DNA from: Aphrocallistes beatrix
Lineage: Eukaryota; Porifera; Hexactinellida; Sceptrulophora; Aphrocallistidae
Direction: 5' to 3'
NCBI GenBank assembly: GCA_963281255.1
Contig: OY725504.1
Coordinates: 620,001 to 684,000 of the forward strand
Length of the DNA stretch: 64,000 nucleotides
The translations under genes were made by a program, and so were the position numbers. Positions 1 to 64,000 of the stretch are shown one piece after another. Under the pieces are notes generated by a model. That model was given only the letters and a program-made list of their open reading frames with translations. It was not told the DNA's origin and made no database searches. Numbering within the stretch: the first letter of the stretch is position 1; each line of letters starts with the position of its first letter.

Positions 1-342
1 AGTTGCAGAGTGTCTGGGTCAGGAGAAGAGAATTCAAGAGTAGACTCTGTAACCAGATTTCCGTTGGAACCTTTCCACACGCGAATAGTATTGTCTTTAG
101 ATCTGATGAGCATTTAGAATATTCAGTAAGAAGCAAGAGTGGTCTGTTGCCACTTCATAATTGTCTAACTCACATAGAATAGAGTCTGCTAGTCTTCTCA
201 GCCCAAACTGTACTCATTACCTACAGAATGCATGTATAATTAGTTACAATACTTGACAACAATTTGGATCGCAAATATGTAAGGATAATAACCTGCTTAG
301 AATGTCCTTCCATCTGAGTCAGTGCGTCTATCATATCAACAT
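1..342 (-). CDS. HERC1: HERC1 exons 52-54: first WD40 blade (partial)
   Basis: Exons: 52, 293-342; 53, 174-220; 54, 1-102 (runs off the window). The reading is ALTQMEGHSKQ, VMSTVWAEKTSRLYS, RSKDNTIRVWKGSNGNLV. It has the GH start, the strand VMSTVWA (vertebrate VMTCVWC) and the DNTIRVW end of a canonical WD repeat. Exon 53 is only 47 bases but is needed to keep phase between exons 52 and 54. This fixes the boundary between the helical region and the WD40 propeller and shows that transcription continues to the left. Confidence 0.88.
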
Positions 343-3300
343 CTGAAACAGAATATATCAGGTAATTACACTGAAAATTTAAACGAAGATATTTTCATAT
401 TTTATGATTAATCTCACCTAAGTGTACAGAAAGTGTAGATGACTCCTCTTTTGTAAAAATCAAGAGTTTTACAAGTTGCTCCGTGGCCCATTCCTTGTCA
501 TCGCTGGAGAGCTGATTAGAAAACTGACAAGCAGACAATGCATCCGCAAGGTTCACTACTCCGTATATGCTCCTCCACGTCTCCTCTATAAGTTTAGAAC
601 AATATTAGAGATTGAATAATCACTTTTCAAAGTTTTATTCCATTTTCTAATTTCGCTCAACTGTAAATGAGCTAATTTGGGAATATTATGGCACCAAGAA
701 ATCAAAGAGAAAGTATCTATACTATCTTTACAAGCGCGTTTGCGCACTTTCGTAGCGCAGCTAGCGAACACTTTGCGTTCTTCTGCGAGTGCATAGGAAT
801 GCCAACAAATTTATAAGTCCCTACGGGTGTCAAAAATTGAATATTTTTACAAATCAATTTAAAATTTGCCTATTTTATAAACATATTGTAAACAAAAATA
901 TAATAATAATTATATAATAATTATATAATTATTATATAATTATTATATAATTATTATATAATTATTATATAATAATTATATAATTATTATTCAATTATTA
1001 TTCAATTATTATAGCTTATATATTAAAACGCTAGGATTTTTTGTTTGTTTGTTTGTCCGAATTGATTGAAGAATTGGCAAGTCGTACAATAGATACATAA
1101 AGTAAACAAATTACCAAAATAAGCTAGAGACTAGCTTCCAACGGTTGACATGGGGTGAGTTACATAATTCTAATATAAGTAAAATATTACCAGATTTAGC
1201 CGAGTTGATCGCATCTATCACAATTTCAACCAGCATCTTAGTGACTGGGAAATTGATCGTAGCGAAAACTGTGGTATCATTCACAGAGGAGTGTGTGTTC
1301 AGGAAATAACTGTCTGTTAAAGTTTTCGCTAGAAAAAAAACTGATTATAAGTACTACTAGTATTAATATTAATTCACCAATAAATCTTAACAAAATCAAC
1401 AATCAACACCCACGAATGAAATACCAGCAACGTAGATGTACTTACTCGCAACAAGGGCAGCTAGGACATCCCTGGTACAACAAGCTACTAGCTGAGTGAG
1501 AGATTCCATGTTCTGGCTGAGAACTTGTTTGATGGCAGAAGCGATACAGACACTGTTGTCCAGACCGTGGCTGTAGCTACCGAGACGATTGGTTGCAGAG
1601 AGACGGAATAGGCGTAGGAGTAGGACGAGATCTTGGATCCCTGAATGTGACAAGTATAAATAGGAGAACTTTCACAAACCTAACTCAATTTATTATTATA
1701 TACTCAGATCTTAAAATTTAAATCTAGAATTAAGAACACGAATGGAAAAAAATATCTGTTCGTATTAACGAAATTCTACTGTAGACAGCCGGAAAATAAA
1801 CAAGTTAAAACACGAAAATATAAGAGCAAATTGTTTCAGCTTAGAAGTGCACAGTACTAACCTATATTGACCAGTCCGTACATGAAGTCGTTAGGTTTGA
1901 GGGAGAGAGAGGAGAAAGCTAGTAGCATCAGCTGGCGAGACATTTGGGTCTTGATTGCAGAGGTTATTCTATCCACTGAGTTGATGTACTCGTCCAGACT
2001 CAAACTGCTGGAGCACTGGTTCAGGAGGAAACCGTCTGCTTTGGAGAAAATGTTCTCCTGAAGAATTAAGAAAATAAAAACATAAATCTTCATTTTTAGT
2101 GCAGATGCACTAATGGCATGGACAGCGTACCATATCCGTCAGTATATCCATACGCGAAATCTAACAGTACAAGGGAGATCTCAACGACTTTTTCACTTAA
2201 GTAATAATGCGAATATTTTACGAGCGTTCGCTCGCTTGCACTGCGTGCCCTGTGGACACTTTTAATAAATACAGGAACTTGTTGACTTTTCCAAATACGC
2301 TAGAACTCTGTTAGTACGTACTCGGGATAAGACGTACTTCGGCTTAGTACGTACTCATTTCTCTGAATCAAAATTAATTTATTATATAGATACCTGTGCA
2401 ATATCAACTCGGTTAGCACGTACTCACGTACTATTTTCAGATTCCCAGAGGGGTGCGTCTTATCCGAGTTCTACTGTATCTATTCAATAAATATATTTTC
2501 TGTGTACGTAGCAGCAAGATCGACTCGATTTAAGATAGAAAAACATCAAAAAAATATTTAATTATCAAAATTTTAAAACGCACAATTTCGCAAGAGATTC
2601 TGTTCGACTTGACTGCTCGCTGGCCTAGAGGGTCATTCGAGCTGAAGTTCACATGTTCCAAATCTGAACTGGATTTCTTCGAGAAAATTATTCCTTTACA
2701 CATATCCTTCAATTCCTCCGCTACCTCGGGAACATTTCTGTACACGTCACGCACTGAATAGAATTACATTATGAATTATTTCGAAGAGAAGACAATAACA
2801 CACTCAACTAACCAAAAGCTGTTGGTTCTGGGCCATCCAATAGATCCTTATAGGGACTCTGTTTCTTCTTGTCAAGCTTGGCACTGTAAGAGAAATCCGT
2901 CTTACTGAACTAAAAACGAACTTGCATAGAATATCATTGCAGACAGATTAACATAGTCTGTGGTTAGAACATTTAATAATGCAATCGACTCCGCTTAATA
3001 GGACCGCCGGTTAATCAAACCAACCGCTTATTCGGACCACTATTGGCAGGACCGGAATAGTTCTCACACATAGAAACTACTACAGGTGACTCCGCTTAAT
3101 CGGGATACTTTAGTCTCGGATATTTTGTCCCGATTAAGCGGAGTTCCCAATTAACCGATGAAATTTGGTATTAGCTTCTATGTAAGGGAACCATTCCGTT
3201 CCTGGAGACTTGTCCCGATTAAGCGGAGTTGACTGTACGAAATATTTTGGGTTAATATGGTTCTCCGCTTAATCGGGTCAAAATATCCTCTGACCGATGT

Positions 3301-6300
3301 GGTCCTATTAAGCGGAGTTGACTGTATTAGAAGGGAATAGACTTACATCAGGGAAGAGAGCTTCGAGGAATTTGTCACTCTCCGTCTTGGCTGAAATCGC
3401 GGGGGGGGCAGGGACTGTCGCGTTAGCTGCAGGGGTGGAGGTAACAGCTGGAGCTGGAGCTGAGGGGAAAGCACCCCCTTCCAAGGCTAGAGTCTGCTCT
3501 AGAGTGAGTGGGAACATCAGGGGCTCCTCTCTAGGCGGGATGGGAGGAGGAATGTCCGATTCTCCCCCACTGTCCTCCTCATCCCCATGCTCTACCAGCC
3601 ACATCACGAACGAACTGGCTACAGAGATGGTCATAGTACAGCTTATGTATTAAAACGCTAGGATTTGCTTTCTTTTGTTTGTCGAATTGATTGAAGAATT
3701 GGCAAGTCGTAGGAATAAGAAAATTGGCATGTAGGTGTCAAATTATGTGACCATGATTAAGTTCTAAGAAATAAGCGAAATTTTCACACCTCTACAAAAA
3801 AATGGAAAACAATTTTTCACACCTTTTCTATACAATAGTATATACTATGACTACACTATCACAATAGAAATCATTGTACGACACTACAATAGACTGTTAT
3901 TAACACATCAAAGCAATAACTTATATAGATATCTTAATTTTATTATAGTGTATAGCAATAAGAAAGGTTATGTGTACATTTTCACACCTTTTAGACATAG
4001 TATGCATATATATAGATATATAGATATATACAGTAGAATTCGCTTATTAGCAACTCGAGTTATGCTCATAAAATGGGTGCAAATACGCGAAGTTGCTAAT
4101 AAGGGAACAGAATTAACACAAAATCTTCACCTGGGACCTGAAGAATTGGTTGCTAATAGAGCAATATTGCTAAAAAGCGAATTCCACTGTATTTTGTTTC
4201 ATTAGATTTTTTGTAGAAACTTACTCTGATTGGCAGTAGATTCGCCGGTCTTGAGTTTAACTTTCCGTCTGGCCCGACTGATGGCCTGCTCCGTGAATCC
4301 CATCTCCAGGAGAGAGCTGACGTAGGCGGGAGCAGGGGAAGGGGGCCTAGGTTGGATGGGGAGAGAAAGTTTGGGAGAAGATCTCCGTGTTTTAGGGGGT
4401 AGAGGAGGAGGGAGTTGAGGAGGGTGGTAGAGCTTAGGAATGTCAGGAGGAGGGTTGGGGATAGCAGCGATTGCGAGTTCATTCTTATCTGCTGTGTCAC
4501 TCCCAAACACTGCATCTACATAGACACAATAGCATATGATGAACTATAGCGTACATTGTTATTGTTTATTTGTTCCATCCTAATCCACTGTACTATTTGC
4601 TCGTATATGCCACAGTTAAAACGTCAATCGGTTAATGTGTAAAATACATGGAAAATTTCAGTTTTTTTGAGATTTGATTACATTTGAGATTTGTTTACAT
4701 TAAGTATTTATTGTAAACAAAAGTAAACAAATAATTCATTATAAAGATCTGAAAATATGATATTCAAAATCTACACCCCGAAAACCCCCATGTCACCCGT
4801 TGGAAGCTAGTCTCTAGCATATTTTTGAGATTTGTTTACTTTATGTATCTAATGCAAACAAAAGTAAACAAACTAATTATCTAACTCACTCGAAAATATG
4901 ATATTTGAAATCTACACCCCTGAAACCCCATGCCAACCGTTGAAAGCAAGTTTCTAGCCTATTTTTGCAATTTGTTCACTTTATGTATATATTGTAAAAA
5001 AAGAAATATTGTAAAGATGCTGCGTTTTAAATCTGAGCATGCTGAGAAATCTGAGCATGCTGCGATTTAAATCTGAGCATGCTGAGAAATCTGAGCATGC
5101 TGAGATTTTAAATCTGAGCATGCTGAGAAATCTGAGCATGCTGAGATTTAAATCTGAGCATGCTGAGAAATCTGAGCATGCTGAGATTTTAAATCTGAGC
5201 ATGCTGAGAAATCTGAGCATGCTGAGAAATCTGAGCATGCTGAGAAATCTGAGCATGCTGAGATTTAAATCTGAGCATGCTGAGAAATCTGAGCATGCTG
5301 AGATTTTAAATCTGAGCATGCTGAGAAATCTGAGCATGCTGAGATTTAAATCTGAGCATGCTGAGAAATCTGAGCATGCTGAGATTTAAATCTGAGCATG
5401 CTGAGAAATCTGAGCATGCTGAGATTTTAAATCTGAGCATGCTGAGAAATCTGAGCATGCTGAGATTTAAATCTGAGCATGCTGAGATTTAAATCTGAGC
5501 ATGCTGAGAAATCTGAGCATGCTGAGATTTAAATCTGAGCATGCTGAGAAATCTGAGCATGCTGAGATTTTAAATCTGAGCATGCTGAGAAATCTGAGCA
5601 TGCTGAGATTTAAATCTGAGCATGCTGAGAAATCTGAGCATGCTGAGATTTAAATCTGAGCATGCTGAGAAATCTGAGCATGCTGAGATTTAAATCTGAG
5701 CATGCTGAGATTTAAATCTGAGCATGCTGAGAAATCTGAGCATGCTGAGATTTAAAATCTGAGCATGCTGAGAAATCTGAGCATGCTGAGATTTAAATCT
5801 GAGCATGCTGAGAAATCTGAGCATGCTGAGATTTAAATCTGAGCATGCTGAGAAATCTGAGCATGCTGAGATTTAAATCTGAGCATGCTGAGAAATCTGA
5901 GCATGCTGCGATTTAAATCTGAGCATGCTGAGAAATCTGAGCATGCTGAGATTTAAATCTGAGCATGCTGAGATTTAAATCTGAGCATGCTGAGATTTAA
6001 ATCTGAGCATGCTGAGAAATCTGAGCATGCTGAGATTTTAAATCTGAGCATGCTGAGAAATCTGAGCATGCTGAGATTTAAATCTGAGCATGCTGAGAAA
6101 TCTGAGCATGCTGAGATTTTAAATCTGAGCATGCTGAGAAATCTGAGCATGCTGAGATTTAAATCTGAGCATGCTGAGAAATCTGAGCATGCTGAGATTT
6201 AAATCTGAGCATGCTGAGAAATCTGAGCATGCTGAGATTTTAAATCTGAGCATGCTGAGAAATCTGAGCATGCTGAGATTTAAATCTGAGCATGCTGAGA

Positions 6301-9300
6301 TTTAAATCTGAGCATGCTGAGAAATCTGAGCATGCTGAGATTTAAATCTGAACATGCTGAGAAATCTGAGCATGCTGAGATTTAAATCTGAGCATGCTGA
6401 GATTTAAATCTGAGCATGCTGAGAAATCTGAGCATGCTGAGATTTAAATCTGAGCATGCTGAGAAATCTGAGCATGCTGAGATTTAAATCTGAGCATGCT
6501 GAGATTTAAATCTGAGCATGCTGAGAAATCTGAGCATGCTGCGATTTAAATCTGAGCATGCTGAGAAATCTGAGCATGCTGAGATTTAAATCTGAGCATG
6601 CTGAGATTTAAATCTGAGCATGCTGAGAAATCTGAGCATGCTGAGATTTTAAATCTGAGCATGCTGAGAAATCTGAGCATGCTGAGAAATCTGAGCATGC
6701 TGAGATTTAAATCTGAGCATGCTGAGAAATCTGAGCATGCTGAGATTTTAAATCTGAGCATGCTGAGAAATCTGAGCATGCTGAGATTTAAATCTGAGCA
6801 TGCTGAGAAATCTGAGCATGCTGAGATTTAAATCTGAGCATGCTGAGAAATCTGAGCATGCTGAGATTTAAATCTGAGCATGCTGAGAAATCTGAGCATG
6901 CTGAGATTTAAATCTGAGCATGCTGAGAAATCTGAGCATGCTGAGATTTTAAATCTGAGCATGCTGAGAAATCTGAGCATGCTGAGATTTAAATCTGAGC
7001 ATGCTGAGATTTAAATCTGAGCATGCTGAGAAATCTGAGCATGCTGAGATTTAAATCTGAGCATGCTGAGAAATCTGAGCATGCTGAGATTTAAAATCTG
7101 AGCATGCTGAGAAATCTGAGCATGCTGAGATTTAAATCTGAGCATGCTGAGAAATCTGAGCATGCTGAGATTTAAATCTGAGCATGCTGAGAAATCTGAG
7201 CATGCTGCGATTTAAATCTGAGCATGCTGAGAAATCTGAGCATGCTGAGATTTAAATCTGAGCATGCTGAGATTTAAATCTGAGCATGCTGAGATTTAAA
7301 TCTGAGCATGCTGAGAAATCTGAGCATGCTGAGATTTTATATCTGAGCATGCTGAGAAATCTGAGCATGCTGAGAAATCTGAGCATGCTGAGATTTAAAT
7401 CTGAGCATGCTGAGAAATCTGAGCATGCTGAGATTTAAATCTGAGCATGCTGAGAAATCTGAGCATGCTGAGATTTAAATCTGAGCATGCTGAGAAATCT
7501 GAGCATGCTGAGATTTTAAATCTGAGCATGCTGAGAAATCTGAGCATGCTGAGATTTAAATCTGAGCATGCTGAGAAATCTGAGCATGCTGAGATTTAAA
7601 TCTGAGCATGCTGAGAAATCTGAGCATGCTGAGATTTAAATCTGAGCATGCTGAGAAATCTGAGCATGCTGCGATTTAAATCTGAGCATGCTGAGAAATC
7701 TGAGCATGCTGAGATTTAAATCTGAGCATGCTGAGAAATCTGAGCATGCTGAGATTTTAAATCTGAGCATGCTGAGATTTTAAATCTGAGCATGCTGAGA
7801 AATCTGAGCATGCTGAGATTTAAATCTGAGCATGCTGAGAAATCTGAGCATGCTGAGATTTAAATCTGAGCATGCTGCGATTTAAATCTGAGCATGCTGA
7901 GAAATCTGAGCATGCTGAGAAATCTGAGCATGCTGAGATTTAAATCTGAGCATGCTGAGAAATCTGAGCATGCTGAGATTTAAATCTGAGCATGCTGAGA
8001 AATCTGAGCATGCTGAGATTTTAAATCTGAGCATGCTGAGAAATCTGAGCATGCTGAGATTTAAATCTGAGCATGCTGAGATTTAAATCTGAGCATGCTG
8101 AGAAATCTGAGCATGCTGAGATTTAAATCTGAGCATGCTGAGAAATCTGAGCATGCTGAGATTTAAATCTGAGCATGCTGAGAAATCTGAGCATGCTGAG
8201 ATTTAAATCTGAGCATGCTGAGAAATCTGAGCATGCTGAGATTTTAAATCTGAGCATGCTGAGAAATCTGAGCATGCTGAGATTTAAATCTGAGCATGCT
8301 GAGAAATCTGAGCATGCTGAGATTTAAATCTGAGCATGCTGAGAAATCTGAGCATGCTGCGATTTAAATCTGAGCATGCTGAGAAATCTGAGCATGCTGA
8401 GATTTAAATCTGAGCATGCTGAGATTTAAATCTGAGCATGCTGAGAAATCTGAGCATGCTGAGATTTTATATCTGAGCATGCTGAGAAATCTGAGCATGC
8501 TGAGAAATCTGAGCATGCTGAGATTTAAATCTGAGCATGCTGAGAAATCTGAGCATGCTGAGATTTAAATCTGAGCATGCTGAGAAATCTGAGCATGCTG
8601 AGATTTAAATCTGAGCATGCTGAGAAATCTGAGCATGCTGAGATTTAAATCTGAGCATGCTGAGAAATCTGAGCATGCTGAGATTTAAATCTGAGCATGC
8701 TGAGAAATCTGAGCATGCTGAGATTTAAATCTGAGCATGCTGAGAAATCTGAGCATGCTGAGATTTAAATCTGAGCATGCTGAGAAATCTGAGCATGCTG
8801 AGATTTTAAATCTGAGCATGCTGAGAAATCTGAGCATGCTGAGATTTAAATCTGAGCATGCTGAGAAATCTGAGCATGCTGAGATTTAAATCTGAGCATG
8901 CTGAGAAATCTGAGCATGCTGCGATTTAAATCTGAGCATGCTGAGAAATCTGAGCATGCTGAGATTTAAATCTGAGCATGCTGAGATTTAAATCTGAGCA
9001 TGCTGAGAAATCTGAGCATGCTGAGATTTTATATCTGAGCATGCTGAGAAATCTGAGCATGCTGAGAAATCTGAGCATGCTGAGATTTAAATCTGAGCAT
9101 GCTGAGAAATCTGAGCATGCTGAGATTTAAATCTGAGCATGCTGAGAAATCTGAGCATGCTGAGATTTAAATCTGAGCATGCTGAGAAATCTGAGCATGC
9201 TGAGATTTAAATCTGAGCATGCTGAGAAATCTGAGCATGCTGAGATTTAAATCTGAGCATGCTGAGAAATCTGAGCATGCTGAGATTTAAATCTGAGCAT

Positions 9301-12300
9301 GCTGAGAAATCTGAGCATGCTGAGATTTTAAATCTGAGCATGCTGAGATTTTAAATCTGAGCATGCTGAGAAATCTGAGCATGCTGAGATTTAAATCTGA
9401 GCATGCTGAGAAATCTGAGCATGCTGAGATTTAAATCTGAGCATGCTGCGATTTAAATCTGAGCATGCTGAGAAATCTGAGCATGCTGAGAAATCTGAGC
9501 ATGCTGAGATTTAAATCTGAGCATGCTGAGAAATCTGAGCATGCTGAGATTTAAATCTGAGCATGCTGAGAAATCTGAGCATGCTGAGATTTTAAATCTG
9601 AGCATGCTGAGAAATCTGAGCATGCTGAGATTTAAATCTGAGCATGCTGAGATTTAAATCTGAGCATGCTGAGAAATCTGAGCATGCTGAGATTTAAATC
9701 TGAGCATGCTGAGAAATCTGAGCATGCTGAGATTTAAATCTGAGCATGCTGAGAAATCTGAGCATGCTGAGATTTAAATCTGAGCATGCTGAGAAATCTG
9801 AGCATGCTGAGATTTTAAATCTGAGCATGCTGAGAAATCTGAGCATGCTGAGATTTAAATCTGAGCATGCTGAGATTTAAATCTGAGCATGCTGAGAAAT
9901 CTGAGCATGCTGAGATTTTAATCTGAGCATGCTGAGAAATCTGAGCATGCTGAGAAATCTGAGCATGCTGAGATTTAAATCTGAGCATGCTGAGAAATCT
10001 GAGCATGCTGAGATTTAAATCTGAGCATGCTGAGAAATCTGAGCATGCTGAGATTTAAATCTGAGCATGCTGAGAAATCTGAGCATGCTGAGATTTAAAT
10101 CTGAGCATGCTGAGAAATCTGAGCATGCTGAGATTTAAATCTGAGCATGCTGAGAAATCTGAGCATGCTGAGATTTAAATCTGAGCATGCTGAGAAATCT
10201 GAGCATGCTGAGATTTAAATCTGAGCATGCTGAGAAATCTGAGCATGCTGAGATTTTAAATCTGAGCATGCTGAGAAATCTGAGCATGCTGAGATTTAAA
10301 TCTGAGCATGCTGAGAAATCTGAGCATGCTGAGATTTAAATCTGAGCATGCTGAGAAATCTGAGCATGCTGCGATTTAAATCTGAGCATGCTGAGAAATC
10401 TGAGCATGCTGAGATTTAAATCTGAGCATGCTGAGATTTAAATCTGAGCATGCTGAGAAATCTGAGCATGCTGAGATTTTATATCTGAGCATGCTGAGAA
10501 ATCTGAGCATGCTGAGAAATCTGAGCATGCTGAGATTTAAATCTGAGCATGCTGAGAAATCTGAGCATGCTGAGATTTAAATCTGAGCATGCTGAGAAAT
10601 CTGAGCATGCTGAGATTTAAATCTGAGCATGCTGAGAAATCTGAGCATGCTGAGATTTAAATCTGAGCATGCTGAGAAATCTGAGCATGCTGAGATTTAA
10701 ATCTGAGCATGCTGAGATTTTAAATCTGAGCATGCTGAGAAATCTGAGCATGCTGAGATTTAAATCTGAGCATGCTGAGAAATCTGAGCATGCTGAGATT
10801 TAAATCTGAGCATGCTGAGAAATCTGAGCATGCTGAGATTTTAAATCTGAGCATGCTGAGAAATCTGATCATGCTGAGATTTAAATCTGAGCATGCTGAG
10901 AAATCTGAGCATGCTGAGATTTAAATCTGAGCATGCTGCGATTTAAATCTGAGCATGCTGAGAAATCTGAGCATGCTGAGAAATCTGAGCATGCTGAGAT
11001 TTAAATCTGAGCATGCTGAGAAATCTGAGCATGCTGAGATTTAAATCTGAGCATGCTGAGAAATCTGAGCATGCTGAGATTTTAAATCTGAGCATGCTGA
11101 GAAATCTGAGCATGCTGAGATTTAAATCTGAGCATGCTGAGATTTAAATCTGAGCATGCTGAGATTTAAATCTGAGCATGCTGAGAAATCTGAGCATGCT
11201 GAGATTTAAATCTGAGCATGCTGAGAAATCTGAGCATGCTGAGATTTAAATCTGAGCATGCTGAGAAATCTGAGCATGCTGAGATTTAAATCTGAGCATG
11301 CTGCGATTTAAATCTGAGCATGCTGAGAAATCTGAGCATGCTGAGATTTAAATCTGAGCATGCTGAGAAATCTGAGCATGCTGAGATTTAAATCTGAGCA
11401 TTTTGAGATTTAAATCTGAGCATGCTGAGATTTTATTTCGAGTAATTTTGATAATTTATTTGTGTGTAGATTTCGTATCATTTATGTTCCCCTATTAGCA
11501 ACTCGAGTTGCTAATAAGCGAATTCCACTATACACATTTAACACTATTAATAGCATAGAACTTTTCGAGGTGGTTGCATGCTTTCGTCTGGTTAATGTAT
11601 ATGTATTCTTTCGCACCCAAACTGGTCAGTGTTCTCCTATAGCTGCATTATATTATCAGTCAGCGCGATATTTCACTGATTACATTTCAGAAATGAGTGT
11701 GTTTACTTGTTTACCAGTGCAGTCCGTAAACAGTTTGACGAGAGAGTCTCTGGAGAGAAGAGCGTGCGCCTTCTCCAGACAGGAGATGGAGACGGCAGGG
11801 GAGAGGGGACTGGGGGTGGTGGAGCGAAGTACGATCTGTCTCAGGATCTGCTGCACGGCTTGTGAAAGGTCGCCGTTGTCTTCTGCCACCGATTCCGCGC
11901 TTATCGAGATGGGGTGGTAGGTCAGGAGCTGGCAGAACCGATCCTGTGCCAACAAGGTCTGGAGAAAAAGAGAAAGAGAGAAAGGATTGCAAACTCCGCT
12001 TAACCACGCTTGCCACAGGAATGTGTTGCGTAATTCATGGTTTAAGCAATTTTAAATGGGGAAGCCATATAAGTTTGGGGTTACTACTATAAATAGAAAA
12101 ATCCCAAATGCTTCCAAGGGATAATTAATAAGACCGCCGGTTAATAGGGTCACTTTTGGCAGGACCGGAATATTTCTCACACTTAGAAGCTAATACAAAA
12201 TAATTTCGGTTAATAGGGTTCTCCGCTTAATTGGGTCAAATTGTCCTCTGACCAATGTGACCCTATTAAGCGGAGTCGACTGTAAAATTCAAAGAAACAT

Positions 12301-15300
12301 ACAAGAACTAAGTATGGATCAGAGAGAAAAAGCTGAAACTAACGAACACAATGTCATCGTGGTGACTTTAATGAAAATATCGATACGACGGATATGAAAT
12401 AGAAATTCAATAAAGAGCGCACCTGTAGTGTCCTGAGCGCCATAGCCTGCATCTGCCACATGAGAATCTGTCTCCATTCCAAAGACCCAGTTATGGAGAT
12501 AGGGACTATCTGGGTTGGACTAGTGGAGCTCTTGAATTCCTGGGCAGCCAGCAGATGTCTGTTGAAATAAATAACGAATGAAACAATTCCACAAATGCCA
12601 ACTTGAGCCATGATAAAGCTGGACGCAGCGTTGAATTTCGCGGGACATGGCGGGACGCAATAGAAAAGTATTATACATAGAATACAAAAAAGTGGGACAT
12701 AGGGGAAATTTCATGTAAAAGCGGGACACACGTTAAATTTAGCTCGATAGAAGAGTGAAAAATCGGGATGTCCCATCAAAAACGGGACAATTGGCATGTA
12801 TGCAATTTCCCGCTGACATTAAACAGTTACATTTGTTTGAGTTATTTTCTCATTATAACTAATTAGTCCTATCTACATTGGAGAGTAGTGTTACTCACTT
12901 AGCGTATCCTCTACTCAGTACAGGAGCCCCAGCTGTTAGCACGTTCATCTCCTCATCGTCCCACAGACCGGATAGATGTGCTAAATTTAGAATGGAGGTA
13001 GGACCAATTCGGTCCCAATCGAACTCTTCAATCTTTCCAATAGGGAGAGGTTCCAGTTTGTCTGTGGATCTAAATGACAATAAATATACTTAAAACTTGT
13101 AAACAAGAAATGGAGACAGACAACTAACACTATCAAGGGGGATTGCAGCTTAGAGTCTTTGGCGTCGAAGAAGAAGAGAGGTTGCTTTTGGTCGCTGAGA
13201 GAAACGACTCCGAACAAGTTGTCTTCCTCCAGATAGGCAGAGCCCCCCACACTTAAGACCGGGTCTCGATTGGCCAGGAAGGAGAGTACAGGCCAGATTG
13301 AGAAACAGAGACGATGAACCTAAGTAAAATTATGTAATGAAAGCCACCTGTAACTTATAAACTTGTGAAAATATAAATACAACGGAATACATTATTGAAT
13401 ATAAATATATTTTCATAATAATTTATTGCTATATTTTTTCGAATAATCACCAAACTTTTCCTTAACACTACATACAGTACAGTCGACTCCGCTCAATAGG
13501 ATCACATCGGTCAGAGGACATTTTACCCCGATTAACCGAAAATATTTTGTACTAGCTTCTTTGTGTGAGAGCTATTCCGGTCCTGCCAAAAGTGGTCCGA
13601 TTAACTAGTGGCCCTATTAAGCAGAGTCGACTGTATTATAATGTTAATCGAAAATTGGGACGAATTGTTGAGTAATGGCTCTTTAGTCAAATTTATCAAT
13701 TTCATTTCAATAAAAATTTATCTCTGAACATCAACAATCGTGAAAAACAGAAACTCACCTCCATGTGTCCTGTGGAGCTCTTATTCACAAGCAGCTGTAT
13801 AATGCTGTCCATGAAAACTAGTCTCTCGTTGATGCAGGCCTGAATGGAAGATTGCCAGTTTTTGCAGCGCATTAACCGGCGCAAAAGTCTGACAAACCCC
13901 TCCCCGATGCAGGTCCGCTCTGGCACCAGGGACTTTGGGAGAATGCCAGCGGACAGTTCGGCTTTTACGATGTCTACGGTTTCTCTGTGAGTGGGGTTCA
14001 AGGAAGTATCGATTTCTTCACTAAATTCAACCTAAGAAACTGAGTAAAACTATATTTTGTATCCCTGGTCCAATATATGAATTACTCACTGCTGCAGACG
14101 TGCTTTTACTGTTGAATGAGACGAAAGGGAAAATGTCTACGCCTTTCACGTTATCGAATGCTTCAACCAAAGCCTAGAAACGAATACATTAAATTACTTC
14201 CATTCACAGCTGATAAATCTGGTGGTTCGGTAGTGATGCCACCAAATGAGGAGAGAGATGATTAATTAAAAAATTTGGTCAAAAATTATTTAGATGGCAT
14301 ATTTAGAAACTAGCATCCAGGTGGCTAGAAATGTGGATTAATGCCACAAATCAATTTTTTAAAAAACTGTCTGATAATCCTAAATAGTAGCCAGAGTGAA
14401 TAAATTTTTCCTCAATTTGACCAGATGAGAAAATCATTATTTCTTATAAAATACAAATTTATTTGAAAAGGGATGACTAATCGAGTAGATTGGATTCAAA
14501 TTATTTAAACAAATTTATTGCAATAAAGCATTCTTGATAATCAGTCGAAGCAAAAAAATGTTTCGAAAGATCGAGTACCTCAGAATTCTTAGCGAAGGAT
14601 AGTTTCTTGTTGACCCCATCGTAGACGCAGGTGATGGTATCTCCACTGATGCAGGGACTTAACAGCTCAGGGAGTTGTCCGTCGTGAAAAAGGTTTCCAT
14701 GGAAGGTGTCAAGTGTCCAGCTGTAACGTGTCGACTTGATGGCAGTGTTGAGAAGTGGTTTGAATGCCACTCCGACATAAACTGAATTGTTACTATTATC
14801 TGAGTTTGCGAGAGTTATCTAAGTAGGACAGAGGAGTATAGAAATTTAAATATTTAATTCAAGTTATTAATGGCCTATTCCCACCTATTTTACGCGCCAA
14901 TATTTCTAAATATAGTGAATTCTTCAGCAGAAGTGTTTTACATTTTTCGAATAGCTTAGGTGCATTGCTGTGTCTACTTAATCTCGTCGTACAGGCTGAA
15001 ACAAATTTGCATCTATATGTTAGTCCTAGATTTTGAGGAATAATCTATTTCTGTAATTAAATTTACACAGATTCAATTCTGTGAATATTTATAGATCTCA
15101 TTTGATTTTACCCTTGGCACTATTATGATAAAATAATTGCTTTATTTTCCAATTTTTTGTTATTCTCACCTTCCATGAAGTAACGCCAGGCCCTAGCTTA
15201 AAATTCATATACAAAAACGCCTCTCCTTCAGCTGTCTTTTTGATATATTTCCCGTCTATAGTGCAGGAGTTTACACCACTGATGTTCTCAAACAAATATT

Positions 15301-18300
15301 TCTCCAACGGGTCAGCTGACTTCTTTTTCGTCACCTTGTCACTGCCTTGCTTGTTGATGTGGAACACTGGTTGTCCGAACTGGCAGATTGACATTTGATT
15401 GAAAATGACATCGATGATCTAAAAATAGAAACATTCAAAGGTTCAAATGAATCTGATTGGTAGTTTAGAAATGTGTTTCTGAAAGGTGAAAATAGCCAGT
15501 ATTATCCAATTCATTCTACATATAATCCATCGTTTGGTTCAATTGAGATTATTTTGAAATTCCTGATAAATATTATTACTCGATTTGAAAGGGATGGCGT
15601 AAGCTTATCAGTGGAATCGTTGTAGCCTTCCAGTCTATATGCCATAACGAAAAAACAACATTTGAATTTGTGGATCTGCAACTAACTCAAGCTAGTAGCA
15701 ATCAACACTTCCTCAGACATATTTGCACCTACTTCTGAAGTATGTGCTGTGATGGAAATTCAATTGATTCCGTTCTAGGATTGAAACATGAAATTAGTGG
15801 CTCAGATTCGGAGCAATTTTCATATTTCAATTCACTTTTACTTTTTAAATTCATAAGGAGTGAAATCAATTTTGAAAGTTGTTAATGTGTCAGTTAATTA
15901 TATCCTGCATTCGTAGGAAGAAGAGATACTGTCTGTCTTTCATTTTGTGCACCTTAAACCCCCTTGCTTGTTTTTTTCGTACTCAAAAAATTTAAAGAGC
16001 TGTATCGGTTGAAAAACAGTCGCATTTGGAAGAGATAAACGATTTCCAATCTCATTACTAATCACTAAGAGTATTACAACTAGCCATAACAAATGGCTTA
16101 CTACCTTGAAATGTTTGCATCTAATCTAACCCCCGTGCTTATTCAGGGAAAGACAGTACCTGTTGACAGCAGTGGAAAATGACGATGAGTTTAATTTAAA
16201 TCTGACCAACAATCGTAGACAACTCCAGGCATTGGCGGGATGAAATTGGACAACTCATTTCGCATCTCAGTCGATTCGAAATTATATAAATTAACAATAG
16301 AATAATTCGCTAACTCAATTCTGGCTGAGTCAGATTCGGGTGTGAAGCTATACAAAAAGGGATTTTAAATATAGATAGAATTGACTTCAAGTCAAAGTTT
16401 CGTTAAGAAATGAAATCCTAAGAAAATCAATTATTACTCTTAGCAATAAGTGACTACTGTCGCCAAGATAGGTAAGCTAGATAGCTTCCTTCCACTTGAA
16501 ATTTCATGATTTTACTAACAAACTGGTGCGAAAAATTCAGCACTTTTTGATAATTAATTTACTACTATGACACGATAACCTCCACCAATTTCGATGATCG
16601 ATTCAGCCGCATAAATGAGGGAAAACGTATGTACACTTCGTGCGAAATCCGGGTTGCTGCATATTTCGCAGGTATCTCAAACTTATGGGATAATCCAACC
16701 ATCATTTTAATCGAGCATCGCCAGAGGAAGCAAGGCTTCCAGCTGCCACATCTCGTCAACAATTACTTGTGAATATTTGTCTGAAATATGACGTGTCGAA
16801 GTATAGTCGAGGAATCTTATATTAGAGTATTAAAGATTACAAGATGAAGTGCTCGGAGATTATTGAACTTAAAATATTGGCCAGAGTTACTATCAAATAT
16901 GGAAATATGTCTGATAAAGCTGATCCCAGAGACATTTTGATATTCTCAAGGTAGTGGTAATCTATGCAAATGTAAATCAGAAAATTATTCAGGAATAATG
17001 TATAAATTATGGGAAATTATATCAGAGAAGTAGTGGTTTATGATAAATTTGAAGCTCAACTGTAGGAACATCCAAGTATCAATTCAGATGCATGCAGTTA
17101 ATAAACAAATAATTTCAATAAACGCAAATAATTTTAATAAACGCAAATAATTTTAGTTGACTGATCATAGTCTACCACTGAAACACCGGGTTGTCTGTGT
17201 GTTCATGAGTTAATGATTTTGTGAGCTATTTCTAATTTCCCCAGCACGCATCACATATGACAAATTAAATATTTTTTGGAAATGAAGTTGATGATTACTG
17301 CGAAATCTGATGTCTGTAATGATAGCGCTGCGAGTCCGTGCTAGCACAAGAGCTAAGAAAAGCAAAGCAATCTCATTTCTCATTAATGACTCGAATTGGA
17401 GCAATTTGAACCTTCTCCTAATTAAAATTATAATGAGGGATATATGATCTGTAATTAACTTCCACATCCTGTTGTTTTGAATTATTAATTTAGCATACTG
17501 TTTCATTGCATTACAGATAGAGTAGAATGATTACAGTTTTTTATTAATTTGCTCAGGTGCTTAATTACTAATTACTGAGTAAAAATTAAGTGAAAATATT
17601 TTTTAGAGATTCGTGAAATCTCTTTCTTAAATTCATTTTTTAAAAGAATACAATAGTGATATTATTCTAAATTTTTTAAATATTTCATATGTAAAATCAG
17701 CTAAAAATTATCTATAAACCGCATACAAAATCTCCACCAAAATAATTGACGAATTCTGGAATATTACATAACCTGTCCTAGTTTTCGAGGGTAAACGATT
17801 TCCGAGCTACTGTGATTTAGCTTAATTTCTCGCTATAAATCAATGGAAAAAGTATCAGTATTATTCGAGATGCTAGACTTCCATAATTTCAATGATTGGA
17901 ATTCAAAACCAAAAATCCCAAAATATATTTCCAATTCTCTCATGATTGCATTTGTATAATTAAAATGAATGTAGAGTAAAATTCAAATCATAAACAATTG
18001 GATTGTTAGTAGAGAGATTTTGCTGGAACAAATTTTATACCAAATTAAACTCCTACAACAAATTCAGAACGTGGAGAGAAAACAGGTGCCACACCAGTCA
18101 GCAGAATTTAGTACTGACCCACAAATTAAATCCATCAGACATATTATCGAATTGATTCGTATTGAAAAATGGAAATTAATACTAAAATAGATAAAATATT
18201 CCAAAACAATTCCAATTATTTGGCGCATAATTAAAAAAATCCAACATCATTTATTTCAATTAATTAATCCCCAAGCACTTTGTTATAGCTACGTAATTCA

Positions 18301-21300
18301 TCTCGTGGAATTTATTTGAAAATAAATATGTAGTGTCACAGAAACCAGAGGAGCCTTATTATATAATCTAATTTATCGTTTGTTAAAATTGAATTAATAT
18401 CTTCATAATATGAGGGCGACTAATTTCGGATTGTGCTCCAATCCAATGGCTGGCTAATGGGCAAACTTGCAATTAATCTTGGAGAACAAGTGCTTAGCTG
18501 GCGAATACTTCATATCTGCATCAGTATAGTACCTGGAGGGAGTTATTCACTCGATCCACAGATCCACAGATTCAACCTAAAAGTAGTTTGTCCTGCCTGC
18601 AAACTCTACTGTAGAACTAAATCTGGGGGAAAACCAACTTTTATTGGGGATAGGAACAGGTGTGTAAAGATTGCGAAATGTCACACCTTATCCAACAATG
18701 GATGCTCTGTAGTATGGGAGAATGTGAACATGTCCGCATAGTGAAACAAAGTTTTGCTCAAAGACTGAAATGTATAAATATAAAAAGGTGCTAATGACGT
18801 CATGATTCGGTGATGAGTCGACATTTTCGTCTGAGACAACTTGCTTGAGCCAGTGTCAAAATACTGTACAAAAAATCAGCTTTCTGCAACTGGAAATTTC
18901 GCAATCAATTCGTATATATCGTATTATAATAAAGAATCATTTTAAACCTTCATGATTTTTGCTTAGAGTGAAATCGAAGCAAAAAATCAAAAACACATTA
19001 TTTCAACAATTTTTTTTCAATGAGATTGTAATCACATCTCATCTTGGGACAGTTTTCAATTATTAATAACCACGAGCAGAGTTTTTTTTAAGGATTTGCT
19101 CAGAGGGCCCTGCAAAAGATTAGAGGTCCCTTACCTAGAATACTACATTTTATGATATTCAGTACATTACGAATGTTAAGAAATTAGAGGTCCCTGAAGA
19201 GAAATTAGAGGTCCTTTTGGGCCCTCTAATTTAACTTAAAAAAACACTGACCACGAGTGTAATTTCCAAATGGATGGAGATCAAATTAGAGTGTCAGCGA
19301 TAGGAATTATTTTAAGGTTCAGGATTTTTGCTAAAAAATCAGTTTTAATAAAGCAGACCATTTCTTGACTTGGCACTATGATGTGAAATCGCGAAAATCT
19401 GGTCCACCATTAGACAATTCTCCTAACTGAGCTGTGAAAGTAAAAGGAATGTTTCAAGGTAGGATATGACGCACGAAAAGAGACGCTAGGAATTCGAGTT
19501 TTTCGCCAATTGACTGAGAGGAGCTAGGAGATATCGTTAGTTGAAGTTTTACAAGAATGAACTTAATTTTGTGTGGAATGGATGACACACAGTTAGAGAT
19601 CGCATCAATTGTAATGATAACATATCCTTCAACGTTAAAATTTGCATTATTCTTGCGACTAAAAACATTGAACACAAAACACACAAACAACTTTTGTTAT
19701 GAATCACATAACTAAAAATCATAAAAGTGTACCTCTTATGTCATATTTTGTCCATGAATATAATTTATAATTTTTGTATCGAATGAGGTATTTACTCTAG
19801 TAGTACAGTCGACTCCGCTTAATAGGGCCACATCGGTCAGAGGACAATTTGCCCCGATTAAGCGGAGGACCCTATTAACCGAAAATATTTTGTATTAGCT
19901 TCTATGGTGAGAGCTATTCCGGTCCTGCCAAAAGTGGCCCGATTAAGCGGCTGACCCGATTAAACAGTGGCCCTATTAAGCGGAGTCGACTGTATTTTAA
20001 ATAGACTGTGGAGTGTTTTTCATACTAAGGAGAGATGGCATATTAAAAGGTTTTTGCAAACAGAATAGCCCAACCTGTAAACAAGTTCGTCTTCAAATAA
20101 AGAGAAATTGAAATAATTTAGTGAAAAGAGATTAAATAATCAATTGAATAAAGTATAGCTGTGTAGGCGTAGATTTATAGAATTCATGTTTTGGAGAAAA
20201 TTTGCAATAAATGATGGTAAAATCATTTGCAAAAATGGCATTGGCAGAATCTTCAATGGAATTTAATCATATGACATCTGCTTTCACCCTTCAGAACAGC
20301 AGTATTTCTCTTAATCCACTTTCCAATTAGATAACAATGGCATGAGAATTGCCTGAAATCTGGAGGACATGTGTTCTCTAATTAGAGTCATTAGTAGATT
20401 TTGCTAATTTACAGATTAAATAAATTAATGAGATTATTACTCTATTGTGTCGAAGGTGGTATTTGAAAATAGCTTTGAGCGAGTGACGAATGCTAACGGA
20501 TTTCATCACAAATAAGAGAGAGTTTTCGTGAGGGATCTGTGCAGTTTCAATGGACAATTATGGACATTTTCAATTCGGTGCTTTGAATAAATCAATAAAC
20601 TGGTTTAGAGTAGGAGTTAGTGTCTATAAGTTATATATTACATCGCATGAATCGCATTTATCAGATTAAGTCGTTCCTAACTTTAACCGTCCCGCAGGAT
20701 GCTAAAACGCCAGTGTTTAAAAGGGATTTGAGTGTAGAAACGAAGAGAAACTGAGTTAGTGCCAAATTGGATCCAACAAGGAAATATTAGTACAGTCGAC
20801 TCCGCTTAATCGGGCCAAAATGTCCTCTGACCGATGTGGCCCTATTAAGCGGAGTCGACTGTATATGAAAAGTGAGTAGTTAGGATGTTGAAATTTGAAT
20901 CAACATCCATATTGTTAGAATGGATCTAGCACGTTTGCGTACATTAGTTACTTTTTCACCTTGCATGAACTTCATCTGTTTTAACTCAACGTTACCTTGC
21001 TCTGTTTCCGCCATTCCTTTTTCACAGTACCACGATGGAAAATATATAAGTATCCATCATGGGAAAATTTATCAGTAGCCATATGGTATTTTTATAAACT
21101 TGTCCTCTCCAAATGTATTTGTAGATCTTTATCTTTAAGTTCTAATGAATTATTAGTTTACAGTTGTATGAATCTGTCAAATATTGATTTAATTGTACGC
21201 AACTGTGAATAAAAACCCCTGTGCGCAACTGTGATGTACGCAACTGTGCGGCTTCCTGTTAGAATGACAGTCTATTGATTTGCTGAATAGAATAGAACAG

Positions 21301-24300
21301 TATTTTTGGAAGAATGGTGGTTGATATTACTTGCTCAAAACACGCAATTTATCTTTTCAGGTATAGTAAGAAAACGAAGTAGTGGAAATAACGCAAAGTT
21401 AGAAAAAAAGATTTTTTCCAAAGGACAAAGGCAGAAAAAGGTGTTCAAGTGGTGTTATGGATATGCGGGGATTATTTTTTTATAAATTCGAATTTCATAA
21501 GCAGAATATTGTCGAAATTTGATGAATTCCATTCTTAGAATAAATAATTTTCAAAAAAATGCTTCAAAAGGTCTTGATTTTAACGGCTAAATGTTAAACT
21601 AAGAAAGTGCATTTCCTCCAGAATTAACACTGAAACCCATACTATTAATATAAACTATTAATAGATTATTCGGGATATAATTAGCTTAATTGCTCTGTTC
21701 TGATCGCAGAACAGCCTTTTGCAACGCAAACCAAATACTTGAGAAGTGGCAAGCTGAAAACTCAAAATTAGTCATTAACATTCCACAGAAAACTTAAAAC
21801 TCATGCTGGTCATTTTCTAGTACTTCGATCAAAATCCGTTTCTCGGCCAAAGTACAAATGGATAGAATGTGCCACAAGTGGAGAGTTAGTGTGAAGATTA
21901 GATAATGAGTCATGCCATTCTGATAACGGATGGTCGTCTTACTCCAGATGTTTGCTGCAGGCTTGAAGTGAAAGGTGAAAATATTTTGTTCTGTCTATCA
22001 ATTTTCATACCCCGGGTAACACGCGGACACATACAATCAGTGCATGCTTGTACAGGAGTATTCTCTTCCTGTTTTTACCAAATCTCCTTCATCAGCTGTT
22101 TAAAATTTCTTCTCAGGTTAGCTTCTAGCGAGCAAGTTTGTATCTTAAAAGTAACTGCGTTGTTGTACCTGAACTGTAGAGGTAGTGCACGCTTACATTG
22201 TTGGAAATGCTGAGATTTGAACATTGGAAAGAGGGTGTGGGGGATGTTACAGATGGTGTGTTAATGGTTGGTTGACTGGTTGGCTCAGGATTTGCAACAT
22301 ACGTTGGAACAATACACATTTCGCTGAGTTGTTGCTCCAAAGTAGAGGATTCAAATATTGAATGAGTTCATAAAGAACGCTTTTTCAAAAGGAGTATCGA
22401 CCTCCCAGTTTGAATTAAGACACGTATGTAACTATACGTAAATAATAGCTAATATATTTAGACTATTATAAGCACTATCGACTCCGCTTAATAGGGTCAC
22501 TGCTTAATCGGGTCAACCGCTTAATCGGGTCACTTTTTGGCAGGACCGGAATAGCTCTCACACATACATAGAGGCTAATACAAAATATTTTGGTTAATAG
22601 GGTCCTCCGCTAATCGGAGCAAAATGTCCTCTGACCGATGTGACTCTATTAAGAGGATTCGATTGTACTAAAAAACTTGTGTTTCCGCAGAATTCATCAT
22701 ATCTCCTCCTGTCGAGCCAATGCTCCTTAAAATATATTCCATAGGGATATTAAGACTGAGCAGCTGAAGGATAGGCAGCTAGTTGATGACAATAATTTTC
22801 GCAAATACTAATAACAGGAAGTGATTTCCAGTAAGCTTTTACGGAAGTGTCGCAATAGCTGACTAATATAGACAGGAGCAACATGAGATGTGTTGGTTGT
22901 ATGAAAGTTGCGAAGGTTAAGTCGAGTTTGTGACCAGAAAGGATACTACTGTAAGATAATAGAGATGTGTTGCAAGGAAGTTGAGAAGGTTAAGTCGAGA
23001 CCAGAAAGAACTACTAATCTGTCTAGAATTATAGAAAGTACCTCCACTCTAATTTATTGGAATCTTTTCGGGTTAGAATGTCATTAGGAATAGTGGCGAT
23101 TTGTGATACCAATTCAAATGACTAGGCAGTGATATAGAATGATTCTTTGAAGAATGTTCTCGAGTGTGAAATGGAAATTGTTTCGCTCTATTATTTATAC
23201 AGAAATTATACAAATCATGTTTTTGACGATACGAATCCTCAAATTGTCAATAAATTATGTAAAATTACAAAGTTTGAATGTTTATTAAATTAATGATAAA
23301 TATTCAAATTTTGCCAGATAAAAGTTATCTATTGAAATGGTTAGAGCAAATACAAATAAAATGATGAAAAATTTGATAAATAAATTTAGATTATGCAATG
23401 CATGGTTCAGTAAATAATATCAAAATGGTGATGACTTGCTGGAGCTAAAATATAAATCCTTTCTCTTGACAAACAACACAAAATGCTACCACCAATTAAC
23501 TATCAGATTAATTATTCATGCTTATAGTACATAGCATCCTAATGTTAATTTCGAGTGCAAAGTGGCTTAAAATATGAAAATTTTGCAAGGAATCTTGATG
23601 AAAAAAAATATTTGAGAGATGATGGTGTTATCCGTGGAACTAATACCGTAGTTCACAGCCAAAATTTCCCGAATATACTTTGAAATGTGATTACGGAATT
23701 CTCTGCTGAAAACATCCCTACTCAGCATTCAGATGATTTGGTAAAGAAATGATGCTCACACTAGCCAATAAGATTACAACCAATCACATTCCAATTCCGA
23801 CCCCACAGTAGCTCTAATATCTAACAACTCTACAGAAAGACAGTATGTTGTTGGTTAAAAATTTGAAGATCATATACGGAAATATTGTTGGGAGTTCTAA
23901 AGAAAGCTAATTGGAATTCGCAGTATATTTAGCACCAAAATAAGCTGAAGAAACGATTTTAAAACATTTTGTAGATCAAGGAGAATTTTACTATTTTGAT
24001 GCTACGACATTCATATCAGTGCTATCTTAATCAAATGAGGTGATAAGTAAAATTCCGATGGGGAAACGAGTTTCAAAAGATCTAAAGCAAAAAATTGATG
24101 AGAATAAATTTATATGGGTTACAACAAGGTGACAAAAATATAGAGTTATAAATGTTTTCAGATGATTCAGCAAACAGCCGTGAATGCTATCATATGGCAG
24201 TTGGTTTTAATTGGAAAATAATCTTTTCCGAGTCATAATTTATGTCTGTTGTATTTTGAACTAAAGAATTGCTTGAAGACGGTTGAGGCTTCCATTCTCT

Positions 24301-27300
24301 GTGATTGAATCTCAATAGTGACTATTGCTAACCGGACAATTAAGATATCACAGCGGTGCGAAATTTCTTTAATTGAGAGATCAGACAATCGGCACGCACG
24401 AAGAAACCATCTGTGATCGCAGAAACTAGCCATAACAACGAAAACACATCCGCGAACCAAACTAAAAGGCATTTTCGATAAGGATGCTGGGAGGATTATT
24501 CCTGCTCAGAGTTCTCTGCCATTTTCCACACCTAATTAGGGGTGCAGATCTCGAAAGAAAATTCTACTTTCTGCTTATATCAGAAATTCTATAAATTGAG
24601 ATTGAAACTCGTTGTTGCATGTTTGTGTGTGTAAAATTTATGTATGTAAATACGACAAATTATAAATTAGGGAAGAGAGATTATTTAAATTAAATCTTAA
24701 AAGATCAGCTTTCAACCGTTAAATTAGATCTAAAGGAAGAGCTTAATTCATCATTCTGCAAATTATCCGGTGCAGCATAATTATAATTGTTTAGGTGTAA
24801 TTGGATGCAGAAAATCGCTGATTTACAATAGATATGACTGGATGTGTGAATAAAATTATAAATTTATCATTAGCAAAAATGAACTAATTATAAAATTCAG
24901 CCGAAACTAATTCAAAATTAATTATCAAGTTATTTTCTCCCCCATTAGATAGGTTCACATTGTGCATGTGTTTGATAGAGAAAATATAGCAGAGAAAAAT
25001 AATAGAAAGAAAAATCTAGTGCAGTGATAAAATAAGGTTGACTTAGTATTTGGAGCAAGGTTGAAACCGATTGAACCGAATATCAGTATTCATGAATAGT
25101 TCCGGAACCGAATACGAATACTGATAATATTCGGTACTCTAACCGAATACGAATACTGATAATATTCGGTGCTCTAACCGAATTCAAATACTGATAATAT
25201 TCGGTACTCTAACCGAATACGAATACTGATATTATTTGGGTACTTCATAAATTCTAACATTGCGCAGCTGAAATAAATAATCTAAATAGAGGACTGTGAA
25301 TTGTTATAGTACTGTATATGTTGACCGATTTTACAGATAGTGACTGGATATGATAGGTAAATTAGTTAGAAAATATATATTATAACCAAGGTTGAAACCG
25401 ATTGAACCGGGTATAAATATTCATGAATATTCCCTAACCGAATACGAATACTGATATTCAGTTCCCAATCGAATATCAACTATTTGCCAAATAGTATTTG
25501 GTCTAACCGAATATTGAACTATTCGGTTGCAACCTTGATTTGGAGTTTTTCTTAAAATATGCATTTAACAATAATTTTTCATTCTCAAGCGGTTAACGTA
25601 AAATTAATAGAGAATTGGAAGTCTACTCCATGGATTGGATATATGATCGTTAAACTAGAAATACTAAAATTACAGAGGTTTCAATTCTATTGGAAGTATG
25701 CACCAGATACACGAGGTAAGAACAAAGTGCTGATAAAACATTTTTCAGAATAGATTGACTGTGAACTGCTAATGTTAGTTCCAATATTGTCCATATTTGG
25801 TTAGGTTAAGGAGGAATGAAGAGCAAACGTAATAAAATTAGGAGGAACCCTGCATTGAAACATAAGCTAGCACTTTTTAATCTTTGTGGATTTTGTAAAA
25901 TAGATAAGATATCATGGGGGTGCCCTCAAACATGAAACTCAGTTCATATCGAAATGAGTATTTTCCATAGACAATCATTTGATTTGTTACTTCAAAAGAA
26001 CGATTCGTTCCATTCGGAGAAGATATATGATACAATATATGATTAAACATATTAGGAAAATGACTTGAACATGTAACATTGTGGCTATTAGATGATAATA
26101 TGTGTAGAATACTTAAAATAACCTTTTTCTTCTCAGAAACATTCTCATTCGGATGGTCGATGAGGATATAGGATAAGAGGGAGAGGGATAGCATTCTCGT
26201 GCGGATACTTCTACACCTCGGAAGACCTACAACATTCACACATTAAATTAGAAGAAATATACGTGAGTGGAAGAATAATGATTTGCTCGCAGGTGCAGAT
26301 AAAAACTGAAAGGACAAAATAATCGGTTTTAAAATACATATGTTCCAATTCTATAGTTCAAGTTCGAGTGTAACATAGAAGCATAAACAACTCTAAACAG
26401 AACCAATAAATGAATGAAATTTTTCTGTAACCTAACAAGGTGTTACATTTATGATATATAATGTGAAAATAATGTCAACAGAATACAATAATGACTCGTT
26501 TTTGAAAAGTAATAATTGCCTAAAGACATCATAAATGGTATATGTTCCGCATCAAATATATGTCAGATCACTTGAATAAGAATTCTAAAGAATTATATTT
26601 GTATTGCATTAGCATCTAGTGTGAATAAATACCATAAACTGGGGCGACTTTGGCCCTAAGAGGTGACTTTGTCCCACAATAGCAATTTTAATAAAATATA
26701 CTCAAACTTATGAATCAATGTAATCACACTGCTAATATGTTGAATGAAACTCTCAATATATCCAAAGGTATTTAAACCGTAATATTCCTAAGTTTGAGTA
26801 TATTTTATTAAAATTGCTACTGTAGGGACAAAGCAACCTCTTAGGGCCAAAGTCGCCCAGTTTACGGTACCTACTTACACTGCACTACATCCACTCCCAC
26901 TATCCTCAGGAGTAGTCCAACCCAGGCAGGATTGGCGAAGTGAGATCTCATCTTCACAGTGGAGAGCACGCGAGTGAGGAAGTTGATGTATGAGCCCATC
27001 GCATACTCTCTATCCTCGCTTGTTATGGTAGACCACAGCTTGTCCAGCTGTTTCAGCGTCTCAGGGTGGACTGGGTGGTCGAACTCGAAAGGGAGTGACA
27101 GTTCCAAAAAGTCAATTTGTGATTGTATATTCAGCTCATCTCTGCAAGGAGATATAGAGATAGTTAGTATGTACCCTTCCGGGAAGCGGAAAAAAGTACG
27201 TACTAACCGAGTTGATATTACATAGGAATCCATATAATAAATGAATTCTGGTTCAGAGAAATGAGTACGTACTAAGCCGAAGTACGTTGTATCCCGAATA

Positions 27301-30300
27301 CGTACTAACCGAGTTCTACTTTATATCAAATTCGTTTACATTGCGATTTATTCGTGTGTTTTCTGACTTTTACTATATCGGATATATTTATCTCATAGCA
27401 CATAGGAAAGAGGTACTATTCATTGCGAGAAATTATTCAAACTTATTCCAAATGTTTATGGAAATTATGTACGTGAAATCGTCTCCCTAGCTCGAATTAA
27501 CATATTCAGGATAAGATCGCAATTTACAATACAAAATACAACAACCCACATCCCCAACATCAGAGCATACTTTGCTGTCGGCAGAATAAACATAATATCT
27601 TATCTGCTTCGTTCCTTGAATAAATAAATGGCTTATCTAGATGTAAAGAAGGAATTTGTCTCAGCTTAATAAATTCAAATTAACTTTGAATTAATTTAAA
27701 GCATTTTATCTTAGAAAGTTGTGAGTTGGAATTACAAAAAATGCAATTAGAAAAATTCCTTGGAATAAGATATGACTCAATACCCCTACCCAGCTACTTT
27801 CAAAACTATAAATTGATGTGACGTCGTATTGGGTAAGGACATCTAAAGATGCCATAAACACGTGTATCCTTAAAAAACCTCCGTAAACTATGGCACAACT
27901 ACACACAAGTATCAGGTAATAACTCACAGAGAATCTGTTCTGTCTATGTCTTTCGCTCCTAAGAGAATAGGATAAAATGATGATGATTACACAATGAACA
28001 ACTGTTACATAATGTCGCAATGCTGTTTGTAAGCAAGCTAGTACAGAAGGGACTAGGTTAAGAGGGACTTAAATGGCTTTGAACAAGCTTTAGTTTGAAG
28101 TTGGTCATCGTATCGAGTGTGTAGGTATAATGCATACCACTCTACCATCTTGGTTTTTGAGCAAGATGTAAATTTATGCAAATTATCTTGATTTCCTTTG
28201 AAAATATTTGCATATATTTATGGAAACCATTTGGTGAATAACATGTTATGAGGAGCACTGGAATCCTGCTGATCTAGCGTAGTTCAAGGTAATCAGACAA
28301 AAGAGTGGGGTGCATATGGAGACATTCAGGGACAATAGAACAGATGTAAAAGTATTGATTAAAAATACAAAGGTATTAATGAAACGAGGTATTTTATAAT
28401 TTCATTTTAATTAGTCTTAATGAGATAGAGGCGTGGTTATATGTGATAAGACTTGTTTCAATAATGTGAGCATTTTCAAAATACAGATAAAAGGTGTTCA
28501 AAGGAAACCTTTTCTAAATTTGGAATCTGCAATGAATTCATAATCAATTGTAAAAATTGAATATTAACTTTTCCAATTTTCAATAAGAAAATTGAAGTTA
28601 AATCAGGTAAATCCTGCCAATGAAGTCATTTCGAATATGACGCCGTAAACATATAAATACGTAGGACAACCCTTTATCTTTAAATCGAAATTATATCAAT
28701 CAAAAATGAACACCCAATTGACGCAAACATAATGAAATAATGTAATTGTTAGGTAATGAATACCTCTCTTGGATGTATCAGATGGAATGGACTTTGAAAG
28801 GATCTTAGGTTTGTACGGAATGAACTGTCCTTCCAATTCCCCATACAGCAACCCCATCACTGACTCTAGAACTCCGACGCTCAGTGTTTCTGAATTGTAA
28901 CTAGAAATTAACAGTCACTAAAAATAGAACAACTCTATGGCTTTTAAATGTATTAATAAAGCTTAAAAGTGAGCTGAGGAATGGGAAGTTTGGGAAATTA
29001 GCAGAAAAAGTGGTTAGATATTTTAAACCAGCGACCACTTTACTCTGAGAACAATGAAAAAGCGAGGAATTCGCTCTTAAATTTTAAAAATATTCTACTT
29101 AAAATTGCCGGCCCGAAGTAATGGTCTCAAATTTGGATCGCAATTCGAGATAAATTTACAAGAATTAAGCCGGAAACGTTGACAATCCAAGAAAACTTCA
29201 AGGCTATAAGATCTGTTTTCTAGTACAAAGTCGGAAAAAAAGCTTGCTAAACAAAAAAAGGACTACACCAAATTAAATGTTGCGGCCTACGCGTAGAGAA
29301 TCGCAATGGATTGGCTGGTGTAAGGCTGTGAACCTTACACACTGCGATTACTCAAGTATTTAAAAGTTGAGTTGTGCAGCATTGAAATGCAATTAACACT
29401 GGATTCATAAATCGACTTTGCATAATTAACATACGTGCAGAATACTAGTGTCATTGAATACGTAAGTATGATAGCGAATATTGCTTTCTCATAGAACCTA
29501 ATTGATATTCCTGTCATCTCTGGAAAACGAATGTGCATTTTAAAGGTGATAAAATACTTTAGGAGATATGCCATGTACAGGGCGATAGCATTTCACTGTA
29601 GATGACTTGAAAAATTGAATATTTGCTAACTTTAATGTAATTCACTACTAAGAGTGGGACACGTAGAATTCACACAGACAAGATAATCGCGTCGAATTAG
29701 AAGTTCCCTGAAAAGTTATATGACACAATTTCTATATCACATGCAAGTTTTAAAATGAACTGCATTTATAACTTCCTAGAGTATGTCATTGATTACTTTA
29801 TTTCATTTGATTCGCGGTTTTTCCGTTGGGAGGGATGCGATGGCTTCACGGCCAATAAGCAATAACGTAGATGTCCACCCTTAACCTGACCAGTTGGCTG
29901 AAATAAAGATAAGAGATATCTCGTTTGAACCTAGCACAGTACATTCTAGTGCAAATACAATCTCCCTTGGTCTAGTCTGCGGTGGCTATACCTCAAAACA
30001 GATAGCCAATGCAATCATTCAGAATGTTAGTTACAGAATTTTTATCGGTTTTTTTTGTCGCTAGGTTATGTAATCTATTGGACAATAACGACTCGACTAT
30101 TTGAGTGGTATGTCGTAGTATTTGAAGTGTGTAAGCATATACTATATATTACACTGAACTGAGAAAAAAGGAAATGTTTTAGGGGGAATCAATTATGATG
30201 AAATTTCACGCCTAAATGAGTAATATTAAACAAAGAAGAGATGATGAAAGAATAATCAGAAAAATCTATTCAAGGTTTGCATGCAGAAGTTCATAATACA

Positions 30301-33300
30301 ACAAGCGCAATCGCTAACAAAAGCCTTACTTTGATAAAATAGAATAGAGTGGTTTGTAAGTTTCATGTTTCGAAAAGAGTTCAACTCTTTCAAATATTTA
30401 TGCGATGCAAAAATTTATGTCGAATATTTGAACACAATTCGATCGGAAAGGGTTAATTGATCAGGATAATTATACTTGTATCCGAAGCGCAATCTTTCAC
30501 TAATTTGTTGAGCTTACAAATTCGGGAGAAAAGGACTGTGAAGCTAGACTTAGCTTGTGATTTCAAGGAAAGATTGAATGCTGGGAGCCAAATGAAATAG
30601 CGATAATCACACAAGTATAATTTCTGATTTCTAATTTCTAAGAGAGCAGAAATGCAACTTGATACAAAGTTAGGATGAGACGAACAATTTATTTCTACTC
30701 CAACTTCTAAAAGTAACAGATCCATTCGACTATCGATTCCAGCATAATTGCACTTGAGGTAAGACAATTAAAATCAAATTCACGCTTCCTTTAGCACGAT
30801 TAAGCAGATGGACACGAGGATACAAAGCTAATTGGTTCTAAATGCTTCCAGGAACAAGAACATATGGCACACAAATTAGAGATTATGGGTTCACTCAGCT
30901 GTGGGAGAGGTTTGACAGAATGTTGTGTACTCTTTCCAAAAGATTTACACGAATTAACGATAAGTCGATTATTAATTTGATAATTTTGCTCAAACAATTT
31001 TAGGTATAAAAGAGAGTAGATTAAGGATAAATTAAAAATTCGCAAATTGATAAGTAACGAAAAAATCTTATAAAATCCTTTTCAAAGGAATAATTCACAA
31101 AATCCTGTGATCAATAATAAAGTAATCTACTAAAATAGTACAAATATACAGTCGACTCGACTCCGCTTAATTGGAACAGGTCTCCAGGAACGGAATTGTT
31201 CCCGTACATATTAAATAATACTAAAGTATTCGGTTAATTGGGAACTCCGCTTAATCGGGACAAAATGTCCCCGAATAAGGGGATCATCTGTACGAGTCTG
31301 AAATGAAATCGGTTGCAACAACCTAAAACTCGCCGAAGTCCAGATAATCGAGGTTCAAAGGTATTAGTTTTTGAAAGCTAATTCATAATCCAAATCGACA
31401 ATATTCCAAATGGATGAGATTAAAAGAGATAACTTAAACAAGATTCCAAGTAATTAAGCTTTGATTTGAATTCACTCAACACAAAAAAAGTGTGTAAACA
31501 AAAAAGAAGAATTAAAATCGTAATTTAATGACATACATATTTACATATAGTCAGTTATAGCAATAAGACATTTTGAAAAGATAAACTAATTTGAGTTAAT
31601 TCGATAATAAGCTTTCCTAATTGCGTGGAATTGGAACAAACTTTAGAAGTATAAAGAAAAATTATCTACATCAAAATAAACGATTTCCCTAGCGGCAACT
31701 GAATGGAGATAAATTCACGTTAGATTATCACGGCAGTTTACTATCTGAGAAGATGTACATCCACTCTGCACCTGAATCAATACCATAAGGACGAATCCTT
31801 TGATTTAGAGATGAAAAAGGCTAGAGTTATCTCCACCATTCAACACAATACATTACTACAATATTAAATTTCTGCTATAGCACTACACAGTAATGAGCTC
31901 ACCCAATCACTGCGATTATGTAATAGAAGAGCAGAGCCGCTATGTTACGAATGCATCTTTCCAGTTTGTTGTCTACTGGGAAGGGGAGGGGTAGTTTGGT
32001 GCTGATTATGCCTGTGGAGAAAGGTTTAAGGTAGAAGTATGTCTAGCAAACAAAAGTAGAAATAAATATACGAATAATCGTGAGAAGAAGTGTGTAGCAA
32101 TGAGGAAGAAGGACATTTCTTTGGAAGAATACTTGGTCTCACACAATAACTGCTGAGTTCTTAATAGGGATAATTCGGTACACTAGAACCTAGCGTATCT
32201 ACTGGTTAACAAATCTGAATAAATTACAGTCGACTCTGCTTAATAGGATCACCGTTTAATCGGGTCACCGCTTAATCGGGCCACTTTTGGTAGGACGGAA
32301 TAGCTCTCACACATAGAAGCTAATATAAAACATCTTCGGTTAATGGGGTTCTCCACTTAATCGGGGAAAAATGTCCCTATTAAGCGGAGTCGACTGTATA
32401 TTTACTCTAAAATGCGTTGATACATCATAAAGTCGAAAATTTGTCTCATTAGACATAGTTACGCAGCCAAAGGGAAGAAATTTCCGTATAAATCTATGTG
32501 AAAATTGATGAGAAGTGATAGTAGTCACACTATCTTGTCCTTCCTTATTTTTTACTGATAAATTCATCGCTTTCTCACTATCCCTCATTTAAAATACAAT
32601 CTTAGAGCAGCTGTAGCGGCTATTATAATAGGCAATACAGCGTATACACCTGGGAGTAATTGGAGTCAAATTTCTCATTGGCTAAAATAACCAGATGATC
32701 CTCAAAGAAATATTTAAAACAGGTTAGGAGAAAGCATATGGAGGTTGAGGTCAGTACAATTGAAGAGCGTAGATCGAGTATGACCTGATCTCTCACTGTT
32801 CTGAGCTCAGATTACGTGGGTAGATTTCTGGGCACTTTTGCATGGCAGAGGAGATAGCACTGGGTTGTAATTAAAGTAGGGGGAGGGATTTAGTACGGCT
32901 AAAACTTTGAAGTAAAATGGAATTTTCAAATGTTATGTTTATGAGCCAGAAAGTAATCGGGAGATTCAGGATCGATGAGACGATACAGGAGATAAGAAGT
33001 ATTTTAAGCCTGCACACAAAATATAGTTGATAAAGCTTCAAAGGGTTGGTAATTTAACTTGTATAGGAAACTCAAGTTAGACTCAGATAGTACAGCATGA
33101 GGCTGTGCACTCTAATACTTAATTAATAGTGCCATCTGTACGGAAATGAGGGGATTAGACAGTCGAATTGTCTATACAGGACAAAAACAGGAAAACACTT
33201 TTGAACAAAAACCAATTAATTTATGCATCCTATTTGGGGTTTTGCACTCTTCTAAAACATTTTCGTTAGATCTATAACTTTCTCATAGATACACGAAGTA

Positions 33301-36300
33301 ACGATAGGATGCTATAAAGCTTTTGGATTTTTTGGTAAAAAATTAAAATACCCATCTGTACAAAATTGAGATAAAAGACAATTATTCAAAAGTTTACCAG
33401 AGAGTTCTGCTAGAACAGAGAGAATCTGAGGAGAGCAAACTTCGTTAACATCTGAGCATTGGACCTTTCCTTGCAACCAAGACATGTTGATAACCAGATC
33501 AAGGTAAAGTGGAACCTTTTCCTTCTCAACTAGAGAATAAAATTTATAAAAGTCTATAATTGGAAAATATCTAATCTATACAAATCTATAATTGAAACAC
33601 AGTCGACTCCGCTTAATCGGGTCACTTTTAGCAGGACCGGAATAGCTTCCACACATAGAAATTAATACAAAATATTTTCGGTTACTACGGTTCTCCGCTT
33701 AATCGGGGAAAAATGTCCTCTGACCGATGTGACCCTATTAAGCGGAGTCGACTGTAAATCTAAACCACAGAGTGATTGATATGAGACATAGTTTCTATGC
33801 TAATCAATTGTGTTTGATAAAATAGGTGTGAATTTGTCCAGTAGTAAAAATGACTGGAAAGTGTACAAATATATATGTTATGGCTGGAAGTTCAATCCAA
33901 ACTAGTAGTGAAATTGCTTGCTGTTATTCGCTTAAAAAGTCCTAATTAGACAATATTTTTAATTATTAGAAAAGATGAGGTGGAAAGATTTGCGATGATA
34001 GAACTAATAGGAGATATTGGTAACATTAAAAAATAACTGAGTGTAAAGAAAAACATTAAATATATTAATCATGCCATAATAAGATTAATCATGGCTAATG
34101 TTACTAAGAGACACTGATTGCACTGGGATAATATAACACTGCATTAGTTCGAACTCTGAAAGTTGTCATTCGCTCGACTCGGTTTTTAGTGGAGCTCTTC
34201 CCTTAAAGGAAATTTTATTTTTGCCTCAGAGCAAATAAATGGTCATTGATGGAACATAGGCATGAATAGAATATTCTACTTATATATTAGGTGGTGGAGG
34301 TATGTGAGAAAGTAGTGAACTAATCAAACGAGTGAAATGCAATTTACCAAGGGAGTATATAGGAGCACGAGATGAAATTTTGGTTTGAGACTAGGAGCGT
34401 CTCTCTGGATCCCATGGAGGGATGTATAATGCCCTGATTTCAACATCTATATAATGAACAGTATTTGGCAAGAAATCCATAAAGAAAACTGTACTAATTT
34501 GCAGTATCATTTATGTTAAATCTAAATCTACACGTAATAAGTTAGAAAGCAACAGTCATTTGAGAATGCTCCAGTCTCCATCAACACTCGTTGGGAAGCG
34601 AAATAATTGTTGGATTGACGAACTGTCGGATTATGCAGTACAGATTGCATGGTATGAAGCAGATTATACAGGTGAGGTTCCACCGTATTATAAAAAGCAT
34701 CTACATGGACACTTTTGTAATTTGAAAGATTGTTTATCGAATCGCTTGGGTGGGCACATTCCATTTGTATACAAAGATAAAAAGTCATCAAAACTTTATC
34801 TACTATATCCCATTACATATGGACAAATAGCCTTTTTCAGCATTCTTGAGATTTTATTTCTAGAAATACGTAATGTTTGATATCGCACCTGTTGATATCA
34901 GAGTATTCACATTTACAAACGCGATATCTATCTGATAGTGTTTATCTAAATCCGATTGAATATTTATTAAGTAAAACTAAAACTTGGACAGATAAGATGA
35001 TCTAATCTACATATTTCACAATTTATTACAAAGGTGAAATTTAAACTAGCCCAAATTAACAATATCTGCTTCTTCACTATTGTGAGGCTCTTCTTGGCAA
35101 AAGTATGTTTGCAATTTCACAGTATCGATAACAGATTTTTATACAAATATTTGCCCAAGTTCGTTTGGATCAAATAGGTTCGTTTTGAATTGTCATACCA
35201 TAGCTTACTTACTCATCAATAAATCACAACTTGGATAGATAAGATACTACAATCTACATATTTTTACAATTTAACACGAAGACTAAAAGTCATAAATAGC
35301 TAAAAGAGCCCTTTTACAACGAAAATAGGTCTCTTCATCAGTCTCGAGATCATTTACTATCTTGCACTGCTGATAGTACATTTTTCCTTCCCATAACTAC
35401 ATTTCATATCCACATACATCTATACTTCTACTTGGACTCACAACACATCCAAGTGATGATGTAATTTGCAATTGAATTTATGAGAAAAATTTGCCAAAAA
35501 TCTGATGGATCCTTATTAGTATAAGCAACTTTTGAATGAAGTGTGCCAGTTTATCTATAATGTCAACATATTTATGAGCTTGTGTGCCAGTGGCAAGCCT
35601 GTCTACTATAAGTGTCGGTCTGTAGACCTATATTTATTTTCAACTCCGCGTGCCATCAATTTAATGCTCGCATGCCATAGGTTGCCGACCCCTGATATAC
35701 GTTATCATCATGATATACAGTGCAGTTATAACGGAACCCTCAGGATATCGATTCTACTTCATTCCAAGCTCCACTTGTTTAACATTAATAATGATATAAC
35801 CGGACCAAAAAATTGTGTTATATCCACGATCCGACTTGTTATCCCAGGAATTGACAGGGCGTACTGATTCATAATAGATCTACAAACATATTTATCATTT
35901 CGTAGGATCAGGATTTATTCTTTGATTTTTAGTCAGATTAAAAAAAAGTATGTATCATATTCTGGTTCTAGCACGTGCATATTAAAGAGGTGATTTAGCT
36001 GCATTTTCAATTAGGTTTTTATCAGTGCAACCACCCTTGTTAAAATTTTAAAATTTAATTATGAAAATAGGTACGATGTACAAAATTTTGATATCATGTG
36101 ATGCACCAATCAACCGTACCGTCTCTGAAGTGCAATATCTGATGAGAGAACAACTTGTACATACGCATGTTACATCACGCAAACCAAGTAGCTCAACCTT
36201 AGATTGAAAGTCTAACTCCACAACACGAAAAAAGTACAGCAATTTAAGTCGATACACTACCACAATCTATATTTATAATATTGAATTTCAAAGCATGCCA

Positions 36301-39300
36301 CACACAACTCGAAACACAACATATTGTTTTCTCAGCAGTCAACACCGTAATTCAACCACCGAAAAAGTGATTCGCATGTAATCTACCAAAACGACAAAGA
36401 AAGGTCGATCATAATGAACCGTCACGGGAAGGGAGTGACAATTTCTGATTTTGTATAATAAATAGATTAGTAATCAGAAGTTTTTCTCTATCGATTAGTC
36501 AGTAAAAAAGATCTTACAGGAACAACTAAAATGGGCGGAACAGTCTTGTATTAATACCTAACGACAGGAATGAATGGAACTGTTTGAAAGTGTTTTATTC
36601 TAGGTTTCACCACCAACAAATATTAACTGATCATACTTAACACGGATAAATCATCATTTGGGTAATCTTGACCTGACAATAAAACTCCCAAGAGTTGAGT
36701 GTATATATTGTCATCTCATCTAGAAAAGTTCTCGAATGTAACCCCGCTTAATCTAAAGAAAGCCGACATCCTTTTTGGCTTCACCTTCCCTCTAGTTGAT
36801 AAATTCAGGTACAATGTTTTGGCATAACAATTAACAAACCGGCTTTAGTGCATGCTTTAGCTGCCTGCGCAATCTGTTTGAAAACGTAGGAGAGAATCTT
36901 ATTGAAGGCTGAGCGTATTTTCAGCTGAAGATCTCGAGGAGCTGATGAGATGTTTCCCTAAACAAGAAACTCAATTCTTCACAAGATCAATAGATGTATA
37001 TCTTATGTATTAAAACTCGATGTTGTTTTCTTTGGTTTTTTTTGTGCAAGTTGATTGAGGAACTGGAAGGTGCTAGAAATGTCAATTTTGACACACAGGT
37101 AAATAAGAATTAGTGAACAAGGGAGTTCGAAGATCTAATATGCGAAAGCTTTACACCTCGCCGAGATAGGTGACAAATTGTGCCGACCAATGAAGTTCGA
37201 TTATTTTATAATACAAATACATTGGGAAGCGCGCTTGTACGTAATAATACTATAATTAGTACCAATCCTTATTATCAATTACGCATATAATTGTCAATTA
37301 AAAATTAAAAATATAAATTTCACTCAATACATGGAAGTATCATGGTCGCATTTTCGACAATTCCGTAAATAATGAATATTTAGAAAATAATTTATGTATC
37401 AATTTAAATCCAATAAATGCGTAAATATTAATAAAATCATTATGTCGAAGAATAAAAGCAAGTTTGGATAATTTGTGGGTAATTCGAGCTTTCAGAGATC
37501 ACATAATAAATTAGGAATACATTATCTTGTGTCAAACAATCAAACTATGACCATGCTAATGCGGCTTTGATCTTAACGATGCAGGCTGGTACAACACTTC
37601 GCAATGAAAAAAAATCGCTTATATTGGACCCACGTATTATGAAAGAGCATGCTCCTAACTCACTAAACGGTGTAGAGCTATAAATATTTAATGAGAAAAT
37701 TACAAGTCAGTAATAGAGTGGTTGCATCAAAATTTATCGCTATAGAGTTCATTTGTATGGTAAGTAGCAACAAGATATTTATGTCGACCCAAACTTTTAC
37801 AGTTATAATTTTAACAGATCTGTGATATGCTGATTATCAATCAATTTCAGAACAAGGTGTAAAATAATCGTAAAAAAAACTAAGGAGTCTGGAGGATTCT
37901 AAATTAGAAAACGCAAATCTTATCAGTTTAAGAATTTGGACTGAGATGTATTCTTCTGAATGCGTCATTTAAATTCCAGTGCCAATAATGACCCCAAAAT
38001 ACTCAGTTAGATTCTTATAATTAAGTGCAGAATTGTTGTACTGTATCTACGAAGATAAATTGGAAACGATATGATGACAGCTTTGCGCCAGATAATATTA
38101 ATATAATCTCTCTTATAGTGAATTTCAGTCTATTATAGTTTTAAACCAAAATCTTAATGAAAATTCTGATAACTTTGAATCAACTCATTCAATCTTGAAA
38201 TTAGAGAGCTCATTCATAACTCATCGCACGTAGCCATTACATCTTGGCATTTTCATAATGTTTGTGGTGGAGAGTTAGAAACCTCGAAAGTAAACGCAAA
38301 TAAAGAAAAACACACACATCAGAAAAGAGTTTTATCACAACAACACTCGTGGCCTGAACTTTACGGAGAGATAAACCAAATATGTTTGTGCAGGATTAGG
38401 ATTAGTTGCAAAGACCTGATTGGATATTGACTTCTATTCCAAGCATGTGGCATAGCTTTCAGTGTCTCTGAGAAGTACGAATACTTTACTCTTATCGCAA
38501 TAGATACGTATTGAAACCAATATTGTGCAAATAAATGGGAAGTTTATATTGACTAAATATGTCTATGGAATTTTAGCATTCGTTATACGTGAATTTATAT
38601 AATTTATGCGCAGTTAGGCATCCACTTTCTAGGAGATAGTAGAGGTCTTCTGGTATGCATTAGCATTTTAGTAAATTTGAGATATCAGAAAATGAATAAT
38701 AAGTTCTATGAATATTCACCATACCATGACAACGAAAGGCATCCTTTGGAATCCATGCAATCCAGAGTTCCCGAGTATGCTAGTCTGTAAAAGTCGGAAG
38801 GCGGTCGGATGCATTGAGCTGAGCTGAGTCAGGGGTTTGTTCCCTCGACCCAGAAGGATTGTCTGGACAAGCTTGATAGCGTCCAACCGTAGCTAAAAAT
38901 AGAAATTAACATTGATGAAACTGATCCAATTGTTTGATACGATACAGAGTCAAAATAGAAAACCGATCAAATTAACATTTTCAAAGATGACTTCTGTGTT
39001 CTGTGAATTAGGTTACTCAGGTATGCGTTGTGTCTACTTAAAATTTGAATATTATGTTGTAACATTATTCTTACATGGTAAACAGAGACATGCCCTGATC
39101 AATATCATTTAATGTCTACCAGGTGCCATGATGCATTCTCCCCGGGTGTGGAGGTATAACAAGGAGCCGATATCTCTGATTTATTTGCATAATTCCATCT
39201 AAATTCGCCCATTCAAGTTTGCATAGAAGATTCAAAATTCAATTGAGTTTCAGTTGCAGCTCGTATTAGGTCTCATTCAGAAAAGGTGCACGTAAGAAAT

Positions 39301-42300
39301 AAATATAAATTCTTACTTAGTATTAGTAGATTGTGTAATAACATTAGGTGTGTGTTAATTCTTGACTTCGCGGCGTAAGTTTAAATTTACTGGCACATAA
39401 TTATGTAATTATTAACAGAAACTATTCTACAAAAAAAGATTGAAAATTTAATGAACATTGAGAAAGTTTGAGGTTAAAGTTATTCAATATTGAAATGCTA
39501 CCTCAATTACATAGATGAGCAGGCAACCGTTGGAGAAAAATGATATGTCAACAAAATTTTGACAAAGTTTTTTATAATTTGAGGTCTTACAACAAAGGTT
39601 TTGTGGGGTGACAATATCAGCAGAGGTAGTGATGCAAGACATTTTCATAAATGTTGAAACAATTAGTCAACAAATTGAGCAACTAAGGCAAGGGTTGAGT
39701 GCATGTGATAGCATAATTACCATAACTGCTGGCACGGAAATCTTTTGAAATTTCAGATTTTTTTTGAAAAGTTAACCCCCGGATCATCTGACAAGGGCCA
39801 TAATTTGGTCTGTTGAATGGAGAGTCACCACACAATTTAGATTTGATTATGAGAGCACAATCAGCCAATGAACTCAGCAGAGAGATTTTCTGAGATAAAA
39901 CTATTGACTTTCCAGTAACCGATGACGCTACTACCTCCCACTATGTAATGGCCTCTTTTGCATGCAAACACAAGATTTTTCGAAGGAATTGTATTTAAAG
40001 TTTATAATAAAGTTTAGGAAACTTTAAAGACAGTTGACTCCAATAGATCCACATCGGTCAGAGAGTAATTTGGCCCGATTAAGAACCCCATTAATAACCG
40101 AAAAAAGTTGTTAGCTACTATTGGTATGATTATGTTCCTAAATGAAATGGCCCGATTAACCGATCGGTCTCATTAACCAGTGGCTCTATTAAGCGGAGTA
40201 TTCTGTAATTAAATACTGATCGAACTCACTTCTGCTCGTTTTTTCTGCCTAATTAAAGAGAACACAACATGTTCTAGCATGGCCCCATCTCTCTCACACC
40301 CCGTACGTGTAGCTTCCACCAGTGTGCTCGGGGCAGAAGTGAGGTCCTCCTTAAAATGAGCAGACTTGTACAACTCTATCGGTTCCATTAAGAACTCAGT
40401 GATGACTGAGATTATGGTTGATGCTGCAGAGGTGTGTGTTGATTGATCAGCTGATTTATAGGTATTTTTAGCTTGGAAGTAGACAGTGAAAGGGTCAAGT
40501 AGAGGTTCTTTATTTGACTAAACATAGATATAGTACGTCATAATTAAATTATGAAACAGAGAGTATTGGAATCCTACAATGTAGAAATAAAAAAATTGCA
40601 TCGTACCGATTCGTACGTATGTATATAATCATATAGTCTAAAAATAAATTATTTTGTCGATAGAATTTCATGTTTGCACCTAGAACGAAACAGAAGTCAT
40701 CAGGACACTCCACACTAACGAACTGAGGTGTTAATTGCATAATAAGAGAACCTGATTCGCTGGAGCATCAGAAGTTTTAACTGGAAATTTCGGAGATGTC
40801 TTCTGAGAAAGTTTGATTTGTTTTTTGCTTCCGTCTTTTGTAGAACTCTAAAGAAATTTGTAAAATGATTACAAATAAAAAAGGTTTGTCTGACTACCTT
40901 AAACCACAGCATGAACAAGTTCATGAAAGTTCAGACGAGCCCTGCCTATTTGGTTTCAAGTATAACTAAGCTACCCCACAAACATTAAACTATAAGTATG
41001 TGCTAAATTATGTATACATTTAAGCCAAAAATAATCAAAGGATTGATTCTTGAATATAAAATTTCCTGAGTTTAGAGACAAAGGTAGTTTAGAACAATCG
41101 TTACCTTTAACATACAGTTAGTTTTTTCCGTTACACGCATTTTTTCCCGGAGGGAAGCATTATAAATATTCAAATCTCCATTTTCTTCCTAAAATCTTAA
41201 TATTTTATTCACACACTTTAGAACAATTCGATTTGAACTTTCATTTTGCAGTCCAGAGAATACAGCACACAGCATGAAGCTAAGGTAAGTACTAGATTAC
41301 TCAAAAAGTATAAATAGAGACTTTTCATAGCTAAAAGCAATACAAAATCTGATCCAATCTAATAATCCAATAGGAAATCTAAAATAATACTATTCAAAAG
41401 TATTGTGAAGAAAATGAGTGACACGAAACAAAATTCGCAAGGTTTGATGACAATAACAAACAAACATGTTGTTTACGCACCCATGAACGAGACTGCATTC
41501 ATACCCAACAAAAGATGGCGCCTAAACACGATCAATAGTATCGAGTGTGATAAAAATAGCATCAAATTTGAAATCGAAGATGAGAACATTGCATTTGAGA
41601 TGGAAAAACCTAACAAGGTAGCGAAAATTGTGAAAAAACAAAAGAAAAAGATGCAAGAAAAGGAGAAAAAGCGAGATTCTCAACGAGGAAAAGAGAACAT
41701 GGCAGTAATGAGGAGACGCAAGAGTGTGGAAACAATTGTACAAAAAGTTGTAACAAATGTTAAACCACAAACAAGATTGACACGAAGAAACTCCGTCATT
41801 GAACACGTTGACAAGCACAGTTTCCCAATGGTGGAATCCAGAAGCATCGTGAGAACTGATAGACGGACAATGGCACTGCCGCCAGAGCCAAAGGATAGTC
41901 CATACTGCAACATCAGAGGACGACAAATGGGACGCAGCAACACCCACTTGGAGCCACTTTCTGAATCAAATGGACATAACACCTTCCTGCGACACCAATC
42001 ACTACCACCTTGTTCCGATAAACAATCTTACGGAGCTTCACTAACACCCACACTGGAAGAGAACTACAGCTACTCCAGCGGACTTTCATCCTCCGAAGAT
42101 GACTTCACCGACCTTAAGTCGATGGAAGACATCATCAATGATCGTAAGATCAAGCTAGAAAGTTTGAAAAAGCGAAAGTCATCGGACGATGAGGAAATAG
42201 AAGATGGAGACTATGTTGAAATGATAAAGTTCTCGAGTGGAAGCGGAGAATCGGTGGACAGTGTAGAATTCCATGATGCGATCTACGGGAACATCACAAA

Positions 42301-45300
42301 CTGCGGACTATTCGCAAACGGAATCGGTCCATTCGAAAGCATTCCAATATTAGCAGACAACTATTGCCAGTACGCAACTCTAGACATCAAAGAAGCTGAA
42401 GATCAGAAAAAAATACGCTCAAAGGAAGAAACCTGCATTTACAGCCAAGTCGATTTCGTGGCCACCAAGGCACTAGAGTTGACAAGGCAGAGTTTAAACA
42501 GTTTTTAAGAATGACTGTACTTTTTTTGATGCACGAATTTGGCTGTATTTTTAATGAATTTTAATTGCTTCAGTACAATTTATTACATTAAATCAACGAC
42601 ACAAATGAGTTCAACTTAATACTAATAAATTGAAGGGAATTGGGAAGTATTAAATAGAATAACCGCCAGAATTTAATGTTAGAAATAGAAATTATGAATA
42701 TTCAATACCATACTCATATTCTGAATTTCGCTTCTGAATTTGTTTAATTAAATAAATTCAAATTTAATGTTAGCAAATGTTTGTGAACTTTTCTCTTCAA
42801 ACTAACTCGAATAGTCAAATTTATCACAAGGATACTATGGTACACCTCGCTAATCCGAACACTGAAGTATAATAGTATTCGCCTCCATGTTTTGAGTCGA
42901 AGTTTATAATTTTATTCTAACATCACAAATTTAGTATCGTTAAATCTCAATTTATGTCACTAATCGGAACAAATTCACTAATCCAAACGATTTTTTTCGA
43001 TCGTTGGTACAGAGGTGCACGGATTAGCGAGGGTTTACTGTTCTTACAGAAACTTAATGACTGTATTGTAGAGTTTACTTAAACAAATGATGCTAATTTT
43101 TGGAATCTAAATTTCTTTTTCCAATAACTCTTCATTTGGATGTTAAAATAAAGAAAACAGATAAATCTATACCAAGAATTAGTCATTTGAATTCACAAAA
43201 GAGACCACGATTCTAATTCCTAAATGTTAACGTGAGTTGATATTAAAACAAGCACGATACGAGAAAAAACTGTACGAGAGGTTCTAACAAATTTAACACC
43301 CAAAATATATTTTTCAATCTGTGTAAATACTTTTACCGATTCTAATTCAGGAAATAATTCTAAATAAACCGCTCATTTCATACTTCTCCAAATACCATCA
43401 ATTTACGTATTAGTAAACTAAGAATTGCTTGTTTTTGGAAATAATAGGGTTCAAATACTCTTGTCCTGTTTAGGGTAAAATCAACAAAATTTTAAACAAA
43501 AGAAAAGTTACAGGTACAAGAGTCTTCGGAATTCAGAATCTGAATTATTTGTAACCATACTCAGCTGCTATGAAACATCCAAATAGTGAGATAGCTAAAA
43601 TATCGCCACTACAACTCCTTGAATAGGAAGAAAATATTTAAATCAAATGTCTCGTATTGATCATGCGACTATATCGGAACCTTGAATGTATTAAATAGTC
43701 AACATGTTCCACAAGAGAACATCGCAAGCGAGTTAAAAATCTCAGATGAATGAAAGAACATTATCACGTCCTGATTACAATGATTATGGCGATGAGACAT
43801 AAATATACATATATACGTATATATATATACTCGTATATTCATAAGTGGTATATTTTTTCATTTTAATGCTACTAATAACTCGTCTTGAAAAGTTGCTTAA
43901 TGGACTGATATATCAATAAATGCAATCCACAGGTTAGATTCAATAGACTGCACCACGTGTTTCTCTTTACTGAGGCATTATGGAGTGGGAATTTAGGATA
44001 TGATAATGTAAATATAAAGATTTTAAATATTTAAATTCACAGCAGTTGTCCAAACATATTTCATTGGTTAAAGGAATAGATAACAAAATATAATTCTATC
44101 TAAAATTTAAATTTTGTTGCATCTGGTTCGTTACAGGGTTTTCCTCAGCCCGTAAGGCGTATCGGCCCGATACGCCTTCGGGAAGTGATATATCCTTTTT
44201 GAATACATAAATCTATACAATCTGTCTAATATACCAAATACCAATGACCAATCAGAAATGCAGTTACAATAGCGTTGTGGATCACTGGATATCTGACTAC
44301 TGTGTAGAGGTACACGTGCACCCCTGTCAGGATTAATGTACGAAATTTTGTGAGAAATTTTACATTTATTTTGTCATCTTCTCGAGAAGTATATACTAAC
44401 TTCGATGAATCTGGGCATTTTATAAAATAAATGTTGTCAGCTTCCAGGGGCTTTCCCCTGAACCTCACTGGGGGCCCCTAGACCCCACTGGGGGCCCCTG
44501 AACCCCACTGGGGGCCCCTAGACCCCCAGCTGGGGGCCCCTAGACCCCACTGGGGTCCCCTAGACCCCCAGCTGGATGCTGTGTCCCCCGTCAGAAAATC
44601 CTACTACGCCTTCAAAAATCCTGGGGAGAATCCAGTGAATCATTACAAGATGAATTCAACTAGAATTAGAAATAGGAAATTTGAAAAAATAGCTCATAGT
44701 TACTCAATTACTTAAATTAGTTATAATAATTGCTTTCTAATATAATGAAAAATCCGTTCCATCTCTTTATAAAAATTTTAATGAATTAATTAAAGATTGA
44801 TAATAATAGTATCAGACTTAATACGGAATCATTCTTAAACGCAGAGCAAATACGTAATAACTACGAATTCGGAACTTAGAGCAAGTAATGGTCATCTTTT
44901 CAAACGTAATTCGGAACAAAGGATACGTACTCATTTTAACAAAGTGTCAATCCATGTTTCTAACCAAACGCCGACTCGAACAATGTTGTATTAAATAATT
45001 GGGAAATAATTGTCCAATTGAGTAGCCCTACCATCATATCTACGCAACTGTGTCAATATACGGCAATTACTGTACATCTCTTCATGTAATAGACTGATAG
45101 AACTGTGTCTGAAGATTATGGAAACAGGGCCAACGCAGTAATTCCTTCTAATACACAGGTGCAAGTCATGTACAGATAACACAGGTTGGAATTCCTAATC
45201 GAACAAGTGTAATTAAATTTTAATACGTTTATCTCCTTTGGAGATAGTTCTTATGTTGAGTGGGTGTTTTGATGCTAATTAGTTTGGAGCTTCTGTTCTA

Positions 45301-48300
45301 GTAAGTACATGCATATATCGGCGGTTCGAACTAAATTCAAGAGACAAGAAAAAGGATTTCCATCACTTTATGGAACTTCAGATTCAGACATGGAAGAGGT
45401 TAATAAACGTATTTCGTTCAAATCTACTACAGATGATTCTAGTGTTTAAAAATTCTGACTCAGTATAATTTTATTAAAAAAAGAACAAATGATGTTGTCA
45501 TTACAAGATTAAAACAGATGTAGAAAGTAGTCTGACATCTTATTGGCCTGCTACAGCACAAATTAAAAATTTTGATCCATGTAAAAATGGAATTTAGAAG
45601 TTATCGACCGAGAATTAGGTCAATACGTAAACTGAACAAGAAAGTGTGGTCTGGTTTAACTGTGACATAGCCGTTGGTTGCATTCAGTTTATGTTTGCGG
45701 AGTCGCATATAGTTACTATGTAGTGTTAGGTAGGACGCACATAAGGAGTGATTTCGACATCTTGCATGTTAAATAAGCAGGCGAGTCATGAGTCGACAGA
45801 ATTGATATGAAAAGCAAGTTGTGAAAAGTGAACAAGTATCGCTAGGAAAGGTTGCTAATTCGTAATCAAAGTTCAAAAACGATGCTAAGAAATATTAAAA
45901 AGCAGAAATTTGTTTTTCTCACAAATAATTTCAGACCGGAGAAGATACAAATGAATCTTACCTAAAATGGGAAAATTAAAGTCAGCAACTAGACTATCTA
46001 ATGCATGAGATATGATTAGATCATAGTGCTGGTACGAGTGGTTAGGTAATACACACTGCTATCTATCTCTAGCATTTACTATCAATAGATTATTCCGAAA
46101 TATGATGAGAAATAGTGTGTAATATAGGATATCAGTTTAACCATGAAATACTTAGGTAGAGTTGAAGGACTTTATCCTAGAAATTGTATGAGTCAATGAA
46201 ACCATAAAAGTATTACTCAAGTAAGATGCCAATGATTCCGGAAAACGACAATTTGGATAAACAACAAAAACTACATCAATGAAAAGTTGATCCCTCATAA
46301 ATATATATATATACAGTAGAGCGTCAGTTATCCGAACCCCTTGGTTGACCAAACTAAAATATATTAAATTTATAAATGATGCATCCGTTGATAATTGAAA
46401 GTACTACGCTGCCATCATTTTATATACTATTGATGATACGTACATATATCAATATGTATTTTATCCATATTCATTATTATGACTACTTAGTACTACTGAC
46501 CAACTTTTCTATATAATTACATAACAACTTCAGTTATCCGAACCCCCTCGGTCCCAACCCGTTCGGATAACTGACATCTTACTGTATACTATACGTACGT
46601 ATGTATGTATGTGCGTGTGCAATATTACACAATATCCATTTTTGGCTACAGTAGTTCTAACATAAAAACTTTGCCCACTCAAGAGCAAATTGATTTTGAA
46701 TAATTCCACACTCATCGCACCAAATCATGATATATTTGTGATTCAGCAGTAGCATGAATAAAGCATTGGGAAGTATATAGTAGAAACTGAACACAGGTTG
46801 TCTCCTGAAGATATTCTTAAGCAAAATTATTTTTGTTTAGAATATCGACTACTGTACAGTATCGTATTCTGGAATTCTTAAACGTTTATAGACTAAACTT
46901 GCACTCACAGAGGAAGCTGGTTCTGAAGAGGCGCTATCCTTACTAACAGCAGGTGCCACCACGTATACTAAGAATAGGCACAGAGATCTGATAACAGCAC
47001 ACAGCTGATTGAATTCCTCTTCTCCACTTTGGGTGCTAGCTTGAGACTCTCCGACAGATTCTGCTTCAAGCGGTCTCAAGGAGAACAGTTCTCTCCTCAC
47101 ACGGAATACGGCCTGATAAGCTTCTGCTATCTCCAGCGAGACTTTGGAACTAGAAGAAGAATCTTGTAAAGATTTCAAAATTTATTTAATAATCGAATTT
47201 CAGATAATAACCTGTGTTTGGGAGCTAGTATTGATAGCCTGCAGTGTCTGGCTATTGTGGCTAACATTGCACAAGAAACCTCCTTCAATCCGGGTATATC
47301 ATCATCTCCATTCGTGTCCCATTCTAAAAATAGAAGTGTGAATGTATAGTCGAAACCGGTTTTTTCTTATTATTTCTTTACAAGTTCAAACCTAAGTTGA
47401 CTAATCCATAGAAAGATGATGAAGAATTATGAATTATTCAATTAATGAATTATTCAAAATCTCACATTAGTGCAGATTATATGCCCAAAAGTGGTTAAAA
47501 GGTTGCTCATGTTATATACCTCTCAATCCCTAAGCGAAATATCAAATATTTTTTCATTATTTTAGTTTCAAATTTTGAGTAATTCATTGATAATTCATGA
47601 ATTAGTCAACTTAGGTTCAAACAGTAAGAAAAATACGATGGAAATTAATATAGATTTGGAATTTTTTTACATAATTAAGATTCTGAAATAGTAAGAAAAA
47701 AACGATGAGTAAGGATAAACCGGAGTGAGAAAAAAACGGTTTCGACTGTACTTATTATAAAGTGGATGAAAAGTTCTATGACATACCTCTGACAGTTGCG
47801 AACTGAATCAGCTGATCGTAGGCCTCCAGACAGTTCTTAGACTCAGTGCGTGCATGAAGAAGCTCCAGAATCAACTCAGTTCCTAGCTCAGTTGATTCAG
47901 CTGACACCGCTGATTGTGAATCCAGGGACAAGACAGATTCCACTAGCTCGTTAGGATTGAATGGGAGAGATGAGATGTGCTGTTCTGACACTAATTCATT
48001 GGTAGAATCCCTCCACTGATGAAAACCTAAATTTAATTAAGATCGTTATAAATATAAACAGAAAGTTTTTAGTCAAAATACAGGTGACTCCGCTTAATCG
48101 GGACACTTTGGTCTCGGATATTTTGTCCCGATTAAGCGAAGTTCCCAATTAACCGATGAAATTTAGTATTAGCTTCTATGTAAGGGAACCGTTCTGTTCC
48201 TGGAGACTTGTCCCGATTAAGCGGAGTTGACTGTACACTATTCCCACCTTTCTTATAGCCATCCTGCATTCCATTGGCTAGGAGCATAGACTCAGTCCAT

Positions 48301-51300
48301 TTCTCTGCCTGGGTTTCTTCGCTAGTGACGGACAGAGATGTGAGCTGGAGGTTGAGAAGTAGGCCTAGCAAGCAGGAAGCAGTCCTCTGGGTGTCCACCA
48401 GCCAGAACCAATCGGACGCAAGCTCTTGGCTGAGTGGGAAACTCAATGGAGATGAAAGGAGTGGGTCTTTCAACTCTAAAAGAGAGAAATACTCTCGAGA
48501 CCTTAGCAACAACTTTGATCCAAAATTCCTAAGCAGATCGTAAATTGGTTGTCATTAAAATTAAAATAATATTAGAGATAAGGCACCTCCAATTTTCCAC
48601 TGTGCCTCCTGGAGTTCACACAGTGTGGAGAGGTCGGGCACTAACTCAATAGTCCTCGACAGCTGCAGACACAGATCTGTGACTGAGTCTATCAGGTAGT
48701 GGAACTGCTGTAGTGGAAGCAGTAGCAGTCCGTGTGCCACCAATGGGATGAGAGCATTTGAAAAGTTTAGTTCTGGAAAAGTATAAAAGAGAAAAGTTTA
48801 TGTACAAGTACATGTTGAAAAATAATATTTCAGATATAAGAAACTTTTCAACGAATATGTATAACCACACGAGTGTTGGATAAAAGGTGAGAAAGAATTT
48901 TTTTGCTGTAAAACTTTATTCTAAGGGGTAACAAAAAATGGGTACCCTCTTTGGGGAGAGAGAGAGGGGGGGGTGATTATTCGAGGGCAGGGTACTATTC
49001 GATTATATACGTTAATAATTTCCCAGAACGAATTCTTGATACTATCTTACTACTACCATTCATGACGTGGAGATGTTCTGGGTTAGCAAGGGCGAGCTGT
49101 TTTATCTTCTCCAAGCATTCGAGGCAGCCAGGAATTACGGTCCCCAGATGTTGTCTCATGAATTGAAGTTGTTCCTTCGTCTAATCGGATGGATGATAGT
49201 AAATAAACAAAAGTTATATTCAAACGGAAGAAATCTGCAATTATTGTTGGTTGAAAATGTAGATATTAACTAAATTTGCAACAAACAACATTCCAAATCA
49301 TCTTGGAGTTGTTAGCAAAGTTATCATTACTCATCTCCTATCATTGCGCCAACATTGTCCGTAATATTACTTAGCTTTCAATATAAGACTGCTAATTTAA
49401 GTATAGATTGGATATGATGCAATAACGTTGTAACATTAGCTAAGTGAATAAGAATAAAAAAAGTACCATTTTAAAGCAGGAAATCCCGTAATCAACTATT
49501 TAAAATTATTAAATATTATTACAAGGTATTTTAGGTGGGTTTTTTCTTCTTCTCGCAAGTAAATAACCATTCACAAATTAAGATTAGGTTATCATTGAGG
49601 TACTTTTTTCCTAGCACTTGACTCTACATAATAGTATACTTTATCTTAGAGTCTGAGGAAGGGGAAACACAGTTGGTAATGCGGAAATGTTCGACTTCTC
49701 GAAAAAGGAAATAGTTCGAATTGCGGATTTAGGAAATAGTTCGACTTTTTATCATTAGGATTAATGGTGGTTTTATGTGAACTATTTCCTTTTTTGGAAA
49801 GTCGAACAATTTCCGTTTTTTTGCGAACTATTTCCGCCATACCAGACAGTTGACCCCGCTTATCGGGACGAGATATTCTATCCCGATTAAGCGGAGTTCC
49901 CAATTAACCAATGCACTGTTGTATTAGCTTCTATGTATGGGAACTATTCTGTTCTTAGAGACTTGTCTCAATTAAGCGGAGTCGATTGTATGTGCTATAA
50001 CTTACCATTTCTGTTTTGATTGAAAAATGAGCGAAAATGTGTTTATACAAGAGAATCAAGAATTCTTTGAAGAGATAAATGAAGTTTGGAGACATTTCTT
50101 TACTGACGTCTTGACTGGAGTCACCCAAATCAGCTGATTGGATTTCTGTTGGAAGCTGTTTGCATTCTTCTATCTTTTTATCCTAAATAATCACCATTTC
50201 TAATTGGGTACGTTTGTAGTTATTTTTGGAATTCATGTTGAACATGAATACAGTAGAACCTCGCGTTAATACAAACACAAGGGAACGGTCGAAATTTTTT
50301 CGTTTCATCCGGAATTCGTATTAATTAAAACCCGGCAATGACATGGAGTCCATTATATTTATAGCAGGGACCCCACATTTCTAAAGTTTCCCCGCCCAAA
50401 ATGACATAATCGGAAATGAGTTAGCAAAATCCATAGTACATTGATGGGTTTTAATTAAACTGAGTGATTTACATGTATTTTCCTCCGTAGAGGATATCTG
50501 TTCGTATTATCTGCACTAAAGAACCATGGATTCAATAATACACCCTCAAAATCTGTTCCAGTAACAAATCACACACTGGAATCTGTAGTAGCAACTTGTG
50601 CTAAATCTCTATAGTGGTAAGCTTGGACGTAACTAAGTCTAACCTACCATATTGGCTAGTATATACTTCATCATTATGTTCACAAGCTGCAACAGAGTGG
50701 ATTGCTTTTGTGTCACAATCTGACTAGTGTCGGAAGGCTTGTCTGCACTTGGAATAAGCGGCAATAGAAGTCCCATCACTGTCTCCTCGTTCCCCAAACT
50801 CTCCAGCATCACTTGGAGCTGAATCAACTGTGAGAAGTTGCAGCATATTAACAATTTCGAAATACGTAATTTGAAAAAAAGTGATTTTAAGTATTTGTTA
50901 CGACATAATGTTTAGATATAAATATATTGGGGCACTACTCACTTGTCCTTTTGTGAGCTGAGTCCATTGGAAACTGTCTTTAGGGATTAAAGACCACAAA
51001 AAGTGGAGTCTCTCCATGAGGGGCGGGATGAGAAGGGTGGCCCCCACTTCTAAGGTGTCATTGACTGCCTGTAAACAAACAAATAATAAACAAACACTAA
51101 AGAGAATACATTTTTAGTTAGATGATGGATGACAGCATTCTTCTATGCTAATGCGTACTTATATAATTGATAACAACAACAACAACAACAACAAGTATGA
51201 AAATATGAGAAACTAATGATGTTTTTGTGTCTGCTTACACATTGTATAGGGAGAGGGGTGGAGGCATCCATTAGCTTGAATAGAAGCTGACCCAACGGAA

Positions 51301-54300
51301 TAATCTCCTGTCCAATGGAGTACTGAGAGTTGGAAAGAAATACGGCGCATTTCAGATGCAGTTTGAGTAGATTGAGACAATTCACAACAAATTCTACATT
51401 GTCTCTAAAAGTAAACAAATGAAAATAATAATAATAATAATAACAAAATACAAACATGCATATTTTAGACATCCATGTTCAAAGTTTCTTGGATTTCCTA
51501 GCAAGGCCGGCGAGAGCAAAACCCGGGCCCAGGACTGACATGTATACGGGCCCCCTTCCCTAAATTAATAAATTTGCGTCAATTACGTGAAATATGTGAA
51601 TGATGGCTTGCAGGTTTACTTTTTAGATACGCTTATTATGAAAGTTATTGTCTATTGTACAGTTGTAACCGTAGTACAGTACAATACTATATAATTGTTA
51701 TCGCAAGACATGACCATCTTATCAGGAGGGAAAACAGTAGGATGTCTTTGATGGCCCCTCTGCACAGCGGTGCGGATCTGTTCTGAGGAAGGTGTCTCGT
51801 TGTCGAGCATTCCGATGTCAAAACTATGCAGCTGCCCTACGGATATCAAGGGAGTACTTTCTACAACTGTACTTTCAGCGGTAGGAGCTATAGAGCCAGA
51901 GGATCTCGGTGATACAGTTCGGGACGGCTGAACCTCCAATGCCGCACTACTACAGCTACTACTGTCAGAACAAGATTGCAGAACAAGATTGAGGAACTAG
52001 GAAATTCCTAGTTCCTCAATCAAATAAAACAAAGCATGCATAACTAGTCTCTTACTCTAAAGAGTCGAATGGAGTGTGTGTCTGCGAAGAGTCTAGTCCT
52101 GTGCAATACTTCTCTAGGAACCCTCTCAGCATCCTGAACGTGTTCTCTGTCATGTCCAGACAGAATGGCCAACTCATCAAGGTGTCATTCCTAAACAAAC
52201 AAATAATAAAGATAGTAAATAGCGCATTCAATCCATTTTGGTGCACACACATCTCTCAATCTGAAGACGTACTATCAATACCTGTCAGTAGGCAGTGCTG
52301 TCCAAATGATGCTGTGAGAAGTTCCAGCTGAGATCTGTTGGATCTTGGCCGAGGGCATCAGGATCTTGGTGGGGGTGTGCACTGGAGTGGTCAGATGTCC
52401 CAGTCCGCATTGGCCCATGTTGTTGTTACCCCAGGCATACACCTCATGATCTGTGTACGGATGTAAGAACTTAACATTTGTACGAGGAATTGGGTTAACG
52501 TAAAACTAATGAACATATTGTGGTCGAGGGATTATCTAGGAGCGCAAGACGCTCCTTTAGGAGTATGATTTAAGCCCCAAAATGTTTAGGAGCGTGAAAA
52601 TTTAGAATATGACCCAATCAACACTCGATTATAGTGTTCATTATTGATTAGGCGTATGAAATTTATGGGTTTGAGATGAGGAGCGTATCTCTGGAGGGCT
52701 GTATAGACCCTGATTGTAGTATATCAACCTTTAGTGAGAGCTAGACAATGCGCTTCTCCAATCGAAATATCCGTGATGAATTCTTCCGACAGAGTTTCCA
52801 TCTCCCAAGGCTCCAAGCTCTGAGTGTCTCCGTCGCTCCCTCGACCCAAGGCGGGGCCAGTCCCCCACGAGTAGACCTGAGAAGTTTGAAATCAAAAGAA
52901 ACCAGGAAAACCGACAAAATTAGTGCCAGACCTTTCCAAATGTGGAGAGAGCGAGAGTGACAGGATTCCCCGCTAGGATCTTACAGATGTGTCTGCCTCG
53001 AAGCGACCTGATTTCCTAAATCACAAAAGTAAACACGAAAAAGAATCACCAAATCAGTCCTAACACCTACCTTGGGTACGAGTTGCTTGCTGGTATTGCC
53101 ATGGCCAAGTTTACCTAAAATATAATACAGGTGACTCCGCTTAATCGGGACACTTTGTTCCCAGATATTTTGTCCCGATTAAGCGGAATTCCCAATTAAC
53201 CGATGAAGTTTGTATCAGCTTCTATGTATGGGAACCATTCCGTTCCTGGAGACTTGTCCCGATTAAGCGGAGTTGACTGTACGTCTTAAAAATGAGAGTT
53301 CTATACACAAAATTCCTCAGAGTCATTTACCTCCTTCTCCGTTCCCCCAGGACCAGACGAATTGTCCATCCTGACTGACTGCAATTGTGTGTGAACTACC
53401 GCAGGACACCTGTCCCACGCCTGTGACGCTGGTGACGAGCGTGGGACACATTTGAGAGGTGTTGTTGTTGTGTCCTAACAGGATTGACTGTTAGAATTGT
53501 GTAAATGCAATTACCCGCTACAGCAATATTATTAAACGCATGGACAATGGATAACTGAAGATGAATCTAACACTATTGAAGTGTAATACACTGTTAGTTA
53601 GAACTGTAGCCATGTCTGACCTAGTTTCCCTCCGTCTCCATCTCCCCACGTGTAGAGCTCTCCACTGATAGAGACGGCTGCACTGTGCTTCCAGCCAGCT
53701 GACACGCTCTTTATGACCTAATTATAGAACAAATATCTTCACACCTCCAATAAACTGAAATGTGTCTGCATATTCCCAATTACAGAAACGATGAATTTGA
53801 AGGGAATTTTGTACAATTAAAATGATGGAATGTTCAAGGAATAAAGGCACTGAAATAACATAAATCTCTTACTTTCCCAATGAAGGGACCTTCGATCAAT
53901 TTCGGAGTTTTCTGAATGGTCGGATTTCCATGTCCGAGTCTACCACATTCTCCTAAAATGATAGATACATATGTATATATTCAAGATAGTTACACATGAG
54001 ACTTTTCACACTTTCATCAACTCAGTACCTTCACCCCAGCTATAGACTTGTCCGTCACTAGTCAGTGCTAGGCTGTGACCATCCGACCCACGCGATGAAG
54101 ATATTTTAGTCAACTTCACACCTTTCACTTCAACTCTCACCATTTGAGAAGTCGCTTGAGAGTTGCCAGTGCCGAGACGTCCATAGGACCCCTACACACA
54201 CAGTAACAGGAACGTATCAAGCTAGGAAGTGTCAGTATATACATCGTATACTTGGAGTTTTTAAGGTTACGGTAATATCAATGTAGTCACTGGAATAGCT

Positions 54301-57300
54301 ATCTCACCTTTCCACAGGCCTTGTAATATCCTTCTGCATACACTACCATAGTACAGTACTGACCAGCACACACCTGAGTTGAAGTAAAGGTGTGAAAAGT
54401 TGCGTAATATTGGTTAGCATATCTCATTCAGATAACTTACAAATCGGCAGTCCGACATTTTGGGGAGTTTAATGGGTGTGTTAGATTTCTCAAGATTAGC
54501 ATCACTTCCCAATCCGAACTGTCCACTGCTGTTCGACCCAAATCCGAACACTTCGCAGGAATCAGAAAGCATTGAAACACTGCTGCTCCGATCTGATTGG
54601 TAGGTCAGGGCGGAGCAACGGCAATTGGCCAGTGTTAGCATCTAAGAATAAAAAGTATATTAGAACGAGAGTAAAGGATTGTATTTGTTTGTTTGTTTGT
54701 TTGTTTGTTTGTTTGTTTGTTTACCTGCTTGAAAATAAGGAAGATAGTCTGGTAGAGAGATTTGAACTCCCCTTCAACTTGAATAGGATCCAATACAACG
54801 CCAGCAGAAACCAATGCGATCTAAATAATTTTAAAAATACAATCAAACACCGGTTATGACAAACTGCTAAACTTTTTTTAAAAAATCTTCTAAATCTAAA
54901 AATTTGTAAAAAAATCGATCTAAATTTTTTTAAAAACTCGGACAAACGAGTGGTCCGTTCGAAGCTATTTCATATAAAATTGTTTTCTTTATTGAGATAA
55001 AACAACAAATAAATAGGAAGTTATTTACGTTTCACAAACAAATCAGTTCTTAAAAGGAGACAATGGTATAAAGGTGTTACCTTGGAATTGTACATCTCAT
55101 TGAGTACCATCTGCAGGTGTTGACTGGAGACGCGTGGCACTGTTGCTGCCACATTTCCGGACACAAAATGCTCTGATTTCATAGCCAACACACACGAGAA
55201 GAACTCCAACAGATGAGTCAGACTGGATTTCTCAATCGTGAGTGTGAGGTAGGTCTCTGCAGCCAGACACCTGCTGGAGGTGTCAATGACGGCGGATTGG
55301 AACACGATCTGTCTGAGGAAGGTCTCCAGGTCGTGGATGCACTTCTGTCCTAGCGCCGGGATCTGGTTGTGTGTGGCGAGGAAACAGGCGGGGAATTGAG
55401 ACAGAGTGTCCCTGAGGCATTGCAACACCTACACACCACAGAGGTAAACACAAACAAATTCTTTAACTGATCCAGGCGAAAGATAGTCACTATTTAAGAT
55501 GAGCACATTTATATACTAAAATAATCGCCACTAAAGAGGGTGCTCATTTTTTCTTGCACCTGTTAAAAAAATATTAATAAATTATTCCTTTTTGACATTT
55601 CTTGATTCACTCGTGCGGAAATATTCATTGGAAACAATGGACCAAGGATTTACAAACTAATTTCCGATTAATTCGTTTGGGAGGGGAAGCCATTAAATCC
55701 TATAAATAGAATTGACCACAAGTCTAATTCGGGTTTTAAACATTGAATTAAAAAGATTTATGGATTATAACCTAGCTTATAGGGAAAGGTGTGTATTCCT
55801 CAATTCTGCTACAAAAAGTAGTTTAATTATAGACACCAAATCACATCAATCACTTTTGGAACACTCGTGGTATAAATACTAACGAGAATCGACTGCACGT
55901 AGAATATCCAATATCACAAGGTGTGAAATATGAGGAAGATGCTAAGGATATAAGTGCTGTATAATTATAAGGATATGGTTTAGGTTTTTTTCTATTTATA
56001 GTAAATACTCCGAACTTGTATGGCTTCCCCGCCCAAAATGGCTTAAACCGGAAATGACGCGACACATTCCAGGGGATGTTTTGGGAGATCTAAGAGAACT
56101 AGCTGTTCTACCTCGTTACAGAGTTGTGTGTCCAGATCAGGGTGTGTCTGGTTGATTTGAAGCTGCTGCTTGATGAGAGAGAAGAACAGCTGGAGTCCTG
56201 TCCTCACTCCGGTCTCTACCAGCATCTCAGTGGTGGAGGAGGAACGCTTACTCGCTTCTACACACACACGCACACGCATATTATAATGACGTCATGAAGT
56301 CTTATATACATAGGTGAGTCCGAAGGTAATGCAGGGCCGGCGCCATCGGGGGTGTCCTGGGTGTCCAGACACCCACTGCGTCCTGTTTTATCATATTGTA
56401 CAATATGTATCCCTCTATAAATGGACACCAACTTTCAGGGAAATCCCTCTTAGGACACCCATTGCCGATAAAACATGGCGCCGGTAATGTAATGCGGAAA
56501 TGGTTCGACTTTTCGAAAAAGGAAATAGTTAGATTTTTATCATTAGGATCAATGGTGGTCTTCATGTGAACTATTTCCATTTTAAAACACGTTTAAACAT
56601 GTTTAATTAACTATGTTTAAACATGTTTAAACACATTTAAACATGTTTACTTAACTATGTTTAAACATGTTTAAACATGTTTAAACACGTTTAAACATGT
56701 TTAATTAACTATGTTTAAACATGTTTAAACGTGTTTAAACACGTTTAAACATGTTTAATTAACTATGTTTAAACATGTTTAAACGTGTTTAAACATGTTT
56801 AAACGTGTTTAAACGTGTTTAAACATGTTTAAACACGTTTAAACATGTTTAATTAACTATGTTTAAACATGTTTAAACATGTTTAAACACGTTTAAACAT
56901 GTTTAAACACGTTTAAACATGTTTAATTAACTATGTTTAAACATGTTTAAACGTGTTTAAACACGTTTAAACATGTTTAAACATGTTTAAACACGTTTAA
57001 ACATGTTTAAACATGTTTAATTAACTATGTTTAAACATGTTTAAACATGTTTAAACATGTTTAAACACGTTTAAACATGTTTAAACACGTTTAAACATGT
57101 TTAATTAACTATGTTTAAACATGTTTAAACGTGTTTAAACACGTTTAAACATGTTTAATTAACTATGTTTAAACATGTTTAAACGTGTTTAAACATGTTT
57201 AAACGTGTTTAAACGTGTTTAAACATGTTTAATTAACTATGTTTAAACATGTTTAAACATATTTGATGAATTTGAAACGGTTGACATGGAGTTTTTGTAG

Positions 57301-58294
57301 ATTTCGAATATCGTATTTTCAGATCTATATGATAAATTATTTGTTTACTTTTGTTTATATTAGATATATAAAGTAAAAAAATCCCAAATAGGTTAGATTA
57401 AGTGATCACAGGCGCCCGCAGGACGATTCTGCGGACACGTAGTGTCCGCAAGCAAGCGAAGTGGGCTTGTATGAAATATAATCGTGTGAATCGCATTATA
57501 AAAGCCTGATAATTGATTAGTTCTCACATGAGCCAATGAATTTCAATCACAAATAGTCCCTTAGTTTGTATTCATTGTAATTGCAAGTCACTACTGTTAA
57601 GATCCCGACGTATAGCATAGCATACCTTGTTGAGAGAGAGTATCCATAGCTCCGCTCTGGGGTGGATAATGCTTGAGCTGTTTCTCCCGCATAGCGTGCA
57701 GCTCCTGGCTGTGCAGGATAGCCTGAGAGATTCTCGCTAGCAGCACTACTCTCTGCTGCAGCACTATCATGCAGGGGGAGTCCGAGAATAGATTCACGGA
57801 TGCGGACTCTGTCTTGACTTGAAACTGTTTCAAGAATTGGGTGTAGTCCGCCTGACTCATGGAACAATTCTCGAAGTCGGGCAGGTTCAGGAAGAGATTC
57901 CGGAATATGAAGGGGGAGGAGTGCAGGGGGGAACCTAGTGAGATTGTCTGTACCTCATCGTTATTACGGAGCTGTTGGAATCCCTGGTAGAGTAGGAAGC
58001 TATTAAACTAGCGGAGCTGTAAAGCGATTTGATTCTTCGTAAATAACAAAAATACCGAAATAATTCGAATATTCGTCCCAAGAGTTTGAGATTCTTCAGC
58101 GCTCCTCAATAACATTTTATAAATGTTGAATTATCTTGGAATTCGATTTATTCTAAAATTAGAAAATAATCGAATTAGTGAGATTACCTGGTCGAGACCT
58201 TGTCTGGAGAAAATGTCGAGATAACCGAATTGTAACCATTTCAAATTGAAGCAGTCTTTTCCTTGGAGACGGATGCCTGACATCGGAATGCAGG
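1..58294 (-). CDS. HERC1: HERC1-like giant E3 ubiquitin ligase, N-terminal 54 exons (3' end outside window)
   Basis: Seen: 54 exons on the minus strand join in consistent phase (8,840 coding bases, about 2,946 residues) from ATG 58283 to the left edge, nearly all with GT-AG sites. The domain order is N-terminal helical region, seven-repeat RCC1-like propeller (about residues 385-755), long helical region, SPRY (about 1915-2052), UBA (about 2455-2500) and the first WD40 blade (from 2881). This order is specific to HERC1; HERC2 differs and small HERCs lack SPRY, UBA and WD40. Known of the family: HERC1 is a cytosolic and Golgi/vesicle-associated protein of about 4,860 residues in vertebrates, with a C-terminal HECT domain that transfers ubiquitin. 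The remaining WD40 repeats, second RCC1 propeller and HECT cysteine are beyond position 1, so catalytic competence cannot be judged. Exon coordinates are given in the block entries. The weakest junctions are exon 40/41 and the exon 34 acceptor. Confidence 0.93.
418..2909 (-). CDS. HERC1: HERC1 exons 46-51: region before the WD40 propeller
   Basis: Exons: 46, 2813-2909; 47, 2584-2753; 48, 1862-2057; 49, 1446-1640; 50, 1191-1268; 51, 418-585. They encode residues 2580-2880. Landmarks: VNFSSNDPLGQRAV (vertebrate VQFPDSDPLGASV), SRQLMLLAFSSLSL, and VVNLADALSACQFSNQLSSDDKEWATEQLVKLL in exon 51, which aligns closely with the ELANALAACCLSSRLSS segment just before WD40. The Cys/His-rich segment that vertebrate HERC1 carries between UBA and this region is not seen in the introns here. 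All junctions are in phase. Confidence 0.88.
898..1012. repeat. AT-only palindromic array (array A)
   Basis: Tandem ATAATTATTAT-type units made of ATAATTAT and TTATATAA palindromes, in the HERC1 intron between exons 51 and 50. It is followed by copies of dispersed modules 2 and 1. Confidence 0.85.
1013..1090. repeat. Dispersed module 2, copy 1
   Basis: GCTTATATATTAAAACGCTA followed by a GTTT-rich stretch and GAATTGATTGAAGAATTGGC. Related copies are at 3638-3712 and 37001-37077. Confidence 0.75.
1095..1160. repeat. Dispersed module 1, partial reverse copy
   Basis: Reverse complement of the part of module 1 from CCATGTCAACCGTTGGAAGC to TTTACTTTATGTATCT. It is separated from array A by module 2. 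Confidence 0.8.
2301..2476. mobile_element. Pogo-like MITE family 3
   Basis: TAGAACTCTGTTAGTACGTA, then ACGTACTTCGGCTTAGTACG in the body, ending TATCCGAGTTCTACTG. A related copy is at 27195-27321. Confidence 0.75.
2981..3325. mobile_element. Pogo-like MITE family 1a, carrying a nested 1b copy
   Basis: Ends ATCGACTCCGCTTAAT and ATTAAGCGGAGTTGACTG, a TA at the right end, body with GGCAGGACCGGAATAG and GGTTCTCCGCTTAATCGGG. A family 1b element (3083-3235) is inserted at a TA in its middle. It ends 21 bases from the exon 45 donor. Confidence 0.85.
3083..3235. mobile_element. Pogo-like MITE family 1b, nested
   Basis: CAGGTGACTCCGCTTAATCG to CGATTAAGCGGAGTTGACTG, 153 bp, flanked by TA on both sides (3081-3082, 3236-3237). 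The interrupted 1a sequence resumes on either side. Confidence 0.88.
3347..4515 (-). CDS. HERC1: HERC1 exons 44-45: proline-rich linker and UBA domain
   Basis: Exons: 44, 4225-4515; 45, 3347-3618. They encode residues 2391-2579. Exon 44 begins with a long Pro-rich stretch (PPPDIPKLYHPPQLPPPLPP), a likely SH3/WW ligand. It then enters a UBA domain: VSSLLEMGFTEQAISRA has the diagnostic MGF loop, and the third helix comes from exon 45 (SSFVMWLVEHGDEED), as in vertebrate HERC1 (VLAMWMIEHPGHEDEE). UBA domains bind ubiquitin. Exon 45 continues with an acidic then Pro/Ala-rich linker, ending at FLEALFPD. The domain is split by an intron in phase 1. Confidence 0.92.
3638..3712. repeat. Dispersed module 2, copy 2
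   Basis: GCTTATGTATTAAAACGCTA, TTTGTTTGTC and GAATTGATTGAAGAATTGGC, close to copy 1. Its end lies about 19 bases upstream of the HERC1 exon 45 acceptor (3619). Confidence 0.75.
4031..4189. mobile_element. Pogo-like MITE family 2
   Basis: CAGTAGAATTCGCTTATTAG to AAAAAGCGAATTCCACTG, flanking TA, body with GCAACTCGAGTT. A shorter copy is at 11488-11533 (TTAGCAACTCGAGTTGCTAA). Confidence 0.85.
4655..4990. repeat. Dispersed module 1, two tandem copies
   Basis: Two diverged copies of a 150-190 bp unit (about 4660-4828 and 4829-4980), each holding GATTTGTTTACTTTATGTAT, AACAAAAGTAAACAAA, a segment GAAAATATGATATT, and CCATGTCAACCGTTGGAAGC (with changes) followed by CTAGTCTCTAGC. The second copy runs straight into array B. 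Reverse copies are at 1100-1160 and 57264-57390. No coding capacity. Confidence 0.8.
5016..11434. repeat. 6.4-kb satellite of palindromic 18/22-bp monomers (array B)
   Basis: Roughly 320 head-to-tail copies of a core CTGAGCATGCTGAG followed by AAAT (18-bp form) or ATTTAAAT (22-bp form), mostly alternating to a 40-bp dimer. AGCATGCT and GATTTAAATC are perfect palindromes, so both strands look almost alike and can fold into many hairpins. Rare variants (CTGCGATTT, ATTTTATATC) recur with a fixed neighbourhood, showing a higher-order arrangement. The array fills most of the HERC1 intron between exons 44 and 43. The open frames within it on both strands are by-products of the repeat. Confidence 0.97.
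11488..11533. mobile_element. Pogo-like MITE family 2, 46-bp remnant
   Basis: CCTATTAGCAACTCGAGTTG, then CTAATAAGCGAATTCCACTA: the two inner ends joined, only the right terminus kept. It lies just beyond the satellite array B. Confidence 0.7.
11715..14031 (-). CDS. HERC1: HERC1 exons 39-43: SPRY-UBA connecting region
   Basis: Exons: 39, 13759-14031; 40, 13118-13319; 41, 12899-13061; 42, 12423-12558; 43, 11715-11958. They encode residues 2053-2391. Exon 40 opens with VHRLCFSIWPVLSFLANRDP, equivalent to LCIEVWPVLAVIGGVDAG in vertebrate HERC1. Exon 41 carries KLEPLPIGKIEEFDWDRIGP followed by ILNLAHLSGL, the counterpart of the LEPCEPLPFD segment. The 40/41 junction is uncertain. Donor 13117 (T|GTCTCC) with acceptor 13061 keeps the frame, but an acceptor at 13069 would need a phase-2 donor that I cannot find. 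Exon 43 has a helical, Ser/Pro-containing segment before the 7.2-kb satellite-bearing intron. Confidence 0.85.
12012..12110. repeat. Dispersed repeat 3, copy
   Basis: CAGGAATGTGTTGCGTAATT, GGTTTAAGC, GGGGAAGCCATA and CTACTATAAATAGAAAAA match, in inverse orientation, the sequence at 55983-56077. A shorter relative is at 50371-50420 (CCCCGCCCAAAATGACATAA). Confidence 0.7.
12123..12282. mobile_element. Pogo-like MITE family 1a, left end truncated
   Basis: Begins inside the family body (AGACCGCCGGTTAATAGG) and ends ATTAAGCGGAGTCGACTG. It lies in the intron between HERC1 exons 43 and 42. Confidence 0.8.
13480..13633. mobile_element. Pogo-like MITE family 1a
   Basis: CAGTCGACTCCGCTCAATAG to AAGCAGAGTCGACTG with TA on both sides, in the intron between exons 40 and 39. 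Confidence 0.88.
14090..15418 (-). CDS. HERC1: HERC1 exons 36-38: SPRY domain
   Basis: Exons: 36, 15170-15418; 37, 14579-14818; 38, 14090-14173. They encode residues 1862-2052. SPRY landmarks are a GPGVTSWK strand, VYVGVAF, an RYSWTLDTFHGNLFHDGQLP segment (vertebrate HERC1 has WLYRAYSGNLYHNGEQ), SGDTITCVYDGVNKKLSFAKN (the usual GD-x-I-x-C-x-x-D followed by a strand) and VDIFPFVSFNS. The fold is a beta-sandwich used for protein binding; its partner in HERC1 is unknown to me. Exon 36 also carries a Lys-rich, lineage-specific linker (GSDKVTKKKSADP). Introns 36/37 and 38/39 are 351 bp and 58 bp, while the intron before exon 36 is 10.7 kb. Confidence 0.92.
19079..19248. mobile_element. Inverted-repeat element with GGGCCC subterminal motif
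   Basis: Left AGTTTTTTTTAAGGATTTGC with AGAGGGCCC; right GGGCCCTCTAATTT with AACTTAAAAAAACACT. Inside, ATTAGAGGTCC occurs three times. Target duplication not resolved. Confidence 0.65.
19806..19992. mobile_element. Pogo-like MITE family 1a
   Basis: CAGTCGACTCCGCTTAATAG to AAGCGGAGTCGACTG, flanking TA on both sides. Confidence 0.88.
20793..20861. mobile_element. Pogo-like MITE family 1a, 69-bp internally deleted form
   Basis: Both inverted ends are intact with flanking TA, but the body is reduced to the GGGCCAAAATGTCCTCTGAC segment. It is a near-minimal element. Confidence 0.85.
22473..22665. mobile_element. Pogo-like MITE family 1a, decayed
   Basis: CACTATCGACTCCGCTTAAT to a mutated right end GAGGATTCGATTG. 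The body motif GGCAGGACCGGAATAGCTC is preserved. Confidence 0.8.
25056..25537. mobile_element. hAT-type MITE with internal tandem repeats
   Basis: Ends CAAGGTTGAAACC and GGTTGCAACCTTG, flanked by perfect 8-bp duplications ATTTGGAG at 25048-25055 and 25538-25545. Inside are about four 42-bp units containing AACCGAATACGAATACTGAT and ATATTCGGT, plus an internal copy of the left end at 25387. It lies in the 10.7-kb HERC1 intron. Confidence 0.9.
26123..40847 (-). CDS. HERC1: HERC1 exons 27-35: region between solenoid and SPRY
   Basis: Exons: 27, 40752-40847; 28, 40230-40517; 29, 38725-38892; 30, 36840-36957; 31, 33398-33529; 32, 31903-32011; 33, 28764-28900; 34, 26879-27139 (acceptor 27139 or 27141); 35, 26123-26226. 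They encode residues 1391-1861. Exon 27 is a Lys/Ser-rich linker (KDGSKKQIKLSQKTSPKFP). Exon 29 matches the HERC1 LRLEALHQILVLL segment (LRLDAIKLVQTILL), and exon 34 matches the segment ending in a Trp-Val-Leu-Leu helix (ANPAWVGLLLRIVG). Exons are short and widely spaced here, introns reaching 3.3 kb. The exon 30 donor (GTTTGT) is weak but keeps phase 1 with exon 31. For exon 34, phase demands that two bases of an AG-AG doublet be spliced out. Confidence 0.85.
26632..26867. mobile_element. Fold-back MITE with about 85-bp inverted repeats
   Basis: CCATAAACTGGGGCGACTTT, GGCCCTAAGAGG, AATTTTAATAAAATATACTC on the left pair with their complement on the right, ending CGCCCAGTTTACGG. TA lies on both sides. 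Its edge is 11 bases from the exon 34 donor. Confidence 0.9.
27195..27321. mobile_element. Pogo-like MITE family 3, truncated
   Basis: GTACGTACTAACCGAGTT near the left, GAAGTACGTTGTATCCCGAA inside, ending ACCGAGTTCTACTTTA. It starts about 55 bases before exon 34. Confidence 0.7.
31149..31290. mobile_element. Pogo-like MITE family 1, decayed
   Basis: CAGTCGACTCGACTCCGC to GGGGATCATCTG with flanking TA; the body matches subfamily 1b (GGTCTCCAGGAACGGAATTG). Confidence 0.75.
32227..32396. mobile_element. Pogo-like MITE family 1a
   Basis: CAGTCGACTCTGCTTAATAG to AAGCGGAGTCGACTG, flanking TA, in the intron between exons 32 and 31. Confidence 0.87.
33600..33754. mobile_element. Pogo-like MITE family 1a
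   Basis: CAGTCGACTCCGCTTAATCG to AAGCGGAGTCGACTG. The left flank lacks a TA, the right has one. It lies about 70 bases upstream of exon 31. Confidence 0.85.
35575..35694 (-). mobile_element. Fragment of a hAT transposon (end CAGGGGTCGGCAACC)
   Basis: Reverse complement begins CAGGGGTCGGCAACCTATGG, the well-known 5' end of many animal hAT elements, followed by GGCATGCGAGC. The body is decayed and no transposase is recognisable. Confidence 0.65.
37001..37077. repeat. Dispersed module 2, copy 3 (diverged)
   Basis: TATCTTATGTATTAAAACTC, a T-rich stretch and GTTGATTGAGGAACTGGAAG. It lies about 43 bases upstream of the HERC1 exon 30 acceptor. Confidence 0.6.
40031..40205. mobile_element. Pogo-like MITE family 1, decayed
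   Basis: CAGTTGACTCC to GCGGAGTATTCTG with internal changes. It ends 24 bases from the exon 28 donor. Confidence 0.75.
41161..41168 (+). promoter_or_regulatory. TATA box of the nested docking-protein gene
   Basis: TATAAATA sits 106 bases before the predicted start codon at 41274, leaving room for a 5' UTR of about 75-85 bases. Going upstream from the ATG in its frame there is no other ATG before a stop at 41190, which supports ATG 41274 as the start if transcription begins near 41190. In an AT-rich genome such a match is weak evidence by itself. Confidence 0.45.
41274..42508 (+). CDS. Nested PTB-domain docking protein, FRS2/Gab-like, 372 residues
   Basis: Two exons, 41274-41284 and 41401-42508, lie on the opposite strand inside the HERC1 intron 40848-46908. 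ATGAAGCTAAG is followed by a consensus GTAAGT donor, and acceptor AG 41399-41400 gives MKLSIVKK. The first 85 residues fit the PTB fold as in FRS2: start to GLM spacing identical (19 residues), GLMTITNKHVVY, then RWRLNTI, FEIED and a C-terminal helix. Downstream is disordered with phosphotyrosine motifs: Y172 CNI and Y299 GNI (GRB2 type), Y275 VEM (PI3K p85 type), Y328 ATL, and a C-terminal YSQVDFVATKALELTR that matches position by position the SHP2-binding tail of Gab proteins. RHQSLPP (S204) resembles a 14-3-3 site. Inferred role: membrane-proximal adaptor for a receptor tyrosine kinase. Odd: it has no N-terminal myristoylation signal (FRS2 begins MGxxxS). An acceptor at 41373 is also in frame. 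Confidence 0.8.
42624..42629 (+). terminator. Candidate polyadenylation signal of the nested gene
   Basis: AATAAA occurs 116 bases after the stop codon at 42508. A second AATAAA follows at 42751-42756. Either would give a short 3' UTR; sequence alone does not decide. Confidence 0.4.
42838..43040. mobile_element. Pogo-like MITE family 5
   Basis: Left ACACCTCGCTAATCCGAACA and right GGATTAGCGAGGGTTTACTG form inverted ends. An internal copy of CACTAATCCGAAC-type sequence is also present (about 42957-42990). Confidence 0.75.
44450..44573. repeat. 20-bp GC-rich tandem array (array E)
   Basis: Six units of ACTGGGGGCCCCTAGACCCC with small changes (GAACCCC, CCCAGCTGG). GGGGGCCCC is a palindrome. It stands out in an AT-rich intron. 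The region 44137-44625 around it, beginning CAGGGTTTTCCTCAG and ending CTGGGGAGAATCCAG, may be one transposable element with short inverted ends. Confidence 0.85.
46314..46584. mobile_element. Pogo/Tigger-like MITE family 4
   Basis: Ends CAGTAGAGCGTCAGTTATCC and GGATAACTGACATCTTACTG with TA target sites (46312-46313, 46585-46586). An internal duplicated TTCAGTTATCCGAACCCC lies near the right end. Confidence 0.87.
46909..51404 (-). CDS. HERC1: HERC1 exons 17-26: helical scaffold after RLD1
   Basis: Exons: 17, 51239-51404; 18, 50943-51068; 19, 50648-50818; 20, 50006-50182; 21, 49057-49180; 22, 48587-48772; 23, 48248-48475; 24, 47787-48026; 25, 47212-47323; 26, 46909-47149. They encode residues 800-1390. 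Landmarks shared with vertebrate HERC1: DTLEVGATLLIPPLMERLHF (family VGATMLLPPLRERMEL), LVAHGLLLLPLQQFHYLID, WFWLVDTQRTASCLLGLLLN (family WVWLVDLERTIALLIGRCLG) and the weakly acidic, Ser-rich end of exon 26. No enzyme motif is present. The stretch is probably an alpha-solenoid between propeller and SPRY domain. MITEs sit in the introns after exons 20 and 23, and an inverted-repeat element lies in the intron between exons 24 and 25. Confidence 0.9.
47347..47748. mobile_element. Fold-back MITE, TA target site
   Basis: Ends TAGTCGAAACCGGTTTTTTC and GAAAAAAACGGTTTCGACTG with TA on both sides. A second inverted pair lies inside (AACCTAAGTTGACTAAT near 47389 and its complement near 47608). It fills most of the intron between HERC1 exons 25 and 24. 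Confidence 0.85.
48081..48233. mobile_element. Pogo-like MITE family 1b
   Basis: CAGGTGACTCCGCTTAATCG to AAGCGGAGTTGACTG, TA on both sides, almost identical to 3083-3235. Its end is 14 bases from the exon 23 donor, in a 221-bp intron. Confidence 0.9.
49655..49840. repeat. Dispersed repeat with GGAAATAGTTCGA motif
   Basis: GGTAATGCGGAAATGTTCGA at the left and CGAACTATTTCCG at the right form imperfect inverted ends, with a central ATCATTAGGATTAATGGTGG. A relative is at 56483-56585. Confidence 0.65.
49847..49988. mobile_element. Pogo-like MITE family 1b, diverged
   Basis: CAGTTGACCCCGCTTATCGG to AAGCGGAGTCGATTG. It ends 17 bases from the exon 20 donor. Confidence 0.8.
50251..50345. mobile_element. 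Pogo-like MITE family 6, left part
   Basis: CAGTAGAACCTCGCGTTAAT after a TA is a typical Tigger/pogo end, followed by AAACACAAGGGAACGGTCG. The right end was not identified; it may be near 50525. Confidence 0.6.
51652..51961 (-). CDS. HERC1: Possible alternative Ser/Thr-rich HERC1 exon (16b)
   Basis: An open stretch of about 100 codons starts right after a good acceptor (CTGACAG, exon base 51961) in phase 2, which is the phase exon 16 needs. It encodes Ser/Thr/Pro-rich sequence (SSCSSAALEVQPSRTVSPRS and onward) with a PSSEQIRTAV segment. No strong phase-2 donor is visible at its far end; weak candidates lie near 51710 and 51676. Splicing exon 16 directly to exon 17 keeps the frame (FDSLEDNVEF) and matches vertebrate HERC1, which has no insert here. 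It could be a cassette exon or an intronic open stretch. The 3' boundary is not resolved. Confidence 0.35.
52056..54641 (-). CDS. HERC1: HERC1 exons 6-16: first RCC1-like propeller (RLD1)
   Basis: Exons: 6, 54441-54641; 7, 54308-54373; 8, 54029-54191; 9, 53873-53952; 10, 53621-53717; 11, 53331-53474; 12, 53071-53114; 13, 52932-53015; 14, 52729-52876; 15, 52282-52450; 16, 52056-52190. They encode residues 357-799. RCC1 repeat signatures recur: CEVFGFGSNSSGQ, GSYGRLGTGN, GQVYSWGEG, ECGRLGHGN, GELYTWGDG, CGSSHTIAVS, VYSWGTG and EVYAWGNNNMGQCGLGH, ending with QQISAGTSHSIIWTALP. Repeats are split by introns inside the Gly-rich turns. In vertebrate HERC1 this propeller acts as an ARF/Rab guanine-nucleotide exchange-like module and binds phosphoinositides; I infer the fold but not the activity. 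Exon 16 leads into the helical region and ends at a GTAAGA donor in phase 2. Confidence 0.93.
52532..52720. repeat. Dispersed repeat with TAGGAGCG motif
   Basis: TAGGAGCGCAAGACGCTCCT at the left and GAGGAGCGTATCTCTGGAGG near the right, with GGGCTGTATAGACCCTGAT. The end recurs at 34355-34445 (AGGAGCGTCTCTCTGG, GATGTATAATGCCCTGAT). Probably a MITE. Confidence 0.6.
53128..53279. mobile_element. Pogo-like MITE family 1b
   Basis: CAGGTGACTCCGCTTAATCG to AAGCGGAGTTGACTG with TA on both sides. It lies in the 216-bp intron between exons 12 and 11, only 13 bases from the exon 12 acceptor. Confidence 0.9.
54683..54724. repeat. GTTT microsatellite abutting a HERC1 splice donor
   Basis: About ten GTTT units. 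On the minus strand it reads GTAAACAAACAAAC directly after exon 5, so the first repeat unit is the splice donor. Confidence 0.9.
54725..58294 (-). CDS. HERC1: HERC1 exons 1-5: start codon and N-terminal helical region
   Basis: Exons: 1, 58188-58294 (ATG at 58283); 2, 57626-58007; 3, 56112-56257; 4, 55081-55428; 5, 54725-54820. They encode residues 1-356. The start was chosen because MSGIRLQGKDCFNLKWLQ aligns with the short N-terminus of vertebrate HERC1 (its KLKWLEHL stretch). An AG at 58295 just upstream suggests that a 5' UTR exon lies further right, and no promoter was identified. Exon 2 carries a LPDFE motif shared with HERC1 and exon 3 an EMLVETGVRTGLQL helix close to the family's ALIEMGVRTGLSL. 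Donors and acceptors alternate phases 0, 1, 0, 0 and 0 without conflict. The region is alpha-helical, with no catalytic motif. Confidence 0.9.
55983..56077. repeat. Dispersed repeat 3, reverse copy
   Basis: Complement of the copy at 12012-12110 with higher GC (GGCTTCCCCGCCCAAAATGG). It begins 35 bases past the exon 3 donor. Confidence 0.7.
56332..56482. mobile_element. Short hAT-like element
   Basis: Starts CAGGGCCGGCGCCAT, ends ATGGCGCC, and is flanked by GGTAATG on both sides (56325-56331, 56483-56489). It sits inside a copy of another dispersed repeat (GGTAATGCGGAAATG at 56483-56585; relative at 49655-49840). Confidence 0.65.
56582..57260. repeat. 0.68-kb array of 10-bp palindromic monomers (array C)
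   Basis: Tandem GTTTAAACAT units, with variants GTTTAAACGT and GTTTAAACAC and a periodic AATTAACTAT unit. GTTTAAAC, TTAATTAA and ACATGT are palindromes. It lies in the HERC1 intron between exons 3 and 2 and ends directly at a reverse copy of the dispersed module 57264-57390. Confidence 0.95.
57264..57390. repeat. Dispersed module 1, reverse copy beside array C
   Basis: Reverse complement carries CTCCATGTCAACCGTT, a GAAATCTAC segment, AACAAAAGTAAACAAAT and TTTACTTTATATATCTAA in the same order as the copies at 4655-4990. It begins a few bases after array C ends. Confidence 0.8.
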
Positions 58295-58680
58295 CCTGAA
58301 TATGTTTAAATTTAACTAATGTAAATAATAAATAAAATAATTCCTAGAAATATGAGAGTAGAAAAAATGTTGGTCAGTCGACAGATTCAGTGTGGCTCCA
58401 TTAATTAATACACTAACAGAGGTGTGAAAATATGAATATAGACAAATGAAGAACAGCAAAATTAGCAAGGAAGTGTTGTAAAGAAGTGGAGTCACATTTT
58501 GATCAAATGCATTATAAGCAAATCATGATGTTTTGTGAAAATATCATTCTGTAATAGTAACTAAGAGTTGCATAATATGGAATGTGAGTTGCTAAGGAAT
58601 CTAATAATGAATGCCTGATTTTCACACCAGTTGTACATCCATGGTTCCAGTTACAAGTGCCTCAGAAGTTCACACAACAG

Positions 58681-59044
58681 CATAGGCACCAAGTTTTGGA
58701 AAATATAATAAAACTGGGGGGGGCAAGAGCGAGCGACGGTAAGGGGGGTCTGGGGGGTTGCCCCCCAGAAAAATGCTTATCATACACGCTCAAATATCGA
58801 TATACAGCTATTGTTGTTACCTAGGGAAAATAAAATCTCGGACTATAGTGGAAGAAAAATGTAATTGGGCTATAGTATATTTAGACTCAATTAACATAAT
58901 TTTGGGGTTTAGTTGTAACCTATAAGTTTGTGTGGAGTCCTGCCATACCACAGCTTGTCTCACTGCTCCACTGCCCAGCACCACGGCCCCCACAGGCTCC
59001 AAACCTGGGGGGGCGCCCCCCCAGGTACCCACTTGGCGCCTATG
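58681..59044. mobile_element. hAT-like MITE with GC-rich ends
   Basis: Inverted ends CATAGGCACCAAGT and ACTTGGCGCCTATG, with subterminal G-runs (GGGGGG three times near 58720-58760) and the matching C-runs (GGGGGGGCGCCCCCCC) near 59007-59022. Flanks share CAACAG but not a clean 8-bp repeat, so superfamily assignment is by the ends only. Confidence 0.7.
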
Positions 59045-59136
59045 CCAACAGTTACTAAAGGTAGCAGATTATCTACACATATTCCGCACTCAAAAATAGG
59101 CGTGAGAATCAACTATTAAGTAAGATTGAATGTAAA

Positions 59137-59373
59137 ATGACAGTTATGAACCCAAAATCAAATATGAATTCTTTCGAAGCTCTCAGAAAGAAAGTTCTTG
59201 CTGTTATTATCAAGGAGCAGAGGCGGGAGAGCTACCGAGAAGCTGCAAAGCCCATCTGGTGGCCCACCGGGGTTGTTTTCAGGAACTTGTCGCGGATGAG
59301 CAAGGACCTTATGCTATGTGCGGAGGCTATACGTTTTGCTCTAATAATATTTCCGAATAGTATGTTATTATAA
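59137..59373 (+). CDS. Unrecognised short ORF with WWPTGVVF motif, possible gene fragment
   Basis: The ORF reads MTVMNPKSNMNSFEALRKKV, then a basic stretch, then KPIWWPTGVVFRNLSRMSKD and ends within a hydrophobic stretch. Base composition at 59160-59340 is less AT-rich than its surroundings and the amino-acid usage is protein-like, with a helix, a Trp-Trp-Pro motif and a second helix. No family is recognised. It starts about 90 bases after the hAT-like element 58681-59044. It could be an exon of an unannotated plus-strand gene, a decayed gene copy, or part of a transposon. No clear donor site was found. Confidence 0.3.
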   Translation: MTVMNPKSNMNSFEALRKKVLAVIIKEQRRESYREAAKPIWWPTGVVFRNLSRMSKDLMLCAEAIRFALIIFPNSMLL

Positions 59374-59661
59374 TTATCCCTCAAGATTACGTTCAATACT
59401 GTGAAATATTTCTTTGAAATTTTAGAAAAAAAGTAGTGAAGATATAATTTGAGTTCCAAAAAGGTTCGGATACATTTTTTAGTACGCAAATGTGAGAAAT
59501 TGTTTCTAAATGGGTTTCAATTCCTCATTAGTTTTAATAACGAAATATTTGGGACATTTCACACAAATTAATTTAATAGGAAAATGAACATACACTAAAA
59601 TACACACTAAAACTAAAATTAAAAAATTAGTTGTTCATGTAGAGGGAAGAGAGGTTGGAGG

Positions 59662-59928
59662 CATAGGCGTCGTAAACTTTATTTCCTACCCTTGGACTGC
59701 CCGGCCACAATAATCCAGGGCCGTTCAGTCAGTTAATCGGGCCGTATCTTCAGCTGATCCAGCGTTACCGTCAGCCAAATGGGCCGTGAACCCTTGATCT
59801 ACATGAGGAATTAGTAACAGCCAATTACCAGTACATAATAGCACTAAGCTTTTTACCGGGTAGTACCCGGCATTCACTCTGGGCCGCCCGGCAATTGCCG
59901 GGTAACCGGGTGGGTTACGACGCCTATG
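59662..59928. mobile_element. hAT-type MITE with 8-bp target duplication
   Basis: Perfect 14-bp inverted ends (CATAGGCGTCGTAA) and perfect 8-bp direct repeats GTTGGAGG at 59654-59661 and 59929-59936. The 8-bp duplication and CATAGGCG-type ends are typical of hAT elements. It is 267 bp, non-coding, and supplies the stop codon of the ORF 59924-60301. Confidence 0.93.
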
Positions 59929-60301
59929 GTTGGAGGGGGCATGTTAGGGGAGGAGCTGGGATCCTCTTAATGGCTGCTTCCATTTGTAAAAATGAAGGAG
60001 GAGGTAGTGAGGGGAGAGAGGGTGGAGGGGGAATATCTGGTGGAGGAGCAGGAACCCTGCTGATTGATGTTGCTGTAATGCAAATCAGCAACTCCTCTTT
60101 CAAGAGTTTCATTGGGTCTGTGAAATCGATGTGGCTTGGCGAAGGTTTATCAGTGTGGTACGAAGCCTTCCCTCTCCGCTGTTCCTCTGCCACACATTCA
60201 CGGAGTTGTCTTCTCAGTTCCTCGACCATTTCCATTTGTGATTTTGATTTCAAATCGATTGTAGTTATAGCTTTCTGTACTATCAGGCGCGAATGTTCCA
60301 T
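59924..60301 (-). CDS. Small proline-rich protein, uncharacterised, 3' end altered by a hAT MITE
   Basis: ORF of 125 codons, MEHSRLIVQKAITT onward. It has an amphipathic, probably coiled-coil segment (QMEMVEELRRQLRECVAEEQRR, residues about 22-44), a helix around DPMKLLKEELLI and a Pro-rich tail (PAPPPDIPPPPSLPSLPPP). I do not recognise the family. An in-frame TAG 10-12 bases before the ATG fits either a single-exon gene or a last exon with acceptor just before CTTCGATTA. The stop TAG (59924-59926) lies in the terminal repeat of the inserted element 59662-59928. Without the element and one target copy the frame would run 11 codons further. It is head-to-head with RSU1. Confidence 0.45.
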   Translation of the reverse strand: MEHSRLIVQKAITTIDLKSKSQMEMVEELRRQLRECVAEEQRRGKASYHTDKPSPSHIDFTDPMKLLKEELLICITATSISRVPAPPPDIPPPPSLPSLPPPSFLQMEAAIKRIPAPPLTCPLQP

Positions 60302-60310
60302 TAATCGAAG

Positions 60311-60336
60311 CTAATTTGTGTGGGCACACAAATTAG
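60311..60336. promoter_or_regulatory. Perfect 12-bp inverted repeat in the RSU1 divergent promoter region
   Basis: CTAATTTGTGTG, two-base spacer, CACACAAATTAG. It lies 10 bases upstream of the minus-strand ATG at 60301 and 235 bases before RSU1. It could be a dimer-binding site, a hairpin in the 5' leader, or a MITE remnant. Confidence 0.45.
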
Positions 60337-60570
60337 AGCTCTGCCTTAGCATCTTCGCAGGATCTTTAGTATTAGATGTGTCGGCACCTAATATTGGATA
60401 ACTGAAGTTCTCTACTAGTTTGTAACGAAATGATTGGAACATATCACACTGGGCATTCTACGTTAAAATCTGATTTTATTACAATTTCAACTCATGAATC
60501 AATAAGTCAGCTTAATTAAGTTGAAAATATTTTTTTCTTAGATTATTGTTTAACTTCCATACCAGATTGG

Positions 60571-61479
60571 ATGAGTAGGAATCTACGCAAAGTAATTGAG
60601 TCGAACAACTCAAAACAGGAGAGAGAGCTGATAATCTCAGACGAGAACATCGGTTCTCTGGCCGAGATTCCAGAAATCTTCTCGCTTTCTCACCTCACTC
60701 GCCTCAACCTCTCACACAACCGACTAGAAGAGATAGACCCGAATATCTACAGTCTCTCCAACCTGGAGTACCTCAACCTGTTCAACAACAACTTGGAAGA
60801 GTTGCCGGGGTCGCTTAGCGCGATGCCGAAACTTCGCGAGCTGAATGCCGGTCTGAACCGGTTGATACAACTCCCGCGGGGGTTCGGCACCTGTCCCTGT
60901 CTACAGGTGCTCGACCTGACCTACAATAACCTCACAAACGCCTCACTCCCGGCCAACTTCAGGTATCTAAGCGGGACGCTTCGCGCGCTTTTCTTAGGCG
61001 ACAACGAGCTGACGTCGGTTCCGCCGGAGATCGGACTCTTCTCCAAGCTGGACGTGTTGGTCCTTAGAGACAATAACATCCGAGACGTCCCGGCTGACAT
61101 TGGGCGACTCCCGAAGCTGAGAGAGCTCCATCTCAACGGAAACCAAATCCGCCTCTTGCCCCCAGACCTCGGACAGTTGGACTTCTCTGATCCGGCGAAG
61201 TCCTTCTTCCGAGTGTTCGACAACCCGCTAGTGGACCCCCTCCGGGAGCAACACGACGCGATGAAGAACAACACAGACCTCTTCGTGAAGTATCTCAAGT
61301 CCCCTCAGTACATGGAGCTGTACACTCTGTACACCGTAGGAGCTAAGAGGGGGTGCTACCCACCGGATATAAAGAGGGACCGCTCTGGGAAAAAATCTCG
61401 TAAGACACCGAAATTCAAATCAGCTGAAGTTAAGCGGGCTACGAGTCCCTCCGAACCAGTGACAGCTCCGGAATCATGA
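60571..61479 (+). CDS. RSU1: Ras suppressor protein 1, leucine-rich repeat protein
   Basis: Intronless 302-codon ORF. MSRNLRKVIESN aligns with the MSKSLKKLVEES start of human RSU1, which fixes the ATG. About seven leucine-rich repeats follow (residues 40-205) with the LxxLxLxxNxL pattern; FNNNLEELPGSLSAMPKL, LNRLIQLPRGFG and LDLTYNNLTNASLP are family hallmarks. The C-terminal cap includes FDNPLVDPLREQ and YLKSPQYMELY, as in RSU1. A Lys/Arg-rich tail (KSRKTPKFKSAEVKRATSPSE) makes it somewhat longer than the 277-residue human protein. Known role: cytoplasmic partner of PINCH in the ILK-PINCH-parvin complex at integrin adhesions, and suppressor of Ras-driven transformation. Codon third positions are visibly richer in C and G than in the neighbours. 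It starts 270 bases from the divergent small ORF, so a shared promoter is possible. Confidence 0.95.
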   Translation: MSRNLRKVIESNNSKQERELIISDENIGSLAEIPEIFSLSHLTRLNLSHNRLEEIDPNIYSLSNLEYLNLFNNNLEELPGSLSAMPKLRELNAGLNRLIQLPRGFGTCPCLQVLDLTYNNLTNASLPANFRYLSGTLRALFLGDNELTSVPPEIGLFSKLDVLVLRDNNIRDVPADIGRLPKLRELHLNGNQIRLLPPDLGQLDFSDPAKSFFRVFDNPLVDPLREQHDAMKNNTDLFVKYLKSPQYMELYTLYTVGAKRGCYPPDIKRDRSGKKSRKTPKFKSAEVKRATSPSEPVTAPES

Positions 61480-61600
61480 ATAGAATATCTAGCATCCTTA
61501 CTCTTATGTTATTTTGTTTGTTTATTTATTACAGATATTGATTAAAAGATTGGAATGGTGAACATAATAGTCACAAATTAATTCTAAGCTTCTCTTGACT

Positions 61601-62106
61601 GGCGGGACGATATTCCGTCCCGGAAATTAGGTACCTTTTCTGTCCCGTCCCGGAGATTAGGCATCTTGACTCGTCCCGTCCCGGAAATTAGGCATCTTGA
61701 CTCGTCCCGTCCCGGAAATTAGGCATCTTAACCCGTCCCGTCCCGGAAATTAGGCATCTTGACTCGTCCCGTCCCGGAAATTAGGTACCTTTTCTGTCCC
61801 GTCCCAGAGATTAGGCATCTTAACCCGTCCCGTCCCGTCCCGGAAATTAGGTACCTTTTCTGTCCCGTCCCGGAGATTAGGCATCTTGACTCGTCCCGTT
61901 CCGGAAATTAGGTACCTGATGGTTCCGTCCCGTCCCGGAAATTAGGTACCTTTTCTGTCCCGTCCCGGAGATTAGGCATCTTAACCCGTCCCGTCCCGGA
62001 AATTAGGCATCTTGACTCGTCCCGTCCCGGAAATTAGGTACCTGATGGTTCCGTCCCGTTCCGGAAATTAGGCATCTTAACCCGTCCCGTCCCGGAAATT
62101 AGCCAT
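61601..62106. repeat. 31-bp minisatellite between RSU1 and MICU (array D)
   Basis: About 15 units built of CCCGTCCCGGAAATTAGG followed by CATCTTGACT or TACCTTTTCT-type tails, period close to 31 bp. It ends 40 bases before the MICU start codon, so it occupies the expected promoter or 5' UTR region. Confidence 0.95.
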
Positions 62107-62146
62107 GCCCTGATTATACGCATATTAGTGACTATGTTGTATTAGG

Positions 62147-64000
62147 ATGATTAGAGGATTGTTAAGAGCTCGACTATGCAAACACACTTCCCATCAGATG
62201 TACTACAAACACTTCATTCACTCGGATAGACCATTAGAAACTACACACACGAGTCAGCCCGAAAGTTCCTATAAATCCTCTCTCCTTCTGACTCTAGTGC
62301 TGGGAGCAGTGATTGGGTATCTCTACAATAAGCGAGATAAGTTTAGTAGTGTAGCTGTTGACACGAATGTACACACACAACAGAACTTCACACCAGTCGA
62401 ACTAACCGCAGGCAAGAAGTTATCCAGACAGGAGAAATCTTTCTCTGAGAATGCAAGTTATATGTGCCAAGGTGTCCTCTACATGTCTCCAGCGGAATTC
62501 TTGAAAGTTGTGACGAAAACTGGACACGATATATCTGAAGACAATACTTCTATCATTAAAGTTAAATTGAAGGAAGCTAATAAATGGCTGTCAGTGACTT
62601 CGAAGAGATCTAGTAACCAGGATAGATTCCTTCGAGACGTCTGGAGCAAAGGGTTCCTGTCTTACCCAGACTACAGGTTATTAGTCTACGTACACCCAAT
62701 ATCTTCCATTAAAAATAGTTATATTTCTAATCTATTTCTGAAATCAGTAACATTTAATGGAAATATTCTAATAATTAAATCAAAAGATTCCAAAAGTTCA
62801 TATGAGGAAAGAAATCAATTCCAAGCGAGCGAAGTTTCGTGAAAATTTCGCTTGCGGAATTGGTTTTTCCTTCTGTGAACTTAGAATATTTGCATCAATT
62901 AGTAGTGAGATGAGACTTTTTTTAATTTTAAGGTGTTAAAATTATAATTATATTAGAAAAGTTATTTTAATTATCTATATTTTGTATGAATCCACTTGAT
63001 ATATTTAACTTTTATAGATTTGCTAATTGACTCAGTTATTCATTGTAGATTCCTGCTTTCCGCACTGATCAAGCCTAAGAACCATTTCAAGGTCGCTTTC
63101 AACATATTCGACAGAGACAAGAGCGGAGATATAGAACTAAGCGAGTTCATTCAAGTTCAGAACTCCATTCTGGGTCGCGTCCCGGAAATATTAGATCCCA
63201 GAGGCTCCCAATTCAAATCCTCTCTTCTCTTGCAACTTTTCGGAAGGGACGGAAAGGGGAAATTATCCTTTGAGGAATTCTCTAAGTTTATAGACTCTCT
63301 TCAGAGAGAAGTGCTGCACTTTGAGTTCAATAAATATGCGAAGGGGAATGCAACTATTTCGAGTGAAGATTTCGCTCAATTAATTCTACAATACAACACT
63401 CTTCCTCTCAACCATATCCGGGTGAGAAATAGCATATTTCAGTAACATGTTAGGATAGGAAAAATATAGGAACTTTCGAATGAATTCAGAGTAATTACTG
63501 GATATATTCCGAACTGCAGATGAAAAATTAGGTCCATGATAAATTAATTCGGAAAAATAATATACAAGATAAAGTTATGAAAATGATTAGCATCTAGGCG
63601 TTTATGTTAAAATCACGTAGAATTTCCTGAAAAGTTGACACATTTGAAATTCATTAAAATTTAAATTCAGATGTTGAGTAGAAATTTTTATTTTGGTTTA
63701 GTCTCGATTGCATCAGAGGTTCGGAGAGAACATGAGGTCTCATCCGGAGTTTGATTTCTCTCAGTACGACCAATTCAACACTCTCCTACTCAACCTCGAA
63801 GACTTCTCTACCCTCCTGAACATATACACTGTCCCAGGGAAAGGTGTCAAGAAAAGAGAGTTTAATCAGGCAGTCCTGATATCCTGTGGCCTCAAATTCG
63901 ATCCAGACCTGCTGGAGGTTCTGTATGCCATATTCGACAAGGATAGAGACGGATTTCTGAGCTATGACGAATTCCTGGACACCATGGCCAGGCGCCAGAA
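62147..64000 (+). CDS. Mitochondrial calcium uptake protein (MICU family), 3' end outside window
   Basis: Exons: 1, 62147-62676 (phase 2); 2, 63049-63421; 3, 63702 to beyond the right edge. The N-terminus MIRGLLRARLCKHTSHQMYYKHF is basic and free of acids, a likely mitochondrial presequence, followed by a predicted membrane helix (SSLLLTLVLGAVIGYLY). Exon 1 carries the YMSPAEFLKVV motif of MICUs. Exon 2 gives EF-hand 1 with a complete loop (DRDKSGDIELSE), then the degenerate middle lobes. Exon 3 gives EF-hand 2 (DKDRDGFLSYDE). Both calcium loops look functional. Known role: intermembrane-space regulator that gates the MCU uniporter by calcium. Whether it is MICU1, 2 or 3 cannot be told from the part present. 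The start could be preceded by a spliced 5' UTR, since ATTAG lies directly before the ATG region. Confidence 0.9.

Follow-up and report, generated by a model that had tools for sequence, protein, structure and literature searches.

Why do three tandem arrays in a 64,000-nucleotide stretch of the genome of the sponge Aphrocallistes beatrix (the window) stand beside pieces of dispersed repeats? The original prediction saw one module bordering three arrays with unrelated monomers, A, B and C. The monomers are indeed unrelated to one another, and parts of an element lie 1-22 bp from each array on at least one side, but these parts do not form a single module: the 141-bp repeat M1 lies at array B, the block M2 touches array A, and at array C a piece of M1 is followed by the block E3. 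The features are as follows.

858..900, + strand: weak M1-like fragment bordering array A on the left (M1 1-43, 72% identity, E 0.001; repeat family D16)
903..1013: array A, period 11, unit ATAATTATTAT, about 10 copies
1013..1086, + strand: M2, the Helitron 5′ terminal block, with (TTTG)n and GAATTGATTGAAGAATTGG; TC reads GC
1087..1156, - strand: two M1 fragments (positions 7-31 and 102-141 of the 141-bp core repeat)
3641..3990, + strand: 5′ end of another copy, M2 (3640-3711) and R5 region up to a 22-bp repeat
4666..5006, + strand: M1 core repeats, about 2.3 copies (4683-5006)
5029..11433: array B, near-palindromic 18/22-bp units AAATCTGAGCATGCTGAG; periods 18/40/80, higher-order 80
11434..11485, - strand: degenerate M1 remnants to the right of array B (M1 72-45 and 94-75; weak, E 9e-5 and 0.001)
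37000..37066, + strand: 5′ block resembling M2 (77% identity), from a related family
56578..57264: array C, 10-bp unit AAACATGTTT with interruptions TTAATTAACTATG
57276..57388, - strand: truncated M1 between array C and E3 (M1 positions 118 to 1)
57388..57469, + strand: E3, the 3′ terminal block of the Helitron; it carries hairpin GCGGACACGTAGTGTCCGC and ends in GGGCTTG, with host T next

The Helitron family behind the module

The repeated module consists of broken pieces of a single Helitron family, the 5′ block of which begins TCTTATATATTAAAA. An intact element reads 5′-TC, M2, R5 region, n copies of the 141-bp M1 and E3 hairpin up to GCTTG-3′, inserted between A and T. Most copies are non-autonomous and 0.6-2.4 kb long. 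A genome search yielded 2,041 five-prime matches as compared to 145 in the control, and the family has about 1,900 five-prime ends in the 100.5 Mb genome. Three-prime matches numbered 6,592 against 0 in the control; this motif, three times as frequent as the five-prime one, is probably common to related families. Most copies listed begin with TCTTATATATTA and thus carry the TC of canonical Helitrons, those at 1013 and 3640 in the window having GC instead, and most end in CTTG rather than in the canonical CTRR. Four head-to-tail joints of GCTTG to TCTTATATATT were found, which put the 3′ end of the element after the G and are the expectation for circular intermediates (PMC4778049). The hairpin GCGGACACGCAGTGTCCGC lies 34 nt inside the 3′ end and a second, weaker hairpin extends to the end; folding gave z values of -2.8 for the last 62 nt and -0.8 for the last 24, as compared to a canonical palindrome of 16-20 nt about 11 nt from the end. 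The M1 core motif is present in 0-11 copies per element, with at least one in 31 of 35 elements.

As in canonical Helitrons, insertion takes place between A and T with no target duplication. A precedes 50 of 55 five-prime ends and T follows 48 of 49 three-prime ends (the figures were the same after removal of duplicate flanks), the sole non-T being the array joint of L025; both bases flank 31 of 35 complete elements, the other four being preceded by G. The empty-site search returned 312 spanning matches from 35 queries, mostly repeats matching repeats, and the matches judged usable by eye were those of L062, L055, L048, L017 and L031 only; about 5 of 35 elements have joined flanks that find an uninterrupted counterpart among the sampled loci, most such sites being repeats.

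Copies bearing Rep and PIF1 helicase share the 5′ end of the family, and this end ties to it the autonomous member with Rep and PIF1-type helicase that characterizes canonical Helitrons. The 5′ block was read upstream of Rep (PF14214) at C4 and C20, the frames being broken in both copies, and on contig C1 the 15-base 5′ end has a match 2 kb upstream of Rep; PIF1 (PF05970) is located downstream of Rep at C4, C20 and C1. The Rep stretch matches Helraiser at E 8.9e-128. Both the constant outer ends and the replication genes sought by the original prediction were found, and its mobile element carrying a variable tandem core was correct as to a Helitron-type element with a tandem core, but this core is the 141-bp M1 and not array A, B or C.

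With respect to known systems, the family resembles Helraiser/Helibat1 in the 5′ TC, the target between A and T, the 3′ hairpin, the Rep/PIF1 protein and the head-to-tail joints (PMC4778049). It differs in the CTTG end in place of CTRR, in the main hairpin 34 nt inside with the weaker one at the end, and in a 141-bp tandem core upstream of the gene; CTTG-3′ ends have been reported for variants and for maize Helitrons (PMC4778049). A tandem core between two end blocks and a microsatellite in the left block, here (TTTG)n in M2, are HINE/pearl-like features, and Cg_HINE/pearl of the oyster likewise shows a left block with microsatellite, a short tandem core in fixed orientation, a right palindrome block and genome-wide distribution (PMC7492417). 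Those elements are of Helentron type, with subterminal inverted repeats and TT insertion (PMC7492417), whereas the target here is A and T and not the TT or T-rich sequence of Helentrons, HINEs and pearls. Furthermore, comparison of the first with the last 110 bases revealed no exact inverted match of at least 8 bp in 26 of 35 elements and a longest match of 10 bp, as compared to the 11-15 bp of Helentrons. HINE/pearl membership was rejected on both grounds.

Contacts between arrays and element parts

An array was present within 150 bp in 13 of 64 sampled element loci. Most sampled copies lack an array, 51 of 64 loci being array-free over that distance, an outcome that the original prediction had named as its disproof. 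Of 22 arrays in the 64 loci, 9 lie at most 30 bp from an element part, as compared to a random-placement mean of 2.67 (p 0.0015); contacts at 0-2 bp are common, and elements with arrays on both sides occur at L008, L056, L062 and C1:7380 kb. The array-facing end is not constant: the contact is M1 position 44 at array B, M1 118 at array C and the 5′ terminus of M2 at array A, and elsewhere M1 about 49 or R5 21, 47 or 70. These differing contact points rule out one module with a constant array-facing end.

All three monomers had been described as self-complementary. Array B exceeds its base composition in this respect (0.78 as compared to 0.53 for shuffled letters, p 0.024; p 0.0005 for the 40-mer), but array A (0.91 as compared to 0.84, p 0.65) and array C (1.00 as compared to 0.67, p 0.12) do not. 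Moreover, the excess palindromy of arrays near elements was not significantly above that of far ones (p 0.06), and 0 of 9 near arrays beat their own shuffles at 0.05 as compared to 4 of 13 farther off. The suggested seeding of palindromes by the module was not borne out, and hairpin-forming palindromes as common cause were rejected in view of this comparison and of array A, the palindromy of which does not exceed that of its shuffled letters.

As to whether such arrays are equally common without the module, this holds in part for type B and fails for type A. On C1, 8 of 14 type-A arrays adjoin Helitron termini (5 read, 3 by coordinates; less than 1% expected), and at the other 6 no adjoining terminus was found among the matches listed. 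A non-canonical junction of GCGCGCTTG with AATAATTAT is present at 15 exact sites on 10 contigs and at 5 further sites with one mismatch and A after CTTG (20 in all), GCTTG being followed by A instead of T against the rule described above. Reads of the array's far end cover C1:676, C1:6295 and C1:12288 kb and C12 (L025), and coordinates place it at C8, C13 and C1:5989 kb; at C1:6295 kb the array runs into host DNA. At 5 of the 20 sites an M2 of like orientation follows the array directly, C12 being the only one of these that was read through. Reading of L025 and L028 showed the order E3, array, M2, as did the reads of both ends at C1:12288 kb; coordinates give this order at C8, C13 and C1:5989 kb, and direct joints of E3 to M2 also exist. 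The 5′ flanks of the junction loci L101, L103 and L109 differ from one another, although A precedes TC in all three, and from the spacing of about 0.6-0.8 kb we infer that each of these 5′ ends and the junction near it are parts of one element. With 15 exact occurrences of the junction, it is probable that one sub-lineage copied array and element as a unit, as in Helitron 3′ read-through, and the identity of the junction across sites together with its break of the T rule argues for a common origin. For Helraiser, 3′ read-through is known experimentally at about 11.7% of events, and bypass of the 3′ end transduces flanking DNA (PMC4778049).

Arrays B and C lie against truncated copies and give the impression of being secondary. 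The M1 repeats at 4666..5006 are oriented opposite to what the M2 block at 3640 would lead one to expect, and neither M1 nor E3 was found downstream of that block in its orientation; the remnants at 11434..11485 are inverted relative to the left flank of array B. A 30-bp pattern from array C gave matches only in the window, plus one C3 site with two mismatches. The pattern of array B occurs at no fewer than 6 places. M1 or R5 touches it on both sides, inverted, at C1, C14, C15 and in the window (right side degenerate), and no M1 was found at the type-B edges examined on C9 (one edge) and C11 (both). Both flanks are shared by C14 and C15, as judged by eye, and C1 and the window share gene and array at 95.5%. 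The shared gene sequence extends from at least 3153 up to array B, the end of the compared locus, and beyond the array C1 and the window differ, for which reason duplication is the simpler origin of the C1 copy and gene capture was rejected. A Pfam search of two window stretches taken as host-gene exons gave no match.

Proposed routes to adjoining arrays and their alternatives

Helitron fragments brought next to arrays by three routes, namely insertion, read-through and later expansion or recombination, likely explain these contacts. Insertion into existing arrays is the route demonstrated by L062, where the joined flanks match the units of its own array at 81%, and is likely for L056 and C1:7380 kb. 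Following the second route, the rolling-circle machinery may have passed over the 3′ terminator of a single copy located ahead of a type-A array; element and array would have been copied together and the unit then spread, leaving the same junction at no fewer than 15 sites. In some of these another Helitron 5′ part follows the array. Arrays B and C touch elements cut at the 5′ side and, judging from this position, probably expanded or recombined later. It is rather doubtful that a Helitron lineage has gone further and turned a satellite beyond its own 3′ terminator into part of a mobile unit, with self-spreading units of element, array and element in which the array may act as a new 3′ terminator or landing site.

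Target preference alone, in which every contact would go back to a separate insertion within an array already present or at its edge, since AT-rich arrays offer many sites between A and T, is unlikely to suffice. It is in line with the target rule, with the elements flanked by arrays on both sides, with the L062 flanks and with a type-A-like 8-mer directly abutting the 5′ end (of 121 matches, 12 exact and 18 with one mismatch). However, the exact junction copies carry A and not T, several C1 arrays have a terminus on one side only (the other side being judged from exact matches or short reads), and array B is not AT-rich. Alternatively, the element might seed the satellite, a short spacer beside a Helitron end or between two tandem copies being amplified into an array by slippage or by a rolling-circle process, as the common contacts at 0-2 bp and the occurrence of E3, array, M2 arrangements beside direct E3 to M2 joints might suggest; this is improbable, as independent events would need the same 11-bp monomer at each type-A site and type B lacks M1 at the C11 and C9 edges.

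For array B only, and compatible with the three routes, the chances are about even that it is a satellite in its own right, dispersed by segmental duplication and recombination, and that the M1 pieces beside it are bystanders from a very common Helitron repeat. Its several genomic places, the C1 duplicate, the common flanks of C14 and C15 and the M1-free edges on C9 and C11 are in accordance with this, whereas the inverted M1 or R5 on both sides at four places does not look obviously accidental.

Satellite-carrying Helitrons have already been published for worms (PMC4595182) and oysters (PMC7492417). In Caenorhabditis, Helitron-linked satellites likewise comprise several unrelated families, one of them based on a palindromic decamer (PMC4595182), but there the satellites are described as contained in the Helitrons, whereas in the present family type A is found outside the 3′ terminus, and B and C adjoin broken copies. 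Among the papers listed by a non-exhaustive literature search, none was noticed in which a Helitron had carried an array along past its terminator and left a shared junction. The presence of one non-canonical junction at at least 15 sites bears on how satellites move from place to place, and looks like a natural record of rolling-circle copying of an array beyond the element end. Copying past the element end has been demonstrated in human cells, where a bat Helitron had been reconstructed for the purpose, and also in bat genomes (PMC4778049). The process is of a known kind, unusually readable here, and the junction sites can be counted to test how transposons spread satellites, in a genome that holds Helitron ends by the thousand.

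Anatomy and identity of the Helitron family

The window lies on contig C18 (620001-684000) of the 100.5 Mb assembly (28 contigs). A BLAST comparison of three blocks with the window and 68 loci revealed a recurrent order among the matches listed: the 5' terminal block M2 (+), a region R5 of about 300 bp containing two 22-bp repeats, a tandem of the 141-bp core unit M1, which is (-) relative to M2 and E3, and the hairpin-bearing 3' terminal block E3 (+). Truncation was common among these copies. Element borders were sharp among the anchored ends listed: the 5' end reads TCTTATATATTAAAA(C/T)GCTAGGATTT(TTTG)n…GAATTGATTGAAGAATTGGCAAGTCGTA with A immediately outside, and the 3' end GCGGACACGCAGTGTCCGC AAGCCGCGCAGCG CAAGCAAGCGAAGCGTGCTTG with T immediately outside. 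The base preceding the 5' end was A in 50 of 55 cases, G in four (head-to-tail copies among these) and T in one, and the base following the 3' end was T in 48 of 49. Head-to-tail joints, with GCTTG running directly into TCTTATATATT, were found four times. The 35 complete elements measured 624-2366 bp, 31 of them with both A and T flanks, and contained 0 (4 elements), 1 (10), 2 (13), 3 (6), 5 (1) or 11 (1) M1 core motifs. The longest M1 run, a near-continuous row of core matches at C1:9290145-9297013, extends over almost 7 kb, where the M1 core may itself be becoming a satellite.

Rep genes (PF14214) on C4 (L099 with L080) and C20 (L098 with L082) are preceded by the family's 5' block, and C1:2742503-2742517 matches the first 15 bases of this block 2 kb upstream of the Rep at 2739921. 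PIF1 helicase matches lie downstream of Rep at all three places; the reading frames of the C4 and C20 Rep/PIF1 copies are broken. The L080 Rep stretch matched Helraiser with an E value of 8.9e-128. Taken together, these features are characteristic of a Helitron, in agreement with the original prediction that the module may belong to a mobile element of this type. The 3' end differs from the canonical CTRR in being CTTG, an end reported for variants and for maize (PMC4778049). The present family was tested for subterminal inverted repeats and TT targets, described as HINE hallmarks (PMC7492417, PMC4067079), and did not fit either.

Near the Rep domain, a 69-bp tandem repeat occurs in 14 of 20 Rep loci (L069-L087); in L082 it encodes EKAERLKAQLNYQTAH-type units, and the Rep locus L073 matched the STPR repeat. 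A second repeat family with GTAACGAATTGATTGAAGAAACTGCC (L090 475-490, L092 60-110, L096 495-600, L098 480-800) has the GAATTGATTGAAGAA motif in common with M2, often stands beside TATA runs and TTACTATTAAAACTCGAT, and is perhaps a related Helitron family.

Tandem arrays near element copies

TRF bore out the three window arrays A (903-1013, period 11), B (5029-11433, periods 18/40/80) and C (56578-57264, period 10). Their association with the element was analyzed in 64 loci (L003-L068 minus L009 and L039), leaving out the window, its copies L001, L009 and L039 and its C1 paralogue L002, for TRF arrays of at least 60 bp and a period of at least 7. Qualifying arrays numbered 22, in 17 loci. For 9 of them an element part was no more than 30 bp away, as compared to a random-placement mean of 2.67 (p 0.0015); at a limit of 100 bp the count was 14 as compared to 5.68 (p 0.0005). 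The noted placement of the module beside arrays is therefore real as proximity above chance, yet limited to a minority of copies, since an array within 30 bp was present in only 8 of the 64 loci, and in 13 when the limit was 150 bp.

All three window arrays had been described as self-complementary, which held beyond composition for array B only: array A did not exceed its shuffled letters, and array C, a perfect 10-bp palindrome, gave p 0.12. Palindromy did not differ significantly between 9 near-element and 13 far arrays (p 0.06), with 0/9 and 4/13, respectively, reaching 0.05 against their own shuffles.

Some arrays were insertion targets. In L062 the flanks, once joined, resemble the units of the array there (81% match), and this array received the element; arrays at L008, L056 and C1:7380 kb, present on both sides of the element, were probably targets as well. 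The L062 array (523-965), which the Helitron insertion splits, consists of AAAAACTAAGT and its reverse complement with a 105-bp higher-order unit.

The window also contains a 31-bp satellite CCGTCCCGGAAATTAGGCATCTTGACTCGTC of about 16 copies (61615-62106), near which only one weak and incomplete match to M2 was seen, 61 bp away on the left, and a dispersed inverted-repeat element with CTCCGCTTAATCGGG motifs (3081-3334, 12137-12292, 19788-20000, 33582-33764, 48063-48236, 53110-53282).

Array types and the shared junction

Window array A lies against M2 at its right edge and against a weakly matching M1 fragment at its left edge. On C1, 14 type-A arrays were found (exact 33-mers of (ATAATTATTAT)3, grouped by eye, exact arrays only), of which 8 adjoin a Helitron terminus, a closeness expected by chance for less than 1% of arrays (arithmetic from 8,633 end matches genome-wide). 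Contacts were read at 676, 6295, 7380 (both sides), 7782 and 12288 kb, and three were placed by pattern-match coordinates.

Type-A contacts on C1 placed by coordinates
1010 kb: type-A array, 11 bp from a 5' end
7004 kb: array-like 8-mer flush with a 5' end, about 23 bp from an exact 33-mer
5988 kb: array-like joints at M2 and at E3; nearest exact 33-mer 143-170 bp away

For the other six arrays, at 1153, 6264, 6441, 6905, 7509 and 7703 kb, no adjoining end was present among the matches listed, which for 3' ends reach as far as 5.1 Mb on C1.

The junction of GCGCGCTTG with AATAATTAT has 15 exact occurrences, spread over 10 contigs, and 7 with one mismatch, where CTTG is followed by A (5), C (1) or T (1); 44 of the 66 matches had two mismatches and were not counted. 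Three junction loci (L101, L103, L109) have differing DNA before the nearest 5' end, with A before TC in each. Repeated independent insertion as the source of this junction is unlikely, because fresh insertions have T after GCTTG, a rule broken once in 49 cases, at the array joint of L025 itself; the simple reading is one event, afterwards copied. The far side of the array is known for 7 of 20 junction sites. M2 follows it flush and in unchanged orientation at C12:1315 (L025, where the whole stretch was read), C1:12288 kb (both ends read) and, by coordinates, C8:3806, C13:2813 and C1:5989 kb; at C1:676 kb the array gives way to a truncated M1, and at C1:6295 kb to host DNA. The orders E3, array, M2 with a T joint (L028) and E3, array, R5 starting at position 47 (L014) were also observed.

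The 41-bp type-B pattern gave 780 matches as compared to 0 in the control, at no fewer than six places among the first 100. The window and C1 have a gene segment, M1 and array B in common (95.5% over 3.4 kb); the duplication spans at least 3153-6601 in the window and C1:910573-913932 (L002), and past array B the flanks are unlike. C14 and C15 resemble two copies of a single locus, both flanks matching by eye. In the window and on C1, C14 and C15, array B is bordered at either edge by an M1 or R5 piece, the two edges being inverted relative to each other (degenerate on the window's right). M1 was absent from both edges on C11 and from the left edge, the only one reached, on C9. Type B is therefore a satellite that can exist independently of the element and owes at least part of its spread to duplication.

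The 30-bp type-C pattern with the TTAATTAACTATG spacer was found only in the window, besides one two-mismatch match on C3. Array C meets M1 at position 118 of the latter, with E3 beyond, which fits a recurring pattern, since arrays against 5'-truncated elements are also found at L014, L031, L008, L113 and C1 array B.

Possible origin of the arrays and precedents

Helraiser is reported to run past its 3' hairpin about 11.7% of the time, taking flanking DNA along, and to form circles with exact head-to-tail joints (PMC4778049); both the head-to-tail joints and the array-bearing sub-lineage found here fit that model. The anatomy, target rule, partner genes, enrichment and shared joint were observed; read-through past the 3' end is inferred, and arrays B and C probably expanded later. 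Satellites have been described within Helitrons of Caenorhabditis (PMC4595182) and HINEs of oysters (PMC7492417), and mollusc satellite arrays have been linked to Helitrons (PMC5139131). Helitron-linked satellites are thus already known, and the present case adds an unusually clear junction record.
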